A stretch of DNA of 64,000 bases, taken from positions 256,702-320,701 of the forward strand of contig CALHCF010000009.1 of the NCBI GenBank assembly GCA_937930635.1, in the 5' to 3' direction. A model generated the notes under the pieces. The model was not told the origin of the DNA. It worked only from the letters and a program-made list of their open reading frames with translations, and ran no database searches. Positions within the stretch are counted from its first letter, which is position 1, and each line of letters starts with the position of its first letter. Below are positions 1 to 64,000 of this stretch, piece by piece. The translations under genes and the position numbers were made by a program. This stretch comes from an uncultured Rhizobiaceae group bacterium. GTDB taxonomy: Bacteria; Pseudomonadota; Alphaproteobacteria; Rhizobiales; Rhizobiaceae.

Positions 1-2
1 AA

Positions 3-482
3 CGTGTTTTGCTGAAATGCATTGAAGATGCCTATGTCAACAGTTGGGAAGAAGAGTATTTTGCGGTTCATTACCTCAAGATCACCAACCTGAACGACCT
101 GAGCGCACGCCTTAGCGAACACGGCGTTCATATGCTCATGAAACGGGTAGCTTGCCGCCTGCGCGATTCAGTCCGTAAGGAAGACCTAGTTGCCAAGGTA
201 GAGGGTGCAGAATTTGCAGTCATTCAGCAATCAATGACCGAGCCGGATGACGGACAGGCGATGGCCACCCGTCTCCTCACGACCCTGCAAATGCCGTATG
301 AAGTTGATGGTGTGACCGTTCTTGTCGAGTTCGTGGTCGGCATCGCGCTGCCAAACGCAGAAAACGACTGCGAAAAGCATATGCTCGAATCTGCCCGCGA
401 GGCCTGCGACGTTGCCGTACATCAAACCGGACAACGCTATGCCTACGCGAAACTGGAAGACCCGGTCGCGCTTTCAGCCTGA
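3..482 (+). CDS. Degenerate GGDEF-domain protein, C-terminal part
   Basis: The reading frame is open to the left edge, so this is the 3' end of a longer gene. The visible 160 residues resemble the diguanylate cyclase fold: a helix and strand ending in YLKITNLNDL, an amphipathic helix (MKRVACRLRDSVRKEDLVAKV), and then EGAEFAVI where an active enzyme has GGDEF/GGEEF. The loss of both glycines predicts no cyclase activity, so it probably acts as a sensor or as a receptor partner for an EAL domain or another protein. The partner domain, if any, lies outside the window. Identification rests on pattern only. Confidence 0.6.
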   Translation, partial: RVLLKCIEDAYVNSWEEEYFAVHYLKITNLNDLSARLSEHGVHMLMKRVACRLRDSVRKEDLVAKVEGAEFAVIQQSMTEPDDGQAMATRLLTTLQMPYEVDGVTVLVEFVVGIALPNAENDCEKHMLESAREACDVAVHQTGQRYAYAKLEDPVALSA

Positions 483-504
483 ATCCAATGATCGCGGGCG
501 TTGT

Positions 505-1251
505 CTATACACAACGTCCGCCATCAACCTCCAAAGCCACTCCCGTAATAAAATCAGCTTCATCTGACACGAGATAAAGAGCGGCATTGGCCATATCGCG
601 GGGCTGACAAAACCGACCCAGCGGGACGACGCCTTTAAACTTCTCGCGAATTTCAGGTGTATCCTCACCCATAAAATCGGCCAGCATGCCCGTTTCTCCC
701 GCAACGGGGCAGAGCGCATTGACCCGAATATTTTTTGGCGCAAGTTCCACAGCCATGCATTTGCTGGCGTTTATGACCCAGGCTTTTGAAGCGTTATACC
801 AGACAAGACCAGGGCGAGGCCGCAAACCGGCAGTTGATGCCGTGGTCAGGATGGTCCCTCCCCCCTGTTTCTCCATAACCGGCACGACCGAACGCGTCGC
901 ATGATACAGGGCTTTCATGTTGACATCGCCAATACGATCAAACGTCTCCTCATCGACTGCCAGCATATCCATGTTCTTGTGAGTGAAACCGGCATTGAGG
1001 ACAAAGATATCCAGCGTTCCGAAGTTTGACAGAGCAGCCTGAACCATCGCGTTATTGTCTTTGGCAAGCGACACATCGACTTCAAGCGCAACGGCCTGTT
1101 GACCGATATCAGATGCAACACGCTGTGCCTGATCACCACGCAGATCAGCCACAACGACATTCGCCCCCTCGTCAGCAAAGCGCTTGGCCATTCCTTCGCC
1201 AAACCCTGCTCCACCACCCGTAACAATGGCCGTTTTTCCTTCCAGACGCAT
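505..1251 (-). CDS. SDR family NAD(P)-dependent oxidoreductase
   Basis: A classical short-chain dehydrogenase of 248 residues. It shows the Rossmann glycine motif TGGGAGFGEG, the structural LNAG motif, a catalytic Ser in TTASTAG and the YxxxK pair in WYNASKAW, and ends with the usual GGRCV. The ATG at 1251 is preferred because a GGAG sits about 6 bases upstream; an in-frame ATG at 1269 would add six residues. The substrate is not deducible. Glucose/galactose 1-dehydrogenases and 3-ketoacyl reductases share this architecture, and since no other galactose dehydrogenase is seen in the window a sugar substrate is possible. It stands alone, convergent to the preceding gene. Confidence 0.85.
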   Translation of the reverse strand: MRLEGKTAIVTGGGAGFGEGMAKRFADEGANVVVADLRGDQAQRVASDIGQQAVALEVDVSLAKDNNAMVQAALSNFGTLDIFVLNAGFTHKNMDMLAVDEETFDRIGDVNMKALYHATRSVVPVMEKQGGGTILTTASTAGLRPRPGLVWYNASKAWVINASKCMAVELAPKNIRVNALCPVAGETGMLADFMGEDTPEIREKFKGVVPLGRFCQPRDMANAALYLVSDEADFITGVALEVDGGRCV

Positions 1252-1470
1252 GGTGTTCTCCATTCTCAAACAACCCAGGATGGATACTGGGCTAAATATC
1301 TTTGACCCCGGTCATGACACGTTCTGCCAAAATAAAACAAGCATGATTGACGACTGGCCGTCTTTGGGCGCATTGGCTATCGTCCGCAATGTCGCACCGT
1401 ACGGGTTCGCGCAAAGTGCGGTGGATTTGAATAACACTCCTCTTCAACATCCTCAGTCTGGTGAAAAATC

Positions 1471-1938
1471 ATGCATAGTTCGATACGCGATGCGATGCCG
1501 GAAGATCTTGAATTTCTGCGCTCCTGCGCCCACGCCGCTTACGAAAAATATGTCGAAAGGATTGGCCAGAAACCAGCTCCGATGATCGCAGATCTGAGTT
1601 CCGCAGTTGCTGATGGTCACGTGCAGCTGTTGATTGCAGAAGATACGCGAGCCGGATTCATGGTTGTGTATCGCGAAAACGGACACCTGTTTCTGGAGAA
1701 CATCGCCATCCTGCCCGCATTTCAAAACCTGGGTCTGGGGAAGTTCCTGCTGGAAGAATGTGATCGCCTTGCGCGTGACCTGAACCTCAGCACCATCGAG
1801 CTCTATACCAACGAGGCGATGCACGAAAACCTGGCGCTATACGACCATATGGGATTCACAGAAGTTGAGAAGAAGACCGAAAACGGATTCAAGCGGGTGT
1901 ATTTTCGCAAATCCGTATCTGATCAACATCAAAGATAA
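1471..1938 (+). CDS. GNAT family N-acetyltransferase
   Basis: A 155-residue single-domain acetyltransferase. It begins SSIRDAMPEDLEFL, the typical GNAT first strand and helix, and carries the acetyl-CoA pyrophosphate-binding loop of motif A as LPAFQNLGLGKFLLEE (Q/RxxGxG/A form), followed by the motif B segment with LYTNEAMHENLALYDHMGF. The acceptor substrate cannot be read from sequence. It precedes the zwf operon by 64 bases in the same direction, but that gap could hold a separate promoter, so co-transcription is uncertain. Confidence 0.85.
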   Translation: MHSSIRDAMPEDLEFLRSCAHAAYEKYVERIGQKPAPMIADLSSAVADGHVQLLIAEDTRAGFMVVYRENGHLFLENIAILPAFQNLGLGKFLLEECDRLARDLNLSTIELYTNEAMHENLALYDHMGFTEVEKKTENGFKRVYFRKSVSDQHQR

Positions 1939-2002
1939 GTAGTGTTTTACAAGCGAATTTAAATCGATTAAATGAAACCTGTTGCGCTGAACTGGAAAAG
2001 CA

Positions 2003-3484
2003 ATGACCAGACAAATCATTCCCGTGGAACCGTTCGATTATGTCATTTTTGGCGGAACGGGTGATCTGGCGAAGCGCAAGCTCTTGCCGGCGCTCTATCA
2101 TCGAGATCATGACGGTCAGTTGCCTGAAGATGCACAGATTATCGGGGCATCGCGATCTGATAAGAGCCAGAAAGAATATCGGGATTTTGCAAGGGACGCA
2201 TTGGAAAATCATGTCCCCGCTGATCAACTCAATGCCGAAAGTGTCGACCGTTTTTTGAAGCGGCTGGATTATGTCCCGATTGATGTCACAACCGCCGAGG
2301 GGTGGGATGAACTGGCGGCTTTGCTTGACGGGCGTTCAAACGGGCGCATCAGAGCATTCTATCTTGCGGTGGGACCCGGCCTCTTTGGCCCCATCTGCGA
2401 GCAGCTCAACAAGGCCCACCTGATTGATGACAACACGCGGCTTGTTATCGAGAAACCTCTGGGGCGTGATCTTGAGTCGGCCAGGGAACTCAACAAGGCC
2501 GTTGGTGACTATTTCAAAGAAGATCAGGTTTTTCGTATCGACCATTACCTTGGTAAAGAGACGGTACAGAACCTGCTTGCCTTGCGTTTTGCAAATGCCC
2601 TCTTCGAACCGCTGTGGAATGCTTCTCATATTGATCACGTACAGATCACCGTGGCCGAAACTGTAGGGGTTGAGGGTCGTGCCGCATATTACGATAAATC
2701 CGGCGCCATGCGGGATATGGTTCAAAACCATCTGCTGCAGTTGCTGTGTCTGGTTGCGATGGAACCACCGGCAAACGGCGATGCGGATTCCATTCGCGAT
2801 GAAAAACTTAAAGTTCTGCGTGCCCTGCGCCCCATAACGGCCAGCACCGCAAACGATACCACTGTTCGCGCCCAGTATAGCGCTGGCGCGGGACCGGACG
2901 GCAAGGTGGACGGGTATCTGGAGGAGCTACAGGATGAAGACAGCACCACGGCTACCTTCGTTGCGCTGAAGGCGGAAATTGACAATTGGCGTTGGGCCGG
3001 AGTGCCGTTCTATCTGCGCACCGGTAAGCGCATGGCCATGCGCATGTCCGAAATCGTCATTCAATTTCGCCCTGTGCCCCACTCCATATTTGGCGAAAAT
3101 GCCGGCAAGCCCATATCCAATAAACTGGTTTTGCGCCTCCAGCCGGATGAAAGTGTCAGGCAGTGGATCATGATCAAGGATCCGGGACCAGGTGGTATGC
3201 GCCTGCGCCGTCTGCCTCTTGATATGAGTTTTGCCGAAACGTTCGAAGAACGCAGCCCTGATGCTTATGAGCGACTTTTGCTCGATGTTATTCGCGGCAA
3301 CCAAACCCTGTTTATGCGCCGCGATGAGGTTGAGGCAGCCTGGCAGTGGATCGACCCCATTTTTGATGCCTGGGAAGAGACCACACAGACGGTGACCAGT
3401 TACACCGCAGGCACCTGGGGCCCAAGCCAGGCCATCGCGCTGATCGAACGTGATGGCAGAACATGGAATGACGGGGATCAATAA
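2003..3484 (+). CDS. zwf: Glucose-6-phosphate 1-dehydrogenase
   Basis: Oxidises glucose 6-phosphate to 6-phosphoglucono-1,5-lactone with NAD(P)+, the entry to the Entner-Doudoroff and oxidative pentose phosphate routes. The 493 residues match the family length. The N-terminal Rossmann motif is FGGTGDLAKRKLLPAL, the active site is RIDHYLGKE (with the catalytic His and the substrate-binding Lys), and EKPLGRD and PFYLRTGKRM are further family signatures. The stop codon is followed directly by the pgl start codon, so translation of the two is probably coupled. First gene of zwf-pgl-edd. Confidence 0.97.
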   Translation: MTRQIIPVEPFDYVIFGGTGDLAKRKLLPALYHRDHDGQLPEDAQIIGASRSDKSQKEYRDFARDALENHVPADQLNAESVDRFLKRLDYVPIDVTTAEGWDELAALLDGRSNGRIRAFYLAVGPGLFGPICEQLNKAHLIDDNTRLVIEKPLGRDLESARELNKAVGDYFKEDQVFRIDHYLGKETVQNLLALRFANALFEPLWNASHIDHVQITVAETVGVEGRAAYYDKSGAMRDMVQNHLLQLLCLVAMEPPANGDADSIRDEKLKVLRALRPITASTANDTTVRAQYSAGAGPDGKVDGYLEELQDEDSTTATFVALKAEIDNWRWAGVPFYLRTGKRMAMRMSEIVIQFRPVPHSIFGENAGKPISNKLVLRLQPDESVRQWIMIKDPGPGGMRLRRLPLDMSFAETFEERSPDAYERLLLDVIRGNQTLFMRRDEVEAAWQWIDPIFDAWEETTQTVTSYTAGTWGPSQAIALIERDGRTWNDGDQ

Positions 3485-4153
3485 TTGACGATTACCTCAT
3501 TCAATGAATTCCAGTCTCGCGGCGATCTTGCTGAAGCCCTCGCCGGTGCACTGGCGGAAAAGCTGACCGGAGCAATCGCTGTCAAAGGCAAGGCTGTATT
3601 GGCGGTTTCCGGCGGATCGACACCCAAACAGCTTTTCAATGCGTTGTCCGGCCAGCAAATCGACTGGCAAAAAGTTCTTATCACTCTGGTTGATGATCGC
3701 TGTGTTCCAGCAGACAATGAGCGCAGCAATGAGAAGCTGGTGCGCGATAACCTGCTAAAAGGACCGGCTGCTGCGGCCTGTTTTTTGCCTTTGCCCCAGC
3801 AAAGTGACACCCGGTTCAGCCCCCCTCTTCCTCTTGATGTCGCCATCCTTGGCATGGGGACGGATGGCCATACTGCCTCGTTCTTTCCAGATGGAAACCA
3901 TCTTCAGGAGGCGACAGACCCTCGTACCGACGCAAAGACTATCTCCATGGAAGCGCCCGGTGCGCATGAGGCAAGAATCACGATGGCTCTGCCTCTGCTC
4001 GTTCAGGCCCACCATCTGGTACTTCATATCGAAGGCGACGACAAACGCGCTGTTTTTGAAACAGCATTGCAGGATGGTCCGGCTGACAATTTGCCAATCC
4101 GGCATGTGCTGCGTCACCCCGACACCAATATTCACGTCTATTGGGCTCTTTAG
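3485..4153 (+). CDS. pgl: 6-phosphogluconolactonase
   Basis: Hydrolyses 6-phosphogluconolactone to 6-phosphogluconate. The 222 residues show the NagB/DevB-like fold with VSGGSTPKQLF near residue 40, LVDDRCVP, and the GMGTDGHTASFFP motif around residue 125. The start is a TTG that immediately follows the zwf TAA with no intervening base, so it probably relies on re-initiation after zwf. An alternative ATG start is not available near the N-terminus. Middle gene of the Entner-Doudoroff operon. Confidence 0.95.
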   Translation: MTITSFNEFQSRGDLAEALAGALAEKLTGAIAVKGKAVLAVSGGSTPKQLFNALSGQQIDWQKVLITLVDDRCVPADNERSNEKLVRDNLLKGPAAAACFLPLPQQSDTRFSPPLPLDVAILGMGTDGHTASFFPDGNHLQEATDPRTDAKTISMEAPGAHEARITMALPLLVQAHHLVLHIEGDDKRAVFETALQDGPADNLPIRHVLRHPDTNIHVYWAL

Positions 4154-4174
4154 ACCCATTTTTGGAATCCGAAC

Positions 4175-5986
4175 ATGACCGTCATTTCTGGCATCAAGAC
4201 CATCACCGAACGCCTTGTTGAACGAAGCAAACCTGGCCGGGAAGCTTATCTGGCGAGACTGCAGTCAGCAGTTGAGGAGGGACCGCGCCGGTCATCGCTC
4301 ACCTGTGGCAATCTTGCCCACGGGTTTGCTGCTTGCGGCATGAGCGACAAGGCAGCCCTTGCAGAAGATGTTGCGCCCAATCTGGCAATTATCACCGCGT
4401 ACAACGACATGCTGTCGGCCCATGAGCCCTTCGGGCAATTCCCGGATATTATGAAGCAAGCGGCACAGGATGCCGGAGGTGTCGCCCAGATTGCGGCTGG
4501 CGTACCTGCTATGTGCGACGGGGTCACGCAAGGCCAAAAGGGCATGGAGCTATCCTTGTTTTCGCGCGACGTCATTGCAATGGCCACCGCTGTTGGCCTG
4601 TCACACAACATGTTTGATGCCGTCGCTTGTCTGGGTGTTTGCGACAAGATTGTCCCTGGTCTGCTGATCGGTGCGTTGACCTTCGGCCACCTGCCCGCGG
4701 TTTTCATTCCTGCAGGACCAATGCCTTCGGGACTGCCCAATGATGAAAAGGCCCGAATCAGGCAACTTTACGCAGAAGGCAAGGTGGGACGCGATGAATT
4801 GCTGGAAGCTGAAAGTGCGTCCTATCACTCGCCAGGAACCTGCACCTTTTACGGAACTGCAAACTCAAACCAGATGCTGATGGAATTCATGGGGCTGCAT
4901 CTGCCGGGTTCAAGCTTCATCAATCCGGGCACTCCGTTGCGTGAAGCGCTGACACGGGAAGCAACCAAACGCGCACTGGCGATTACTGCATCAGGCAATG
5001 AATTTACCCCGGTTGGTGAAATGATTGACGAAAAGGCCATCATCAATGGAGTGATCGGCCTGCATGCCACTGGTGGCTCGACCAATCACACGCTTCATCT
5101 GGTGGCGATTGCCAAAGCTGCCGGCATCCAGCTTACACTTGAAGACATTTCAGACCTTGCAGCCTGCACACCGTTGCTGGCGCGGGTTTATCCAAACGGC
5201 CTTGCGGATGTAAACCACTTCCATGCCGCGGGCGGGCTGCCCTACCTTATCGGGGAATTGCTGGCCGAGGGCCATCTGCATGAAGATGTCAAAACCATCT
5301 GGGGTGATGGCCTGCTGAACATGACACAGGAACCGAAGCTGGATAGCGAAGGTATTGTCTGGGAGACCGCACCACGAAAGGCGGCAAACAATAAGATCCT
5401 GGCCACTGTAAAAGAGCCATTTTCAAGTGATGGCGGCCTGAAAATGCTTGAAGGAAATCTCGGCAAGGCAGTGATCAAGATTTCGGCGGTCAAAGACGAG
5501 CATCATATCATCGAGGCACCGGTACGCATCTTTGATACCCAGGACGGAATTCGTGTTGCATTCGAAGCTGGTGAGCTCAACCACGACATGATTGCTGTCT
5601 GCCGTTTCCAAGGCCCGCGTTCCAATGGCATGCCGGAATTGCACAAATTGACGCCACCACTGGGCGTTCTGCAGGACCGTGGCTTCAAGGTAGCACTGAT
5701 AACAGATGGGCGTATGTCGGGGGCATCAGGCAAGGTTCCCGCTGCCATCCACCTGACCCCGGAAGCCGCCGATGAGGGACCGATCGCAAAACTGCGAGAT
5801 GGTGATGTTGTTTGCATTGATGCCCGGACAGGAAAGCTCGACGTGAAAATCGATGCCAGCGAATGGGACAGCAGAACGGCTGCGAAAAGCGATCTGACCC
5901 ATGGCACACATGGCATGGGAACCGAGCTGTTTGCCGCCTTTCGCTCAATTGTCTCCGGGGCCGATACCGGTGCCAGCGTTTTGTAA
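4175..5986 (+). CDS. edd: Phosphogluconate dehydratase
   Basis: Dehydrates 6-phosphogluconate to 2-keto-3-deoxy-6-phosphogluconate (KDPG). At 603 residues it matches Edd of the IlvD/Edd iron-sulfur dehydratase family. Iron-sulfur cysteines are visible in [13 protein letters not shown] and [14 protein letters not shown], and the family signature [16 protein letters not shown] lies near the C-terminus. It is 21 bases after pgl in the same operon. The usual partner aldolase eda does not follow; the only KDPG/KDPGal-family aldolase in the window is the dgoA-type gene about 11 kb downstream. Confidence 0.97.
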
Positions 5987-6297
5987 AATAGGCAGTTGAG
6001 GGGCACGACGCGCGGCAATAGCTGAAACTGGAAACGCCGGGGTCTGGAGGACCTCGCAACACAATTTTTTCACCCATTTCACGAAGCACGCCGCCATCCG
6101 TCGCATGGCGTGAAACCTGCCCGGTTTTGGATCGTGAGTATTGTTTTGGTGTCTTGTATTCAAAAAGCAGTACTTTTTTTGAGCTGGTTTGCTGATTTTT
6201 CTTCGAAATCACCACTGTTTGACTTGCTTTTTCGTTGAAAAAGGCGCGATTACGGGCACGTAAATGCGTCGGTGGGGCTGCCGCAGATCGGTTGGGA
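5987..6297 (+). other. Intergenic region after edd, weak hairpin
   Basis: No gene is seen between edd and the transporter. An AT-only weak hairpin (AAAAAG, 5-base loop, CTTTTTTT at 6162-6180) may end the edd transcript. A TTG at 6235 is in frame with the transporter and would add 21 residues, but these are basic and low in hydrophobic content, so the region is more likely leader and promoter. Confidence 0.4.
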
Positions 6298-8187
6298 ATG
6301 GGTAACGTGGAAGCGTTGGGACTCACAGCAGAAATGACCATCGTCCTTGGTCTGCTGGCCGTCACGATTCTGTTGTTCGTGACAGAAGTCGTGCGTGTGG
6401 ATGTTGCCGCGATTGTTATTCTCGTGACGCTGGGCCTTCTGGCATCAGTACCGGGGCTGGAGAACCTGGGCGAACCCCGGCAACTCTTCGAGGGCTTTGC
6501 TTCCAACGCCGTCATATCCATTATTGCCGTTATGATTATCGGGGCTGGCCTCGACAAAACGGGAGCCATGTCTGCTGTTGCACGCTGGATACTGACTGTT
6601 GGTGGCAGCACCGAAAGGCGCATTGTGCCTCTCATCTCATCAACCGTTGGCGTGATTTCCTCATTCATGCAGAACGTTGGTGCTGCAGCCCTGTTTCTGC
6701 CCGTCGTCTCACGTATTTCCTCGCGAACAGAAATTCCCTTATCCACCCTGCTCATGCCCATGGGGTTTTGCGCTATTTTGGGCGGCACGATGACGATGGT
6801 TGGTTCATCACCGCTCATTCTTCTCAACGACCTGCTGATTTCCGCTAGTGCAGAGCTGCCAGACAATGTTGAGTTGCAGACTTTTGATCTGTTTTCAGTG
6901 ACACCAATCGGCATTGCCCTGATCATCTCAGGGGTTCTCTATTTCACACTGTTTGGACACCTTGTGCTTCCGCGTGTTGAGCGTGACGGTCCGTCACAAG
7001 CCGAGATACGCTCGGAATATCTGAACAAACTCTACGGGTTGGATTCCGGTTTTACAGAGATCGTCGTTCCGGTGGACTCTCCCATTGTGGGACGAGCGCT
7101 CATCGATATTCACGATGAATTCCACATCTATGTCATCGCGATCAATATCGACAAAAAGAACTTCATTGGTCCTGTTGTTCTCGACCAGCTGCGTGCGCCA
7201 TGCCATATCGCCGTGATGGGTGCGCCAGCGGCTATCCGCAAGTTTGCGGTGACCAATGATCTGGAGATCCTGCCACGGCCGAACAAGTTTGCCCGCGATC
7301 TTGCCCCGCATCGCTGCGGAGTTGCTGAGATCGTTATTCCGCCCAGTTCATCCATGATCGGCAAATCCACACGCGAGGTACGCAGTCGGGAGACCTATGG
7401 CTTCGCGCTTCTGGCAATCTACCGCGGCGACTCGGTTCTCAGCCACATCGAAACTGATGATCACGCGCCGACAGCGATTGGGTTTGAGCCCCTTCATGCA
7501 GGCGACACCATTGTTGTGCACACAAGCTGGGCCGCCCTCAACCGACTGCAGCAGAACAGAGACTTTGTGATTGTTACAGCGGACTACCCCAAGGAAGAAT
7601 TGCGCCCCAAGAAACTGGGCTGGGCGCTGCTGTTCTTTGCTGTCGCGCTGGGGCTGGTGCTGTTTACTGATCTTATTTTGTCACTTTGTCTGCTGACCGG
7701 CGCGGCAGGTATGATCGTCAGCCGTGTTTTACGCATTGACGAGGCTTACGGGGCCGTGGGGTGGAACACGGTCTTCTTGCTGGCGTGTCTTATCCCATTG
7801 GGTCGGGCGGTTCAGTCGACGGGAACCGCGCAGTGGATTGCCGACGGTATTTTGAACGGCCTCGGTGACGTGCCCATGTGGGTATTGCAGGTAGGCATTG
7901 CGCTCCTGGCAACCGCTTTCACGCTGATAATGTCGAATGTCGGTGCCACAGTTTTGCTGGTCCCTCTTGCGATCAACATCGCCATTGCTGCTGGTGGTGA
8001 TCCGGCGCTGTTTGCGCTCATAGTGGCCATCTCAACATCAAACTCATTTCTCATTCCCACCCATCAGGTCAACGCCCTGATCATGGGGCCTGCAGGCTAT
8101 CGGGTGAGTGACTTTCTCAAGGCCGGGTTTGGTATGACCATCATCTTCCTTGTTGTCTCACTTACGATGATCAACCTGTTTTACTGA
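6298..8187 (+). CDS. SLC13/DASS-type permease with central RCK_C (TrkA-C) domains
   Basis: An inner-membrane transporter of about 629 residues. The N-terminal membrane half begins MTIVLGLLAVTILLFVTEVV and includes MVGSSPLILLNDLL. It is followed by two soluble RCK_C-like domains (starting EIVVPVDSPIVGRAL and EIVIPPSSSMIGKST), then a C-terminal membrane half with SNVGATVLLVPLAINIA and the ISTSNSFLIPTHQVNALIMG stretch typical of the DASS/CitT superfamily. Members move dicarboxylates, sulfate or other anions; the substrate here is unknown. ATG 6298 is chosen, with ATG 6334 as an alternative. The 3' end overlaps the convergent beta-galactosidase gene by 7 bases. Confidence 0.85.
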   Translation: MGNVEALGLTAEMTIVLGLLAVTILLFVTEVVRVDVAAIVILVTLGLLASVPGLENLGEPRQLFEGFASNAVISIIAVMIIGAGLDKTGAMSAVARWILTVGGSTERRIVPLISSTVGVISSFMQNVGAAALFLPVVSRISSRTEIPLSTLLMPMGFCAILGGTMTMVGSSPLILLNDLLISASAELPDNVELQTFDLFSVTPIGIALIISGVLYFTLFGHLVLPRVERDGPSQAEIRSEYLNKLYGLDSGFTEIVVPVDSPIVGRALIDIHDEFHIYVIAINIDKKNFIGPVVLDQLRAPCHIAVMGAPAAIRKFAVTNDLEILPRPNKFARDLAPHRCGVAEIVIPPSSSMIGKSTREVRSRETYGFALLAIYRGDSVLSHIETDDHAPTAIGFEPLHAGDTIVVHTSWAALNRLQQNRDFVIVTADYPKEELRPKKLGWALLFFAVALGLVLFTDLILSLCLLTGAAGMIVSRVLRIDEAYGAVGWNTVFLLACLIPLGRAVQSTGTAQWIADGILNGLGDVPMWVLQVGIALLATAFTLIMSNVGATVLLVPLAINIAIAAGGDPALFALIVAISTSNSFLIPTHQVNALIMGPAGYRVSDFLKAGFGMTIIFLVVSLTMINLFY

Positions 8188-10163
8188 TTTTTATCAGACC
8201 GCTTCAGGACCGTTACACCGGCGACTTCAAGGATCTTGGTCCCTATCAGCACCTTGTCTCTCTTACCGATCAGATGTCCGGCATCACGGGGTTTTGGTCC
8301 ATAGTTGACTATCGTGCGCAGATTTCCACGGTCACGGATGCGCAAGTCGTCCCCCGTTTCGAGAATGGGCAGGCCCGCAGATTCCAGTTCGTCACGCAAT
8401 ATGTGCATGCACAATGAATCATCCGGCCAGCCTGCAATATAGGAGAACCGATCAGCCTGCAGCCAGGCGGGATGGCCCCGGTCGCTTGTCAGCTTCACAG
8501 ACACGCCCGGTTGAGGTTCAACGTGCTCGCTCCAGCGTTCAAATGCACCGATTTGATCTACCGGAATTCTGAACCCGGGGCGAAGACTTTCCGCAAGTTC
8601 GACCCGGATCGGTAGAAGGTCCTGCAACGGGCCGGGAGCCAGGATATCAGGAATCTGATGATCTCTTGTGCGCGATCCGCACCGCGGACCAAACACAAAC
8701 CGGCCCGAACTTTCCTTTGCTGCCGCAACAAAGCTGTCATCAACCATGAGCAGGTGGGGAACCACCACCAAGGCATAATCCTTCAGTGATGCAGTTGCCG
8801 GGACAATATCCACCGACTGACCGAGCTTGCGCAGCCCTGAATAAAATTCAAACAGCAGGCTAAACCCATCATAGCTTGCGCCCTGCGGTTGTGTTTGCGT
8901 CGCCCATAGGGAGGGATAATCAAACACCAGCGCAACAGGCGACGGATCGGTTATCACTTCTGGAATATGTGCGAGTTCTTCGGCAACCGTTTGAGCTTCT
9001 TGATAGGCGCGGGCCTGCGAATTGTCCGGTCGGTTCAAGGCTGCATGAAATTGCTCCTGAGCAAATGGCGCCTGCCGCCAGCGAAAGTAACTCACCACTT
9101 CCGCGCCATGGGCGAAGGCTTCATGGCTCCATAAACGCACCATGCCAGGATGAGGGTCAGGGTTGAAAGGTGCCCAGTTTACCGGACCCGGCTGCTGCTC
9201 CATCACCCACCAGCGGCCCTTTTGCCCCCGCATTGTGCCACAACCGCGATAGAGGTCATGATGGAAGGCTTGGAAATCCGGGTCACCTGCCCGCATATAC
9301 CAGTTTTTCCAGGCATCATCGCGCCCAAACTGTTCAAGAAACCCAATCGGATAGGAGTCCCAGGACGCAATATCCAGATCAGCGGAAACATCAAAATGAT
9401 CAAAGCCCAGGTACCGGCCCATGAAATTGTGTATGATGTCTCGTCCCGGTGACAGCTGCCGCAGGATGTCGCATTGAAGGCGGTTGAACTCCACAACCTG
9501 ATCAGAAGCAAAGCGACGAAAATCGAGCACATGAGAAGGGTTGGGTTCTGTTACCGTCAGGTTTAGAAGCTCGACCTGATTGAAATCGCTGATCTCCATC
9601 GACCAGAAAACATTGCCCCAGGCACGGTTGAGCGCATCAGGAGATTGATATTTCTGCGCCAGCCAATCGCGAAAACCGTCGCGTGCAGCTTTTGAGAAAC
9701 TCAGTGTTGTTTCGTGGCAGCCATACTCATTGTCGGTCTGCCAGGCCACAACATGCGGGTTTTCGCCATAACGCCTGGCAACAATCTGGGTAATGCGAGC
9801 ACATTCCCTTCGGTATCCCTCATGGGAAAAATCATAGTGTCGGCGAGATCCCCATAGACGGGAATTTCCCTCGCTGTTGACCGCCACCATATCCGGCATC
9901 TCATCAACCAGCCATTTTGGTGGCGTCGCAGTAGGCGTGCACATGACAATTTTTAGCCCGGCGGCACCAAGCGTCTCGATCACCTCATCCAGCCATTCAA
10001 ATGCGAACTGATCCCGCGCCGGTTCAAACCGACTCCAGGCAAACTCAGCGATACGAACATATGAGAGGCCGCATTCTATCATGCGTTTAGCATCATCAGC
10101 CCACATTTCAGCAGGCCAGTGTTCTGGATAATAACAAACACCAAGAGCAGGAGTACGGGTCAT
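8181..10163 (-). CDS. GH42 family beta-galactosidase
   Basis: Hydrolyses terminal beta-galactosides; cytoplasmic, since no signal peptide is present. About 660 residues, the family length. The start GVCYYPEHWP and RIAEFAWSRFEP are GH42 hallmarks; AWQTDNEYGCH carries the acid/base Glu and WWVMEQQPGPVNW the nucleophile Glu. A type A-like glutamine-amidotransferase-fold region follows and a beta domain ends the protein. An upstream GTG at 10184 would add seven residues. It lies on the same strand as the ABC ATPase and IclR genes and forms the leftward arm of the galactoside regulon. Confidence 0.92.
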   Translation of the reverse strand: MTRTPALGVCYYPEHWPAEMWADDAKRMIECGLSYVRIAEFAWSRFEPARDQFAFEWLDEVIETLGAAGLKIVMCTPTATPPKWLVDEMPDMVAVNSEGNSRLWGSRRHYDFSHEGYRRECARITQIVARRYGENPHVVAWQTDNEYGCHETTLSFSKAARDGFRDWLAQKYQSPDALNRAWGNVFWSMEISDFNQVELLNLTVTEPNPSHVLDFRRFASDQVVEFNRLQCDILRQLSPGRDIIHNFMGRYLGFDHFDVSADLDIASWDSYPIGFLEQFGRDDAWKNWYMRAGDPDFQAFHHDLYRGCGTMRGQKGRWWVMEQQPGPVNWAPFNPDPHPGMVRLWSHEAFAHGAEVVSYFRWRQAPFAQEQFHAALNRPDNSQARAYQEAQTVAEELAHIPEVITDPSPVALVFDYPSLWATQTQPQGASYDGFSLLFEFYSGLRKLGQSVDIVPATASLKDYALVVVPHLLMVDDSFVAAAKESSGRFVFGPRCGSRTRDHQIPDILAPGPLQDLLPIRVELAESLRPGFRIPVDQIGAFERWSEHVEPQPGVSVKLTSDRGHPAWLQADRFSYIAGWPDDSLCMHILRDELESAGLPILETGDDLRIRDRGNLRTIVNYGPKPRDAGHLIGKRDKVLIGTKILEVAGVTVLKRSDKNQ

Positions 10164-10420
10164 CAAGCGCGATTCCGATTGCACATCAACGGGCTTTAAA
10201 AAGCAGATGAAGCAACGTCAACGGCTCAATTTCCCAAACGGGGCGCTTTTGGACATCACAGGTCTGGCCAAATGGAAGCCGAAGCTTTGACGGCGAGCGC
10301 CGGTCCAGGGCTAACCCCAAGCCCGTGTTCTTTGGGTTGTCGTCATGTTGATACGAGACTTCAGGTCAACGCCACACCAGATATTTCATTGCCGGAACAG
10401 ACTAACAGTCGATCCTGTGG

Positions 10421-11506
10421 CTAAACCCGCAGTCCGGCTGAATCAAACATCATGGTGGTCGAGGGGTCGACCCCTACCGTCGCAACCTGGCCATCGCGAA
10501 CCGAGGTATGGCCCTTCTGTTCCACAGTCAGCTGTTCGCCGTCACCGATGTTGAGATAGAGGAATGAGTTACCACCCAATTGCTCAACTACAGAGGTTGG
10601 CGCCTTGAACTTATGCTTGGTGCTGGCGGCGTCCACGAAGTGTTCCGGCCGCATACCAACCTTTACCTTCTCACCTTTTTCAGGTTTGCGATCACGGGTG
10701 GAAACCGGAATCTTCAATCCATCGAGATTTGGAATGGTTACGGTTGCAGACCCTGCTTTGGCGCTCGTGACCTCACCACTGAGGAAATTCATGCGTGGAG
10801 ATCCAATAAACCCGGCGACGAATTCATTGTCGGGATTGTCATACAATTCCAGCGGTGAGCCGTATTGTTCTACAATGCCTGCCCGCAGCACAACAATCTT
10901 GTCGGCAAGGGTCATCGCCTCGGTCTGGTCATGGGTCACGTAGATCATTGTGGAGTCGAGACTGCTGTGCAGCTTAGCAATCTCCAGTCTCATCTGGACC
11001 CGCAATTCAGCGTCAAGATTGGAAAGCGGCTCGTCGAAAAGAAACACTTTTGGTTCGCGTACAATCGACCGGCCGATTGCAACACGTTGTCTTTGACCAC
11101 CGGACATGGCTGCCGGCTTTCGATCAAGCAAGGGTTTCAATTCCAGTATTTCGGCAGCCTTTTGAACCCGCTGATCTATCTCTTCTTTGCTGTGACCGGT
11201 CATCTTCAGACCGAAACCCATATTGTCGTAGACCGTCATGTGCGGATAGAGTGCATAGGACTGGAACACCATCGCGACGCCCCTCTCCGACGGTTCGGTG
11301 CGGGAGACATCCTCATTGCCGATTTCTATCTGGCCTGACGAAATTTCCTCCAGCCCCGAGACCAGGCGCAGAAGAGTGGATTTGCCGCAACCGGAAGGGC
11401 CAACAAAAACGATGAAGTCACCGTCATCGATCTCCAGATCAACACCCTTGATGACATGAACATCTCCAAATGACTTTCTGACATCTGTCAGTCTCACACC
11501 AGCCAT
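10421..11506 (-). CDS. Sugar ABC transporter ATP-binding protein (MalK/UgpC type)
   Basis: Energises the galactoside or galactose importer encoded on the opposite arm. 361 residues: Walker A GPSGCGKST, signature MSGGQRQRVAIGRS, Walker B VFLFDEPLSNLD and the switch His in IYVTHDQTEA, followed by a C-terminal TOBE-type regulatory domain with KVGMRPEHF. The permeases and binding protein are divergently placed beyond the iclR gene, a split arrangement that still gives a full importer. A 236-base gap separates it from the beta-galactosidase gene, so that gene may have its own promoter or be read through. Confidence 0.93.
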   Translation of the reverse strand: MAGVRLTDVRKSFGDVHVIKGVDLEIDDGDFIVFVGPSGCGKSTLLRLVSGLEEISSGQIEIGNEDVSRTEPSERGVAMVFQSYALYPHMTVYDNMGFGLKMTGHSKEEIDQRVQKAAEILELKPLLDRKPAAMSGGQRQRVAIGRSIVREPKVFLFDEPLSNLDAELRVQMRLEIAKLHSSLDSTMIYVTHDQTEAMTLADKIVVLRAGIVEQYGSPLELYDNPDNEFVAGFIGSPRMNFLSGEVTSAKAGSATVTIPNLDGLKIPVSTRDRKPEKGEKVKVGMRPEHFVDAASTKHKFKAPTSVVEQLGGNSFLYLNIGDGEQLTVEQKGHTSVRDGQVATVGVDPSTTMMFDSAGLRV

Positions 11507-11536
11507 GCTTAGTTCCCTTCTACTTTGGGTTGGCGC

Positions 11537-12433
11537 CTATTCATGGCTCCGTGGTCCCATTTTGGCCTTCATATCGGCTTCGATTGATCGGGCTGTTTCC
11601 CGAACGAGTATTTCCCATCGCAAAAGAGCATCTTCTGCGATCCGGTAGGATGGCGCGGTTACGGATACTCCCGCAATCGTGCCGGTATCCTGGCCGTCAA
11701 TTCCAGCCGCAACACAGCGGATGCCTGGCTCATGTTCTTCACGATCATGTGCCACGCCCTGTGTGCGAATGGTTTCAATTTCTGCCAGCAACAGCTCAGG
11801 TGTATAGAGCGTTGCCTGTGTATGACGCTGATAAGAAAACTGCTGTATCCGTTGGGCGCACTGATCGGCATCCAGCAGCGCCAACATCGCTTTGCCGATC
11901 CCGGTACAGTAAAGCGGTGACGCGTTTCCAACCTGCGAATGCATCCGAACCGCCTGATTGGTTTCCAGCTTATCCACATAAATCACTTCAAGGCCACTCA
12001 AAACGCCCAGATGAACCGTTTCGCCCGTTGCCTCATGCAATTGCCGGACATGAGGTTCGGCAATGATGCGGAAAGAATTTTGTGACCAGGCTCTTGCCGC
12101 CCATTTCAGCAACCGCAGGCCCGGAGCGTAGGAACCGTCAGCATTGACCAGCACAACACCTTCTTCAATCAGATTGCTAACCTGACGGTGCAGCGTTCCC
12201 CGCGGCTGATCAACCAGACCAAGCAAGTCTGTGAACCGAAGTGGTTTGGGAGAAAGAGCAATTACATCAAGCACATCAAAGGCTTTGCCTAAAGTTCCGG
12301 TTGCCAGGTTGCGAGCCGGGTGAGGAACAACGTGTGCAGACGCGTCGGCATCCACCGCAGGAACGCGGTCAGTCAGCGCTGAGGCGTCGTCTGGCCGCAA
12401 CCGCATCACACCTTCCGTCTTTGTGCCAACCAT
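11537..12433 (-). CDS. IclR family transcriptional regulator
   Basis: About 298 residues with an N-terminal winged helix (KAFDVLDVIALSPKPLRFTDL, then QPRGTLHRQVSNLIEEGV) and a C-terminal IclR ligand-binding domain (ETVHLGVLSGLEVIYVDKLE; CTGIGKAMLALL; GIRCVAAGIDG). ATG 12433 is chosen because GGAGG lies 6 bases upstream; an earlier in-frame start at 12472 lacks this. About 55 residues precede the helix-turn-helix, longer than usual. It is divergent from the sugar-binding protein gene with a strong palindrome between them, so it most likely controls both arms and itself. Confidence 0.92.
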   Translation of the reverse strand: MVGTKTEGVMRLRPDDASALTDRVPAVDADASAHVVPHPARNLATGTLGKAFDVLDVIALSPKPLRFTDLLGLVDQPRGTLHRQVSNLIEEGVVLVNADGSYAPGLRLLKWAARAWSQNSFRIIAEPHVRQLHEATGETVHLGVLSGLEVIYVDKLETNQAVRMHSQVGNASPLYCTGIGKAMLALLDADQCAQRIQQFSYQRHTQATLYTPELLLAEIETIRTQGVAHDREEHEPGIRCVAAGIDGQDTGTIAGVSVTAPSYRIAEDALLRWEILVRETARSIEADMKAKMGPRSHE

Positions 12434-12512
12434 AAGATCCTCCCCGTCAAACATTATCTTGATGCTTGACAATGGGCGACGCTAGCCAAATAATTCTACA
12501 TAGTCAAATTGA

Positions 12513-12529
12513 GTTCCATATAATGGAAC
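12513..12529. promoter_or_regulatory. Palindromic operator, probably for IclR
   Basis: Perfect 7-bp arms around a 3-bp centre: GTTCCAT-ATA-ATGGAAC. It sits in the 253-base divergent region between iclR and the sugar-binding protein gene, about 80 bases upstream of the iclR start. IclR proteins bind short palindromes of this size; that this one is the target is inference from position. Confidence 0.65.
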
Positions 12530-12686
12530 AAAATGAGATGGCTTGCGCTGTTCACGCTGTCTATCGTGTGAAGATGTGTAAGACTTGACGCATCTTGCGG
12601 GATTCTGATCCGGAAGCTCGTGAGCAATCGTTGCGCCAGTTCGATATTGTGGCAGGCGCACATTATATCAATCGGGAGGACATTAC

Positions 12687-13928
12687 ATGTTCAAATCGCT
12701 CATTCGAGCTACCGCAGCTTTCGGCACTGCCGCGCTGCTATCGACTTCTGCGCTTGCCGCCGGGGATCTTGTCATCACCTTTGATGATCTGAATCCGGAC
12801 AAGAAAGCTGCTTTTGAAGCCGCCGTCGAAGCCTTCAAAAAGGCCAACCCGGATATCAACGTTACCGCCAACAATGGCGATCGTGAAGCACACAAAAACA
12901 CGATCCGTAACGCCCTGCAAAACGATGCACCTGACGTGATCACCTGGTATCCAGGCAACCGCATGGGCCCATTTGTCGACGCAGGTCTGTTTGCCGACAT
13001 ATCTGATCTTTGGGCTTCAGATGAAAATCTGAAGGGCAATTTCAACGCGATCAAACCAACCATGTCGCGTGACGGTAAGCAGTGGGGCGTGCCCTATTCT
13101 TACTATCAGTGGGGCGTTTATTACCGCAAAGACATCTACGATAAGCTTTCGCTAAAAGAGCCCGCCACATGGGACGAGCTGCTGGCAAACTGCGACAAAA
13201 TGAAAGAAGCAGGTGTCACACCTTTCACCATTGGCACCAAGTTTTTGTGGACCGCTGCAGGTGTATTTGACTACCTGAACCTGCGCACCAACGGTTATGA
13301 AGTCCATAATGATCTCACAGCCGGTAAAATCAAATATTCCGACCCGAAGATCAAAGCGACTTTCGCAAACTGGAAAGAAATGATCGAGCGCTGCTCGTTT
13401 GTTAAAAACCATGCGACGATGTCGTGGCAGGACGCTATTGCACCATTCGCCAAGGGTGATGCTGCAATGTACGTAATGGGCAACTTCTCGGTTGGTCAGT
13501 ACAAAGACGCCGGGCTTAAGGACGAGCAGATCGACTTCTTCCCGTTCCCCAAAATTGCCGACGTTCCACGTGCTGAGGAAGCGCCTGCAGACGCATTCTT
13601 CATTCCTGCAAAAGCCAAGAACATCGAAAACGCCAAGAAGTTCTTGTCGTTCATCGCGACCGCTGAAATCCAGGGCACCTGGAACAAGGCTATTGGCCAA
13701 TTGCCGCCAAACGCCGCTGCGGAAATCAACAAGGACGACAAGTTCATTGTTGAGGGTATGGAAACCGTGTCGACCGCAGCAGGTCTGGCCCAGTTCTATG
13801 ACCGCGATGCACCGGCAGCCATGGCGAAGGCCGGCATGGAAGGCTTCCAGAAATTCATGCTGGATACGTCAACACTCGATGAGGTTCTCGCAAACCTCGA
13901 CCGGGTACAGGCCGAAGTCTACAAATAG
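12687..13928 (+). CDS. Sugar ABC transporter substrate-binding protein
   Basis: Periplasmic binding protein of 413 residues with a signal peptide at 1-25 (MFKSLIRATAAFGTAALLS, cleavage near ALAAG). The mature part has a family 1 extracellular solute-binding fold: DVITWYPGNRMGPFVDAGLFADIS, WGVPYSYYQWGVYYRKDIYDK and the C-terminal FIATAEIQGTWNKAIGQLPPN. The ligand is probably galactose, a galactoside or an oligomer, inferred from the surrounding beta-galactosidase and KDPGal genes. A strong start ATG follows GGGAGGA. A stable hairpin follows the stop codon. Confidence 0.93.
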   Translation: MFKSLIRATAAFGTAALLSTSALAAGDLVITFDDLNPDKKAAFEAAVEAFKKANPDINVTANNGDREAHKNTIRNALQNDAPDVITWYPGNRMGPFVDAGLFADISDLWASDENLKGNFNAIKPTMSRDGKQWGVPYSYYQWGVYYRKDIYDKLSLKEPATWDELLANCDKMKEAGVTPFTIGTKFLWTAAGVFDYLNLRTNGYEVHNDLTAGKIKYSDPKIKATFANWKEMIERCSFVKNHATMSWQDAIAPFAKGDAAMYVMGNFSVGQYKDAGLKDEQIDFFPFPKIADVPRAEEAPADAFFIPAKAKNIENAKKFLSFIATAEIQGTWNKAIGQLPPNAAAEINKDDKFIVEGMETVSTAAGLAQFYDRDAPAAMAKAGMEGFQKFMLDTSTLDEVLANLDRVQAEVYK

Positions 13929-13941
13929 GCCCATACAACTC

Positions 13942-13971
13942 TTCCGGGCCAGCGCAAAAGCTGGCCCGGAA
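13942..13971 (+). terminator. Intercistronic hairpin after the sugar-binding protein gene
   Basis: Perfect 12-bp stem TTCCGGGCCAGC with a 6-base loop, and no T-run after it. It is therefore more likely an mRNA-stabilising or partial-attenuation element than a full terminator. It would keep binding-protein mRNA in excess over permease mRNA, which is common in ABC importer operons. Confidence 0.7.
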
Positions 13972-14059
13972 GTCTGTAAAATCTCTGCAACCGGAAACCG
14001 GCATCCCAGGATTTACATACACCAAGACCGGGCTATGACGGCCCGAGGAGGAGGAGAGG

Positions 14060-15250
14060 ATGACGACGACATCAGCAATCGTCTCGGATCGGTATAGCAC
14101 GTCGACATCACAGGTCCTGATATCCATCGCGGTGCTGCTCGCCTGCTTGATCGTACTGTTTTTCGTTGTCGATACAGCCGTGGTCCAGGACTGGCTTGGT
14201 TATGCACGCCGGGAAGAGGCCCGGGTTCCAACCTTCTTCCTGCGGATCGTGGTTCTGATCGGTGCAATCGCCGCAGCATTTTTTGCGATTACCGGAACAT
14301 CATCTTACAGGCGCAACCGGGTCAGCTATGCGCCCTGGTTGTTTCTTGCCGTAGGCCTGGCGTTCTTCATGGTCTACGTCATCATTCCAATCTTTCAGTC
14401 TTTCTCCTATTCCTTCACGCGCTGGGACGGCCTTTACGACGTTAACGGGATATGGACTGGCGAGTGGGTCGGCTTTAGAAATTACGGCCTTCTTCTCAAT
14501 GACCCCAATTTCTACACGTCGTTGTGGAACAACCTGCTCTGGCTGGTCCTGTTCATGCTGGCTGTGCCGATCGGGTTGGGCATTGCCCTGTTTCTCAATC
14601 AGACTGTCACAGGCATTCGCATCTATAAATCGCTGTTTTTCTTTCCCTTCGTTATTTCACAGGTGGTTGTCGGCCTTATCTTTGCCTGGGCTTACAATCC
14701 GGAATTTGGTTTGCTGAGCGAAATCTGGGGCTGGTTCTATTGCGAAACAAAGGTCAACATTGTCGGCAATCTGACCAAAGTCTGCTCAGTTGATCCGCCC
14801 TCAATTCTTGGCAACGAACATCTGGCGACATATGGCATTATTGCTGCAGGCCTTTGGCCGCAGATTGCCTATTGCATGATTTTGTATCTGACCGGCCTCA
14901 ACAACGTCTCGCCAGATCAGGTTGAAGCTGGACGGCTGGACGGAGCCAAGGGCTGGAACATGCTATGGCATGTGATCCTTCCGCAATTGCGTCCCGCGAC
15001 CTTCATCGCCATCGTGGTCACTGTTATCGGCGCACTGCGTTCCTTTGATATGATCGCCACGATGACACAGGGCGGACCATTCGGCTCAACCAATGTGCTA
15101 GCGTACTACATGTATGATCAGGCCGTTGGCGAGGGTGTTGGACGCTATGGTTACGGCTCAGCCATAGCCACGGTGCTTTTCCTCATTATGCTGGTGTATA
15201 TCAGTTACTTCCTGTGGCGGATGTACCAAGACGAAAAGGGAGCGCACTGA
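14060..15250 (+). CDS. Sugar ABC transporter permease (MalF type)
   Basis: Inner-membrane permease of 396 residues. About seven or eight membrane segments are predicted: two extra ones at the N-terminus (ISIAVLLACLIVLFFVV and FFLRIVVLIGAIAAAFFAI) precede the standard set. The EAA loop that contacts the ATPase is EAGRLDGAKGWNMLWHVILP near residue 290. GGAGGAGGAGAGG directly precedes the ATG. It overlaps functionally with the next gene, whose start follows after one base. Confidence 0.92.
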   Translation: MTTTSAIVSDRYSTSTSQVLISIAVLLACLIVLFFVVDTAVVQDWLGYARREEARVPTFFLRIVVLIGAIAAAFFAITGTSSYRRNRVSYAPWLFLAVGLAFFMVYVIIPIFQSFSYSFTRWDGLYDVNGIWTGEWVGFRNYGLLLNDPNFYTSLWNNLLWLVLFMLAVPIGLGIALFLNQTVTGIRIYKSLFFFPFVISQVVVGLIFAWAYNPEFGLLSEIWGWFYCETKVNIVGNLTKVCSVDPPSILGNEHLATYGIIAAGLWPQIAYCMILYLTGLNNVSPDQVEAGRLDGAKGWNMLWHVILPQLRPATFIAIVVTVIGALRSFDMIATMTQGGPFGSTNVLAYYMYDQAVGEGVGRYGYGSAIATVLFLIMLVYISYFLWRMYQDEKGAH

Positions 15251-15251
15251 G

Positions 15252-16103
15252 ATGTTTCCCACCCCCGTTGCAAAATATTCCGGCTGGGCACAGTGGTCTT
15301 ACAAGCTTGCAATTCCGGTTGCGCTGTTCCTCTGGTTATTGCCATTGCTGGCCATTTTCATGACATCAATCCGCCCGGCGTCTGATATCGCCCAGGGCAA
15401 TGTCTTCGGCATTCCCAGCAGTTTCCAGATGATCCAGAACTATGCCGAGGTCTTCGCCAAAACAGAGGCGCTGCAATATCTGATAAACACGCTGATCATC
15501 ACAATTCCGACCATGATTATTTCGGTTGGGCTTGCCTGTCTCACGGGCTATGCACTGGCAATCTACAGGTTCCGCTGGTCGCTGCCGCTGTTTTTTCTGT
15601 TTGTTGCCGGTAATTTCGTACCATTCCAAATTCTGATGCTGCCGGTTGTGGACATGTCCAACAGACTGGAAATCATCAACACCGTGCCGGGGCTTGTGAT
15701 GTTTCACGCAGCCTTCCAGACCGGGTTTTGTACTTTGTTCATGCGCAACTTTATCAAGGCCCTGCCGTTCGAGCTGATCGAGTCAGCGCGGCTGGAAGGT
15801 GTCGACGAATTTCGTATCTTCTGGCATTTGGTGTTGCCGCTCGTGCGACCCGCCATTGCAGCACTGTCTGTGCTGATTTTCACCTTCATCTGGAACGATT
15901 TTTTCTGGGCAACGGTGATGATTCAAAATGATGCCAGCCTGCCGATTACCGTTGGCGTGAGGACATTGAACGGAGAGTTTGTGCAGCAATGGCATCTCAT
16001 TTCCGCGGCATCCCTGTTGGCTGCTGTCCCTCCTGTCATCATGTTTTTCATTGCCCAGAAACACTTCATCGCCGGCCTGACGCTTGGCGCGACAAAAGGG
16101 TAG
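15252..16103 (+). CDS. Sugar ABC transporter permease (MalG type)
   Basis: Second permease of the importer, 283 residues with six membrane segments. The EAA loop is ESARLEGVDEFRIFWHLVLP near residue 180, and the C-terminus FIAQKHFIAGLTLGATKG is typical of MalG-like permeases, where the tail reaches into the ATPase dimer. It starts one base after the previous stop (ACTGAGATG), so translation is coupled. Confidence 0.93.
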   Translation: MFPTPVAKYSGWAQWSYKLAIPVALFLWLLPLLAIFMTSIRPASDIAQGNVFGIPSSFQMIQNYAEVFAKTEALQYLINTLIITIPTMIISVGLACLTGYALAIYRFRWSLPLFFLFVAGNFVPFQILMLPVVDMSNRLEIINTVPGLVMFHAAFQTGFCTLFMRNFIKALPFELIESARLEGVDEFRIFWHLVLPLVRPAIAALSVLIFTFIWNDFFWATVMIQNDASLPITVGVRTLNGEFVQQWHLISAASLLAAVPPVIMFFIAQKHFIAGLTLGATKG

Positions 16104-16109
16104 AGCTCT

Positions 16110-17066
16110 TTGAGTGCGATGGAAAACGGCGTCCTCATCGCACTTGATTGGGGCACGACCAATGTCCGGGCAGCCCTGTTGGCTGCTGATGGGCTGGTGA
16201 TCGATAAACGGCAGGCCGACAGCGGTGTCGGCCATTTTTCCACGCAACAGTTTGCTGCGCATTTTCGTAAACTCACGCAAGGCTGGCCCGCACTGCCCGC
16301 AATAGCGTCAGGGATGGTTGGCAGCCGCCAGGGATGGCGGGAGGCAAGTTATCTGCCCTGCCCTGCCAGCCTTGCTGACCTTGCCGGTTCACTGCTGCGT
16401 TTTCACGACAATGATCAGGAACTGGCCATTGTGCCCGGCTTGAAAATCGAGACAGATCAACACCGTGATGTCATGAGAGGCGAGGAAACCCAGATTGCGG
16501 GACTGCTTGCTGATGAGAGCAATTTTTCGGGTACGGTGGTTTTACCGGGATCCCATTCCAAGTGGGTACGGGTTCATGATGGTGTAGTGCGTAATTTTCG
16601 AACTTATATGACTGGCGAACTGTTTGACGCGTGTTCCAACCACACGATACTGCGCCATTCGGTCGAACCGGATGATCATGATGCCGCCGCTTCTGAACCC
16701 AATGGTGAAGAAGACCACCGTGACTTTGTCGCTGCCGTCGGTGAAGTCTTTCAGGCACCCGGCAGCAGTTTTGGCAGGCTATTTGGCCTGCGGGCCGATA
16801 CTGTTTTGTCAAAGGCTGACAAACACAGTGCCCGTGAGAGGCTCTCGGGTCTGTTGATCGGCATGGAGCTTGAAGCCGCAGCGCGCGATGGTTTCGATGT
16901 CCAGGACATAACAATTATTGGAACAAGTGACCTGACTGGCCGGTACAGTCGCGCGGCCACCGTTCTTGCGGCACAAGTGAAAACCCATGTCAGTTCACAG
17001 CTTGTCTGGCCAGCTCTGTTTGCACTTGCACGGACGGGTGCACTTCTTGAAGGAGCTGATGCATGA
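16110..17066 (+). CDS. dgoK: 2-dehydro-3-deoxygalactonokinase
   Basis: Phosphorylates 2-keto-3-deoxygalactonate to KDPGal, the fourth step of the De Ley-Doudoroff galactose pathway. 318 residues with the ASKHA-type phosphate motif ALDWGTTNVRAALL, SGMVGSRQGW, VLPGSHSKWV and FRTYMTGELF, all DgoK signatures. The first start is TTG at 16110; ATG at 16119 would remove three residues and is equally plausible. It lies 6 bases after the permease and overlaps dgoA by 4 bases (ATGA). Confidence 0.93.
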   Translation: MSAMENGVLIALDWGTTNVRAALLAADGLVIDKRQADSGVGHFSTQQFAAHFRKLTQGWPALPAIASGMVGSRQGWREASYLPCPASLADLAGSLLRFHDNDQELAIVPGLKIETDQHRDVMRGEETQIAGLLADESNFSGTVVLPGSHSKWVRVHDGVVRNFRTYMTGELFDACSNHTILRHSVEPDDHDAAASEPNGEEDHRDFVAAVGEVFQAPGSSFGRLFGLRADTVLSKADKHSARERLSGLLIGMELEAAARDGFDVQDITIIGTSDLTGRYSRAATVLAAQVKTHVSSQLVWPALFALARTGALLEGADA

Positions 17067-17686
17067 CGGATCTTTTTGAAGGGCATCGGCCATTGGTCGC
17101 AATATTGCGCGGCCTTGAACCCAAGAATGCGCCTGGTATTGCAGAGGCTTTAATTCAGGCAGGTTTTGGCATCATCGAGGTTCCCCTCAATTCGCCCGAG
17201 CCGCTAAAGAGCATTTCCGCGATTGCCCGGGATTTTGGCGACCGGGCGATAGTCGGTGCTGGAACGGTCTTGTCTGCAGACGGCGTGGATCAGGTCCTTG
17301 ATGCCGGTGGGCGGCTCATTGTTTCGCCAAACATGAACACCGCTGTCATCCAGCGAACTGTCGAGCGCGGCGGGCTGTCTTTTCCTGGTGTTTTCACCCC
17401 CACCGAAGCCTTTTGCGCAATTGATGCCGGATGTCATGCTTTGAAATTCTTCCCTGCCAGTCTGCACGGACCTGACGGTGTGAAGGCTATCAAGGCTGTG
17501 CTTCCAGACACTATGAAAGTTCTGGCAGTGGGAGGCGTATCAGTCCCGACCATTGGCACCTGGCTCAATGCCGGTACGGACGGTTTTGGCATCGGTTCAA
17601 ACGTGTTCAAACCCGGTTGGGACGCCAATAAGGTGGGTGATGAAGCCAGCGCATTCGTTGCCGCCTATGACGCCGCAGCAGCCTGA
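17063..17686 (+). CDS. dgoA: 2-dehydro-3-deoxy-6-phosphogalactonate aldolase
   Basis: Cleaves KDPGal to pyruvate and glyceraldehyde 3-phosphate. 207 residues in the KDPG/KDPGal class I aldolase fold. The substrate-facing Glu is in IIEVPLNSPEP, the Schiff-base Lys in GCHALKFFPAS and the phosphate site near GGVSVPTIGTWLNAG. The context with dgoK argues for the galactonate branch rather than eda. Since no eda is seen with zwf-pgl-edd, a dual role on KDPG is conceivable but not shown. Confidence 0.93.
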   Translation: MTDLFEGHRPLVAILRGLEPKNAPGIAEALIQAGFGIIEVPLNSPEPLKSISAIARDFGDRAIVGAGTVLSADGVDQVLDAGGRLIVSPNMNTAVIQRTVERGGLSFPGVFTPTEAFCAIDAGCHALKFFPASLHGPDGVKAIKAVLPDTMKVLAVGGVSVPTIGTWLNAGTDGFGIGSNVFKPGWDANKVGDEASAFVAAYDAAAA

Positions 17687-17712
17687 AGACTAATTTTTGA
17701 TACCAGAAAAAG

Positions 17713-17729
17713 GCGACAATTCATGTCGC
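17713..17729 (+). terminator. Possible weak terminator after dgoA
   Basis: GCGACA and TGTCGC form a 6-bp stem with a 5-base loop, flanked by A-rich bases upstream and TTT downstream. The stem is short and the T-run minimal, so it may only partly terminate. Confidence 0.35.
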
Positions 17730-17846
17730 TTTGACAAGTTCTCACCATCTTCATCCGGGCCACGTTTATCAAACTAAAAAAACGGCTTGCACTTTCTTGA
17801 AATTTCAAGAGAGATCACCGGGCAGTGGATAGGGATCAAGTATACA

Positions 17847-18755
17847 ATGAATGACGAAGGAAAACGGTTGGACGGCAAAGTGGCCGCCGAAGAGGTTGTT
17901 GCCAAGGTCAAAGCCGAAACTGAAAAGCTGACAGCCGAAAGCGGCATCACGCCAGGACTTGCCGTAATCATCGTTGGGGAAGATCCGGCCAGCCAGGTCT
18001 ATGTTGCTTCCAAGGGCCGCAAAGCAAAGGAATGTGGTTTTCATTCCGTGCAGATTACTCTGAGTGCTGACACCCCCGAAGCGGAAGTTCTTGGACATGT
18101 CCAATCGCTTAACGACGACCCCAGCGTTCATGGCATTCTTGTCCAGTTGCCGCTGCCGGGGCACATCGATGAAAACAAGGTCATTCAAACTATTTCGCCT
18201 GACAAAGACGTTGACGGGTTCCATTACATCAATGTCGGGAAACTCGGCACCGGTGATCTTTCCAATGCCTTTGTGCCCTGCACTCCGGCGGGTTCGATGA
18301 TCCTGTTGCGGAAGGCATTGGGGGACGATCTTTCAGGCCTCAACGCCGTTGTCATCGGCCGTTCCAACATCGTTGGGAAGCCTATGGCCAACCTGTTGCT
18401 GGCAGCGAATGCGACTGTGACCATAGCTCACAGCCGCACAAAGAACCTGCAGGATATCGCAAGCCAGGCTGATATTCTGGTCGCCGCAGTAGGACGACCG
18501 GAGATGGTGAAAGAAGACTGGGTGAAACCGGGAGCGACCGTCATTGACGTTGGCATCAACCGCGTCGATGCACCAGAACGAGGCGAAGGCAAGACCCGTC
18601 TCACCGGTGATGTTGATTACGAAGGCGCCTTGGAAAATGCTGCTCATGCCACGCCCGTTCCAGGCGGTGTTGGCCCCATGACGATTGCTCTGCTGATGGC
18701 TAACACGCTTACTGCCGCCAGTCGCGTAGCGGGGCGCGAGCTTCCAAAGTTCTAA
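17847..18755 (+). CDS. folD: Bifunctional methylenetetrahydrofolate dehydrogenase / cyclohydrolase
   Basis: Interconverts 5,10-methylene- and 10-formyl-tetrahydrofolate with NADP+. From ATG 17847 the protein has 302 residues, the family length. Seen are the catalytic [13 protein letters not shown] (Tyr and Lys), [28 protein letters not shown], the nucleotide motif [17 protein letters not shown] and the C-terminal [10 protein letters not shown]. An earlier in-frame start at 17787 would add 20 residues unlike the family. It stands alone between the dgo operon and the GlxA-type regulator. Confidence 0.96.
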
Positions 18756-18771
18756 AATCAGGACATAGGCG

Positions 18772-19767
18772 ATGATTGAGCCTTCTGGACCGTTGGAACA
18801 TCAAGGGCTTGGCGAAGAAAACCGCCACCGGCACTTATCGTTTCTGGTTATTGATCAGTTCTCCATGCTGTGTCTCGCCGCCGCAATGGATCCATTGCGT
18901 TCTGCCAACCGCATGGCAGCCAGTGATTACTATAAATGGAGCCTGGTTTCAGTCGACGGGTTGGCTGTACGTGCTTCTAATGGCATGGAACTCAATGTCG
19001 ACTATTCCATCGACAACCTTCCAAAATGCGACATTCTGTTTGTCTGCGCGGGTTATCGTCTGGAAATTCCCGGACAATCGCATCTTCTTGCAAAACTTCG
19101 CGAAAGAGGGCGACGGGGCGCTGCTCTTGGCGCGTTGTCAGTTGGGAGCCATATTTTGGGACAGGCAGGGCTTCTCAACGGCTATGACTGCACCATTCAC
19201 TGGGAAAATCGCGCATCATTTCAGGAAGCTTTTCCCAACGCCCATTGTACCGGTCAGGTATTTGAGGTTGACCGCAACCGCTACACGTCGGCTGGTGGCA
19301 CCACATCAATCGATCTGATGTTGCACATCATCGGAGAGGATTTTGGGGGTCGGGTGGCGAATGAAGTTGCAAACCAGTTCCAGCATGAACGCATTCGGAC
19401 CAATGCCGACCGGCAGCGGGTTGGACCGGAGCGCGATCTTGGTGGCAAATCAGAAAAACTTCAAAAGGCTGTCGAACTGATGGCCGAACACCTGGAAGAA
19501 CCCCTTTCAGCTCTCGAAATCGCAAGGCAGGTCGGCTTGTCACTTCGTCAGGTGGAACGGTTGTTTCTTCGTCACCTGTCATCCACACCCGGACGTTATT
19601 ACATGTCTGTACGGCTGGAACGGGCACGCGAATTGCTGCGTCATACCAACGCCCCGATACTGGATGTCGCACTGTCGACCGGCTTCACATCACACTCTTA
19701 CTTCGCCCAAAGCTACCGCACTCATTTCGGCTGTTCGCCGTCTGAAGAGCGCCGCGCAACCCCCTGA
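18772..19767 (+). CDS. GlxA family transcriptional regulator (DJ-1 domain plus AraC HTH)
   Basis: 331 residues: an N-terminal class I glutamine amidotransferase-like (DJ-1/PfpI) domain from about residue 20 to 200, and a C-terminal AraC double helix-turn-helix (LSALEIARQVGLSLRQVERLF; ILDVALSTGFTSHSYFAQSYRTHFGCSP). At the nucleophile elbow the sequence is GALSVGSHILGQAGLL, without the Cys of active DJ-1 enzymes, so the domain is a ligand sensor. Relatives in proteobacteria control carnitine, choline and arginine catabolism. It starts 16 bases after folD and lies 8 bases before the racemase-like gene, which it may regulate. Confidence 0.88.
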   Translation: MIEPSGPLEHQGLGEENRHRHLSFLVIDQFSMLCLAAAMDPLRSANRMAASDYYKWSLVSVDGLAVRASNGMELNVDYSIDNLPKCDILFVCAGYRLEIPGQSHLLAKLRERGRRGAALGALSVGSHILGQAGLLNGYDCTIHWENRASFQEAFPNAHCTGQVFEVDRNRYTSAGGTTSIDLMLHIIGEDFGGRVANEVANQFQHERIRTNADRQRVGPERDLGGKSEKLQKAVELMAEHLEEPLSALEIARQVGLSLRQVERLFLRHLSSTPGRYYMSVRLERARELLRHTNAPILDVALSTGFTSHSYFAQSYRTHFGCSPSEERRATP

Positions 19768-19775
19768 GGAGTTCC

Positions 19776-20873
19776 ATGGCAGAAAAACCGCTGGCCGGTA
19801 TTCGCGTGATTGAGCTTGCCTCCATCGGCCCCGGCCCCTTCGCGGCCATGATGCTGGCCGATCACGGGGCCGATGTCGTTCGCGTTGAAAAGCCTGGTGG
19901 CAGGAATGTCGGCACTTCCCGGTCCGATAAAGACCCTATGTTGCGCGGTCGAAGGAAGGTCGAGCTTGACCTTAAAGAGCCAAAGGACGTTGAAACGGCG
20001 CTCAAGTTAATTGGTCATGCCGATGCCCTGATTGAAGGTTTCCGCCCCGGTGTAACCGAGCGTCTGGGGCTTGGACCGGCAGACTGTCATGCCGTCAATC
20101 CCGGTCTGGTTTACGGGCGTATGACCGGTTGGGGACAGGATGGGCCCCTTGCTGAACGTGCAGGCCACGACATCGACTATATCGCCATTACGGGCGCTCT
20201 GGATGCTATTGGCACAAGGGAGAGCGGACCTGTGCCACCACTCAATTTAGTGGGGGATTTTGGCGGTGGAGGCATGTTGATGGCATTTGGGCTTTGTGCC
20301 GCATTGCTGCAAGCCAAAGCGACCGGCAAAGGCACCGTTATTGACGTTGCCATGACAGAGGGGGCTGCCCTGCTGATGACCATGCCATTTGCACTAAAGG
20401 CTCAAGGCCTTTGGCCCGGTGGGCGCAGTGCAAATATGCTGGACGGAGGAGCACCCTTTTACGGAACCTTTGAGACATCCGACAAAAAGTGGGTTGCGCT
20501 AGGCCCCATAGAGGAAGTGTTCTGGACACAACTTGTCGCCAAGCTTGAACTGGACGCACCGGTTCTCGCAAAACGAATGGACCGTACTCACTGGACTCAA
20601 ATTCGTGCTTTGATTGAAGAGAGGATCAAGGGCGAAACACAGGCCCATTGGTCCCGGGTTTTTGAGGGATCAGATGCGTGCTTTGCCCCTGTCCTCTCGA
20701 TGGATGAAGCTACTTCCCATCCTCACAATGCGGCGCGCCGGACATTTCAGGAAGTTGATGGTGTTATGCAACCGGCCCCTGCGCCGCGATTTGATGGCAC
20801 CATACCCAAAGCCCCGCGAACCGACATGAGCCCTGTCGATGCCGCGACTGTTCTGGAGGGCTGGACCAGCTAG
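19776..20873 (+). CDS. CaiB/BaiF CoA-transferase family protein, alpha-methylacyl-CoA racemase-like
   Basis: 365 residues of the class III CoA-transferase fold. The N-terminus IRVIELASIGPGPFAAMMLADHGADVVRVEKPGG is diagnostic (position 8-40). AGHDIDYIAITGALDAIG matches the His-containing active site of alpha-methylacyl-CoA racemases rather than formyl-CoA transferases, and GDFGGGGMLMAFG follows. It would epimerise 2-methylacyl-CoA esters of branched-chain or sterol-derived acids. AGGAG lies just before the ATG. The assignment to racemase rather than transferase is by motif and moderately sure. Confidence 0.85.
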   Translation: MAEKPLAGIRVIELASIGPGPFAAMMLADHGADVVRVEKPGGRNVGTSRSDKDPMLRGRRKVELDLKEPKDVETALKLIGHADALIEGFRPGVTERLGLGPADCHAVNPGLVYGRMTGWGQDGPLAERAGHDIDYIAITGALDAIGTRESGPVPPLNLVGDFGGGGMLMAFGLCAALLQAKATGKGTVIDVAMTEGAALLMTMPFALKAQGLWPGGRSANMLDGGAPFYGTFETSDKKWVALGPIEEVFWTQLVAKLELDAPVLAKRMDRTHWTQIRALIEERIKGETQAHWSRVFEGSDACFAPVLSMDEATSHPHNAARRTFQEVDGVMQPAPAPRFDGTIPKAPRTDMSPVDAATVLEGWTS

Positions 20874-20885
20874 GCCGTCTTGGTC

Positions 20886-21602
20886 TTAACGCAACAATTG
20901 CCCTGGCTGATCTACATTCTGGGTGACCAGTTCACCCTTGATCTCGCGAAGCAATTTCTTGCGAAAGGCGCGTTTGAAATCTTTGTAGTCGAGCGCCCGT
21001 TCAACAAAGGCACCCGATCCACCAATAACCCTGTTGCGCAGATAGTGGTGCAGATAGCTTACCTCATTGACCACAGCCAGCGCATTGATCGTTGTGCCTT
21101 GCCTGACCACCATGTCCCGTACCGCTTCAATTCTGTCACCATTATTGTTTTCGCCATCGGCAATAACATCAATGATATCACGGTCGGCGCGAGAAGGTGC
21201 ATATTCAAAGGCGTTTTGACTGAACAGCAACGCGCCCGCTATCGAGGTCCCTCCCTTAGCGGTCTGTCTTTGCATACCCGCCACACGCGCTGCAAAGGCA
21301 ACAGCCTCACCAGCATTCGAGATTGTTGCCCATGGATGCGCGATTTTTTGTGTGCCTGATGTCGACCAGTGAACGATCAGAATTGAAACCCTGCCACGCA
21401 GATTGTTTTCAATAGCACTTATGATCTCAGGGTCTGAAAATGCCGCCGCGACGCCTCCAACCTGCAATGCATATTCAGCATCGCTCACGCTCCATGAGCA
21501 ATCCATGGCAATGATCAGGTTAAGGTCTGCTCGCGAACCCTGGGCTTTTGCGGAAGGTGCCGCGAGCAATAAGGCCAGTAGCAGAATTGCGAACCTGAGC
21601 AT
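20886..21602 (-). CDS. DUF1194 domain protein, exported VWA-like
   Basis: 238 residues with a signal peptide (MLRFAILLLALLLAAPSAKAQ, cut near residue 20). The mature protein has a von Willebrand A-like metal site DCSWSVS (DxSxS) and a second acidic turn at DVIADGENNNGDR, matching DUF1194. It is periplasmic, with unknown function. The gene start overlaps the stop region of the adjacent polyamine-type permease on the same strand, so it is the last cistron of that operon and may assist or sense transport. Confidence 0.85.
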   Translation of the reverse strand: MLRFAILLLALLLAAPSAKAQGSRADLNLIIAMDCSWSVSDAEYALQVGGVAAAFSDPEIISAIENNLRGRVSILIVHWSTSGTQKIAHPWATISNAGEAVAFAARVAGMQRQTAKGGTSIAGALLFSQNAFEYAPSRADRDIIDVIADGENNNGDRIEAVRDMVVRQGTTINALAVVNEVSYLHHYLRNRVIGGSGAFVERALDYKDFKRAFRKKLLREIKGELVTQNVDQPGQLLR

Positions 21603-22675
21603 TATCCTGGCGACATGCCCCGCAGGCGTTCAGAACGGCGGCGCAACAATTCCACAGTCGTCAGCAACACGACTGACATGATCACCAGTATGGTTGCCAC
21701 TGCAAGGATTGTCGGACTGATCTGCTCTCGGAGGCCGGAAAACATCTGCCGTGGAATGGTACGCTGATCGACATCCGCCATAAAGATAACGGCCACCACT
21801 TCATCAAGTGACGTGATAAAGGCAAAGAGCGCGCCCGATATCATGCCAGGTACAATCAACGGCATAATAACCCGGTAGAACGTCGTCCAACCGTTCGCAC
21901 CCAGACCCTGCGATGCGCGAATGAGAGAGCGGTCGAAGCCGGTCAATGTTGCTGTCACCGTAATAATAACGAAAGGGATACCCAGGGTTGCATGGGCAAG
22001 AACAAGCCCAAGATATGTCTTGGCCAGCCCTTCGGGATAACCCGGGATCACACCCTGCATCGTTCCACCATAGAAGAAGAACATGCCTGTCGCCGTGATA
22101 ACCAGCGGCACAATCATCGGTGAAATCAACAGGCTTGTAATCGCCGAACGAAATGGCATTTCCGGGCGCGACAGACCCAACGCCGCAAGAGTACCAAGGA
22201 AAGTTGCCAGAGCCGTAGATACAATTGCCAGGAAGAATGAATTGCGGAATGCCCGGACCCATGTCGCATTGTTCCACATATCCGACCACCAGCCGGCTGT
22301 GGCATCGGGAGCAGTCATACCGAAACGCAAAATGTCAGAGTACCAGCGGCTTGAATAGGCCTTGGGATCAAGCGCCATCATTCCTTCCGTGAAAGAAAAA
22401 TACGGCTCTGCATTGAGCGAAAGAGGCATAATCACAAGGATGGGAAGGATCAGAAAAATGAAAATGACCGTACACACCGTCAGGAAAATATACTTGCCAA
22501 CTTTCTCAGCTATCGTTGAATAGGGAGGCATCGGTTTCATGGCAAACAGCGGTATGCCGAATATCAGCATGAAGCCTATGGTTCCGGCAATCGACCCCGT
22601 AAAAATCAGGAAGAGAAGTACCGCGACTGCAAAAGCGATAAACCCCTGGCTCTTCAAACGTTGCGCAACTGTCAT
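21602..22675 (-). CDS. Polyamine-type ABC transporter permease (PotC family)
   Basis: 357 residues, longer than PotC of E. coli because of an extra N-terminal membrane hairpin (FIAFAVAVLLFLIFTGSIAGTIGF region). The ABC-2 permease core includes the EAA-like loop RASQGLGANGWTTFYRVIMP and the coupling helix. FITSLDEVVAVIFMADVDQRTIP is typical of PotC. It pairs with the next upstream gene on the same strand (10-base gap). Confidence 0.88.
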   Translation of the reverse strand: MTVAQRLKSQGFIAFAVAVLLFLIFTGSIAGTIGFMLIFGIPLFAMKPMPPYSTIAEKVGKYIFLTVCTVIFIFLILPILVIMPLSLNAEPYFSFTEGMMALDPKAYSSRWYSDILRFGMTAPDATAGWWSDMWNNATWVRAFRNSFFLAIVSTALATFLGTLAALGLSRPEMPFRSAITSLLISPMIVPLVITATGMFFFYGGTMQGVIPGYPEGLAKTYLGLVLAHATLGIPFVIITVTATLTGFDRSLIRASQGLGANGWTTFYRVIMPLIVPGMISGALFAFITSLDEVVAVIFMADVDQRTIPRQMFSGLREQISPTILAVATILVIMSVVLLTTVELLRRRSERLRGMSPG

Positions 22676-22685
22676 GACAACGCCC

Positions 22686-23999
22686 TCACCCGAACTTCAG
22701 ATTGTCAACGCCGACCAGCCGGTTGTACACCCAGTAGAGTGTCAAGACGACAACCAGCAGGATTGTTCCAAGCGCCGCTGCAAGCGACCAGTTCAATGAC
22801 CGTTGGATATGCCCGGCAATCAGATTTGAGATCAGCAGACCGTCATTACCACCCACCAGAGCGGGGGTGATGTAATATCCAATCGCCAGGATGAAGACGA
22901 GCAAGGTACCGGCAGCAATTCCGGGAATGGTCTGCGGGAAATAGACCTTGGTGAATGCATAAGTGCCGGACGCCCCCATCGAACGGGCCGCGCGCATATA
23001 AGTTGGCGGGATTGTTTTCATAACCGAATAGAGCGGCAGGATCATAAAGGGCAAAAGGATATGCACCATGGCGATGACCGTGCCGGTGGCATTGTAGATC
23101 ATCTGAATACGGTGCTCATTGCCAATCAGCCCAAGGTAGACAAGGATGTTGTTGATGATCCCCTCTTTCTGCAGCATGGCAATCCAGGCCGATGTGCGCA
23201 CCAGCAATGATGTCCAGAATGGCAAGAGCACCATGATCATCAGAAGGTTTGATGTGCGAAGCGGCAATGTCGCGAGCAGATAGGAAACGGGATAGGCAAT
23301 AATGAAGCACAGGGCCGTAATCAGTGCGGACAACCAAATCGTCTTCCAGAGAATGGGCAGATAGATCTGATAAAGTTCGTCTGCCCGGACAATAGAACCA
23401 TCAGGGTCAAACTTGCGGTCCGTTGCAGCCAGGTAAAAGGAAAGCGTGTAGTCTCTGGTGACCCGCTTGAGAGTCCGCCAGATATTGGGGTTCTCCCACT
23501 TCTTATCGATTTCGAAGAGTGCCTCCTTGTAAGGCCCCTCTTCCAGACGTCGCACCTTGCGTGCCGTTTTGGTGAAAAGACTGCGGGAGCCTGGAATCTC
23601 ATAGTTTATGCGCGTTGCAAGATTGCCAACCGTCTTGCCTACCTCACGGTTTTTGGCCGCCGTTGCGAGATCTTTTACGAATATCTCGATCAGCTCTTCA
23701 CTGGGAATGCCTTCATTTTCATCCCAATCCTGAATCGCCTTGGCAAATTGCGGAACAACATTGCTTCCCGTGGGATTATAGACCGAGCGGACCAGCATTT
23801 CGCCGATCGGAAACACAAATGAAACGAGAAGAAACAGGACCAGCGGCAGCGTCAGCATAAAGGCGTTGAACTTCATGCGGCGGGTGGTACGCGCAAGCTT
23901 TTGTTTCAACGGGGTGCCGTCGGCAGCGAGAAGGGCTTTTTTATCAGCGCCAGCCCGTTGCGCCGCATTGTCCATGCCGGATAACGTCGCGTCTGTCAT
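22686..23999 (-). CDS. Polyamine-type ABC transporter permease (PotB family) with long insertion
   Basis: 437 residues against about 280-300 for ordinary PotB. After a cytoplasmic N-terminus and a first membrane segment (FMLTLPLVLFLLVSFVFPIG) there are about 140 hydrophilic residues (roughly 75-210) before the second membrane segment (IYLPILWKTIWLSALITAL). The standard core follows, with RAARSMGASGTYAFTKVYFP as EAA loop. The insertion probably sits on the periplasmic side and could dock the binding protein. Confidence 0.88.
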   Translation of the reverse strand: MTDATLSGMDNAAQRAGADKKALLAADGTPLKQKLARTTRRMKFNAFMLTLPLVLFLLVSFVFPIGEMLVRSVYNPTGSNVVPQFAKAIQDWDENEGIPSEELIEIFVKDLATAAKNREVGKTVGNLATRINYEIPGSRSLFTKTARKVRRLEEGPYKEALFEIDKKWENPNIWRTLKRVTRDYTLSFYLAATDRKFDPDGSIVRADELYQIYLPILWKTIWLSALITALCFIIAYPVSYLLATLPLRTSNLLMIMVLLPFWTSLLVRTSAWIAMLQKEGIINNILVYLGLIGNEHRIQMIYNATGTVIAMVHILLPFMILPLYSVMKTIPPTYMRAARSMGASGTYAFTKVYFPQTIPGIAAGTLLVFILAIGYYITPALVGGNDGLLISNLIAGHIQRSLNWSLAAALGTILLVVVLTLYWVYNRLVGVDNLKFG

Positions 24000-24063
24000 C
24001 GTGCCCAGTTAGTCCCCGTTCGGCATTCTGTTACGCTGCCCTGTTGATACAGGGTAAATTGAT

Positions 24064-24093
24064 GAAGAGCGGCGACAAAACCCGCCGCTCTTC
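24064..24093 (-). terminator. Intercistronic hairpin between potD-like and potB-like genes
   Basis: Perfect 11-bp stem GAAGAGCGGCG / CGCCGCTCTTC with an 8-base loop, in the 108-base gap between the binding protein gene and the permease genes. No strong T-run follows in the transcription direction. It probably stabilises the upstream binding-protein mRNA or partly terminates, as in the sugar operon at 13942. Confidence 0.7.
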
Positions 24094-24107
24094 CAATTAT
24101 GTTGACC

Positions 24108-25208
24108 TTACTTAGCCAGCCATGCGTTGAAACGCTCGTTCAACTGATCGGCATTGTCCGCCCAGAACTCAAAATTGTTCTGAACAGCATTGGTCAGGTT
24201 TGACGGATCCGTAGGCATCTGTGGGCCCATATCGATATCCTTGTTGTGGTATTTACCAACAAGAGATGCCGAAGACTTACGGGCCGGACCATAGGAAATC
24301 CAGGAAGCCTGTTTGGCAAGCTGCTCAGTCGCCGTGGAGAACTTCAGGAAGTCCAGCGCAGCATCCTTGTTCTTGGCACCTTTTGGAATGACCCAAAGGT
24401 CAAGGTCCCAAACCTGGCCGTCCCAAACGATCTCAAACGGCTTGCCTTCACCAGCAACCGCATTGAAGATACGGCCATTATAAGCGGTGGTCATGGTCAC
24501 TTCGCCATCAGCCAGAAGCTGTGGTGGCTGTGCACCGGCTTCCCACCAGACAACATCAGACTTGATGGTATCGAGTTTTGCGAAAGCACGATCCACACCT
24601 TCAGGAGTGGCCAGAATTTTGTAGACGTCAGCGGCTGCGACACCATCTGCGATCAGCGCAAATTCAAGGTTTACCTTAGCACCTTTGCGCAGACCCCGTT
24701 TGCCAGGGAATTTCTTCAGATCGAAGAAATCAGCCATGGTTTTTGGCCCATCGGAAATCTTTGAAGAATCATAGGCAAAGATTGTCGACCAGACGATGTT
24801 GGCCACTGCACAATCATATAGAGTGCCTTTGATGAAGTCTTCCGTAGCCGGAGTACCATCAGCACCAGCTGGCAGTGTCGAATGGTCAATCGTCTCAAGA
24901 AGACCTTCATCACATGCGCGGATAGCATCAGACAATTCAACATCAACGATATCCCAGCTGACGTTTCCAGCTTCCACCTGAGCTTTAATCTCAGCGATGC
25001 CACCATTGTAGTCTTCCGAATTGATCTTCGTACCGGTCTTTTCGATATAAGGCTTGTGATAAGCCTCGACCTGCGACTTGGTGTAGGCACCACCCCATGA
25101 AACAATGGTCAGTTCCTTGGCATGACCATCGGCAAACGAGGGTGCTGAAGCACCGACCATCAAAGCTGCACCTACAGCTGTACTGGCGAGCAATTTAAGA
25201 GTTTTCAT
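24108..25208 (-). CDS. Polyamine-type ABC transporter substrate-binding protein (PotD/PotF family)
   Basis: 366 residues with a signal peptide (MKTLKLLASTAVGAALMVG, cut near SFADG). The mature protein opens ELTIVSWGGAYTKSQVEAYHKPY, a form common in PotD/PotF relatives, and shows WDIVDVELSDA and VTMTTAYNGRIFNAVAGEGKP, the ligand-site region. It is the binding component for putrescine, spermidine or a related cation. An agmatinase gene sits upstream in the same direction, which supports a polyamine role. Confidence 0.88.
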   Translation of the reverse strand: MKTLKLLASTAVGAALMVGASAPSFADGHAKELTIVSWGGAYTKSQVEAYHKPYIEKTGTKINSEDYNGGIAEIKAQVEAGNVSWDIVDVELSDAIRACDEGLLETIDHSTLPAGADGTPATEDFIKGTLYDCAVANIVWSTIFAYDSSKISDGPKTMADFFDLKKFPGKRGLRKGAKVNLEFALIADGVAAADVYKILATPEGVDRAFAKLDTIKSDVVWWEAGAQPPQLLADGEVTMTTAYNGRIFNAVAGEGKPFEIVWDGQVWDLDLWVIPKGAKNKDAALDFLKFSTATEQLAKQASWISYGPARKSSASLVGKYHNKDIDMGPQMPTDPSNLTNAVQNNFEFWADNADQLNERFNAWLAK

Positions 25209-25287
25209 TTCTTTCTCCCTTTATAAGGTCAAACCATAGTGGTTGGACCAGTCAGATGACGGTTTTGACCGTCAATCATTCCATGTT

Positions 25288-26412
25288 TCAGCTGGTCAAA
25301 GGGTCGAGGGCTCTGCAGTCCTCAGCCTTCCAGCCAACCTTTACTTTCGCCCCTTCGGCAAGCGGCTTGTGCCCCGCGCTGTTGGGTACTTTGACGATAA
25401 ATTCGTCATTTCCAGCAACCGACATCCGCGTGCGGACGTGATCACCGAGATAGATGAGTTCCCTGATTTCCCCTGTCACAATATTGTCGACGGAACTCTT
25501 TTTCGGTTCTATTTCGACCCTTTCGGGGCGCAATGACAAGGTTGTACGATCTCCATTTGCCACCACATTGACCGCTGCGGCAGTGACCACCTCGCCGCCA
25601 TCCAGATCAACAGTGGCTATACCATCGGTCAGCTTTGTGACCTTTCCATGGAGCTTGTTGTTCTCCCCGATAAACTGCGCCACGAACGAATTTTGCGGGC
25701 GTTCATAAAGGTCGTCCGGCGTTGAAAGCTGTTGAATGACCCCGTCATTGAACACAGCTATGCGGTCCGACATGGTCAACGCTTCTGATTGATCATGGGT
25801 CACATAGACGACCGTGACACCAAGGTTTTCATGGATATGCTTGATCTCATACTGCATCTGCTCGCGCAACTGTTTGTCCAGCGCACCAAGCGGTTCGTCC
25901 ATCAAAATCAGGTTAGGGTCAAAAACCAGCGCACGCGCGACAGCAACTCGTTGCTGCTGACCACCGGAAAGCTGGGCCGGTCGCCGGCCACCCATTTCCG
26001 GCAGTTCCACCATTTCCAGTGCCTGACGCACCTTGGTCTCGATTTCGCTCTTGCTGAGCCCTCGCACGTGCAAAGGAAACGCCAGGTTTTCAGCCACGGT
26101 CATATGTGGAAACAGGGCATAGTTTTGAAACACCATGCCAATGCCGCGTTTGTTGGGGGGCACATTGTTGATGGACTGACCATCAAGGTAGATGTTGCCG
26201 TGTGTGGCGGGTTCAAAACCGGCCAGCATCATCAGCGACGTCGTCTTGCCTGAACCTGACGGTCCAAGCATGGTCAGAAATTCACCCTTTGGAATATCAA
26301 GGTTCAAATCCTTGACGACGAGAATTTCACCGTCATAACTCTTCTGAACATTTTCGAAGCGCACAAAAGCCTCACCAGCCGGCTCTGCGCTCAATTCAGC
26401 CGCCACACTCAT
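25288..26412 (-). CDS. Polyamine-type ABC transporter ATP-binding protein (PotA family)
   Basis: 374 residues: Walker A GPSGSGKTT, signature LSGGQQQRVAVARA, Walker B LILMDEPLGALD, switch His in VYVTHDQSEA, and a C-terminal TOBE_2 domain (LSLRPERVEIEP). First gene of the four-component importer in the direction of transcription, with a short N-terminal extension before FVRFENVQKSYDG. The complete set ATPase, binding protein, two permeases is present. Confidence 0.93.
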   Translation of the reverse strand: MSVAAELSAEPAGEAFVRFENVQKSYDGEILVVKDLNLDIPKGEFLTMLGPSGSGKTTSLMMLAGFEPATHGNIYLDGQSINNVPPNKRGIGMVFQNYALFPHMTVAENLAFPLHVRGLSKSEIETKVRQALEMVELPEMGGRRPAQLSGGQQQRVAVARALVFDPNLILMDEPLGALDKQLREQMQYEIKHIHENLGVTVVYVTHDQSEALTMSDRIAVFNDGVIQQLSTPDDLYERPQNSFVAQFIGENNKLHGKVTKLTDGIATVDLDGGEVVTAAAVNVVANGDRTTLSLRPERVEIEPKKSSVDNIVTGEIRELIYLGDHVRTRMSVAGNDEFIVKVPNSAGHKPLAEGAKVKVGWKAEDCRALDPLTS

Positions 26413-26609
26413 GCAGCTTCAGCCGATTGCTTATCCAATACGGCGCTCCCATCCCTGTTATCCAATTCGGCTTTCATGCCGTTTATGGATGTTCGATCTG
26501 GGCGCAACAAACAACGGTTGAAACCTTACGTCAACTGTACCTTTGAATTGAAAGTGGTCTTTTCAATAGGTTACGGGCTGAATCACGCCCAACCGCTCAT
26601 TTACAACAG

Positions 26610-27566
26610 TTATCGTGCCTTATTGTGGAATATGAACCCCAGAAAGTTGAGTAAAACCTGCGCAGCAAGAGTGCTTGTTGATCCGGTTGGATCGTAATCC
26701 GGTGCAACTTCAACCAGATCGATGCCAACCACCATGTTACGGCTGGTCAGCTGCTGGAGAAACTCCAAAACCTCATAATAGAGAAACCCGCCATGGCTTG
26801 GCGTGCCGGTACCTGGTGCAATTGAAGGATCAAAACCGTCAATATCTATTGTCACGTAGACCCGTGCCCCCTCCGGAACACGTTCCGCCATGGCTTGCGG
26901 CCCCAGCTGTCGAAACTGACGTACTGACCTGATGTCTGAACCCCGCGCCCGAGCATCCTCATAACCTTCCCGCGCCGTGGACGACACATTGCGAATCCCG
27001 AACTGTGACAGGCCGGTTACATAATCTTTTTCCGCGGCGCGGCGCATGGGGTTGCCATGGCCAAACCGCACACCGTGACGCTCGTCGACAAAGTCCAGAT
27101 GAGCGTCCAACTGAACCAAATGAAAGGGTTCCTGCTCGCTAAACGCATTTATGCAGGGAATATTGACCGAGTGATCACCACCCAGCACCACGGGCAAAGC
27201 GCCGGCTTCCAGAATCTTACGCACACCATACTCGATATTGGCGTGGCTCTTTATGGTGTCGGTATGGATAATATCGGCATCGCCCATGTCGACAATTTCC
27301 ACGTCCCCAGGCAGGTAAGTCACGTCATCTTCATGATCGTAAGCTCCTGCATGGCCGAAGGAAAACAGGGTTGAAGCTTCACGAATTGCACGCGGTCCAA
27401 AGCGTGCACCGGCCCGAAACTGCGTACCAAAATCAAATGGAGCGCCCAGGATGGCACAGTCGGCTTTCAACTCGTTCCAATCAGTGCAGATTGGCCGCTT
27501 GGCGAAAGTTGAAATACCGACAAAAGGCAGATTGAGGCGACCCTCTTCATATCCGTGCTTTTTCAT
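26610..27566 (-). CDS. speB: Agmatinase / ureohydrolase family protein
   Basis: Hydrolyses agmatine, or a related guanidino compound, to the amine and urea. 318 residues with all manganese-ligand motifs: VVLGGDHS, QLDAHLDF and DIDGFDPSIAPGTGTP. The N-terminus GYEEGRLNLPFVGISTFAKRP is typical of proteobacterial agmatinases that group with guanidinobutyrase and guanidinopropionase, so the exact substrate is uncertain. It is oriented like the polyamine transporter, 198 bases upstream of it. Confidence 0.88.
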   Translation of the reverse strand: MKKHGYEEGRLNLPFVGISTFAKRPICTDWNELKADCAILGAPFDFGTQFRAGARFGPRAIREASTLFSFGHAGAYDHEDDVTYLPGDVEIVDMGDADIIHTDTIKSHANIEYGVRKILEAGALPVVLGGDHSVNIPCINAFSEQEPFHLVQLDAHLDFVDERHGVRFGHGNPMRRAAEKDYVTGLSQFGIRNVSSTAREGYEDARARGSDIRSVRQFRQLGPQAMAERVPEGARVYVTIDIDGFDPSIAPGTGTPSHGGFLYYEVLEFLQQLTSRNMVVGIDLVEVAPDYDPTGSTSTLAAQVLLNFLGFIFHNKAR

Positions 27567-27746
27567 TCAACTGTCCTGAACTCGGTTACGAAAATGCGAG
27601 CATGGGGACGTGTTGATTGCAGCGCAAGCCCGAACGGTCCGGAGCGTGGTGTTGTTCCCGTCAATTCTGAAAGATATTGATGGTCAGTTGAAGACAAGCG
27701 CCAAATGCGGTCGATGCGATCCGGCTTTCAGATTAACGCGGGCAGA

Positions 27747-29066
27747 TTAACGCAGGATCCACTGCGACCGGCGCAGTTTCCATTTCCTTTTAGCCAGGAC
27801 TGCCTTTGAGACGCCCACTTTATCTGCCGCCTCAGGCTGAACATCCACATCAGAAACCGGTTTTATCTTCGCATTTTTAGAGATTTTTTGGGAGGCATTG
27901 GCAACGACCACCACTGAGCGTGGTTCATCCTTCGTTTTAATTGACTGCGTTGTCAGATTATTATTCGAAGCAGAGGAAGGGATTGGACGGGGTCCAAGCT
28001 GCTGTTTTGGCTCCACAGGCGGCGGCGCACCCAGAGTCACGATGGAAGTTTTGACACCACTGCGCTGCGTGGTTGCATCACCCGCAATGATGGAAACCGG
28101 CTTGGGGGTAACTGACAAGACCGGCCTGTCAGGATACGCCTTGCGGACTGCTACCTCTATAATTTTCTCGGGCGAAGACAGATCAATCTGACCGCGTGAG
28201 CGTTTGCTATCCTTGGACGTTGTTACCACAGCCTCTGACTGGATCTCTTTTTTCAAAGGCTGAGCCTTGGCAACAACCACATCTTTGGTATCCGGTTTCG
28301 GCCCCTGCCCTGCCGGAACGATATGAACAATACGGTATCCTTCCTTCTTCAGACTTCTGAGAAGCCTTGGAAGCATCTTGGCTGTTCGCCCCTGAATATC
28401 GTGCATCAAAACAATGCCACGGCCTTGTTTGCGCAACCGCCGCATGATGCGATTATGAACGCGGGTCGAGCTGATCTTGCGCCAATCGCTGCTGTCGATA
28501 TTGGCGTCAAACGCAATCAGGCCTTTTTTGCGCAGAATACGGTCTGTGCGTTTGTTGCGTGACAGATAGGGGTAGCGGAAAAACGGTGTAACCGGTCTGG
28601 CACCCGACTTTCCATAGGCAATACGCTCAATATCCCGGATACCACGGTCGATCAGCTTCGATACTTTTGCAGAAGAATATTTGCGCAGGTTGTTGTGATT
28701 ATGGGTGTGATGACCAAGCGTATGACCATCGGAAACAACCTGGCGAACATATTTTGGATATGCTCGCGCCATTGTTCCAACATAAAAGAACGTGGCTTTG
28801 ACACACTCATTTTTCAGCGCTTTTAGAATTCTTGGGGTTTTGCCGGCGATTGGTCCGTCATCAAATGTCAGGATGACTTCCTTGTTGCGCAGGCCCAACG
28901 CCTTTTCTTTTCCACGGATCTTATGAAACTTGCCTGCATCAATTTCGATGACACGGCTGGTGCCCAATGCGCCTGGTCGGCATGCCGCCTCGGCAGCATG
29001 AGTCAACGTGCCGAAAATTACGGCACAAACAAAAGAAGCAACTAAACGCAACACCACGGTATCCAT
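27747..29066 (-). CDS. Polysaccharide deacetylase family protein with disordered tail
   Basis: 439 residues. A signal peptide (LVASFVCAVIFGTLTHAAEA) precedes a NodB-homology domain at about 55-255, with the catalytic TFDDGP, the metal motif GHHTHNHNNL, FFRYPYLSRN and LMHDIQG. The remaining 170 residues are rich in Lys, Pro, Ser and Thr, low in order and with no recognisable domain; they may anchor the enzyme to peptidoglycan or another partner. It would deacetylate cell-wall or extracellular polysaccharide in the periplasm. Confidence 0.9.
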   Translation of the reverse strand: MDTVVLRLVASFVCAVIFGTLTHAAEAACRPGALGTSRVIEIDAGKFHKIRGKEKALGLRNKEVILTFDDGPIAGKTPRILKALKNECVKATFFYVGTMARAYPKYVRQVVSDGHTLGHHTHNHNNLRKYSSAKVSKLIDRGIRDIERIAYGKSGARPVTPFFRYPYLSRNKRTDRILRKKGLIAFDANIDSSDWRKISSTRVHNRIMRRLRKQGRGIVLMHDIQGRTAKMLPRLLRSLKKEGYRIVHIVPAGQGPKPDTKDVVVAKAQPLKKEIQSEAVVTTSKDSKRSRGQIDLSSPEKIIEVAVRKAYPDRPVLSVTPKPVSIIAGDATTQRSGVKTSIVTLGAPPPVEPKQQLGPRPIPSSASNNNLTTQSIKTKDEPRSVVVVANASQKISKNAKIKPVSDVDVQPEAADKVGVSKAVLAKRKWKLRRSQWILR

Positions 29067-29176
29067 ACTCAGACAATAGGTTAAGCCGCAGTTTCGCGCT
29101 TTACCTGAATGAACTTAGAGTAAACAGGAATGCTTAATGGCCAGTGAAAATTGCAGTTGTTCGAGCTGAAGCGAAT

Positions 29177-30193
29177 TTAATCTGTTTTGATTTGTTTTGC
29201 GGCACTAAGGGGCTCTGAATTTATTGCACCCGCGTAGTCACTCAATGCCGAGGGCATGTTGCCTGTCGCCACAAAAAATTCTGCAACCGCTTTGGTATGG
29301 GCTTGAAGTCCACCGCCAAACCAGTCTTTCGACAACTGCGCATCAATTGAAGGGAACTGAAATGCGGCCAGCGTCTCTTTAGCAGCAGCGAGGCTCATAC
29401 CGGCATCACGAGCAATCACCGGGATCATTTCTTTGGCTTCCTTTAGGAACCTCTCATTCATATCTGCTGTCACGCGAAGAAACCTGGCAAGTTGTTCCGG
29501 GTTCTCTGCCATATATGCAGCTGTCACGGATGTTACATCGAAGGCACGGATGCCGAGCTCTTCCTTCTCTTTGCCTGTCAGCAGTACATTGCCGTGCTCT
29601 CTCATCTTGCGCAGGCTGCCACCCCAACCGCACGCCATGTCGAGGCTGCCCTGAGCGAAGGCTGCAGCTGCGTCAGGCGGCGCCATATCAACAACCCGTA
29701 ATTTCGATACATCGACACCGAAATGTTCCATCTGTCTGAGGAATCCATAATGGGCTGCTGTGCCGACTGGCACCGCCACGCGTTTTCCTTCCAGCGCTTT
29801 TGCATTGTCTTTTGTGATCTCAAGAGATGCTTTGACCACGCAGTTATCGTTTTTTGAATAGGAAACCGCTATATCAGCAATCTGCAAGTCCTGCCCTGCC
29901 GACACGGCCACCACAAAAGGAGGGAGACCATGGCTGATGGCAATTTGCACATCTCCAGAAACCATGGCTGCAGACATTGCCGTGCCCGTATCAAATGCAC
30001 GCCAGTTTATCTTGATACCGAGCTTTTCTTCATAGATCCCGTTCACCTTTGCAAACTGAAATGGCAAGGGCCATTCCAAAAAATAGGCAACGGTGATTTC
30101 CTGCCGGGTTTCTGCCCACGCCCAGCCCGCAGCACCGGCTAATACAACAACATTGGTCAAAAGGATCCGTGTGAGCTTCTTTATCAGGCTCAT
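29177..30193 (-). CDS. Orphan taurine/alkanesulfonate-type ABC substrate-binding protein
   Basis: 338 residues with a signal peptide (IKKLTRILLTNVVVLAGAAGWAWA). The mature sequence (ITVAYFLEWPLPFQFAK, then GTAMSAAMVSGDVQIAISHG and DNCVVKASLEIT) belongs to the TauA/SsuA/NrtA class. ATG 30193 is chosen because it starts directly before the signal peptide; an in-frame start at 30259 would add 22 polar residues. No permease or ATPase gene is adjacent, so its membrane partners must lie elsewhere. A link to sulfonate uptake would suit the nearby sulfur locus, but the ligand is not deducible. Confidence 0.8.
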   Translation of the reverse strand: MSLIKKLTRILLTNVVVLAGAAGWAWAETRQEITVAYFLEWPLPFQFAKVNGIYEEKLGIKINWRAFDTGTAMSAAMVSGDVQIAISHGLPPFVVAVSAGQDLQIADIAVSYSKNDNCVVKASLEITKDNAKALEGKRVAVPVGTAAHYGFLRQMEHFGVDVSKLRVVDMAPPDAAAAFAQGSLDMACGWGGSLRKMREHGNVLLTGKEKEELGIRAFDVTSVTAAYMAENPEQLARFLRVTADMNERFLKEAKEMIPVIARDAGMSLAAAKETLAAFQFPSIDAQLSKDWFGGGLQAHTKAVAEFFVATGNMPSALSDYAGAINSEPLSAAKQIKTD

Positions 30194-30470
30194 GATATTT
30201 CCCCGGATTTCCAAGAATCTGCGACCTATATCATCCCATTCCAAATTCGACATTAACAATTCAGCTTACCATCATATTTCTGAAACCGGATTTTCGAGAC
30301 TTTTGATTCCAGAGGTCCATCTGAAACAAAAACAAAGCACCAACCAGCCACCGCTTGAACTTGCGCAATGATGGCTTTCGCCTTACCTCTCACTCCCAAC
30401 ACTTACCTCGCCCGAAAGGGCGTATTCCGCCCCACTCACGCCCCTCTGGCCCAGCTGCGAGACGTCGAGG

Positions 30471-30923
30471 ATGTCTGAACTTTTAAAACTTATGGCACTT
30501 GATGACGAAGACCTGGCTGTCGTTTCAGCGCATATCCAGGACGGTGTGCTGAAGACGAGCGAGATGGATTACGTCGCCTCGACCGGCCAGCTTCTAATAC
30601 CGTTTAACCGTTTCGCCTGGGAGGCAAAATCAGCCCGTCGGTGGGTTTTCAAAAGTTATGAACGCCGCCGCAGCCTGTTACGCATCACACGCATCAACGA
30701 GCTGAAAACACGCGATATCGACCGCGAGGATAGCCAGCAGATTCTATCCATACTGTCCATCACATTCGCCAATCATGAAGAGCTGGACGATCCTGCCGGG
30801 GAAGTTCAGATCAACTTTGCAGGTGGTGCAGCAATAAATGCGAACGTAGAATGCCTGGAAGTTCAGCTAACCGATACCGGCGGTGCCTGGTCCACCACCC
30901 TGCGCCCCTATCACAACACCTGA
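30471..30923 (+). CDS. DUF2948 family protein
   Basis: 150 residues: opens LKLMALDDEDLAVVSAHIQDGVLKTSEM and contains RFAWEAKSARRWVFKSYERRRSLLR, the DUF2948 signature. Cytoplasmic, function unknown, conserved across alphaproteobacteria next to hisD and UPF0262. Here hisD is missing and UPF0262 follows after only 6 bases. Confidence 0.88.
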   Translation: MSELLKLMALDDEDLAVVSAHIQDGVLKTSEMDYVASTGQLLIPFNRFAWEAKSARRWVFKSYERRRSLLRITRINELKTRDIDREDSQQILSILSITFANHEELDDPAGEVQINFAGGAAINANVECLEVQLTDTGGAWSTTLRPYHNT

Positions 30924-30929
30924 TGTTCC

Positions 30930-31424
30930 ATGAACAAGGCCGCCCAACAGTCCCGCTTGATTGACCTTACGCTCGATGAGTCCACCATCGGGCGGGCCAA
31001 TGCCGATGTGGAGCATGAACGGGCGGTTGCGATCTTTGATTTGCTGGAAGAAAACCAGTTCAGCCCGGTTGGGCATATCGGCGGCAAAGAACCCGCAGAA
31101 TACAAGCTTCGGCTGGGCATTATCGAACAGAGACTGGTATTCACAATCACAGATGCCAATGACGGTGATGTTGCCACCCATATCCTGTCTCTGACGCCAT
31201 TTCGTAGCAGGGTGAAAGAGTATTACCAGATATGCGAAAGCTATTATGAAGCGATCCGCTCATCGACGCCTAGTCAGATCGAGGCCATTGATATGGCCCG
31301 GCGGGGACTTCACAACGAGGGGTCTGAAACACTTCGCGACCGTTTGAATGGCAAGATCGATATCGATTTTGACACTGCGCGACGTCTGTTCACTCTGATT
31401 TGTGTTCTCCATTGGAGGGGCTGA
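30930..31424 (+). CDS. UPF0262 family protein
   Basis: 164 residues, [36 protein letters not shown] at the N-terminus and [34 protein letters not shown] later, both family signatures. The function is unknown. It sits in the conserved alphaproteobacterial block before the phosphatase and infA and is separated by 4 bases from the phosphatase start. Confidence 0.9.
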
Positions 31425-31428
31425 CGGG

Positions 31429-31878
31429 ATGGACGGAACAAAAACGGAGCCCCAAACCCGCCCTGCATCGGTTCTTTATCTGTGCAACCACAATATTATC
31501 CGTTCACCCATGGCTGAGGCCATGACCCACAACCTGTTTGGGCGTGAAATATTCACCACCTCAGCAGGCGTTCGAACCGGAACGCCCGATCCGTTTGTTG
31601 GGGTTGTCATGGCCGAAAAAGATATTGATGTTCGCAACCGCGAACCAAAGGCACTGGAAGACCTTGAAGACACCTATTTTGATCTCATTGTAACCTTGTC
31701 TCCGACCGCTCATCACGTGGCGTTGCTTATGGAACATGTGGAGGCCGGTGAGGTTGATTACTGGCCTGCAGCAGACCCAACCGTTGTACAGGGATCACGC
31801 GAACAGATGCTCGACGCTTACAGAGATGTTCGCGACGGACTGCTCAAACGTATTGAACAGCGCTTTGGCAACCGTTAA
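31429..31878 (+). CDS. Low-molecular-weight protein tyrosine phosphatase family protein
   Basis: 149 residues with the P-loop CNHNIIRSPMAEA (C-x5-R-S), DLIVTLSPTAHH and a C-terminal DPT (YWPAADPTVVQG) that supplies the general-acid Asp. The loop differs from the textbook CxGNxCR form but keeps the Cys and Arg, as in related alphaproteobacterial proteins of this locus. Often annotated as arsenate reductase-like. ATG 31429 is chosen; an in-frame start at 31402 would overlap UPF0262. Confidence 0.88.
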   Translation: MDGTKTEPQTRPASVLYLCNHNIIRSPMAEAMTHNLFGREIFTTSAGVRTGTPDPFVGVVMAEKDIDVRNREPKALEDLEDTYFDLIVTLSPTAHHVALLMEHVEAGEVDYWPAADPTVVQGSREQMLDAYRDVRDGLLKRIEQRFGNR

Positions 31879-31947
31879 GGCTCCCCACGATCAAGTTGCG
31901 GCCAACGGTTCACAAACTGGACATTTGCGGTTAGTTTCGCCCGCAAT

Positions 31948-31970
31948 ACCGGCGGTTTAACTCTGCCGGT
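31948..31970 (+). terminator. Possible terminator before infA
   Basis: ACCGGC and GCCGGT form a 6-bp stem around an 11-base loop, followed by TTTATGATTTTT. It lies in the 152-base gap after the phosphatase gene. The loop is long and the T-run imperfect, so termination is uncertain. Confidence 0.3.
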
Positions 31971-32030
31971 TTATGATTTTTAGCAATATCTGGCCGTCAG
32001 ACAAAGTCAGACCAGGGAAAATGGATACGC

Positions 32031-32249
32031 ATGGCGAAAGAAGAAGTTCTGGAATTTCCGGGCACGGTGAGCGAACTGCTCCCCAATGCAACCTTTCGGG
32101 TGAAGCTCGAAAACGACCACGAAATTATCGCTCATACAGCCGGCCGTATGCGCAAGAACCGCATTCGGGTTCTGGCGGGCGATAAGGTTCTGGTCGAGAT
32201 GACCCCCTATGACCTTACCAAGGGTCGAATCACTTACCGCTTCAAATAA
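32031..32249 (+). CDS. infA: Translation initiation factor IF-1
   Basis: 72 residues, full length, in the S1/OB fold: [20 protein letters not shown], then [20 protein letters not shown] and the C-terminal [11 protein letters not shown]. Binds the 30S A-site during initiation together with IF-2 and IF-3. It has its own upstream region, typical of this housekeeping gene. Confidence 0.98.
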
Positions 32250-32293
32250 GTCGCCGGGAACGGCGTGCTTGAGCGGCAGATCGGGACAAAGTC

Positions 32294-32920
32294 ATGGCGC
32301 CAGGTGAAAAACTTATTCTCGCTTCCGGTTCTCCACGACGTTTGGCCTTGCTAGAGCAGATCGGCGTGGAGCCGTACATGCTTGCTCCGGTTAGTGCTGA
32401 CGAAACGCCGAACAAATCGGAAGCCCCCCGGTCACTGGCCAAAAGGCTCGCCAATTTAAAGGCCGAGTTGGCGGTGGCAAGTCTGGAGCGTTCCGGCGAC
32501 CGGGAAAATGCCTATATTCTCGCCGCCGATACCGTTGTCAGTGTGGGGCGGCGTATCTTGCCGAAAGCAGAGTTGCTGGATCAGGCATCCGGCTGTCTGC
32601 GTTTGTTGTCGGGGCGTTCTCACCGTGTCTATACCGGTGTAACTCTGGTGACGCCCAAAGACGGATTCCGCCAGAAGCTGGTGGAAACACGGGTCCGTTT
32701 CAAGAAACTCTCCAACAACGAGTTCGACAGCTACCTTGCCTCTGGCGAATGGCGGGGCAAGGCCGGTGGCTACGCTATCCAAGGCATAGCCGGTGCCTTC
32801 GTGGTCAAACTTGTGGGATCCTACAGCAATGTCGTGGGCCTGCCTTTGAACGAAACCATGGCCTTGTTGCAGGGCGAGGGCTACAGCGTTCATTCAAATT
32901 GGCTCACCAAGGCGGAATAG
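32294..32920 (+). CDS. maf: Maf family nucleoside triphosphate pyrophosphatase
   Basis: 208 residues with [18 protein letters not shown] at the N-terminus, the catalytic acidic ILAADTVV and [12 protein letters not shown], and the conserved [14 protein letters not shown] with VGLPL. Removes pyrophosphate from non-canonical or excess nucleoside triphosphates, house-cleaning. It follows infA by 44 bases and yacG follows by 8. Confidence 0.96.
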
Positions 32921-32928
32921 GTGTTGGA

Positions 32929-33123
32929 ATGCCGGGTGAGTCAAAGGCCAAGGGCAACAACGTTACGCCATTCAGAAGCCGACGCTCCTGCCCTCAATGC
33001 GGCAAAACAAGCCGAAACGAAACCCACCCTTTTTGCTCCAAACGTTGTGCCGATCTGGACCTTGGGTCCTGGCTGAAGGGTTCTTACGTCATCTCCACAA
33101 CCGAAGAAGACAGCAACGGCTGA
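32929..33123 (+). CDS. yacG: DNA gyrase inhibitor YacG
   Basis: 64 residues with a zinc site CPQCGKTSRNETHPFCSKRC (C-x2-C and C-x3-C). The C-terminal DLGSWLKGSYVI follows the cysteines as in the E. coli protein, which binds GyrB. The start is the ATG at 32929, 8 bases after the maf stop; a longer open frame from 32749 would lie inside maf and is not supported. Confidence 0.92.
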   Translation: MPGESKAKGNNVTPFRSRRSCPQCGKTSRNETHPFCSKRCADLDLGSWLKGSYVISTTEEDSNG

Positions 33124-33476
33124 GACCAACAAGGTTTGTGACGAACAGGGTTTGTATTATCCGGCAATCAATCAGGGCTGCCCCTTGAGACTAAAGCATC
33201 AGCGGCACCTCACCAACCGTTTGGCAGCCTGTTGTTGTGAACGTGAAAACCGGTGCCGGATGAGCCACACGGCCCGCCAAGGTCCGGCTTGATACAGACC
33301 TTGGTCAGGCCACGTTAGGCGAAGCATGAAATCCTTCATTTTGGCTTGCAAACAACTGGACAGGTCCACAGTGAATGCCTATAAACCGCCAGCCTTTCAC
33401 AGGTCGTACCCGTCGAATTCAGATTTCGGGAGACGACGACACTTGGTGCCAACGATGCGCCAAGCTGCGAACAGGC
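33124..33476 (+). other. Intergenic gap between yacG and tRNA-Phe
   Basis: 353 bases without a gene that I can support. No convincing terminator, palindrome or repeat is seen. It probably carries the tRNA promoter near its right end. Confidence 0.4.
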
Positions 33477-33551
<75 letters not shown>

Positions 33552-33673
33552 TTAAATTCAACGACTTAGAAGATGTTCTCATACTATATATTTGATTTGC
33601 GTGCGTTTTAACGAAATTTATGACGAATTTAGGATGTGGCGCGAAGCTATCTACCAAACAAACAACAGGGATT

Positions 33674-33868
33674 CTAACGCTCAACGGCGTCTCTTAGTGC
33701 CCTTGCCATGATCTTTGCGACCATTTCCGCGGCTTCAGGTGACAGGCGTTTCATAGTCTGTTGACGTGTCAGGCTATCCGAAAAGTACACATAGGCCAGC
33801 TTCTGCCCACCGCCGTTTTGGATATACAGGCTTTCTTCAGTGCGATTGATCTTGATGGGTGACATCAT
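33674..33868 (-). CDS. Small hypothetical protein
   Basis: 64 residues, with PIKINRTEESLYIQNGGGQKL and a helical C-terminal half RLSPEAAEMVAKIMARALRDAVE. The start ATG overlaps the stop codon of the SRAP remnant (TGATG), suggesting they were once one operon. No domain is recognised. Codon use appears coherent with protein coding, and the mixed charged and hydrophobic spacing looks real. Confidence 0.5.
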   Translation of the reverse strand: MMSPIKINRTEESLYIQNGGGQKLAYVYFSDSLTRQQTMKRLSPEAAEMVAKIMARALRDAVER

Positions 33869-34101
33869 CAAGGTTCGATCAGTTCTGCCCCTTCCTGCTT
33901 GCTGGAATTAACCTCACGCCCCACTCGGCAACTCACCAACTTGTGGCCTATGTTCTTATCGTACAACGCTCTCGCTCCCACTGCCCCTATGTCTGGTTCA
34001 ATCCATGCCTGATGTGCGCCTGGCTTCAATATGATGGGCATGCGGTAGTGCAAATGGTTGATTTCAGGGGCTGCTTGCGCCGTCAGGATCGTGCAAGAGG
34101 T
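33868..34101 (-). pseudogene. SOS response-associated peptidase (SRAP/YedK) remnant, C-terminal part
   Basis: Reading leftward, the frame gives TSCTILTAQAAPEINHLHYR, then MPIILKPGAHQAWIEP and finally GREVNSSKQEGAELIEP. These match the C-terminal half of SRAP proteins: TCTILTTEAN, HDRMPVIL and the VN...ELIEP tail. The N-terminal half, with the catalytic Cys2 that crosslinks abasic DNA and the Asn/Glu residues, is missing: the similarity stops near 34101, where RTX-like sequence begins on the other strand. It is therefore a truncated stump, not a working enzyme. Confidence 0.7.
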
Positions 34102-34103
34102 GA

Positions 34104-34499
34104 TATCGAGAAGGTGATCGGTTTCACAGCATCGAAAACATCACTGGCTCAAATCACAACGATACCATTGTAGGAAACTCTGTCGATTGATCAGCTCCAT
34201 TTGTCTGGTCAACCAGTTATCCTAAATGGAATTCCCAATATAGGTGTTTTGAACTTTGATGGAGAAGCTCGAATGGTGGGAAGCAACTCGACAGAGGTAA
34301 TCATCGGCGACACACTTCAAGACTTCCTGATTCTTTCGATACCTTCAACTTCGACCGAGGTGATGGTGATGGTGATGGTGATGCCGTGATTTACAACAAC
34401 AGTGGTGATACAATAACGTTTGACGGAATTTCAGTAAGCCAGATCACCTATCACGATTTCGGTATGAACTACTTCTACGAAGATAATTTCCTAATCTAA
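34104..34499 (+). pseudogene. RTX / haemolysin-type calcium-binding protein remnant, C-terminal, frameshifted
   Basis: Three segments in changing frames give typical RTX sequence: SIENITGSNHNDTIVGNSVD (frame 3, ending at a TGA at 34188), LHLSGQPVILNGIPNIGV (frame 1, from about 34183) and FDRGDGDGDGDAVIYNN followed by SGDTITFDGISVSQI (frame 3 again, from about 34320, ending at 34499). Two indels therefore separate them. The 5' part is absent. It abuts the SRAP stump on the opposite strand. Confidence 0.65.
34359..34382 (+). repeat. Hexamer tandem repeat (GGTGAT) x4
   Basis: Four uninterrupted GGTGAT units inside the RTX remnant; they encode Gly-Asp repeats of the calcium-binding turn. Because the unit is a multiple of three, slippage would not change frame. 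Confidence 0.85.
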
Positions 34500-34646
34500 A
34501 AATACTGGGCGCCTTCCCTGAGCCATCACAAAACATTTCGCACTGGTACAATCGGCCTTTGCATCAAGCGTGCAAAAATGCACCTCGCTATGCAGTTAAA
34601 GTCTCTAGGCTGGTTGCAGAACTTCAAATTTTTTTTGGATGAGACA

Positions 34647-35117
34647 ATGAAAATCTATGAGCAAACACCGTCTTCATGGCGTTACTACATGCTGTATCTG
34701 ATGGCTGTAGGATTTATTGCAATCGGGTTCTATTCTGGCATGGGGCGCTTAGGTGATCACAATCATGACTATGTTTTGGCAGCATGGATGATGGCAATTG
34801 GTGTGTGTCTCTTTCTCATAACTGAACTGATTTTTCGACGTTACATTTGCAAAATTGAAGTTCTGAACGATCAATTTCGCATAACCACGAAGAGCATTTT
34901 GGGAATACACATCAATGAAGGTACGTTGCGACTTTGCGGCAAACTTGAAGCAATCGGTGAAATATTGAAGCAACCAGGCAACTCATTGAATGGGTCTGGG
35001 GCTACGTACATTTTGGAACCTTCAGGTGCGAGATATATTCTAGACACAACGAACAATGAAACTGCACGGCGCAAATTGGACAAAACTATTCGTGAGCTCG
35101 TAGGGAAAAGAAAATGA
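34647..35117 (+). CDS. Small membrane protein, PH-like C-terminal half
   Basis: 156 residues from the ATG at 34647; upstream in-frame starts exist (34578) but give no added domain. Two membrane helices (MLYLMAVGFIAIGFYSG and YVLAAWMMAIGVCLFLITELI) are followed by about 85 soluble residues, mostly beta-strands (ICKIEVLNDQFRITTKSILG), that could fold like a bacterial PH-type domain. No family is recognised with confidence. The gene overlaps the next one by 4 bases (ATGA). Base composition is lower in G+C than in the surrounding housekeeping genes. Confidence 0.65.
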   Translation: MKIYEQTPSSWRYYMLYLMAVGFIAIGFYSGMGRLGDHNHDYVLAAWMMAIGVCLFLITELIFRRYICKIEVLNDQFRITTKSILGIHINEGTLRLCGKLEAIGEILKQPGNSLNGSGATYILEPSGARYILDTTNNETARRKLDKTIRELVGKRK

Positions 35118-35509
35118 AACCAACGATTTCGTGGTTCATTGCCATATTGGCCATAACAATGGCGTTTCAGACTTCTGCACAAGCAAGTGAGATTTCTTTT
35201 GTCGTCGGAGATCAGATTGTAAAACTCTCAGATCATCAACTCAAATGTGTTCGATTACAGTTTGACAAAATCACAAATGCGCCTGTGGTGGAAATAAAAT
35301 ACGATGAAAATGCAGCACGCCAAGTAGCTGCACTAACTGCAAACAACATATCCGAAATGATGCAGATTAAGAGCTCGCAGCAAGTCATTTCGGAAGCGGT
35401 AATTGTTTCCGAATTGGCAGGTACGTCATTCACCATATCTGGCATGACAGACATGACGAAAGTGGTTGGTATCGTAAGTCACATCGGCGCTAAAGAAGTC
35501 GGCTGCTGA
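35114..35509 (+). CDS. Small exported protein resembling the SecD P1 head domain
   Basis: 131 residues with a signal peptide (1-24, cut after SAQA). Residues 57-120, including PVVEIKYDENAARQVAALT and LAGTSFTISGMTDM, follow the pattern of the periplasmic P1 head of SecD (VxFxLDxxGAxxFAxLT ... IxGGxxxISGxFT). It lacks all membrane segments of SecD and is far too short to be a translocase. Residue 45 and the last residue are cysteines and could form a disulfide. It is translationally coupled to the upstream membrane protein. Function unknown. Confidence 0.65.
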   Translation: MKPTISWFIAILAITMAFQTSAQASEISFVVGDQIVKLSDHQLKCVRLQFDKITNAPVVEIKYDENAARQVAALTANNISEMMQIKSSQQVISEAVIVSELAGTSFTISGMTDMTKVVGIVSHIGAKEVGC

Positions 35510-35575
35510 CGCAGTTGAGTGTAGCTATCAGTGTGGGAAGTTGACCTGCTGGAGTCGTCATGATTGGAAAGACTA

Positions 35576-36235
35576 ATGAGTCTGGACACTGTGCGGTATC
35601 GAGATGTGAGTGCTGTGAATTTGGAAATACCAGAGAGCCTTTCAAGTTTTTCCTCGATAGAATTACCGAGCGACGTAACTGTCTTTGGTGATGGCAAAAT
35701 TTGCGAGAACTTTTATTTCGTTCAGGAAGGGTCCATCCGAGTCGATCTGGTAACGGCAGACGGGAAGTCCATTTTGCTTTACCGGATCGGCCCAACGCAG
35801 ACCTGCATTCTCTCTACGTCATGCCTGATTTCTAGCGAACCATATTGTGCGCAAGCGACGACCGAAAGTGAAGTCAAAGTCATTGCAGTTTCCAAGAGCT
35901 CTTTTGACAAACTGCTGCGCGAGTCGGAGTCCTTTCGTCAGCTTGTGTTTCAGTCTTTTTCCTCGAGACTATCAACCATGATGGCGACTATAGATGAGGT
36001 CAGCTTTGCATCGCTGGACCGGAGATTGGCAAAAAGATTGTTGGAATTTCAGCCGGTGGATGATGCAATTTCCATTACGCATGAACAGCTGGCCAGTGAT
36101 TTGGGTTCAGCGCGGGAAGTGATCAGCCGAAAACTTCTGGAATGGGACAAGGCTGGATTGATTTCTCGAGGACGCGGTTCGATCACGATCAATGACATGC
36201 CCAGTTTGCAGAGGCTAACCACCGTTAGTGACTAA
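35576..36235 (+). CDS. Crp/Fnr family transcriptional regulator
   Basis: 219 residues. The N-terminal cyclic-nucleotide-like beta-roll (FGDGKICENFYFVQEGSIRVDLV) is followed by CILSTSCLISSEPY, a Cys-containing strand, the dimer helix and a C-terminal winged helix ITHEQLASDLGSAREVISRKL. It lacks the four-cysteine Fnr cluster at the N-terminus, so an iron-sulfur oxygen sensor is unlikely. The two cysteines (CILSTSC) could sense redox or sulfane sulfur, which is inference. It precedes DUF2892, rhodanese and YeeE/YedE, a common grouping near sulfur genes. The start ATG 35576 is preferred over TTG 35564. Confidence 0.85.
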   Translation: MSLDTVRYRDVSAVNLEIPESLSSFSSIELPSDVTVFGDGKICENFYFVQEGSIRVDLVTADGKSILLYRIGPTQTCILSTSCLISSEPYCAQATTESEVKVIAVSKSSFDKLLRESESFRQLVFQSFSSRLSTMMATIDEVSFASLDRRLAKRLLEFQPVDDAISITHEQLASDLGSAREVISRKLLEWDKAGLISRGRGSITINDMPSLQRLTTVSD

Positions 36236-36296
36236 GTCACAGAGCGATTATTCAAACTCCTATATGCTGATAAAACAACAGATAAGGAGAAATTTC

Positions 36297-36512
36297 ATGA
36301 ACATCGCAAATGTAGGCTCTGCAGATCGGCTGGCAAGAATCATTCTTGGTGCCATTTTTGTTGCCCTTCCGCTCCTTGGAATTCTGGCAACTGCGTCCTC
36401 CACGCTCGGCATGGTCCTGATGATCGCTGGCGCGGTTCTTATCGTGACAGGATTTGTCAGTTTCTGCCCACTCTATCGGATCATTGGAGCCAGCACGCGT
36501 TCCGCAGAGTAG
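36297..36512 (+). CDS. DUF2892 (YgaP-like) membrane protein
   Basis: 71 residues: NVGSADRLARIILGAIFVALP and a second helix MVLMIAGAVLIVTGFVSFCPLYRIIG, the DUF2892 pattern of the YgaP membrane anchor. An AAGGAG precedes the ATG. It is followed after 8 bases by a rhodanese gene, so the two together mirror the two parts of YgaP as separate proteins. Confidence 0.88.
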   Translation: MNIANVGSADRLARIILGAIFVALPLLGILATASSTLGMVLMIAGAVLIVTGFVSFCPLYRIIGASTRSAE

Positions 36513-36520
36513 CCTCGAAC

Positions 36521-36883
36521 GTGTCTTGGCTTTTCAAACTGGGCTTCGGCCCAGCAATCGATAAGATCGATGCAAGCGAAGCTCATCTGGCTCAATGCGC
36601 AGGTGAGCTTTTCATCATTGATGTTCGCGACCCCGACGAGTGGGCGAAAACTGGTGTGCCGCAAGGTGGCCATCGACTGTCAGTGTCCGATAAGAATTTT
36701 ACGGAAACGGTGAAGTCTCTTTTGAAGGGCCACGAGACGGTACCCGTCGCCCTAAGTTGCGAATCTGGTTTCCGGTCCAGCAAGGCTGGAAAGGCGTTGC
36801 ACAAGGTGGGTGTCACGAATCTGAAAATTGTCGATGGTGGTCTTCAGCTCTGGTTGGCAGCAGGTCTTCCGGTGGAGAAGTAG
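36521..36883 (+). CDS. Rhodanese-like sulfurtransferase
   Basis: 120 residues. DVRDPDEWAKTGVPQGG and the active-site loop ALSCESGFRSSKAG, with the persulfide-forming Cys, define a single-domain rhodanese; the final segment VTNLKIVDGGLQLWLAAGLPVEK is standard. The start is GTG at 36521. It would carry sulfane sulfur in the cytoplasm, probably passing sulfur to or from the YeeE/YedE channel and the regulator. Confidence 0.92.
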   Translation: MSWLFKLGFGPAIDKIDASEAHLAQCAGELFIIDVRDPDEWAKTGVPQGGHRLSVSDKNFTETVKSLLKGHETVPVALSCESGFRSSKAGKALHKVGVTNLKIVDGGLQLWLAAGLPVEK

Positions 36884-36918
36884 CGCCAAAAAATCTGTCC
36901 AAGAAGTACCAGGACGCC

Positions 36919-37989
36919 TCAGCTTTCAAATCTGAAGAACAAGATGCGTCCTTCCAACAACCAGGACAAACCAAGCCGGGCTCCAATCAATATGGATATC
37001 ATTGTGACTGGTACGGACACGGCAAGGAGCGAGGCGGCGCTGACGCCTTGTCCAATTGTGCAGCCGATAGATAGCACTCCGCCGAAGCCCATGAGCGCTG
37101 CGCCGCTGATATGTCTTTTGAGCTCCCTTGCGTCGTCGCAAGCTTCCCAACGCACATCATCTGCCAAATAGGCAGCCGCTGCCGCTCCAGCAATTGTGCC
37201 GAAAATCATGCCAACGCCATAGTCCGGCGCTGTGCCCGTATAAACACCAAGCTGCATGATCGCGTCAGACACAGGGGCGATGAAGCTTGCCGATTCAACC
37301 TGCAGGGGATCAAAAGAGCTCGCGGCGAAAGATGACGTCAGCAGCCAGCCGGCGGTGACGATTGTGCCAAATATCAAGCCCGTACTGATGAGTTTGAGGT
37401 CCTTCCGCGCAATTGGATCGCGAAATATCCAGAGGCAAAGGATGACAATGATTGTTACGGGCAAGATGATGGAAACATCCCTGCCAACGAGGGTCGAGGC
37501 GATCGCAACTGCAGACTGATTTCCCACCTCCGCAAAATCCAAACTAAAGGCATGGGTTTCGTCGGGACGTGCCAGAGCGACGAGACCTCTTTGGGTCGAC
37601 AAGGCGGTGAGGCCGAGAACCAGAAGTGCAACAAAGCTCTTTAAACTGCCTCCTCCCAGGCGAACCAGCGCACCAAAACCGCAGGTTCCAATCAGCGCCA
37701 TGCCAAACCCAAAGCTGATGCCACCAACGATAGCAGAGAGGATATCTAAGCGGGGATTGAGATAGAAAGATTGTGTGGCATCAAACCAGCCGAGAGCTAT
37801 CACGGTTTGTGTAAGAGCGATTGCAACGACAGCAGAAAACACCCAGGTGCGAACACCGCTTCCATTGCCAGCATACCAATATTGCTCAAGTGCGGTCAGC
37901 GTGCAAAAGAAATTCCGGCGAGCGACAAAGCCAAGCACAAACCCACAGAACAATCCTGCAAGAGGCAGGAGAAACGTCGTTGCTTCCAT
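36919..37989 (-). CDS. YeeE/YedE family sulfur (thiosulfate) transporter
   Basis: 356 residues, about nine membrane segments. It carries two related repeats with the family cysteines: GGISFGFGMALIGTCGFGAL and GFGGVLSIGCTIGQGVSAAS. In the thiosulfate importer TsuA these Cys residues relay thiosulfate across the membrane. It ends the leftward arm soxS-arsR-yeeE of the sulfur locus and converges with the rhodanese gene. Confidence 0.92.
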   Translation of the reverse strand: MEATTFLLPLAGLFCGFVLGFVARRNFFCTLTALEQYWYAGNGSGVRTWVFSAVVAIALTQTVIALGWFDATQSFYLNPRLDILSAIVGGISFGFGMALIGTCGFGALVRLGGGSLKSFVALLVLGLTALSTQRGLVALARPDETHAFSLDFAEVGNQSAVAIASTLVGRDVSIILPVTIIVILCLWIFRDPIARKDLKLISTGLIFGTIVTAGWLLTSSFAASSFDPLQVESASFIAPVSDAIMQLGVYTGTAPDYGVGMIFGTIAGAAAAAYLADDVRWEACDDARELKRHISGAALMGFGGVLSIGCTIGQGVSAASLLAVSVPVTMISILIGARLGLSWLLEGRILFFRFES

Positions 37990-38026
37990 TTCCTAACCCC
38001 ATACTCCAAAGGCAAGATTGGCTCGA

Positions 38027-38371
38027 TTAGCTGTTTCTTACCGGCGCACAAAACAGGTCGTAGAGCTGGGAGATGATTTCAGCCACCTCGTCACTTGCGA
38101 TACTGTAGTAGATCGTGCGGCCTTCTCTTCGGGTCGTGACCAATCGGTCAAATCGCAATCGGGCAAGCTGCTGGGATACCGCCGCCTGTGGCATCGACAT
38201 TGTCTTTTCAAGTTCGGTGACGGTTTTCTCACCTTCGGTGAGCAGACAAAGAACAAGCAATCGCGTTTCGTGCGAGAGTGCTTTTAAAAGCTCGCTGGCC
38301 TTGCGCGCCTGCTCAAAAAGCGACCGCATTTCCTCAGGCGTTGTTTCATTGTCAAACTTTGGAAGTGCCAT
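38027..38371 (-). CDS. ArsR family sulfide/persulfide-responsive repressor (SqrR/BigR/SoxR type)
   Basis: 114 residues with a winged helix: LLKALSHETRLLVLCLLTEG, then EKTMSMPQAAVSQQLARLR as recognition region. Cys42 and Cys108 (LVLCLL and DLFCAP) are exactly the pair that forms an intramolecular polysulfide bridge in SqrR, BigR and related sensors; metal-binding ArsR motifs (ELCVCDL) are absent. Expected to bind the soxS/soxY intergenic region and derepress on sulfane sulfur. It lies between soxS and the transporter on the same strand. Confidence 0.9.
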   Translation of the reverse strand: MALPKFDNETTPEEMRSLFEQARKASELLKALSHETRLLVLCLLTEGEKTVTELEKTMSMPQAAVSQQLARLRFDRLVTTRREGRTIYYSIASDEVAEIISQLYDLFCAPVRNS

Positions 38372-38400
38372 CGCAAATACTCAATCAGCTCTTTCATCTT

Positions 38401-38781
38401 TCAGTTTAACTTTTTTAGCATCTGGCCGAGTTTGAACCAAAAGGCTTCCTCGCCCTGATAGCCATAAATTCGTTCAACCTCCACCCCTTGATCCACCAGA
38501 ATGAATGTGGGTGTAAACCGTTCGCGCGGAACTTTCTCAAGGTCCGACGGCCAGTCCTTATGAATATCAATTACACGAAGGGGCGCGCGTTTCCCTTCGT
38601 CTGTCTTGTTGTAGACAATACCAATCTCCGCCTTCCAACGGGCGCACCATGGGCAGCCGCGTTGTTCCACCATAACGAGTTGAGCCGCAAAGACCGGCGT
38701 AGCTGTGATCACAACGGACATCAAGAAGGCGAACGGCAAGAGAACCATTGCACATCTTTTGATGAGATTTCTATTTTTCAT
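38401..38781 (-). CDS. soxS: Periplasmic thioredoxin-like protein SoxS
   Basis: 126 residues with a signal peptide (MKNRNLIKRCAMVLLPFAFLM, cut near VFAAQ). The mature part has the redox motif EQRGCPWCARW, a cis-proline segment RFTPTFILVDQG and the fold of thioredoxin-like SoxS, which reactivates SoxY. The ATG 38781 start directly precedes the signal; a longer frame from 38829 is not supported. Divergent from soxY across a 243-base region. Confidence 0.87.
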   Translation of the reverse strand: MKNRNLIKRCAMVLLPFAFLMSVVITATPVFAAQLVMVEQRGCPWCARWKAEIGIVYNKTDEGKRAPLRVIDIHKDWPSDLEKVPRERFTPTFILVDQGVEVERIYGYQGEEAFWFKLGQMLKKLN

Positions 38782-38879
38782 CCGGTCCGCTTCATATCTT
38801 CTTACTTGCGACTTACACAAAGGTGGCAAAGCGCTTTCATAATCACAATTGCCAATTTCTGATCGAAAAGCACCACTTG

Positions 38880-38895
38880 TGAATTGACATATTCA
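38880..38895. promoter_or_regulatory. Palindrome overlapping a promoter in the soxS/soxY divergent region
   Basis: TGAATTGACATATTCA has 5-bp inverted arms (TGAAT and ATTCA). It contains TTGACA at 38885-38889 region, a good -35 element, and is followed by AT-rich sequence with a second ATATTCA at 38913-38919. It is the best candidate operator for the two-cysteine ArsR repressor encoded next to soxS. Binding by that protein is inference. Confidence 0.5.
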
Positions 38896-39024
38896 AAAAA
38901 TCATATTTACCTATATTCACGTTGATGCGCAATCAGATTCTTCCATTGTGGCTATCCACCATGATTAGGACAGGCGCATCGGCTACGACCTTGCAACTTG
39001 CGCGACGGATCTGCTGGAGAGACC

Positions 39025-39486
39025 ATGATTATAGACAGACGACAGTTGATGAAGACAAGCCTCGGTTTGGCTGTGCTCACCGGCGTACCGGGCGTAATGA
39101 CGGTCAAGTCATTCGCCTCAACAGAGCCGACTGCGGCGGACCGCATTAAAGAGTTTACCGGCGGCAGTGAAATGCTGGAAGGCAAACTGTCACTGACAAC
39201 TCCCGAAATTGCGGAAAACGGTAACGTTGTTCCGGTTTTGGTCGAAGTCGATAGTGAAATGACAGACGGTGATTTCGTTGAAGAAATCATGGTTGTTGCA
39301 GACGGAAATCCCAACCCGGAAGTCGTGAAGTTTCGTTTCACACCGATGAGCGGTGAGGCAACTGCAAAGATCCGAATTCGCCTGGCGCAAACGCAAAACG
39401 TGACCGCAATCGCGAGGATGAATGATGGCAGCTTCCAGGTGGCGGCCAATCAGGTGAAAGTCACGATCGGCGGATGTGGCGGCTGA
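39025..39486 (+). CDS. soxY: Sulfur-oxidation carrier protein SoxY
   Basis: 153 residues. A Tat-type leader (RRQLMKTSLGLAVLTGVPG) precedes the carrier domain, and the C-terminus is TIGGCGG: the swinging arm whose Cys carries the thiosulfate-derived sulfur adduct. ATG 39025 follows GGAGAG. It is normally charged by SoxXA, which is not seen in this cluster. It is translated 13 bases ahead of soxZ. Confidence 0.95.
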   Translation: MIIDRRQLMKTSLGLAVLTGVPGVMTVKSFASTEPTAADRIKEFTGGSEMLEGKLSLTTPEIAENGNVVPVLVEVDSEMTDGDFVEEIMVVADGNPNPEVVKFRFTPMSGEATAKIRIRLAQTQNVTAIARMNDGSFQVAANQVKVTIGGCGG

Positions 39487-39499
39487 AGGAGCAAAAACA

Positions 39500-39823
39500 A
39501 TGGCAAAACCAAGAGTAAAAGTTCCAAAAAAAGTCGCTGCTGGTGAGGTTTTCACCATCAAGACTTTGATCAGTCATCCGATGGAATCCGGTCAGCGCAA
39601 AGACCGGAAAACTGGCGAAACGATTCCAAGAAAAATCATCAATAAGTTCTCCGCAACGTTTAATGGCGTTGAGGTGTTTTCTGCGGGTCTCGAGCCGTCG
39701 ATTTCTGCCAATCCCTACATGGAATTCACCGCCAAAGTGAATGAAGGCGGCACGTTTAAATTCGTTTGGCTGGATGACGATGGCAGCGAGTATTCGATCG
39801 AGAAAAAAGTTTCCATCAAATAA
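39500..39823 (+). CDS. soxZ: Sulfur-oxidation protein SoxZ
   Basis: 107 residues, leaderless, exported with SoxY as SoxYZ. Family features: PRVKVPKKVAAGEVFTIKTL, ISHPMESGQRKD and the C-terminal FVWLDDDGSEYSIEKKVSI. A GGAG precedes the ATG at 39500 closely. It pairs with SoxY as the substrate carrier. Confidence 0.96.
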   Translation: MAKPRVKVPKKVAAGEVFTIKTLISHPMESGQRKDRKTGETIPRKIINKFSATFNGVEVFSAGLEPSISANPYMEFTAKVNEGGTFKFVWLDDDGSEYSIEKKVSIK

Positions 39824-39867
39824 AAAACGAACTGAGGATGGGTGCGTTTGGTGCGCGTCCAAAGGCC

Positions 39868-39880
39868 GGGGGGGGGGGGG
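39868..39880 (+). repeat. Homopolymer of 13 G in the soxZ-soxB gap
   Basis: Thirteen consecutive G residues, 30 bases before the soxB start and 45 after the soxZ stop. Such a tract is prone to slipped-strand length change and to sequencing error. It is not in a recognisable coding frame. Confidence 0.9.
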
Positions 39881-39910
39881 CGAAAATAATCGCCGCCAAT
39901 AGGGAGAGGC

Positions 39911-41608
39911 ATGTTCTCACGCAGAGAATTTTTGCAATTTGGCGCCGTTGCTGCATCCACGTTGGTTACGGCTCAAGCCGGTCTGTCGAGTCGTTCGATG
40001 GCCCAACAACGTTTGACCCAGGATGACTTGCTGAATTTTGACAGCAAGGGACAGGTAACTCTCCTTCATTTCACCGATGTCCATGCGCAGTTAAAGCCGG
40101 TGTATTTCCGTCCTCCGTCAACCAATCTAGGTGTCGGCGATTATGCGGGATTGCCGCCCCATTTGGTTGGTGATGAATTCCTCCGGCATTTTGATCTGAC
40201 ACCCAAGACACCGCTCGCCTACGCCCATACAATGGTCGACTATGTCGATTTGGCCAGAAGTTTTGGGAAGCTTGGCGGGCTAGACCGTGTCTCCACATTG
40301 GTTAAAGCGATCCGTGCGGAGCGCGGCGAAGGAAAGGTGCTCTTTCTCGATGGTGGTGACACCTGGCAGGGATCGTATACATCGCTGAAAACCAACGGCG
40401 CCGATATGGTCGAGTGCATGAAATTGCTCAAACCCGACGCGATGGTTGGTCATTGGGAATTTACCTTTGGCGAGGAGCGGGTTCAGGAAATCGTTGATGC
40501 GCTGGGCTTTCCGTTTCTTGCGTCCAACGTGGTCGACAATGAATGGGAAGAGCCGGTTTTTGAAAGCACCGCCTCCTTCGAAAAAGGGGGGGTGAATGTG
40601 GCCGTCATCGGACAGGCCATGCCCTATACCCCCATCGCAAACCCGCGCTGGAAAATCCCTAACTGGTCGTTTGGAATCAGACCCGACTTGCTTCAAAAGA
40701 ACGTCGATGCCGCTCGCGCTAAGGGAGCGGAAGTTGTCGTTTTATTGTCTCACAATGGTTTCGACGTTGACCGGAAACTTGCCGGCTTGATTTCCGGTAT
40801 CGATGTCATTTTGACTGGGCACACCCATGATGCGGTTCCTCAAGCGATTAACATTGATGGGACACTGCTTCTCTCTTCCGGTTCACACGGAAAATATCTA
40901 GGGCGCGTTGACCTCGAGATAAAGGGCGGCAAGGTCGTCGATTATTCGTCAAACCTGATCCCTGTGTTTTCCGATGTGGTGGAATCAGACGCTGAGATGG
41001 CGGCAAAGGTTGTTGAATTTAGAGGGCCTCATGAAACCGAACTCAATCGGGTTTTGGGGAAAACTGAAGGGTTGCTTTACAGACGCGGGAACTTCAACGG
41101 CACCTGGGACGATCTGATTTGCGAAGGCCTAATTGAGCAGCGCGATGCGGAGATTTCGTTATCGCCCGGCTTCCGTTGGGGAGCAACGCTTCTGCCGGGT
41201 CAGGATATTACGGTCGACGACCTCTATAACCAGACGGCGATCAATTACCCCAATGTCTATCGGGTTGAGTTCACCGGTGCGCAACTCAAAGAGATTCTGG
41301 AAGACGTGTGCGACAATCTGTTCAACAAGGACCCGTTCCTGCAGCAGGGCGGAGACATGGTTCGGGTTGGCGGAATGGGCTATTCCTGCGCTCCGGATCA
41401 GGAGATCGGAAGCCGTATTTCCGACATGACGCTGCTGCGTTCCGGAGAACCAATTGAGGCGAGCAAAAGCTATGTGGTGGCCGGTTGGGCTTCAGTGAAT
41501 GAAGGCACCGAAGGCCCGCCCATCTATGATCTTATGAAAAAACACATCATTTCCAAAGGCTCGATCAACATACCTGAAAGTCAAAACGTAAAACTGCTTC
41601 GAACCTAG
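39911..41608 (+). CDS. soxB: Thiosulfohydrolase SoxB
   Basis: 565 residues with a Tat leader (SRREFLQFGAVAASTLVTAQ). It is a dimanganese metallophosphoesterase-like enzyme that hydrolyses the sulfonate from SoxY-bound cysteine-S-thiosulfonate. Metal-site motifs: LLHFTDVHAQLKP, DGGDTWQGSY, GHWEFTFG and GHTHDAV. The C-terminal 5'-nucleotidase domain spans about 370-565. AGGGAGAG precedes the ATG. In other sox clusters soxA usually sits just upstream of soxB; here the G-run does. Confidence 0.97.
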   Translation: MFSRREFLQFGAVAASTLVTAQAGLSSRSMAQQRLTQDDLLNFDSKGQVTLLHFTDVHAQLKPVYFRPPSTNLGVGDYAGLPPHLVGDEFLRHFDLTPKTPLAYAHTMVDYVDLARSFGKLGGLDRVSTLVKAIRAERGEGKVLFLDGGDTWQGSYTSLKTNGADMVECMKLLKPDAMVGHWEFTFGEERVQEIVDALGFPFLASNVVDNEWEEPVFESTASFEKGGVNVAVIGQAMPYTPIANPRWKIPNWSFGIRPDLLQKNVDAARAKGAEVVVLLSHNGFDVDRKLAGLISGIDVILTGHTHDAVPQAINIDGTLLLSSGSHGKYLGRVDLEIKGGKVVDYSSNLIPVFSDVVESDAEMAAKVVEFRGPHETELNRVLGKTEGLLYRRGNFNGTWDDLICEGLIEQRDAEISLSPGFRWGATLLPGQDITVDDLYNQTAINYPNVYRVEFTGAQLKEILEDVCDNLFNKDPFLQQGGDMVRVGGMGYSCAPDQEIGSRISDMTLLRSGEPIEASKSYVVAGWASVNEGTEGPPIYDLMKKHIISKGSINIPESQNVKLLRT

Positions 41609-41698
41609 CATCGCAACGCATGTTTCGAAGTGGGTGAGAATGCTTGCAATGCATATACAAATATGATTGTTTGAATATTAGGGGAGGAGAATGCTGAA

Positions 41699-42991
41699 AT
41701 GTCGTTGTCACATCGGGACGACCAGAAAGAGGTCGTGAATGTCGGTAGACGCAGACTACTAACCTCTGGTGCCGCCGGAGGCGCAACACTTCTCGCGAGC
41801 GCCACCAATGCTCTTTCAGCTTCAAAACCTGATCCAGCAATTACTGAAATTCAAGATTGGAACCGCTATACGGGTGACGGGGTCGACGCGCGCCCTTATG
41901 GAACGCCTTCCGCTTTCGAGAAGGATGTTGTTCGCCGAAACGTACCTTGGTTGACGGCAGACCCGATTGCTTCGGTGAACTTCACTCCCCTGCACGAACT
42001 TGACGGCATTATCACACCAAACGGCCTTTGCTTTGAGCGTCATCACGGTGGCATCGCCGAGATTGATCCAGCAGAGCACCGGCTGATGATCAATGGTCTA
42101 GTTGAAAGACCTCTTGTTTTTACCATGGAAGACCTGATGCGGTTCCCGCGTGTGAACCGGGTTTATTTCCTTGAGTGTGCTGCAAACACCGGCATGGAAT
42201 GGCGTGGAGCGCAGCTCAACGGATGTCAATTCACTCACGGCATGATCCACAACGTCATGTATACTGGCGTGCCGCTCCGCCTGCTTCTTGAAGAAGCGGG
42301 AGTGAAAACTGCCGGGAAATGGGTTCTCCCTGAAGGGGCCGATGCTTCGCACATGACGCGGTCCATTCCACTTGAGAAAGCGCTTGATGATTGCATTGTC
42401 GCTTTCAAGATGAATGGAGAAGCATTGCGCCCCGAACAGGGATATCCGGTTCGTCTCGTTGTTCCTGGTTGGGAAGGCAATATGTGGGTGAAGTGGCTGC
42501 GCCGCATCGAAGTTGGCGACCAGCCCTGGCATCACCGCGAGGAAACATCGAAATATACAGACCTGTTGGAAAGCGGCAAAGCCCGTCGCTTCACCTGGGA
42601 GATGGATGTCAAATCCGTCATCACCAACCCAAGCCCGCAGGCACCATTGACCCATGGGTCGGGTCACACGGTTCTGTCCGGTGTTGCCTGGTCAGGGTCT
42701 GGGAAAGTGAAGCGCGTTGATGTTTCAATCGATGGTGGACGCAATTGGCAGACCTCCCGTCTCGATGGGCCAAGCCTCTCAAAATCCATGCACCGCTTCT
42801 ATTTCGACTTTGATTGGGATGGATCGGAGATGTTCCTCCAGTCGCGCGCAATGGATGAGAACGGTCAGGTTCAGCCGACGAAGAACCAGCTACGAGAAGC
42901 CCGCGGTCCGAACTCAGTCTATCACAACAACTCAATTCAAACGTGGCATGTGAAACCAGATGGGAGTGCGGAAAATGTCGAAATTTCCTAA
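41699..42991 (+). CDS. soxC: Sulfane dehydrogenase subunit SoxC
   Basis: 430 residues with a Tat leader (RRRLLTSGAAGGATLLASA). It is a sulfite-oxidase-family molybdopterin protein: the molybdenum Cys lies in VYFLECAANTGMEWRG, followed by the Mo-Co dimerisation domain in the C-terminal 130 residues. With SoxD it oxidises the sulfane sulfur bound to SoxY. Presence of SoxCD normally means full oxidation to sulfate without sulfur globules. AGGAG precedes the ATG; soxD overlaps by 17 bases. Confidence 0.96.
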   Translation: MSLSHRDDQKEVVNVGRRRLLTSGAAGGATLLASATNALSASKPDPAITEIQDWNRYTGDGVDARPYGTPSAFEKDVVRRNVPWLTADPIASVNFTPLHELDGIITPNGLCFERHHGGIAEIDPAEHRLMINGLVERPLVFTMEDLMRFPRVNRVYFLECAANTGMEWRGAQLNGCQFTHGMIHNVMYTGVPLRLLLEEAGVKTAGKWVLPEGADASHMTRSIPLEKALDDCIVAFKMNGEALRPEQGYPVRLVVPGWEGNMWVKWLRRIEVGDQPWHHREETSKYTDLLESGKARRFTWEMDVKSVITNPSPQAPLTHGSGHTVLSGVAWSGSGKVKRVDVSIDGGRNWQTSRLDGPSLSKSMHRFYFDFDWDGSEMFLQSRAMDENGQVQPTKNQLREARGPNSVYHNNSIQTWHVKPDGSAENVEIS

Positions 42992-44078
42992 GCTTCTTCT
43001 TTCCCTGGCCGTTGTCGGTTCACTTGGCGGCGGCGTTTCATTCGCCGATGAAATCAAGGACGGCAAAAAGGTTTTTAAGAAATGCCGAGCCTGTCATGCG
43101 GTTGGCAAAAAGGCCAAAAACAAAGTCGGCCCGCATCTCAATGATCTGTTTGGCCGCACTGCTGGCGCTCTTGAGGGATACAAATTCTCCAAGGCCATGA
43201 AAGCTGCTGGCGCCGATGGTCTCGTCTGGAATAATGACACGATCGATCAGTTTGTGACCAAGCCAAAAAAGCTGATCAAAAAGACCAAAATGGCCTTTGC
43301 CGGACTGAAAAAAGAAAAAGATCGGGCAAATCTCATGGCCTATCTAAAGAGCTTTGACAGCGATGCCGGTTCTGATGCGGCTAAAGACGATAAGCCTGTA
43401 GACAAAGAAGCCTCGGGCGAACAAACGACAAAGACGGCAAGTACAACCGATGGAGCGACCCAGCCGAAGACTGCATCCGGCTCTGGCGGAAAACTCAATA
43501 TTGGCCGCCTTGCGCTCACTGAAGAGGTGAAGGCCTGGGACATTGATGTTCGCTACGATGGTCAAGGTCTGCCTCCGGGAAAAGGGACTGTTGCTGAAGG
43601 TGAACCAATTTTCACCGAACAATGCGCGTCCTGCCACGGTGATTTTGGTGAAGGTGTTGATCGTTGGCCTGTCCTCGCTGGTGGACAAGGCACGCTGGAA
43701 GATGATCGTCCTGAAAAAACGATTGGCTCCTATTGGCCATATACGTCAACTGTTTTCGACTATATCCGACGCGCAATGCCTTTTGGAAATGCGAGATCTT
43801 TGTCTGACGATGAGGTCTACGCTCTGACGGCCTATGTTTTATATCTCAATGACATTGTCGAAGATGAAGACTTCGAATTGTCAAAGGAGAATTTCAACTC
43901 GATCCGTCTCCCAAATGAGAAGAACTTCATTGCGGATACCCGCAATGAAGAACCGCATTACAAGCCCGTTACAGAACCTTGTATGAAAGACTGTAAACCG
44001 GAACCCGCCAAGCTGCTCATGCGCGCTCGCGTTCTCGATGTGACACCAGATGGTGATCACGAAGGGAGCCTTGATTAG
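42975..44078 (+). CDS. soxD: Sulfane dehydrogenase cytochrome subunit SoxD
   Basis: 367 residues, signal peptide at 1-24 (PKLLLSLAVVGSLGGGVSFA). Two c-type haem motifs, KKCRACH near residue 40 and QCASCH near 215, are joined by a Thr/Ser/Lys-rich linker of about 60 residues. MPFGNARSLSDDEVYALTAYVL is the second haem domain, with its axial Met. Accepts electrons from SoxC. The start ATG lies inside soxC. The first haem domain is strikingly like that of the next gene. Confidence 0.95.
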   Translation: MSKFPKLLLSLAVVGSLGGGVSFADEIKDGKKVFKKCRACHAVGKKAKNKVGPHLNDLFGRTAGALEGYKFSKAMKAAGADGLVWNNDTIDQFVTKPKKLIKKTKMAFAGLKKEKDRANLMAYLKSFDSDAGSDAAKDDKPVDKEASGEQTTKTASTTDGATQPKTASGSGGKLNIGRLALTEEVKAWDIDVRYDGQGLPPGKGTVAEGEPIFTEQCASCHGDFGEGVDRWPVLAGGQGTLEDDRPEKTIGSYWPYTSTVFDYIRRAMPFGNARSLSDDEVYALTAYVLYLNDIVEDEDFELSKENFNSIRLPNEKNFIADTRNEEPHYKPVTEPCMKDCKPEPAKLLMRARVLDVTPDGDHEGSLD

Positions 44079-44080
44079 CC

Positions 44081-44785
44081 GTGAAGAGTTGGGGAGGAAC
44101 AATCCGGAAATCTTCTAAGACCGTCCTGCTCTCGACTGTGGTGGCAGGAATTTTCCTTGGCTTGTTTGCGTCCAATGGATTGGCTTTGGCACCACCCAAA
44201 AGCTTCAAGAAATGCGTTGCCTGCCACCAGGTTGGGGAGGACGCCAAGAACACCGTTGGACCACAACTCAATGCGTTGGAAGAACGACCGATTGGCTCGG
44301 TTCCCGGCTACAAATATTCAAAGGCGCTTAAAAAGTTCGCGCAAGAAAATGACATCTGGACCGTCAATACGCTCGGTGAATTTCTGAAAAAACCGCGAAA
44401 ATACATTCGTGGTACGAAGATGAGTTTCGCCGGTCTGAAGAAGGAAAGCGAGCGGACCGAACTTGTGAATTGGTTGCTGCACACAGCCGAGAAAAAGGCA
44501 GATACCAGCGCAGATCAGTTGCTTGGAGCAAGTGCTGCTGCCCAGCAGGCTGACCCCGAATATGGGCAATATTTGTCCGGCGAGTGCGTCACCTGCCATC
44601 GCCCGGGTGGCGCAGAGGGCATTCCAAATATCAACGGTTGGGAATCGCGAAACTTCATTCACGTTCTCTACGAATACAAGCAGGAAGTGCGGAAAAATCC
44701 GGTGATGGTCACTGTCGCAAAAAGGCTTGGCGACGAGGAAATCGCCGCTCTGGCCGCCTATTTCGCCTCAATTGAGGCTGAGTGA
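44081..44785 (+). CDS. Dihaem cytochrome c, SoxE / FccA-like
   Basis: 234 residues with a signal or membrane anchor at 10-35. Two haem motifs: KKCVACHQVG and GECVTCHRPGG. The first domain closely parallels SoxD (FKKC-ACH, VGPQLNALEERPIGSVPGYK, TKMSFAGLKKE), while the second is of the sulfide dehydrogenase type. It starts with GTG 2 bases after soxD. It is followed by a flavoprotein and is expected to form a flavocytochrome complex, SoxEF or FccAB. The name soxE is probable but not certain. Confidence 0.88.
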   Translation: MKSWGGTIRKSSKTVLLSTVVAGIFLGLFASNGLALAPPKSFKKCVACHQVGEDAKNTVGPQLNALEERPIGSVPGYKYSKALKKFAQENDIWTVNTLGEFLKKPRKYIRGTKMSFAGLKKESERTELVNWLLHTAEKKADTSADQLLGASAAAQQADPEYGQYLSGECVTCHRPGGAEGIPNINGWESRNFIHVLYEYKQEVRKNPVMVTVAKRLGDEEIAALAAYFASIEAE

Positions 44786-44809
44786 ATTCCAAAGAAGGAG
44801 GAGAGAAGC

Positions 44810-46081
44810 ATGACAAAATTTAACAGAAGGGGCTTTCTGGCCACATCGGGTGGAGCGGCAGTTGCCACACTGGCGATGCCAGCAATAAGCTTCGGCCAGG
44901 CAAAACCCAAAGTGGTTGTTGTTGGCGGTGGTGCCGGTGGTGCAACAGCAGCCCGCTACCTCGCAAAAGACAGCAAAGGTGCAATTGATGTCACGCTGAT
45001 CGAGGCAAGCAAGCGCTACTACACGTGCTTCTTTTCAAACCTCTATCTCGGTGGTTTCCGTGATTATGAATCCATCGGACACGGCTATGATCGCCTTGCC
45101 GTTAATCACGGTGTGAATGTGATCCATGACTGGGCGTCCGGTGTAGATTCTGCTGCGAAGACCGTGACGCTCGCGTCCGGTACGAAAGTTCCTTACGATC
45201 GCCTTGTTCTGTCACCCGGCATCGACATGAAATACGACAGCGTCGAAGGCTATTCCGTCGAAGCTCAGGATTCGATGCCCCATGGCTGGAAGTCCGGCAG
45301 CCAGGTTCAGCTGATCAAGGCGCAGGTCGAAGCCATGAAAGAAGGCGGAACCTTCGTCATGGTGCCGCCGCCAAACCCATATCGCTGCCCTCCTGGTCCA
45401 TATGAGCGCGTTTCCATGATCGCTCATATTTTGAAAAAGAAGAACCCAAAAGCCAAGATCATCGTGCTTGACCAAAAGCCGAAGTTCTCAAAACAGGGTC
45501 TCTTTATGGAAGGCTGGCAGAACCATTATCCAGGCATGATCGAGTGGATTGGCTCTGATACCCATGGTGGCATCAAAAACGTAAATCCGGAAACACTGGA
45601 GATCGAAACCGACTTTGACACCTTCAAGGCCGATGCCGCCTCACTCGTGCCTGCCCAGAAAGCCGGAACGATTACTGCCGCAGCCGGTGTCACGGACGGC
45701 GACTGGGCTCCGATTGTTCCTGCGACCATGGCATCGAAAGCTGATGAGAATATTCACGTTCTCGGTGATGCGTCAGTTGCTTCTGCGATGCCAAAATCTG
45801 GCTTCTCTGCAAACAGCCAGGCAAAGGTTGCAGCGAACGCAATCCGCGGAGCGCTGACAGATTCAAAAGTCTTCCCTGCACGTTTCTCCAACACATGCTG
45901 GAGCCTGATCGATACCGATGACGGCGTGAAAGTCGGCGCTAACTACAAGGCTGGCGAAGAGAAGATCGAGGTGGTCGACAAGTTCATCTCCAAAACCGGA
46001 GAAGACTCTGCCCTTCGCAAAGCGACCTACGAAGAATCAGAGGGTTGGTACGCCGGCATCGCCGCTGACATGTTCAGCTAA
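44810..46081 (+). CDS. Flavocytochrome c sulfide dehydrogenase flavoprotein subunit (SoxF/FccB)
   Basis: 423 residues, Tat leader (NRRGFLATSGGAAVATLAMP). FAD motif PKVVVVGGGAGGATAARYLA, the redox cysteines in YYTCFFSNLYLGG and FSNTCWSLIDTDDG, ENIHVLGDAS for FAD binding and the C-terminal FCSD-type domain. Oxidises sulfide to sulfur or polysulfide with cytochrome c, protecting the Sox system. GGAGGAGAG precedes the ATG. A strong terminator follows. Called soxF when linked to sox genes. Confidence 0.95.
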   Translation: MTKFNRRGFLATSGGAAVATLAMPAISFGQAKPKVVVVGGGAGGATAARYLAKDSKGAIDVTLIEASKRYYTCFFSNLYLGGFRDYESIGHGYDRLAVNHGVNVIHDWASGVDSAAKTVTLASGTKVPYDRLVLSPGIDMKYDSVEGYSVEAQDSMPHGWKSGSQVQLIKAQVEAMKEGGTFVMVPPPNPYRCPPGPYERVSMIAHILKKKNPKAKIIVLDQKPKFSKQGLFMEGWQNHYPGMIEWIGSDTHGGIKNVNPETLEIETDFDTFKADAASLVPAQKAGTITAAAGVTDGDWAPIVPATMASKADENIHVLGDASVASAMPKSGFSANSQAKVAANAIRGALTDSKVFPARFSNTCWSLIDTDDGVKVGANYKAGEEKIEVVDKFISKTGEDSALRKATYEESEGWYAGIAADMFS

Positions 46082-46109
46082 ACAATCCTTTTGCTTCTAA
46101 GAATTTGAA

Positions 46110-46139
46110 AGAGCTGAGCTTTGCGCTCGGCTCTTTTTT
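46110..46139 (+). terminator. Rho-independent terminator of the sox operon
   Basis: AGAGCTGAGC pairs with GCTCGGCTCT (one G-T) around a TTTGC loop and is followed by a run of T (46133-46139). Placed 29 bases after the flavoprotein stop; the sox transcript probably ends here. Confidence 0.9.
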
Positions 46140-46366
46140 GTTTGGTAGGAACCGGGTCGCATCTGGAATATTCGGATGATCACAGTCCAGGAGTTTTGTA
46201 CGCTGAGCCAACACATGACATAAGATCTTTGACTACCAACAGAATGGAAGCTTCTGGCAAGCCCATCGTCTCGCTTCAACATCCCTTAAGGGTTGGAAGC
46301 AATTAGTTACCTATTTGAAACTAAGAGCACTAGGTCAGGCTTGTCCGTCGTCAGATCGAATTGGAG
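46140..46366. other. Gap between the sox terminator and comB
   Basis: About 230 bases between convergent genes. Nothing recognised. Confidence 0.4.
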
Positions 46367-47089
46367 CTACTTCAGTTCGCATTGTCCAGCCGCGATGAAA
46401 GCTTCGTCGATGAGAATTGGAACACATGACGAAACATTCAAAGCCAAGGCGATTTCCACGTCTTGGGGGAAGCCTTTTTCGCGGAGTTCAACGCCCGAGA
46501 CTGAACCCTTGAGCCGACTTGAGAGGTCTGGTCGTGCCGATACAAATGCATCCCGCGCAACGGCTGCTTCGGGAGAGAGTAAACCGTCAAGCTCAGAAAT
46601 AATCGCACCAGCACCCAGCAAGTCTTCTATCGCCGGTCTCAGACTTCTATCTTTCCACCGCTCCCCAGCTGGAATGACGGCCACCGTACCAGCGCCCACA
46701 AATTTCCTGGCTGCATCTGCAACTGCGGATGTGTTGCGTAAGCAACCAGCAAAGACTGTCTTTTCCTTTGCGGCAAACGAAATGTGTGACCCGTTCGGGG
46801 AGGGTAAGACCAAACGAGTTCCAGCGGGTATGGATTGAAGGGTTGGAACTGACAGGCTGTATTTTGACTCTGTATCTGAACGCTTCCCAGCAAGTTCCGC
46901 ATCGAGCCGTATAGCTTCTTTCTCGGCTGCCTCTCGGTCGTGTATCGGGAAGGGAAACACTCTCGCTCCGTTTGCGCAGGCGACGTCGATACATGTCGAA
47001 AATGAAAGGACATCCACAACAATAAAGACGTCTACATGATCCATCAGAGCCAGTACGCCCGACAACCCCCACTCGCAAACCACACGCAT
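46367..47089 (-). CDS. 2-phosphosulfolactate phosphatase family protein (ComB-like)
   Basis: 240 residues. The ComB signature is seen in VFIVVDVLSFSTCIDVACANGARVFP, LVLPSPNGSHISF, TVFAGCLRNTSAV and IPAGERWKDRSLRPAIEDLLGAGAI. ComB removes phosphate from 2-phosphosulfolactate to give sulfolactate, in methanogens for coenzyme M; bacterial relatives are often annotated by homology only. No ComA, ComC or sulfolactate gene is visible here. It faces the sox operon across its terminator. Confidence 0.88.
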   Translation of the reverse strand: MRVVCEWGLSGVLALMDHVDVFIVVDVLSFSTCIDVACANGARVFPFPIHDREAAEKEAIRLDAELAGKRSDTESKYSLSVPTLQSIPAGTRLVLPSPNGSHISFAAKEKTVFAGCLRNTSAVADAARKFVGAGTVAVIPAGERWKDRSLRPAIEDLLGAGAIISELDGLLSPEAAVARDAFVSARPDLSSRLKGSVSGVELREKGFPQDVEIALALNVSSCVPILIDEAFIAAGQCELK

Positions 47090-47467
47090 TCAATCAGTTC
47101 CCTTCCTGTCCGATCAGGGTTTACGGCGTAGTTCTCATGATGTCGACAAGGGCTCCAAGTCGCCGTCCAGCGGCTGAGGTTCGGAACGGGAAATTTAGGC
47201 GCTTCAGAGCCCGTGTCCTCATCCGAGCACCTTCAGAATTGCACATCCTGTTTCTTTGAGGCAGGCCCTTTGTTGTACGCAACAAGATCAAATGTCCGGA
47301 TCGCGACAAGCAGTCCGTAAGATCGGCGAACGTGATGGCGAAAGCCGAAGACCACTCTGGCTCACCACCCGACCAGAGCTTTTCAGATTTTGACTGACTC
47401 TTTTTTGGATTCCAGTTTGGAGTGATTTGTGATTCAAGATGGATGCTGGAATTGGAGGCCAGCATCC
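47090..47467. other. Gene-free region before the transposase stump
   Basis: About 380 bases with no gene that I can support; both strands hold only disrupted frames. It borders the IS630-like fragment at 47468 and may contain its left end, but no inverted repeat or target duplication could be confirmed. Confidence 0.4.
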
Positions 47468-47734
47468 ATGACACGAGCCTATTCCAATGATTTGAGACAG
47501 CGGATTGTCGATGCGGTGCTTGAGGGTTCCACCTGTTCGGTTGCCGCTGAGCGGTTTGGTGTTTCGCATTCATGAGCGATCAAATGGACCCGTCGGTACC
47601 GACAGTCGGGCGACGTTTCCCCCGACAAGATGGGTGGTCATCGGCCCTATGTTCTGGATGCGCATGGCGCAAAAACGCACCATGACCGACACATAGAAAC
47701 ATGTCGGCAGGCTCTGCAGCACAATCAAACCTGA
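47468..47734 (+). pseudogene. IS630 family transposase remnant (N-terminal part)
   Basis: The frame gives MTRAYSNDLRQRIVDAVLEG and SVAAERFGVSHS, then a TGA at 47573, then AIKWTRRYRQSGDVSPDKMG followed by GHRPYVL. This is the helix-turn-helix head of IS630-type transposases (RxxVSxxSAIKW, GxVxPxKMGGHRP). After about 47655 the similarity ends and there is no DDE catalytic part. It is a double-broken fragment: premature stop plus deletion. Confidence 0.8.
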
Positions 47735-47866
47735 CGAATGTGCAAACTTCTTCAAAAACGCAGCATACGCTTCAATCAATGCGTGACACGCTCTAAAGGA
47801 AAATCCTGACAAATTTGAGGTTGTCAGGACCGCACGTGGCATCAAAGTTCGAGTTTTTTTTCGGCG

Positions 47867-48712
47867 CTACGTCCCGGTGTTGAAACGATAGGACGATCCC
47901 ACTTTTTCAACATGGCCAATACCCGGATGCCGCAAGTGCATGCCGGCTACTTTCATATTGTCTGTGGCAACCTGATCAAGAACCTTCCTGCGCGTTGCAA
48001 CGGCCAGATCAGGGTCTATATCGAACACAAGGCTGACAGATGGGTCATCAAATTGCAGGTACTGCATATGAACGATATCGGCCCACAGCATCAAAGTTTC
48101 ATTGCCAGATGACAGAATAAAGCCCGTGTGACCCGGCGTGTGACCCGGCAGCGAGACCGAAGTGACGCCGGGGGCGACTTCCTTGTTGTCGCCAATCAAT
48201 TTCAGGCGATCTGAATAGGCATCAACCGCACCGGCTGCCATTTCGAAGAATGGTTTGGCGTCGTCGGGTGCGCCAGCCTTGATGTCGGGATTTGTCCAAA
48301 ACCCATGGTCGTCTGCAGAAACAACCATTTCCGCATTTGGAAAAGCTGCCTTCCCATCGACAACCGCACCGCCGATGTGATCTGGATGCAGATGTGTGAC
48401 AATCAGGCTTTTGACCTGGTCGGGTGTGTAGCCAGCCGCCGCCATATTCTCGGTGAGCTTGCCAAGGGAATCGACCATTCCGGCACCACCAGCATCAACC
48501 AGATGAACGTCCTTGCCATCGTCAATAATGAAAGCGTTGACGGCGGATTCATAGATCCCTGCCGGAAGTCCGGCGGTTGCAAGCACGTCTTGCAGTTTGT
48601 CGTCATCAACGGTGGGCAAGACATCCGCTGTCATGGGGAAAAACCCGTCGGACACCATCGTCACTTTGAGATCGCCAACGTTGAATTGGTGATAGCCTGA
48701 ATTTGAAGTCAT
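47867..48712 (-). CDS. MBL fold metallo-hydrolase
   Basis: 281 residues with the metallo-beta-lactamase zinc motif THLHPDHIGG, SLPGHTPGHTGF and the terminal MHLRHPGIGHVEK. No signal peptide. The overall type (fast opening VGDLKVTMVSDGFFPMTADVLP) is that of alkyl-sulfatase- or lactonase-like cytoplasmic hydrolases; the substrate is unknown. 45 bases upstream on the same strand is the GntR gene end, so co-transcription with that regulator is possible. Confidence 0.87.
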   Translation of the reverse strand: MTSNSGYHQFNVGDLKVTMVSDGFFPMTADVLPTVDDDKLQDVLATAGLPAGIYESAVNAFIIDDGKDVHLVDAGGAGMVDSLGKLTENMAAAGYTPDQVKSLIVTHLHPDHIGGAVVDGKAAFPNAEMVVSADDHGFWTNPDIKAGAPDDAKPFFEMAAGAVDAYSDRLKLIGDNKEVAPGVTSVSLPGHTPGHTGFILSSGNETLMLWADIVHMQYLQFDDPSVSLVFDIDPDLAVATRRKVLDQVATDNMKVAGMHLRHPGIGHVEKVGSSYRFNTGT

Positions 48713-48757
48713 ATTTCCTCTCCTCTGTTATATTTTTTTACCCTAGCCTGTATCTGG

Positions 48758-49486
48758 TCAGCTTTTCACGAGTGCCAGCCCGGGTATTGCCGGTGAATGC
48801 TTGGCGTTCTGCATGGCATCAAAACTCAAGCGTTTGTTTTCAGAACTTTTGCGGGCATGCTCCTGCATGAGATGCTCTGCGCGCCCGCTTTGTCTTTGTG
48901 AGATGGCATCAACCACGTCTCTGTGGTCTCGTTGGGCACCGGTCAGCCTTGATTGGTTTTGCCCATTATCGTGAGTGTCGAATACAATGGCGCGATAGGA
49001 GACGAGTGGAATTTTCGACAGAGATGCAATTGTGTCTGCCAGAATGCTGTTACCACTGCATATGACAATCGCCATATGAAACTGGGCATTCAGATCGATC
49101 CATCGGATTCGGTCTTCAAGTGTGGTCACTCCATTTGCAAGCAACGTGTCGAGCTGCAGGAGCAAACTGCGCAGTTCTTTAAGGCTTTCGTCGCTTAAAC
49201 CTCGCTCCGCACACAAACGGGCAGCCATTCCCTCCAACTCACCTCGCACCAAGATGGCGCTTGTGACTTCCTCCAGTGTAAACCGGCGAATTTGATACCC
49301 TTTATTTGGTTCGCGGGTCACAAGGCCCTCTTTCTCCAATTCACCAAGTGCAAGCCGGACAACCGTTCTGGAAACGCCCAGCGATGCGGCCAACATCTGT
49401 TCACGCAATTTACCGCTTTCATCAAAGTTCCCAGCGAGCAATTCCTCCCTCAGAGACTGTGTTGTTGCGTCGAGTTGAGTGGTCAT
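48758..49486 (-). CDS. GntR family transcriptional regulator (FCD/FadR subfamily)
   Basis: 242 residues: N-terminal winged helix (LREQMLAASLGVSRTVVRLALGELEKEGLV) and C-terminal FCD domain with ARLCAERGLSDES, DLNAQFHMAIVICSGN and AQRDHRDVVDAISQRQSGRA. The FCD metal/ligand residues (Asp/His/His pattern) appear in the DLNAQFHMAI and DHRDV stretches. Divergent from the M29-like gene with repeated TTGCATGC boxes in the 103-base intergenic region, so it likely represses that operon until its substrate arrives. Confidence 0.92.
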   Translation of the reverse strand: MTTQLDATTQSLREELLAGNFDESGKLREQMLAASLGVSRTVVRLALGELEKEGLVTREPNKGYQIRRFTLEEVTSAILVRGELEGMAARLCAERGLSDESLKELRSLLLQLDTLLANGVTTLEDRIRWIDLNAQFHMAIVICSGNSILADTIASLSKIPLVSYRAIVFDTHDNGQNQSRLTGAQRDHRDVVDAISQRQSGRAEHLMQEHARKSSENKRLSFDAMQNAKHSPAIPGLALVKS

Positions 49487-49496
49487 GAAGGCTCCT

Positions 49497-49504
49497 TTGC
49501 ATGC
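49497..49504. promoter_or_regulatory. TTGCATGC half-site near the gntR start
   Basis: The same 8-base core as in the palindrome at 49558, 10 bases upstream of the gntR start codon. Fits autoregulation by the GntR protein; inferred from repetition and position. Confidence 0.45.
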
Positions 49505-49557
49505 GTTTTACGCGCAGGAGTTGATAAATTCCAGTCAAAATGCTTATTTATTTCAAA

Positions 49558-49569
49558 ATTGCATGCAAT
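49558..49569. promoter_or_regulatory. Perfect palindrome ATTGCATGCAAT, probable GntR operator
   Basis: 12-bp perfect inverted repeat, 21 bases upstream of the start of the operon at 49590 and 72 bases from gntR. FCD-type GntR proteins bind short palindromes of this kind. The TTGCATGC core recurs at 49497. Inference from location. Confidence 0.65.
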
Positions 49570-49589
49570 CCTGACCAAGGAGCCTAAAA

Positions 49590-51218
49590 GTGCTTGATAA
49601 GCCCGGACAACACACCCCTGACACAAAACCGGATCAGGCTCTGGGAACATCGGGCTTCGCCATGCCGCAAAGAGCCAGCGGCGCAAAACCAGAAATTGCC
49701 CCTTCTTACGAAGCGCCGCCGCTGCAGGCGTCTCGCCCCCCTCGCTGTCCTCCCTTTGTTGAAATATCCAATTCGGATCAGCTTCTGCCGTATCTCGAGC
49801 ACGTCGCGCAGCGCCCCTATAATCATGGTCTAAATGCCTGCTGGGATTTGCAGCCTGGTGAGCGGGTTATGTTGCGGGTCGACAATTGGCACAGCGAGCT
49901 CACAATCGAAGCCTGCAAGAAAATCCTCGAAAAGTATAAGGTCAAATATGAGATCAAATACATCGACCGTGGTCCCATACCCCAATGGGTAGGGGCTGAT
50001 GAAGTTGAATATTATCTCTTCAGAACCAAAGAACTTGCCGATTGGATGGACTGGTGGGAGGAAGAGGAAAAAAAGCAGCAGTATGACAAAATCCTGATGG
50101 GATATGGCGGGCCTGTGCTTGCTGAGCGTTACATCAAGATACAGCGCATGCCTTTCATCACCCCCGAAATTCTGGCCTCCCCGGCGCATGCCATGCCAAT
50201 TGAGGTTCTAAATGCTATTGATCAATGGACCTGGGAAAGAATTCGTTCCGCCAAGCGATGCAGAATTACGGATCCTGAAGGTACTGACATCAGCTTTACC
50301 AATCACGATGAATACTGGGATAGCAAGCGCGAGTTTTACAATCCCGAGCTGACGGAAGCCACATGGCGAGGCAACGAGCACTTTGGCAAAACCTATTTGC
50401 CGGGCCACATTACCGGGCGACCATGGATGTTCCACCCTTCCAAAGAAGATGGAACTGGCGTGATCGCGGGAACAACAAATCATATCGCAGCCTGTGACTG
50501 GACCCAGCTCGAAGTTGAAAATTCAAAAATTGTGAAGATCAATGAAGGCGGCGAATTTGGCAGGAAACTGCGCGATGTAATGGAGAAGACCAAGGATATT
50601 CAATATCCAACTTTCCCGGACAAAGGCATCATGCATTGGTGGGAAGCCTCGATCGGGACCAACCCCCATATTCACCGCCCGCGAAAAGATTTCCCGTCTG
50701 GTTTTGTGAACTGTCTATACGAGCGGGTGCGTTCCGGCGTTATTCACATGGGCTTTGGTACAATTATTTCTTCCATGGCAGAGCGAGAAGCCGCCCGGAT
50801 GGGCCACCTCGTCGGCCATTGGCATTTGCATCTGTATTTTCCAACCTATGAAACGCAAAATTCAGGCGACAATGAAACCATCATTGAAAATGGTCGTCTT
50901 AACGCGCTTGATGATCCTGCGATACGCAAGCTGTGTTCCAAATATGGCGATCCCGAAATGTGGTTGGATGAAAGCTGGAACCCGGCTGTACCGGGCATCA
51001 ATATGTCGGGAGACTATTGGGACCACTATGCACAAGACCCTTTGCATTGGGTGCGTTCTGAATTGGAAATCTGCCGCAACTATCACCCGCTGTTCATGAA
51101 AATGGTGGGCGCAGATGGAAAATACTGCCACGGCGCGGGCGCTGATTGGTGGAAAGGCGGCTGCTGTAACCACAGCGGAGTACATGCCCCTATCTTAGGC
51201 GGGAATTGCTGCGGATAA
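49590..51218 (+). CDS. Uncharacterised 542-residue protein, distantly like M29 aminopeptidase / NicX
   Basis: No close family is recognised. A Pro-rich first 60 residues precede a body with CRITDPEGTDISFTNHDEYW (223-242), which recalls the TxxGTDLxF motif of M29 aminopeptidases and 2,5-dihydroxypyridine dioxygenase NicX. MHWWEASIGTNPHIHRPRKD (348-367), GVIHMGFG (383-390) and a His-rich stretch GHLVGHWHLHLYFPTYE (405-421; His406, 410, 412, 414) could supply a metal centre. A Cys/His-rich tail (513-541, five Cys) ends the protein. It is first in a run with a TRAP transporter and likely acts on its substrate. The start is a ribosome-site-poor GTG/TTG-type codon at 49590. Confidence 0.75.
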   Translation: MLDKPGQHTPDTKPDQALGTSGFAMPQRASGAKPEIAPSYEAPPLQASRPPRCPPFVEISNSDQLLPYLEHVAQRPYNHGLNACWDLQPGERVMLRVDNWHSELTIEACKKILEKYKVKYEIKYIDRGPIPQWVGADEVEYYLFRTKELADWMDWWEEEEKKQQYDKILMGYGGPVLAERYIKIQRMPFITPEILASPAHAMPIEVLNAIDQWTWERIRSAKRCRITDPEGTDISFTNHDEYWDSKREFYNPELTEATWRGNEHFGKTYLPGHITGRPWMFHPSKEDGTGVIAGTTNHIAACDWTQLEVENSKIVKINEGGEFGRKLRDVMEKTKDIQYPTFPDKGIMHWWEASIGTNPHIHRPRKDFPSGFVNCLYERVRSGVIHMGFGTIISSMAEREAARMGHLVGHWHLHLYFPTYETQNSGDNETIIENGRLNALDDPAIRKLCSKYGDPEMWLDESWNPAVPGINMSGDYWDHYAQDPLHWVRSELEICRNYHPLFMKMVGADGKYCHGAGADWWKGGCCNHSGVHAPILGGNCCG

Positions 51219-51266
51219 TTGGACGACGAACACTCTTAACTTGAACTGCTAATCTGGGAGGTGAGC

Positions 51267-52328
51267 ATGAATATCAAGACAACACTTATGGCTGGTGCAT
51301 TTACATTTTCTGCACTTGCATTTGTTGGGGAGGCATATGCGAAGACACTGCGCTATGCCGAGTTTGGACCGAACCGCGGAACGAGAGCTCAAGCGCTTAA
51401 TTGGTTTGCCGATGAACTGAAGAAACGCTCCAATGGCGAGCTGGAAATTGAGTTCCACTGGGGCAAATCCCTGCTTGGAACCAAAGCCGTTCTGCAAGGC
51501 TTGGGCGATGGCGTTGCCGACATGGGTTCCGTGATTGGCTTTTTCACGCCTAAGAAATTGCGCGGATATAATATCGGGGATCTTCCGGTCGCCAATTCAG
51601 ACGAATGGGTTGGCATGCGCGCGCTTTATGAGTTCGCAAACACCAACGGCACCATAAAGAAGGAATTTGCAAAACAGGGTGTCCACTATGTAACCAATTA
51701 TACGACTGGTCCCATTCAGCTCATTTGCACAAAACAGGTCAGCTCGCTTGCTGACCTCAATGGGGTCAAACTGCGTGGCTCCGGCCCATACGGCAAAACA
51801 TTTGGAGACTTCGGTGCTGATGTTCAGCGCATGGGGCAGGCGAAAGTCTATCAAGCGCTTGAGTCCGGCCTCGTCGAGTGCAACCAAAATTACTACTACT
51901 CCATGAAAGCCTATAAGCAATATGAGGTCGCCCCCCATGTCGTTGAGCTCGACTGGGGACAGAACATGGCCTTTGGCATCATGATGAACCAGGGTTCATG
52001 GGAAGGGCTAAGCGCTGATCATCAAAAGCTGATCAGTGACCTTGGTTCGGAATTCATCGATGAAATCGCCAAGCTTATGATTGATGGCAAGTCCAGCAAC
52101 AAGCAGGCTATGGTCGATGGGATTGAAGGCAAGAAAATCAATGTCGTTAATCTCGCAGATGAAGATCGTAGCAAGCTTCTGGATGGCGGCAAGAAGTATG
52201 TGGATGCCTGGGTCGCAGAAGCTGCCGAGCAGGGATATGACGGGAAAGCCTTGCTGACTTCATATGAAAGTCTCATCGCCAAATACGCTGATGAGAAAAA
52301 GGCAAAAGGCTATCCTTGGACCCGTTAA
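51267..52328 (+). CDS. TRAP transporter substrate-binding protein (DctP family)
   Basis: About 353 residues with a signal peptide (KTTLMAGAFTFSALAFVGEAYA). Mature features: KTLRYAEFGPNRGTRAQALN, LEIEFHWGKSLLG and the substrate-anchoring loop NGVKLRGSGPYGKTFGDFGA with a conserved Arg. ATG 51267 is chosen with GGGAGGTGAG just upstream; GTG 51261 is the alternative. Ligand unknown, probably a carboxylate-bearing compound because DctP sites hold an Arg for a carboxylate. Followed by its membrane partners. Confidence 0.92.
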   Translation: MNIKTTLMAGAFTFSALAFVGEAYAKTLRYAEFGPNRGTRAQALNWFADELKKRSNGELEIEFHWGKSLLGTKAVLQGLGDGVADMGSVIGFFTPKKLRGYNIGDLPVANSDEWVGMRALYEFANTNGTIKKEFAKQGVHYVTNYTTGPIQLICTKQVSSLADLNGVKLRGSGPYGKTFGDFGADVQRMGQAKVYQALESGLVECNQNYYYSMKAYKQYEVAPHVVELDWGQNMAFGIMMNQGSWEGLSADHQKLISDLGSEFIDEIAKLMIDGKSSNKQAMVDGIEGKKINVVNLADEDRSKLLDGGKKYVDAWVAEAAEQGYDGKALLTSYESLIAKYADEKKAKGYPWTR

Positions 52329-52828
52329 GCCCCGATAGCGAGTCTACCCAGGACAAAGCTTCATTGCCGGAGCGAGTTTTCCTTACTCTGGCAATGACCG
52401 GCATTTGTGCTCTCTGCCTCACCGTGACTGTTACGGTCCTGTCTCGGACCTTCTACAAATCAATCATACCCGATGACGTGTTGATTGTGCGGGAACTTAT
52501 GGTTGCAACCATTCTGTTTCCCCTTGCTGCTGTATCAGCAAACCGCGCGCATATTGCCGTTACAATCTTCACAGACTGGGTCGGCCCCAAAGGGAAAAAT
52601 CTTCTCTCCATATTTGCGCATATTGTTGGGGTAACATTTGTCACGTTTATGCTTGTTGCCGGTTTCCGCCTTTTCTCCGGCGCATGGGAATCCGGCGAAT
52701 ATTATGATGGTGACATCTACATTCCAATGTGGATTGGATATGCAACATTTCTTGCTGCTTTGATCCTGTTTCTTGTGCGCCTGATTGTAAATCTGATTTA
52801 CGATCTGAGGCCATCAGACCAAATCTAA
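52316..52828 (+). CDS. TRAP transporter small permease (DctQ family)
   Basis: 170 residues with four membrane segments: FLTLAMTGICALCLTVTVTV, ELMVATILFPLAAVSA, IFAHIVGVTFVTFMLVAG and MWIGYATFLAALILFLVRLI. RAHIAVTIFTDWVG is the conserved DctQ segment. The start is a TTG overlapping the dctP stop by 13 bases; a later TTG at 52364 is possible. It forms the membrane complex with DctM. Confidence 0.85.
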   Translation: MDPLSPDSESTQDKASLPERVFLTLAMTGICALCLTVTVTVLSRTFYKSIIPDDVLIVRELMVATILFPLAAVSANRAHIAVTIFTDWVGPKGKNLLSIFAHIVGVTFVTFMLVAGFRLFSGAWESGEYYDGDIYIPMWIGYATFLAALILFLVRLIVNLIYDLRPSDQI

Positions 52829-52840
52829 GCTGGCGGCATT

Positions 52841-54187
52841 GTGGAACCAACGACACTCGCTCTGCTAGCCCTGTTCGTTGTCATCTGCCTTCTCGTATTG
52901 CGGGTCCCGATTGCCTTTGCTCTGGGGGGCGTCGCCTGTGTCGGCCTTTTCATCTTTTTTGCATGGCGGCCCGGTGGAGAATTTGAAGCCGCGCGGGCGT
53001 TGCGCCCGGTAATGTCACTGATCGGCAATACAACATTCGAATTTGTCCATAACTATCCCTTGAGCATGATCCCGCTGTTTATCGGGCTTGGTCATATTTC
53101 CTACCATGCAGGCATTACGACTGACCTGTATGACGCCATGCGCGTCTGGCTTTCAAAATTACCGGGCGGTTTGGCAATTGCTTCTGTGGTAGGGTGCGGA
53201 GGCTTCTCAGCAATTACCGGTTCCAGTGTTGCCTGCGCTTCAGCCATGGGGCGCATCACTGTTCCCGAAATGCTGAGGTCGGGCTACAGCCCATCACTGG
53301 CAACCGGATCGGTGGCAGCAGGGGGGACATTAGGCTCTCTGATACCGCCAAGCCTCTTGTTCGTGATCTATGCAATTTTTACGGAAGAGTCTGTTCGCAC
53401 ACTCTTTCTTGCAGGAATTTTGCCCGGCATACTTTCAATGGCCGGGTTTGTCATAACCATTTTGGTATGGGCAAAAGTTAGTCCTGCCTCTGCCCCACGT
53501 TATGATACGACTGACCTATTGTTTAGACAGAAGCTACAAACCCTTACGGGTGTTTGGCCGGCTTTCCTCCTGCTCACAATCATTATCGTTGGCATCTATT
53601 GGGGGTTTTTTACGCCGACTGAAGCTGCGGCAATTAGTTTTGCCATGGCGATCCTGATTGGACTGTTTCGTAAACGCCTCAACCGGGCGAACATCCATCA
53701 AGCCTTGAAAGAAACGGCGATACAGACATCTGCAATTTTTCTGATTGCCATCGGCGCCAAAATTTTCGTTGCCTTTATATCTTTGACACGCATTGCTCCC
53801 AATCTTCTCGACTGGCTACAGGGCTCCGGAGCCCCTCTGATATTGGTTCTGGCGGGCATTGTGCTGTTTTATCTGTTGCTGGGCATGTTCCTGGATTCAA
53901 TCGGCATTCTTGTTTTGACCCTGCCCTTCACTGTGCCTCTGATAGAGGGGTATGGGCTTGACCTGATCTGGTTTGGTGTGGTCGTCATCAAGCTCCTTGA
54001 AATTGGATTGATTACCCCACCTGTAGGCCTAAATGTATTTGTGATTAAATCTGTATCTCCACCCGCAGTGACGCTTGAAACAATTTTCAAAGGTGTTGCG
54101 TGGTTTTTGGTCCTTGATCTGTGTGTGTTGCTCGCAATCCTCCTATTCCCCCAGATCAGCCTGTTTATCCCAATGAGCGCCAGATGA
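52841..54187 (+). CDS. TRAP transporter large permease (DctM family)
   Basis: 448 residues, about twelve membrane segments. Typical DctM stretches: SKLPGGLAIASVVGCGGFSAITGSSVA, GTLGSLIPPSLLFVIYAIF and LLGMFLDSIGILVLTLPFTVP. Na+-coupled. The start is GTG 52841, 12 bases after dctQ; the stop overlaps the methyltransferase ATG (ATGA). Confidence 0.94.
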   Translation: MEPTTLALLALFVVICLLVLRVPIAFALGGVACVGLFIFFAWRPGGEFEAARALRPVMSLIGNTTFEFVHNYPLSMIPLFIGLGHISYHAGITTDLYDAMRVWLSKLPGGLAIASVVGCGGFSAITGSSVACASAMGRITVPEMLRSGYSPSLATGSVAAGGTLGSLIPPSLLFVIYAIFTEESVRTLFLAGILPGILSMAGFVITILVWAKVSPASAPRYDTTDLLFRQKLQTLTGVWPAFLLLTIIIVGIYWGFFTPTEAAAISFAMAILIGLFRKRLNRANIHQALKETAIQTSAIFLIAIGAKIFVAFISLTRIAPNLLDWLQGSGAPLILVLAGIVLFYLLLGMFLDSIGILVLTLPFTVPLIEGYGLDLIWFGVVVIKLLEIGLITPPVGLNVFVIKSVSPPAVTLETIFKGVAWFLVLDLCVLLAILLFPQISLFIPMSAR

Positions 54188-54861
54188 GTGAACATCTCGA
54201 TATTCTGACCAAACACTGTGATGTGAGTCGTAAATCGGTCTGTGATATCGGGGCTGGAGATGGCTCCTTTGCCGCCTCTCTGGTCAATTTGGGAGCAAAT
54301 GTTACCGCAGTGGAAGTTGATGAGCAGCATGTATCCGCCATCAAACAAGCTCATGGAGACACGATTACAGCTCTAATGGGCGAAGCGCAGGCGCTTCCTC
54401 TTCCAGATGCGTCTGTCGATCTCGCATGCTTCATGTTTTCATTTCATCACGTGCCTCTTCATTATCAAGAGACCGCAATTTCTGAGGCCCAACGTGTACT
54501 AAGACCAGCCGGCAGGCTTCACGTGGCAGACCCAAGACCGTTTGGACAGCTTACGGAGGTGTTGTTGCACGTCGATGATGAGACTGAAGTGCGAACCATT
54601 TCCCAAAAACGCATGGATAACCTCCACGCAAACGGAAACTTCGTGCTTGTATCAAAAGACGAATACACGCTCGTTCGAACCTTCAAAAACTTCAATGAGC
54701 TCACATCAAAACTCATCATGAATGACACCACCCGAGCCGAACGTTTGCCAAGTGTAAGAGACAAAATGGAAACAGCATTCCATAAGCTTTCAAAGAAAAC
54801 TGAAATGGGCTTCGTTCTCAACCAACCCTGCGTTTCATTTCACTTCGAGAGAGCTCGCTAA
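54184..54861 (+). CDS. SAM-dependent methyltransferase, UbiE-like
   Basis: 225 residues, class I fold: motif I VCDIGAGDGSFAASL, motif II acidic VEVDEQHV and motif III LRPAGRLHVADP. FSFHHVPLHYQ is a characteristic turn. The substrate is unknown. It overlaps dctM by four bases, so it is part of the operon with the TRAP system and the M29-like protein and may modify the imported compound. Confidence 0.87.
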   Translation: MSEHLDILTKHCDVSRKSVCDIGAGDGSFAASLVNLGANVTAVEVDEQHVSAIKQAHGDTITALMGEAQALPLPDASVDLACFMFSFHHVPLHYQETAISEAQRVLRPAGRLHVADPRPFGQLTEVLLHVDDETEVRTISQKRMDNLHANGNFVLVSKDEYTLVRTFKNFNELTSKLIMNDTTRAERLPSVRDKMETAFHKLSKKTEMGFVLNQPCVSFHFERAR

Positions 54862-55187
54862 CTCCTAGTTTCCATGAAACAAAAACTGCGCGAACCTATC
54901 CCAGCAGCGACGGAATTTTCATGACTGAGAAGGGCTGTTCAAACATCGCCGCCTTGGGTCAACAACCTGGAAAAACTCCAGCCGGGCTGTCCAAACAAGA
55001 GGAGCACGCCAAATCTTCTTTAATGGTAAAAGATCAATTGGAGTTCATTGAGAACGGTTCTTTCTAAAACTGTTGGACCAGGCCCCAGGGTCGAGGGGCA
55101 TTACCTGTTCCTCCTTCATATGCCCGCATCAACGCCAACCGATCACTCCAAAGTGAAAGCCGCATGCGGAATAAAGCTGGACAATCG
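54862..55187. other. Gap before the glutathione transferase gene
   Basis: 326 bases without a gene. A small inverted element GTTTCCATGAAAC lies just after the methyltransferase stop near 54868 and might weakly terminate it. The right end leads into the palindrome at 55188. Confidence 0.4.
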
Positions 55188-55215
55188 TTTATCAACCTAC
55201 TAGTTGGTAGATAAA
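55188..55215. promoter_or_regulatory. 28-bp near-perfect palindrome, probable TetR-family operator
   Basis: TTTATC and GATAAA arms flank ACC..GGT and a central ACTAGT; 24 of 28 positions match their complement. It ends 20 bases before the GST start codon. Palindromes of this style with central ACTAGT are typical for TetR repressors of detoxification genes. No tetR gene is found in the window, so the regulator is elsewhere. Confidence 0.65.
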
Positions 55216-55235
55216 CTTAACAGAAAGGTACTCTC

Positions 55236-55856
55236 ATGAAAATCTATGATGTCGAAGGATTCCCCAACCCCGCCCGTGTACGGATCGCACTGGCTGAAAA
55301 AGGCGCAACTGATAAGGTCGAATTCATCCCTGTCGATGTGATGGGAGGTGAACACCGCACCGAGGCCTTCAAAAAGAAAAACCCCGATGCGGTGGTGCCG
55401 TGTCTGGAGCTGGAGGATGGCAGCCATATTTCGCAAAGCACCGCCATTACAGAATATATTGATGGCACATTTGATGGACCATCTTTAACAGGCAAAAGCC
55501 CGGAAGAGCGGGCCCGTATTTCGATGATGAATTTGCGGGCTGAATCCGGCTTGCTGAATGCGGTCGGTGACTACTTCCACCACGCCACGCCCGGCCTTGG
55601 ACCAGACCTAGAAACGGATCAATGTGCCGAATGGGGTACCAAGCGCAAAGCAGTTGCTGCCGATACAATGGCTTATCTTGATGGTGTTCTTGCCGAGAAC
55701 GAATATGTGGCTGGCGACGAGTTTTCGATAGCCGATATCACGACCTTCGCGGGTTTGGCCTTTGCCGATTTTGCCAAGGTGGATATCCCTGAAAGCCTGA
55801 ATAATCTCAACACATGGCGCGCCAAGGTTGCGGCACGCCCAAGCATTGCGGGCTGA
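55236..55856 (+). CDS. Glutathione S-transferase family protein
   Basis: 206 residues with an N-terminal thioredoxin-like domain (MKIYDVEGFPNPARVRIALAE, NPDAVVPCLELEDG, SQSTAITEYID with Gln-Ser for glutathione gamma-glutamyl binding) and a helical C-terminal domain with FSIADITTFAGLAFADF, the N-capping signature. Conjugates glutathione to electrophiles or isomerises such compounds. AGAAAGGTACTCTC precedes the ATG. Regulated probably by the palindrome just upstream. Confidence 0.92.
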   Translation: MKIYDVEGFPNPARVRIALAEKGATDKVEFIPVDVMGGEHRTEAFKKKNPDAVVPCLELEDGSHISQSTAITEYIDGTFDGPSLTGKSPEERARISMMNLRAESGLLNAVGDYFHHATPGLGPDLETDQCAEWGTKRKAVAADTMAYLDGVLAENEYVAGDEFSIADITTFAGLAFADFAKVDIPESLNNLNTWRAKVAARPSIAG

Positions 55857-56089
55857 AGCCAGCGGAAAAAACTCTAAGCTGAAACCCGAAAAGGGCGATG
55901 TGTCGCGGAGCCGAATACTGGCTTTATAAAGCGCGCACTCGCCCATTTCGGCTCAGTGGACCAGCAGCTCTCCCGTACCAGGGCAAACTGAGGTGCTGTA
56001 ACATTCGAAAAGGACCTTAGGACCCTTTGAATTTCAGGATTCCTGGTAGGGTCGCATAGGCAGATTGGCTTTAGGCGCGACGATGGACG

Positions 56090-57262
56090 TCAGTGCTCCA
56101 GCCGGACCCAGTTTGCCCCTTGTGAATTGGAACGGACACAAGCTTTAATAAACGCAACGCCTTCAAAACCATCATCGATGCCGGGTACAGACACGTCATT
56201 TGCGGTGGCCTCTCCCTTTTGAGCCCCTCGGATAAGGCGTGCCGCTTCGCTATAGATCGACGCAAAGCCTTCCAGATAGCCTTCAGGATGACCCGCTGGG
56301 ATTCTCGAAATACGTGCGGACGCCTCACCCGCTTCCGGACCAGCTCGCGTAATACGGCGTGTTGAACCATCGACGGGCGTGAACCACAGATAATTTGGAT
56401 CTTCCTGCGCCCAATTTAACGCTCCCTTTTCACCATAGACCCGCAAGCGCAGTCCGTTCTCATGTCCGATGGCAACCTGGCTTGTCCAGATCATGCCCTT
56501 GGCCCCGCCAGCATAACGCATCATGATGTGTGCGTTGTCATCAAGACGCCGCCCTGGCACAAAACTGTCCAGGTCCGCAGCGAGACTTTCCGCCTGTAAA
56601 CCCGTGACATAACCGGCAAGATGGAAGGCGTGGGTACCAATATCGCCAACTGAGCCACCCGCCCCCGCCCGGGAGGGGTCTGTGCGCCATTCGGCCTGTT
56701 TGGCACCAGTGTCTTCCAGACGCTGCGACAACCAGCCTTGCGCATATTCAGCCTGAACAACACGTATCGTACCCAGCTCTCCCCCCTGCACCATGGCACG
56801 GGCCTGTCGGACCATAGGGTAGCCGGCATAATTGTGGGTCAGCACAAAGGCGACGCGCGCCGAAGCAGCCATTTCCTTCAACCGCCTCGCTTCGTTGAGC
56901 GTATTGGTGACCGGTTTGTCGCAGATGATGTGAATACCCTGACGGATAAATGCTTCAGCTGCGGCGAAATGCATGTGATTTGGCGTGACTATCGAGACCA
57001 CCTCTATGCCATCGTCACGCTGCGCCTCCTTGCGGGCCATTTCTTCAAAACTCACATAGATACGATCCGGCGCGAGACCAAGTTCCTGTCCTGATGCCAG
57101 TGCGCGATCAGCGGTTGATGATAGAGCACCCGCAACCAGTTCGAATTCATTATCGAGACGCGCAGCCATGCGATGGACGCCGCCGATAAAAGCGCCCTGC
57201 CCGCCTCCAACCATGCCGAGGCGAAGACGCGGTGGTGGAGCAGCTGCAATGAAATCTCCCAT
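56090..57262 (-). CDS. Gfo/Idh/MocA family oxidoreductase
   Basis: 390 residues. N-terminal NAD(P) domain LRLGMVGGGQGAFIGGVHRM, the EKP-like motif as CDKPVTNTLNEA (Lys for catalysis), then GGSVGDIGTHAFHLAGYVTG with the acid-base His. The C-terminal alpha/beta domain is complete. Probably a sugar or cyclitol dehydrogenase, as members next to sugar isomerases usually are. Ends the leftward operon, with a 3-base gap to the isomerase. Confidence 0.92.
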   Translation of the reverse strand: MGDFIAAAPPPRLRLGMVGGGQGAFIGGVHRMAARLDNEFELVAGALSSTADRALASGQELGLAPDRIYVSFEEMARKEAQRDDGIEVVSIVTPNHMHFAAAEAFIRQGIHIICDKPVTNTLNEARRLKEMAASARVAFVLTHNYAGYPMVRQARAMVQGGELGTIRVVQAEYAQGWLSQRLEDTGAKQAEWRTDPSRAGAGGSVGDIGTHAFHLAGYVTGLQAESLAADLDSFVPGRRLDDNAHIMMRYAGGAKGMIWTSQVAIGHENGLRLRVYGEKGALNWAQEDPNYLWFTPVDGSTRRITRAGPEAGEASARISRIPAGHPEGYLEGFASIYSEAARLIRGAQKGEATANDVSVPGIDDGFEGVAFIKACVRSNSQGANWVRLEH

Positions 57263-57265
57263 GGC

Positions 57266-58318
57266 CTAGAGACCCAGCATTTTTCGGTTCGCCGTCTTGT
57301 CCATACCAGACGCCGCAAAATCATCGAAGGCATGTTCGGTGACGGGAATTATGTGCCGGGCAATAAACGGAGCGCCTTCGGCGGCACCCACCTCAGGATG
57401 TTTCAACGCGCACTCCCATTCCAGCACAGCCCAGTTATCATAGTCATAACCGGCAAGTTTGGAAAAGATTGCTGCAAAATCTACCTGACCGTCCCCCAGC
57501 GAGCGGAACCGCCCTGCCCGTTCCACCCACGGTGCGTAGCCTGAATAGACCCCCTGCTTGGGCGAAGGGTTGAACTCGGCATCCTTGACGTGAAACGCTC
57601 CGATGCGTTCATGATAGACATCGATGAAACCTACATAATCGAGACACTGCAAAACAAAGTGGCTCGGGTCGTAGTTGATCATGCACCGTTGATGATTGCC
57701 GACACGCTCCAGAAACATTTCAAAGGTCGTGCCGTCAAAAATGTCTTCGCCGGGATGGATCTCGTAGCAGACATCCACTCCCGCTGCATCGAACGCATCA
57801 AGGATCGGGCGCCAGCGGCGTGCCAGTTCATCAAACGCTTCCTCAATCAAACCTGCCGGGCGTTGCGGCCAGGGATAGGCGTAAGGCCATGCCAACGCAC
57901 CGGGAAAAGTAACATGGGAGGTAAGGCGCATGCGCTGCGATACGCGGGCAGCCTTCATCATCTGGTCTACAGCCCAACGCTGCCGGGCGGCCGGATCACC
58001 ATGGACTTGTTGTGGTGCGAAACCGTCAAAGGATTTATCATAGGCTGGATGGACCGCAACCAGTTGCCCCTGAAGATGAGTTGAAAGATCGGTGACCTGC
58101 ACACCCAGTTCCGCGCAAATACCCATGACCTCGTCGCAATAGTCGTGGCTGTCGGCCGCACGGTCGAGATCGAACAGGCGTTTGTCCCAGGTAGGTATCT
58201 GAACACCCTTGTATCCAAGCGACGCGGCCCATTCGACGATGGAGCGCAACGAGTTGAAAGGTGGCTTGTCTCCAGCAAATTGTGCAAGAAAAATACCAGG
58301 GCCCTTGATCGTTTTCAT
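57266..58318 (-). CDS. Sugar phosphate isomerase/epimerase family protein
   Basis: 350 residues, xylose isomerase-like TIM barrel. KTIKGPGIFLAQFAG opens the first strand; DVCYEIHPGEDIFDG and NYDPSHFVLQCLDYVGFI carry the metal-ligand Glu and Asp/His. GAFHVKDAEFNPSPKQGVY and YDNWAVLEWECAL are further family positions. Start ATG 58318 chosen over 58348, which would lie inside the upstream gene. Commonly paired with Gfo/Idh enzymes in catabolism of inositols and keto-sugars. Confidence 0.9.
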   Translation of the reverse strand: MKTIKGPGIFLAQFAGDKPPFNSLRSIVEWAASLGYKGVQIPTWDKRLFDLDRAADSHDYCDEVMGICAELGVQVTDLSTHLQGQLVAVHPAYDKSFDGFAPQQVHGDPAARQRWAVDQMMKAARVSQRMRLTSHVTFPGALAWPYAYPWPQRPAGLIEEAFDELARRWRPILDAFDAAGVDVCYEIHPGEDIFDGTTFEMFLERVGNHQRCMINYDPSHFVLQCLDYVGFIDVYHERIGAFHVKDAEFNPSPKQGVYSGYAPWVERAGRFRSLGDGQVDFAAIFSKLAGYDYDNWAVLEWECALKHPEVGAAEGAPFIARHIIPVTEHAFDDFAASGMDKTANRKMLGL

Positions 58319-58322
58319 CGCG

Positions 58323-59951
58323 TTATCCCAGAGCTTCGACCACGGCATCCACGGTCGTTACGGTTGCAACATTCGTCATCGCATATTCAATTGATGCCAC
58401 GTGCCAGTCTTCATTCATCGTGGAGCATGCGTCTTCAGGCAGGATGATGCGGTATCCCTTGTCGGCTCCGGTTCTGGCGGTGTGTTCAACCGACATATTG
58501 GTCCATGCGCCGGTGTTTATGATCGTGTCACGTCCGGCCCCCTTGATATAGTTTTCAAGGCGGCCTGACTCCCATGCGCTCATTGTCATTTTCTCAACGA
58601 CAAGATCTCCGGGCTGAGGCTCCAGACCTGGTGCTGACTGTACGCCCCATGTGCCGCGCACGAGAGCATTGGCACCAATCAGCCCTTCCATCAGCGGAGA
58701 ATTTTTAGCCATCGCCGGATGACCGGCTTCACAAACCAGCCACACGTGGATGACAAGAACACCCGCCTGCCGACAGGCCTGCGCCAATCGTTTCGAGTTT
58801 TCGATAACGTTCTGCTTGCGCGCATGGTCAGGCGATCCGGAATCGGCGAACGCACCACCGCTCATGATGACGTCATTTTGCATATCCTGTATGATGAGAA
58901 CGGTCTTTTTGGGATCAATATGCAGCACCACATCCGTTGGCATAGTGGCTTTGGTTTGTGCCTGTTGAACATTGCCCGCCCCATCCGGCATGGCGACCGG
59001 CGGCGCACTGGCAAAACGCGCCGGTGCAGTGGCCGAATGTTCCATGAAAGGCTCACGACGGGGCTTCACCTTCGTTTTGACAGCGTAAAGCGACGTGCAG
59101 GCACACATGAAGAGAGTGTCCCAGTTTTCGCCACCCCAGTGGAGATTTGCGACCATTTCAGGACATGAGACCTTACCGATCAGACTGCCGTGAAATGAAT
59201 AGACCCAGACACCACCGGGTGCCGTGACCCATAGATTGCCTTTTTCATCGGCCTTCATGCCATCGGGCACACCGGGTTTCAGCACATCTTTGATGCCACT
59301 TGCAAAGACACGAGCATTACTCAGCCGACCATCCTTTTCCACGTCAAACATCCGGATGTTAGCCTGATCGGTGTCGTTGACCCAAAGCCATGAATAACAG
59401 GGCGAGAAACACAATCCGTTTGGTTGCGTAAACATATAGCGGTCCGAGACCAGTTGCGGTTCATCACCTGGAACATGATCGGGCGGTAGCCGGTAAACAC
59501 CCTGAAATCCCTGCTGCGTTGGCCGGGGAACACCAAAATGTTCCATGCGGCCATAAGTGGGATCGGTGAAATAGATTGATCCGTCATTGTGGACGACTAT
59601 GTCATTGGGGGAATTCAGTTCGCGGCCTTCAAAATGCGAACACAACACCTCGCGTCTGCCATCAGGATAGATGCGCACAACCGAAGATGTTGCATGTTCG
59701 CAAACCAACAGGTTCAGCGAGACATCATAGGTCATGCCATTGCCCTTGTTGGAGGGCTTTTGCACTTCAACAACGCCTGACTTATCCCACCGTCGCCTTG
59801 TGTCTCCCGGCATATCGGAGAACAGCAGATGCTGTTCTACCGGATGCCAGATCGGCCCTTCGGTGAACACAAAGCCGGTTGCCAGTTGCGCAATCGGTGC
59901 ATGTTCGTCGATGAGCTCGCGAAAGGCCGGATCAATGGTTTCGTGGGTCAT
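58323..59951 (-). CDS. Fusion: SMP-30/gluconolactonase domain plus isochorismatase-like domain
   Basis: 542 residues in two parts. Residues 20-300 are an SMP-30 beta-propeller lactonase: FTEGPIW (Glu31), NSPNDIVV and GVPDGMKAD (Asp230) give the metal ligands. A Pro/Ala-rich linker (300-340) leads to an isochorismatase-like hydrolase: VLIIQDMQNDV with the catalytic Asp356, VVEKMTMSAW with Lys454, and GAWTNMSVEHTAR where the nucleophilic Cys is Ser487. The first enzyme would open a lactone; the second may be altered in chemistry or only binding. It overlaps nothing; its stop is 4 bases before the isomerase start. Confidence 0.88.
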   Translation of the reverse strand: MTHETIDPAFRELIDEHAPIAQLATGFVFTEGPIWHPVEQHLLFSDMPGDTRRRWDKSGVVEVQKPSNKGNGMTYDVSLNLLVCEHATSSVVRIYPDGRREVLCSHFEGRELNSPNDIVVHNDGSIYFTDPTYGRMEHFGVPRPTQQGFQGVYRLPPDHVPGDEPQLVSDRYMFTQPNGLCFSPCYSWLWVNDTDQANIRMFDVEKDGRLSNARVFASGIKDVLKPGVPDGMKADEKGNLWVTAPGGVWVYSFHGSLIGKVSCPEMVANLHWGGENWDTLFMCACTSLYAVKTKVKPRREPFMEHSATAPARFASAPPVAMPDGAGNVQQAQTKATMPTDVVLHIDPKKTVLIIQDMQNDVIMSGGAFADSGSPDHARKQNVIENSKRLAQACRQAGVLVIHVWLVCEAGHPAMAKNSPLMEGLIGANALVRGTWGVQSAPGLEPQPGDLVVEKMTMSAWESGRLENYIKGAGRDTIINTGAWTNMSVEHTARTGADKGYRIILPEDACSTMNEDWHVASIEYAMTNVATVTTVDAVVEALG

Positions 59952-60044
59952 TTCACCAGACCTTTCGATTCAGCGCGTCCGGGAACCCCGGTCCGGGCCG
60001 GAACTTTTCGGGAATTGGTATCATCTTCGGTTCCATGATGTTGC

Positions 60045-60893
60045 CTACATCGGGAACCAGTTACGCGCAGCGACCGTCTCGGTGAGCGGCCCGGGAACCT
60101 GCATGGCAAGACGGCCAACCACCTGCTGATTCTGGATCTTGGCAGGCCGGTCATGGACAGGCAGCAGGAACGTGTAATTGTTGAGAAGCTTTTTGATTGC
60201 ACCCTTCTCTTCGCGCTTTGAACCGGAATGGTTTCCGGTGACGCGTGGTTCCATATAGTTGTTGGTCATAACGTGGTTCACGACCTGATCGTTGAAGTCA
60301 TAGATCACATCGCCACAGATACACGCCAGCCCTTCTGCCGTTTCCACGATGACATTCATCGATCCTTCGGTGTGCGCTCCGGCTGCCTCACACCAGACGC
60401 CGGGGATGATTTCTTCCGCACCGGTGATTTCCAGATCGAGGAAGCGCATGGCTTCTTCTTCATAGATACGATCAACAAGATGTTTGATGTCGGGCTTTGG
60501 ATATTGCGGATACATGATGCCCGACACGGAAAACTCCATCTCGCGTCGATTCAGCACCACCGTCGTGTTCATGGGAAAGAGGTCATCCTTTCCCGCATGA
60601 TCGATATGCAGGTGGGTGTGCAAAATGTAGCGGACGTCGCCCAGTTTCAAACCATGTTTGGCCAGCTGATTTTCGATCATATTGTCGTGGAACTGGAGCC
60701 CGCGCATACCAAGCGATTCCATGATTGCATTGTCGCGATAGCCCGTATCCACCAGCACGGGATACGTGCCCCCAAGGATCAAAAAGCCGTAGACCGGAAC
60801 GCGCCGCGTGCGGCCGCATTCGTGACCAAGAACCAGAAAACTGGTCTCCAGCTCGATGTCTCCATAGTCGAGAACGTGAATTTCAAGTGCCAT
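60045..60893 (-). CDS. N-acyl homoserine lactonase-type MBL fold hydrolase
   Basis: 282 residues. HTHLHIDHAG is the dinuclear zinc motif of the AiiA-like lactonase group, with a later Asp/His in CGDVIYDFNDQV and PVHDRPAK. GAHTEGSMNVIVET replaces the HTPGH form. It is cytoplasmic with no signal peptide. Whether it quenches quorum signals or opens a catabolic lactone cannot be told from sequence; the neighbouring lactonase-type genes favour a catabolic role. GGAGG precedes its start. Confidence 0.88.
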   Translation of the reverse strand: MALEIHVLDYGDIELETSFLVLGHECGRTRRVPVYGFLILGGTYPVLVDTGYRDNAIMESLGMRGLQFHDNMIENQLAKHGLKLGDVRYILHTHLHIDHAGKDDLFPMNTTVVLNRREMEFSVSGIMYPQYPKPDIKHLVDRIYEEEAMRFLDLEITGAEEIIPGVWCEAAGAHTEGSMNVIVETAEGLACICGDVIYDFNDQVVNHVMTNNYMEPRVTGNHSGSKREEKGAIKKLLNNYTFLLPVHDRPAKIQNQQVVGRLAMQVPGPLTETVAARNWFPM

Positions 60894-60929
60894 TATAAAA
60901 ACCTCCCATGAGATAGACGGACCATTGGT

Positions 60930-61811
60930 CTACAAGCCGTAGACCGACGCCGCGGTGTCGTTGAAAATTGCTTTTTGCTGTGGTTTCGGCAGTGTCGACG
61001 CAGCCTTCTGAAATGCGTCGAACAGCTCTCGGTAACTCGTCCAGAGTTTTTCGATTGGAAAGTTCGAACCGTACATGCAGCGCTTCGCACCAAACATGCC
61101 AACGGTTGTCTGAACCAAATCGGCAATGAAGTCCTGGTCATTTCGGTGAATGAAAGTCCCAAAGGCCGACAACTTGTTGAAAATGTTGTCGCAGGCGGCC
61201 AGTCGTTTCATGCCCCGTTCCCAGTTGCGGCGGCCCTGAGCACCTGTATCAACCAGCATTCCGGAATGCTGGAGAATGAAGGTCACATCAGGACAAGCAT
61301 CGGCCAGACCCGCCGCATCCTGCATCTGTTGCTCAAAAACCTGCAGGTCAAAAGACCAGCCATATTGTGCGAGGTGAGCAATGTTTCGTCGCACGACAGG
61401 ATCGGCGGGCAGGTCCGCATGAGCTGCAAAACGGTACATTGGTTTGGGGTGCCAGTGTAGTTGCTGGCGGATGCCACGGACCAATGAATATCTGGCCAGT
61501 TTATCCAGTTGGGGTCGTACGTCATCCACTGTGAAATCAGCGAAAGCGACAATCGCATGGGGCCAGCCTTCGCCTTCGTTTTGGGAGACAGATTGCACCC
61601 AGGCGGCCTCGTCAGCGGCCCAGTTCGGCGCCCAATTGGCCTGTACATAAACCGATTTTTCAATGCCTGTCCCGGCAAGATCTTTCTTGAATTCATCAAT
61701 CAGATAGTCCCGCATGATCGCCTTGTACGGGCCAAAAATGCGGGGCTGCTCAGGACCAAGAAGCCAGGGAAGATCTTTTTGCAGCCAGATGTGATGGTGG
61801 GAATCGATCAT
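60930..61811 (-). CDS. Amidohydrolase family protein (fuconolactonase / COG3618-like)
   Basis: 293 residues. MIDSHHHIW is the metal-binding start; QANWAPNWAADEAAWVQS, FILQHSGMLVD and the C-terminal MYGSNFPIEKLWTSYREL are typical of COG3618 TIM-barrel hydrolases such as L-fuconolactonase and 2-pyrone-4,6-dicarboxylate lactonase. Likely a lactone hydrolase. The start ATG overlaps the VWA gene stop (ATGA). Confidence 0.9.
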   Translation of the reverse strand: MIDSHHHIWLQKDLPWLLGPEQPRIFGPYKAIMRDYLIDEFKKDLAGTGIEKSVYVQANWAPNWAADEAAWVQSVSQNEGEGWPHAIVAFADFTVDDVRPQLDKLARYSLVRGIRQQLHWHPKPMYRFAAHADLPADPVVRRNIAHLAQYGWSFDLQVFEQQMQDAAGLADACPDVTFILQHSGMLVDTGAQGRRNWERGMKRLAACDNIFNKLSAFGTFIHRNDQDFIADLVQTTVGMFGAKRCMYGSNFPIEKLWTSYRELFDAFQKAASTLPKPQQKAIFNDTAASVYGL

Positions 61812-62947
61812 GTGGCCCCCGCCCATCGCGAGTTTTGGAAACCGGCAATACCAAGCACATGGAGCGCAATCGCCTCGATATTGTGACCTGCTGACAGGCT
61901 GTCGAGATATTGACGGGCCGCCGAGAGAGCCTGCGTGCGTGGTTCATACCCCGGATCAGCGGCCAGCGGCGACAACCAGTCCACACGCCAGGCGATCCGC
62001 GCTATTCGCCGCAGGGTATCCACCATCAGGTCGGGAGCACCCCGTTCCAGGCCATCAGACAAAACAATTACTGAAGCACCACGCATCGTCCCGGCAAAAC
62101 GCGGAACGGCCAGCAAGGCATCTAGCGCATCACCAATGCGCGTGCCGCCATCGAAATCGGCAACAGCGGCTCCAATTCGCTGCATTGACCGTTCTGCATT
62201 TTTGTCCTGCAACGCACGGGTAATGCGTGTCAGACGGGTTCCAAAAGTGAAGGCTTCCAAGCGGTCTGCAACACTGGCAAGCGCGTGGGCGAAACGCATG
62301 GTCGCATCCGATTGTTCTTTCATCGACCCTGAAACATCAATCAGGAGTGTTATGGGACGCAGGCGGGTCTTCCTTCGGTTACGGGCAAGTTCAAAAAGTT
62401 CGCCGTCGCGACGTACAGCCTGTCGCAATGAACGCCGCATATCGAATGCATCACCCTTACGGGCCGGTGTGCGCCGGTAGGACCTGCGGCGTGGAAGGGC
62501 TGCGGGTGCCCGTCGCACAAAATCCCGAAGCACATTATCTTCATCAATTTGAGTGAGTTGCCGCGAAGAAAGGATCTCGGACATCGAGGCCAGTTCTCCG
62601 GCGTCAGTTTCTTCCCCTTCGACTTCTATGAGGCGTTGATCATCCTGCGGTTCATAAGCCTGAAGATCGTCTTCTTCCTCACCATCAGACGGTGCCGATA
62701 GGGTTTGCCCCATGAAGAAGGCACGAAACAGGGCGTCGTATTCCGGCTGTCGCTCGTTTGGAACAGCCAGCAAGGCCAGTCCGGCACGCCGAATATCGCC
62801 AAGGTCTCGAGGTCCGAGCCTGGCAATCGCTTCAATAAATGATGTTGTCTGATCGGGTGCCACGGCAAAACCATGGGCCCGCAGCAATTGGGCAAATTCC
62901 ACAAAGGTCTGCGACGCACGAGGCATGGATGTTTCGCGAATGTTCAT
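61808..62947 (-). CDS. VWA domain protein, CoxE-like
   Basis: 379 residues. An Arg-rich middle (RRAPAALPRRRSYRRTPARK) precedes a VWA domain with the MIDAS motif DVSGSMKEQSD and VIVLSDGLERG. CoxE-like VWA proteins work with MoxR/CoxD ATPases as chaperones that insert metal or sulfur into molybdenum hydroxylases. Overlaps moxR by four bases. The neighbouring molybdenum hydroxylase supports this role. Confidence 0.9.
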   Translation of the reverse strand: MNIRETSMPRASQTFVEFAQLLRAHGFAVAPDQTTSFIEAIARLGPRDLGDIRRAGLALLAVPNERQPEYDALFRAFFMGQTLSAPSDGEEEDDLQAYEPQDDQRLIEVEGEETDAGELASMSEILSSRQLTQIDEDNVLRDFVRRAPAALPRRRSYRRTPARKGDAFDMRRSLRQAVRRDGELFELARNRRKTRLRPITLLIDVSGSMKEQSDATMRFAHALASVADRLEAFTFGTRLTRITRALQDKNAERSMQRIGAAVADFDGGTRIGDALDALLAVPRFAGTMRGASVIVLSDGLERGAPDLMVDTLRRIARIAWRVDWLSPLAADPGYEPRTQALSAARQYLDSLSAGHNIEAIALHVLGIAGFQNSRWAGAT

Positions 62948-63825
62948 GCCGCCACCCCTTGCAAAATGCTGTCAAGCTGCGGCTGCACATGAACGAGGTC
63001 ATCATGATCCTTCAACGCCACGCCTATGGCTCGTTTGAAAGCCGCCGGCCAGGCTACGCCCTGACTGTTGAGCAACGTCGATGCCTGTGACCACTCCACG
63101 GTCTCTGCGACGCCCGGCGGTTTGATAAGCGGCTCACGACGCAAACGGCCCACCGCAGCGACAACCGCATCGGCTGTATCACGGGCCACACCGCTCGCCC
63201 GTGCCATGACAATTTCAGCCTCAAGCGCCGGATCGGGATAATCAATCCAGTGATAGACGCAACGGCGACGTAACGCTTCATGCAGGTCGCGGGTCCGGTT
63301 GGAGGTCAGCAAGATAACAGGGGGCGTCTGCGCCTTCACCGTACCTGTTTCGGGAATGGAAATCTGAAAGTCCGACAAAAACTCAAGAAGAAATGCCTCA
63401 AACTCATGGTCGGCCCGGTCGATTTCATCTATCAGCAGCACACAATCTTCGGGATGGCGCAACGCCTCCAGCATGGGGCGTTCCAGCAAGAAATCATCGT
63501 TGTAGATATTTACATATTGCTGTCCGGCCTGACGGATCGCCAGCATCTGACGGGGGTAGTTCCACTCATAAAGTGCGGCGGAAGCATCAATACCTTCAAA
63601 GCATTGCAGACGAACAACACGTCTGCCAAGCACACCCCCGATGGCCTTAGCCGCCTCTGTTTTCCCAACACCGGGCGCTCCTTCAAGCAGAAGAGGCTTA
63701 CCCATGGCCAGGGCCAGGTAGCCGGCAGTTGATAGACCTTCATCGGCAATATACTGCGCCCCGGCCAGCGCTTTTTGCAGTGCCGGCGGACCGTCAATAC
63801 CAAGGATGGAACCTGTTACTGCCAC
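62944..63825 (-). CDS. MoxR family AAA ATPase (CoxD-like)
   Basis: 293 residues. Walker A LLEGAPGVGKTEAAKA, Walker B CVLLIDEIDRAD and sensor LTSNRTRDLHEALRRRCVYHWIDYP with the arginine finger. MoxR ATPases partner with a VWA protein; here that partner follows immediately with overlapping codons. Six bases upstream ends the large subunit of a molybdenum hydroxylase, the expected client. Confidence 0.93.
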   Translation of the reverse strand: MAVTGSILGIDGPPALQKALAGAQYIADEGLSTAGYLALAMGKPLLLEGAPGVGKTEAAKAIGGVLGRRVVRLQCFEGIDASAALYEWNYPRQMLAIRQAGQQYVNIYNDDFLLERPMLEALRHPEDCVLLIDEIDRADHEFEAFLLEFLSDFQISIPETGTVKAQTPPVILLTSNRTRDLHEALRRRCVYHWIDYPDPALEAEIVMARASGVARDTADAVVAAVGRLRREPLIKPPGVAETVEWSQASTLLNSQGVAWPAAFKRAIGVALKDHDDLVHVQPQLDSILQGVAA

Positions 63826-63831
63826 GCCTGC

Positions 63832-64000
63832 CTACACTTCCCAACTCTGGCCTTGAGGACGGGCACCGCCATTGGCTTTGATGCCGCGCAGAATTTTTTC
63901 CGGTGTTACCGGCAAGGCATCAATGCGCACACCAACGGCATTGTAGACCGCATTGGTGACGGCCGGCAGAAGTGGATTGGCACACATTTCGCCGGGGCCT
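63832..64000 (-). CDS. Molybdopterin-binding subunit of a xanthine dehydrogenase / CoxL family enzyme, C-terminal end
   Basis: Reading leftward from the window edge the frame gives GPGEMCANPLLPAVTNAVYN, AVGVRIDALPVTPEKIL and ends GQSWEV. GxGE holds the catalytic Glu of molybdenum hydroxylases and PAVTNAVYNAVGVRI is the family C-terminal helix. The gene starts outside the window. Substrate unknown; adjoining CoxD/CoxE-like helper genes suit this enzyme class. Confidence 0.85.
   Translation of the reverse strand, partial: GPGEMCANPLLPAVTNAVYNAVGVRIDALPVTPEKILRGIKANGGARPQGQSWEV

Follow-up and report, generated by a model that had tools for sequence, protein, structure and literature searches.

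A 542-residue protein (F) encoded in the window, by which we mean the whole 64-kb stretch of DNA that was analysed, probably represents a new family in the NicX/M29 superfamily and is a predicted metalloenzyme. The unit in which it is encoded probably marks an undescribed breakdown route, with an importer that would feed an organic acid to F. F is conserved like a core enzyme, yet it was without description in the searches made. Because the unit brings along a regulator, an operator and an importer, the binding protein and the operator can serve as two direct handles on the substrate, and the altered metal site of F, if true, would extend the known scope of the NicX/M29 fold.

Gene organization of the unit

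The open reading frames were re-checked, and the gene set and coordinates given in an earlier reading made from the letters of the DNA (the sequence-only reading) were borne out (Table 1). By its domain matches the regulator is a member of the GntR family, FCD (FadR) subfamily, with a predicted N-terminal GntR helix-turn-helix (PF00392, 53.2 bits, E 2.3e-14, cut-off 27) and a C-terminal FCD domain (PF07729, 73.5 bits, E 2.7e-20, cut-off 24.3). The TRAP importer is complete, as had been proposed, since DctP, DctQ and DctM are encoded adjacently and all three Pfam models matched above their cut-offs. The last gene of the unit encodes a methyltransferase domain, also above the Pfam cut-off. Its start is most likely ATG 54184 and not GTG 54121, which opens the ORF, and this ATG overlaps the DctM stop codon (ATGA), in agreement with the overlap noticed earlier.

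Table 1. Features of the F unit (positions in the window)
Feature	Position	Strand	Basis
GntR/FCD-family regulator, divergent from F	48758..49486	-	Pfam GntR + FCD
Upstream operator half of pair, TGCATGCG, degenerate	49498..49505	.	Pair pattern, window's own genome
Downstream operator, ATTGCATGCAAT, exact palindrome	49558..49569	.	Conserved TGCATGCA core
F, 542-aa predicted metalloenzyme, NicX/M29 superfamily	49590..51218	+	Fold, 64 relatives
TRAP solute-binding protein DctP	51267..52328	+	PF03480 E 5.3e-31
TRAP small membrane subunit DctQ, start codon uncertain	52316..52828	+	PF04290 E 1.1e-19
TRAP large membrane subunit DctM	52841..54187	+	PF06808 E 9.2e-86
Class I SAM-dependent methyltransferase, optional member	54184..54861	+	Methyltransf_11 E 1.3e-18

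Family, fold and phylogeny of F

Searches with F returned no Pfam family at E ≤ 1, no PDB sequence at E ≤ 10 and one chance NCBIfam match (E 0.046) far below its cut-off, so that its description as a protein of no clear family held. No well-studied orthologue was found in Pfam, NCBIfam, the PDB sequences or the open-access literature (PMC), and no description of F was found in the latter. Sixty-four relatives were collected. In its own genome only F itself was matched, and a plasmid collection yielded six distant actinobacterial matches with 23-27% identity.

The structure of F was predicted with a pLDDT of 82 and a pTM of 0.85, and both comparison programs returned NicX, the 2,5-dihydroxypyridine 5,6-dioxygenase of Pseudomonas putida (PDB 7cn3, 7cup), as the best match. 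The fold is shared with NicX and also with the M29 aminopeptidases AmpT, PepS and AmpS (2ayi, 4icq/4icr/4ics, 1zjc); third in the ranking were CgnB and CgnE of crocagin biosynthesis (6zsv, 6zsu), which unlike F are peptide-binding biosynthetic proteins of ~310 residues. F is longer than NicX by ~60 residues at the N-terminus and by ~100 at the C-terminus, and the C-terminal extension includes a Cys-rich tail. The motif TDPEGTDISF, from which a kinship with NicX and M29 enzymes had been suspected, is present in F, and this kinship was recovered by fold as well as by sequence through distant intermediates. None of 58 F members matched the Pfam M29 model (PF02073) at E ≤ 1 in hmmscan, and a profile-profile comparison of F with ten M29 proteins gave nothing (probability 0.2%).

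In a phylogenetic tree F (9 rows) and NicX (12 rows) formed separate clades, each with a support of 100/100, and the branch of the F clade measured 2.68 changes per column. The joint backbone of both clades was poorly supported, and the place where F joins the superfamily received 40/4. More than 150 columns were invariant across 58 aligned rows, comprising the window and 57 of the 64 relatives (L007, L008, L032, L033, L041, L044 and L063 were left out). For nine alpha-/betaproteobacterial pairs among those tested, dN was 0.07-0.14, against synonymous sites that were saturated. Only part of F is present in L022, L044 and L063. The pairs L005/L007 and L008/L010 each have one assembly name in common, which means that the 64 loci are in part not independent. 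Cultured environmental carriers of F include Sulfitobacter brevis DSM 11443 and Aestuariivita boseongensis.

Candidate metal site and cysteine tail

The candidate metal ligands of F are Glu352, Glu378, His386 and His410/412/414, which were invariant in 65/65 rows when the ORFs were aligned with MAFFT, some being over-extended at the N-terminus. The His-rich stretch GHWHLHLYFPTYE pointed out earlier is present in F. The Cys tail described with it is real and is found in some form in relatives, while its length and spacing vary: among 65 rows, Cys513 was conserved in 65, Cys541 in 63, Cys540 in 60, Cys525 in 58 and Cys526 in 50.

The Fe ligands of NicX (His265, Ser302, His318 and Asp320) align with Glu352, Gly388, His and His in F, and this changed set (Glu, Gly, His, His) occurred in 9/9 F rows; the Asp320 column holds Asp in 24/24 non-F rows and His in F. 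The positions of the NicX substrate residues His105, Glu177 and His189 are a gap, variable and Gly, respectively, in 9/9 F rows, with an uncertain alignment in that region. Since these residues are not kept, dihydroxypyridine itself is unlikely as the substrate of F.

The six-ligand M29 set (Glu, Glu, Glu, His, His and Asp, as in CgnB) was likewise broken in the F rows examined. Unlike AmpT, PepS and AmpS, F has no carboxylate in the column of the first metal Glu, carries His for the Asp of HxD and is without a match to the sequence model; CgnB, too, differs from F in its dinuclear zinc site with HxD. Four of the six M29/CgnB positions, among them Glu378 and His386, and one of the four NicX ligands are kept in F. 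Its predicted site comprises Glu352, Glu378, His386 and two of His410/412/414, and which two take the place of HxD shifts by two residues between alignments. The reading of F as an ordinary member of either family, be it an M29 aminopeptidase or a 2,5-dihydroxypyridine dioxygenase, would fit the common fold but is highly improbable, being contradicted already at the ligand level by the broken metal-ligand sets of both families, and further by the failure of PF02073 and of the M29 profiles to match and by the separate, well-supported clade of F on its long branch.

It is also unlikely that, instead of acting enzymatically on the very compound that is imported, F binds a metal or a ligand or serves as a lyase, isomerase or decarboxylase, comparable to CgnE, a metal-free, peptide-binding M29 relative. 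For such a role speak the Cys-rich tail, which hints at metal handling, and the occurrence of 3-His-1-Glu sites in cupin decarboxylases. The structurally related CgnB and CgnE are described as peptide-binding proteins for which no aminopeptidase activity was observed (PMC10070186). Invariance of the candidate ligands in all rows and of so many further columns, however, suits a specific catalyst better.

A conserved, mostly paired predicted operator

The 12-bp palindrome ATTGCATGCAAT, proposed in the sequence-only reading as a control element, occurs as a single exact copy in the window, and with ≤2 mismatches three matches were observed where 6.2 were expected, so that it is unremarkable inside the window alone. 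Its significance stems from conservation across regulator loci: the core TGCATGCA was found at the promoter in 32 of the 34 loci with this GntR/FCD regulator, in comparison to 263 of 6800 random 500-bp pieces of those loci, drawn with the promoters themselves included, and to 7/34 for the next commonest 8-bp palindrome. In the window a second, degenerate site (TGCATGCG) is located 62 bp upstream of ATTGCATGCAAT, and across loci the two cores are mostly 41, 52 or 62-64 bp apart. The palindrome thus stands as a conserved and mostly paired predicted operator.

When genomes were scanned with the operator-pair pattern, the window's own genome (77.8% complete) contained one match, at the F promoter. 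At least one match was detected in 17 of 18 relatives' genomes, with many located elsewhere and mostly on a single strand, whereas pairs matching on both strands were found at 12 places in 11 genomes, all 12 at the F locus according to their coordinates. No further pathway gene emerged from the scan of these 19 genomes. Near Streptomyces and other distant NicX-like genes (10 loci) TGCATGCA was absent, the sole exception being a site at the L094 edge. Ms0535, a GntR/FadR-type regulator of Mycobacterium smegmatis encoded beside a transporter gene, has a footprinted operator, CCTTGCATGCATTCTTGCATGCAAGG, with the same TTGCATGCA core (PMC4609117); its two cores lie inside one 26-bp motif, unlike the wider spacing seen here.

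Composition of F loci in relatives

Among 65 F loci, window included, a homologue of the GntR/FCD regulator was present in 34, a TRAP importer in 27 and the methyltransferase in 9 (L001, L066 and L067, which duplicate the window, L003 and L025, had been removed). The five genes are therefore not co-conserved as the fixed set that had been envisaged; by these counts the core consists of the regulator, F and an importer of one type or another, with the methyltransferase as an optional member. At other loci TctC-type, ABC, MFS or TonB-dependent importers take the place of TRAP. The smallest units comprise regulator, F and importer, 11/65 loci showing GntR and TctC labels only, which counts against F being a mere binder.

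Three accessory modules were recognized, a LeuCD-like hydro-lyase with a lyase (13 of 65 loci), an enolase-type enzyme (11) and AcnX (aconitase X; 6), and in none of the 65 loci did two of them occur together. This mutual exclusion runs parallel to taxonomic groups and is suggestive. In 13/13 loci the LeuCD-like hydro-lyase carries GHPHYPP instead of the GSSRE-type substrate motif; its LeuC is closest to a solved isopropylmalate/citramalate isomerase (258.8 bits), and the lyase belongs to the ICL/PEP-mutase family, of the methylisocitrate/dimethylmalate/petal-death-protein type. Regulator, importer, enzyme and swappable accessory enzymes are thus seen together, as expected of the catabolic unit that had been suggested. 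The logic resembles that of Roseobacter-type catabolic clusters with a TRAP or TctC (tripartite tricarboxylate) system, which combine a regulator, an importer and a catabolic enzyme; unlike in these, no described family turned up in our searches for the catalytic gene.

Two observations argue against reading the loci as regulated uptake units: importers of the types searched were not seen in 11/65 loci, several of them at contig ends, and 30 of the 62 loci with enough upstream sequence (L022, L032 and L044 left out) had neither this GntR/FCD regulator within 4 kb nor TGCATGCA upstream of F. Contig ends affect the counts of importers, modules and operators, and several loci are truncated. None of the other loci has a counterpart to the Sox-like genes that precede the unit in the window.

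Some neighbours hinted at particular substrates. For an organosulfonate, a SauS-like dehydrogenase scored above cut-off in L049, whereas the SsuA-like binding protein of L060 stayed below it; for ectoine, a DoeA-like hydrolase scored above cut-off in L048. These are few loci, and the genes may be chance neighbours. A phosphonate is unsupported, the PhnR-, PhnU2- and PhnT2-type similarities being weak and all below cut-off.

Proposed function

We tentatively favour, at somewhat less than an even chance, a horizontally scattered unit for substrate-regulated uptake and conversion, in which F would be a hydrolytic metalloenzyme of the NicX/M29 superfamily. In the stretch that separates its gene from that of F, the GntR/FCD protein would bind the paired TGCATGCA operators, and the substrate would presumably release or switch it. 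An organic acid, in the sequence-only reading possibly an N-heterocyclic or amino-acid-derived one, would be imported by the TRAP system, or by the other importer types observed, and F, as a cytoplasmic metalloenzyme, would perform the first committed step by attack of a metal-activated water, hydrolysing an amide, imide or lactam bond or one of a similar kind. Hydrolysis is preferred over oxygenolytic ring cleavage because more of the M29/CgnB positions than of the NicX ligands are kept. The product of F may then be processed by the lineage-specific accessory enzymes. Against this reading stand the closest fold, which is that of an oxygenase rather than an aminopeptidase, the failed profile comparison with M29 and the low support where F joins the superfamily; the methyltransferase of the window, moreover, has no role in the scheme.

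A bolder proposal, possible yet open to considerable doubt, is that F founds a new metalloenzyme family in which Glu352, Glu378 and His386 face an invariant H-x-H-x-H strand that has arisen from H-x-D, with the Cys-rich tail loading the metal. F would then open a widespread undescribed catabolic route whose downstream step is performed, depending on the lineage, by one of three unrelated enzymes, the LeuCD-like protein with GHPHYPP together with a C-C lyase, the enolase-superfamily enzyme or aconitase X.

Alternatively, F might, like NicX, be a ring-cleaving dioxygenase with non-heme iron, in a rebuilt facial triad where one Glu stands in for His265 and two His occupy the positions of His318 and Asp320. 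It would cleave an imported hydroxylated aromatic or heteroaromatic acid to a substituted maleate, to be hydrated by the LeuCD-like hydro-lyase and split by the ICL-family lyase. We regard this as rather unlikely, given the loss of three of the four iron ligands and of the three substrate-holding residues and the retention of Glu378 and His386; nor was a NicX-pathway amidase or deformylase noted beside F, where neither was specifically sought. NicX is nevertheless the top structural match in both programs, and since a carboxylate and one histidine are in effect swapped, a 2-His-1-carboxylate set could still be built. The relationships of LeuC and of the lyase suit alkylated malates. The nearest solved chains to the window DctP are 4n6d, 4pgn/4pgp and 4nap, the latter two of which we take to be indole/tryptophan-type binders; nothing on the ligands of these chains was found in the open-access literature (PMC). 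The dioxygenase alternative further agrees with three gammaproteobacterial loci in which F is accompanied by another NicX/M29-like protein; two of these loci also encode a member of the benzoate-CoA-ligase family, and two a PaaK-like ligase together with an OYE-type reductase.

Gene unit and operator

The six-gene unit containing F (the predicted metalloenzyme), in which the regulator is divergent from the other five genes, was compared with the loci of 64 relatives, giving 65 F loci. Its genes were confirmed as the sequence-only reading had described them, namely a GntR regulator, an M29/NicX-like protein, a TRAP importer and a methyltransferase. We regard it as a known kind of catabolic unit around an undescribed enzyme family; it would supply the regulator, the importer and the first enzyme (F) for an organic acid, with accessory enzymes that appear to differ among lineages.

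The strongest sign that the unit is functional is the palindrome between the regulator gene and F. Among the 34 regulator-bearing loci, 32 have its core, TGCATGCA, at the promoter, compared with 3.9% of random 500-bp pieces; for the next palindrome the count is 7/34. Upstream of F the core was present at 25 of the 32 loci with a regulator within 4 kb and at 0/30 loci without one. When 7-base cores were counted, paired cores lay 41, 52 or 62-64 bp apart upstream of F in 17 loci, corresponding to about four, five and six helical turns. Where an importer gene stands before F (L012, L015, L016, L023, L024, L027, L037), the sites precede the importer gene and show the same spacings. Core spacings differ in L062, and seven loci have a single core. 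The window's genome matches the pair pattern just once, at the window's own pair, which is spaced by 62 bp. In Mycobacterium smegmatis, footprinting placed a FadR-type GntR regulator on two copies of this core (excerpt of PMC4609117).

Positions of features in the window and at other F loci
Feature	Location	Strand	Remark
Six-gene unit	window 48758-54861
GntR/FCD regulator	first gene of unit	-
F	49590-51218, after regulator	+	542 residues
TRAP importer	after F	+	three subunits
Class I methyltransferase	last gene, after TRAP	+	likely start overlaps stop of last TRAP gene
MBL-fold gene	window 47867-48712		AidB lactonase-like (below cut-off)
Sox-type and flavocytochrome c genes	window 39911-46081		sulfur-oxidation-like, judged by eye
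LeuD-like small subunit	L031:8493-9017		with GHPHYPP; equivalent in 12 other loci
Second NicX/M29-like protein	L047:17290-18345, L051:11761-12822, L052:7366-8421		351-353 residues
Two distant NicX/M29-like genes	L087:6140-7366, 12066-13259		~5 kb apart
Small hydrophobic proteins	L012:9522-9986, L014:11528-11956, L040:12251-12697, L059:11536-11955		and relatives; 135-167 residues
Sulfoacetaldehyde dehydrogenase, acylating	L049:15168-16604		above cut-off; similar in L058, L065
DoeA homologue (ectoine hydrolase)	L048:7702-8892		above cut-off; also L003, L046

Family and predicted metal site of F

No match to F was obtained in Pfam (E≤1), none of weight in NCBIfam and none among PDB sequences with a single query or a profile (sole profile match E 1.1); no relevant Pfam model matched any of 58 family members. 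In the superfamily tree F forms its own clade, whose branch is 2.68 changes per column long, and its position relative to the other clades is poorly supported (40/4). The suggested M29/NicX kinship proved a good hint.

The iron of NicX is bound by His265, Ser302, His318 and Asp320 (excerpt of PMC7910607). When 33 superfamily members are aligned, the corresponding columns hold Glu352, Gly388, His and His in 9/9 F rows, whereas Asp occupies the Asp320 column in 24/24 other rows. The F strand GHWHLHLYF supplies His410, His412 and His414; the pair matching H-x-D shifts by two residues between two alignments, and under both its Asp is gone from F. Of the six ligands of the CgnB/M29-type site, as excerpted from PMC10070186, F retains equivalents of the shared Glu (352), Glu378, His386 and one His, whereas the first Glu and the Asp are missing. 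Glu352, His386, His410, His412 and His414 are invariant (65/65 rows), and Glu378 is identical in 57/58, one row being unreadable there. A Cys-rich tail of varying spacing also occurs in the relatives. Because F is closer to M29/CgnB by retained ligands and closer to NicX by overall fold, hydrolytic action would be slightly favoured over oxygenolytic ring cleavage.

Distribution and selection

The relatives (64-90% identity, genome scan) are labelled mostly as Alphaproteobacteria and Burkholderiales, with some Gammaproteobacteria, one Paenibacillus and one Mesoflavibacter. The distribution is rare and patchy: F was present in 2/60 relatives of the window's genome (0/14 within its own genus) and in 3/288 other genomes of the class, excluding a fourth with only distant relatives. 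In 12/12 pairs tested synonymous sites were saturated while dN was 0.07-0.30, which indicates strong purifying selection on F. The Mesoflavibacter locus (L009) is very like alphaproteobacterial ones, with 86% identity and the same TRAP and enolase-type genes, and its label may be wrong. One alphaproteobacterial genome (G200; L080, L085) has two F copies in different settings.

Neighbourhood of F

The GntR/FCD regulator was found at 34/65 loci (window included), TRAP genes at 27, a TctC-type binding protein at 14 and an ABC component at seven (binding protein included in six). GntR and TctC labels alone stand beside F at 11 loci. Among 20 loci lacking TRAP, TctC and ABC labels, five have MFS, three a TonB-dependent label and L060 SsuA/TauC-like ABC genes; no importer was recognised at 11 loci, several ending at contig ends. 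The methyltransferase (9/65) is an optional neighbour.

Further neighbours are a LeuCD-like pair accompanied by an ICL/PEP-mutase-family lyase (13/65), an enolase-superfamily enzyme (11/65) and aconitase X (6/65). Most LeuCD loci are arranged as IclR regulator, LeuC, LeuD, lyase and F, with divergent TRAP genes. Since the pair is nearest to isopropylmalate/citramalate isomerase and the lyase belongs to the methylisocitrate/dimethylmalate lyase family, an alkylated malate-type intermediate is suggested. At 13/13 loci GHPHYPP replaces the GSSRE motif of solved isopropylmalate isomerases in the LeuD-like subunit, which is probably a hydro-lyase acting on an unusual substrate.

The second NicX/M29-like protein (3/65 loci) has the E/H/HxD ligand set; its L051 copy matched M29 below threshold. 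Neither of the two L087 genes, from one alphaproteobacterial genome, has an NCBIfam family, and L084, the one compared with Pfam, has no family there either. Small hydrophobic proteins in two sequence groups adjoin F in nine loci (Pfam family in 0/4 tested).

Beyond generic families (ABC ATPases etc.) and the metallo-beta-lactamase-fold (MBL-fold) gene, no other window genes recur at F loci, and the Sox-like cluster has no counterpart there. The MBL-fold gene is convergent and adjoins the regulator in two close relatives; the order MBL-GntR-F-TRAP recurs in L002 and L063. A DoeA homologue lies near F at three loci. The sulfoacetaldehyde dehydrogenase gene is adjoined by SucC/SucD-like (succinyl-CoA-ligase-like) genes, and these genes possibly form a sulfoacetate operon next to the F locus.
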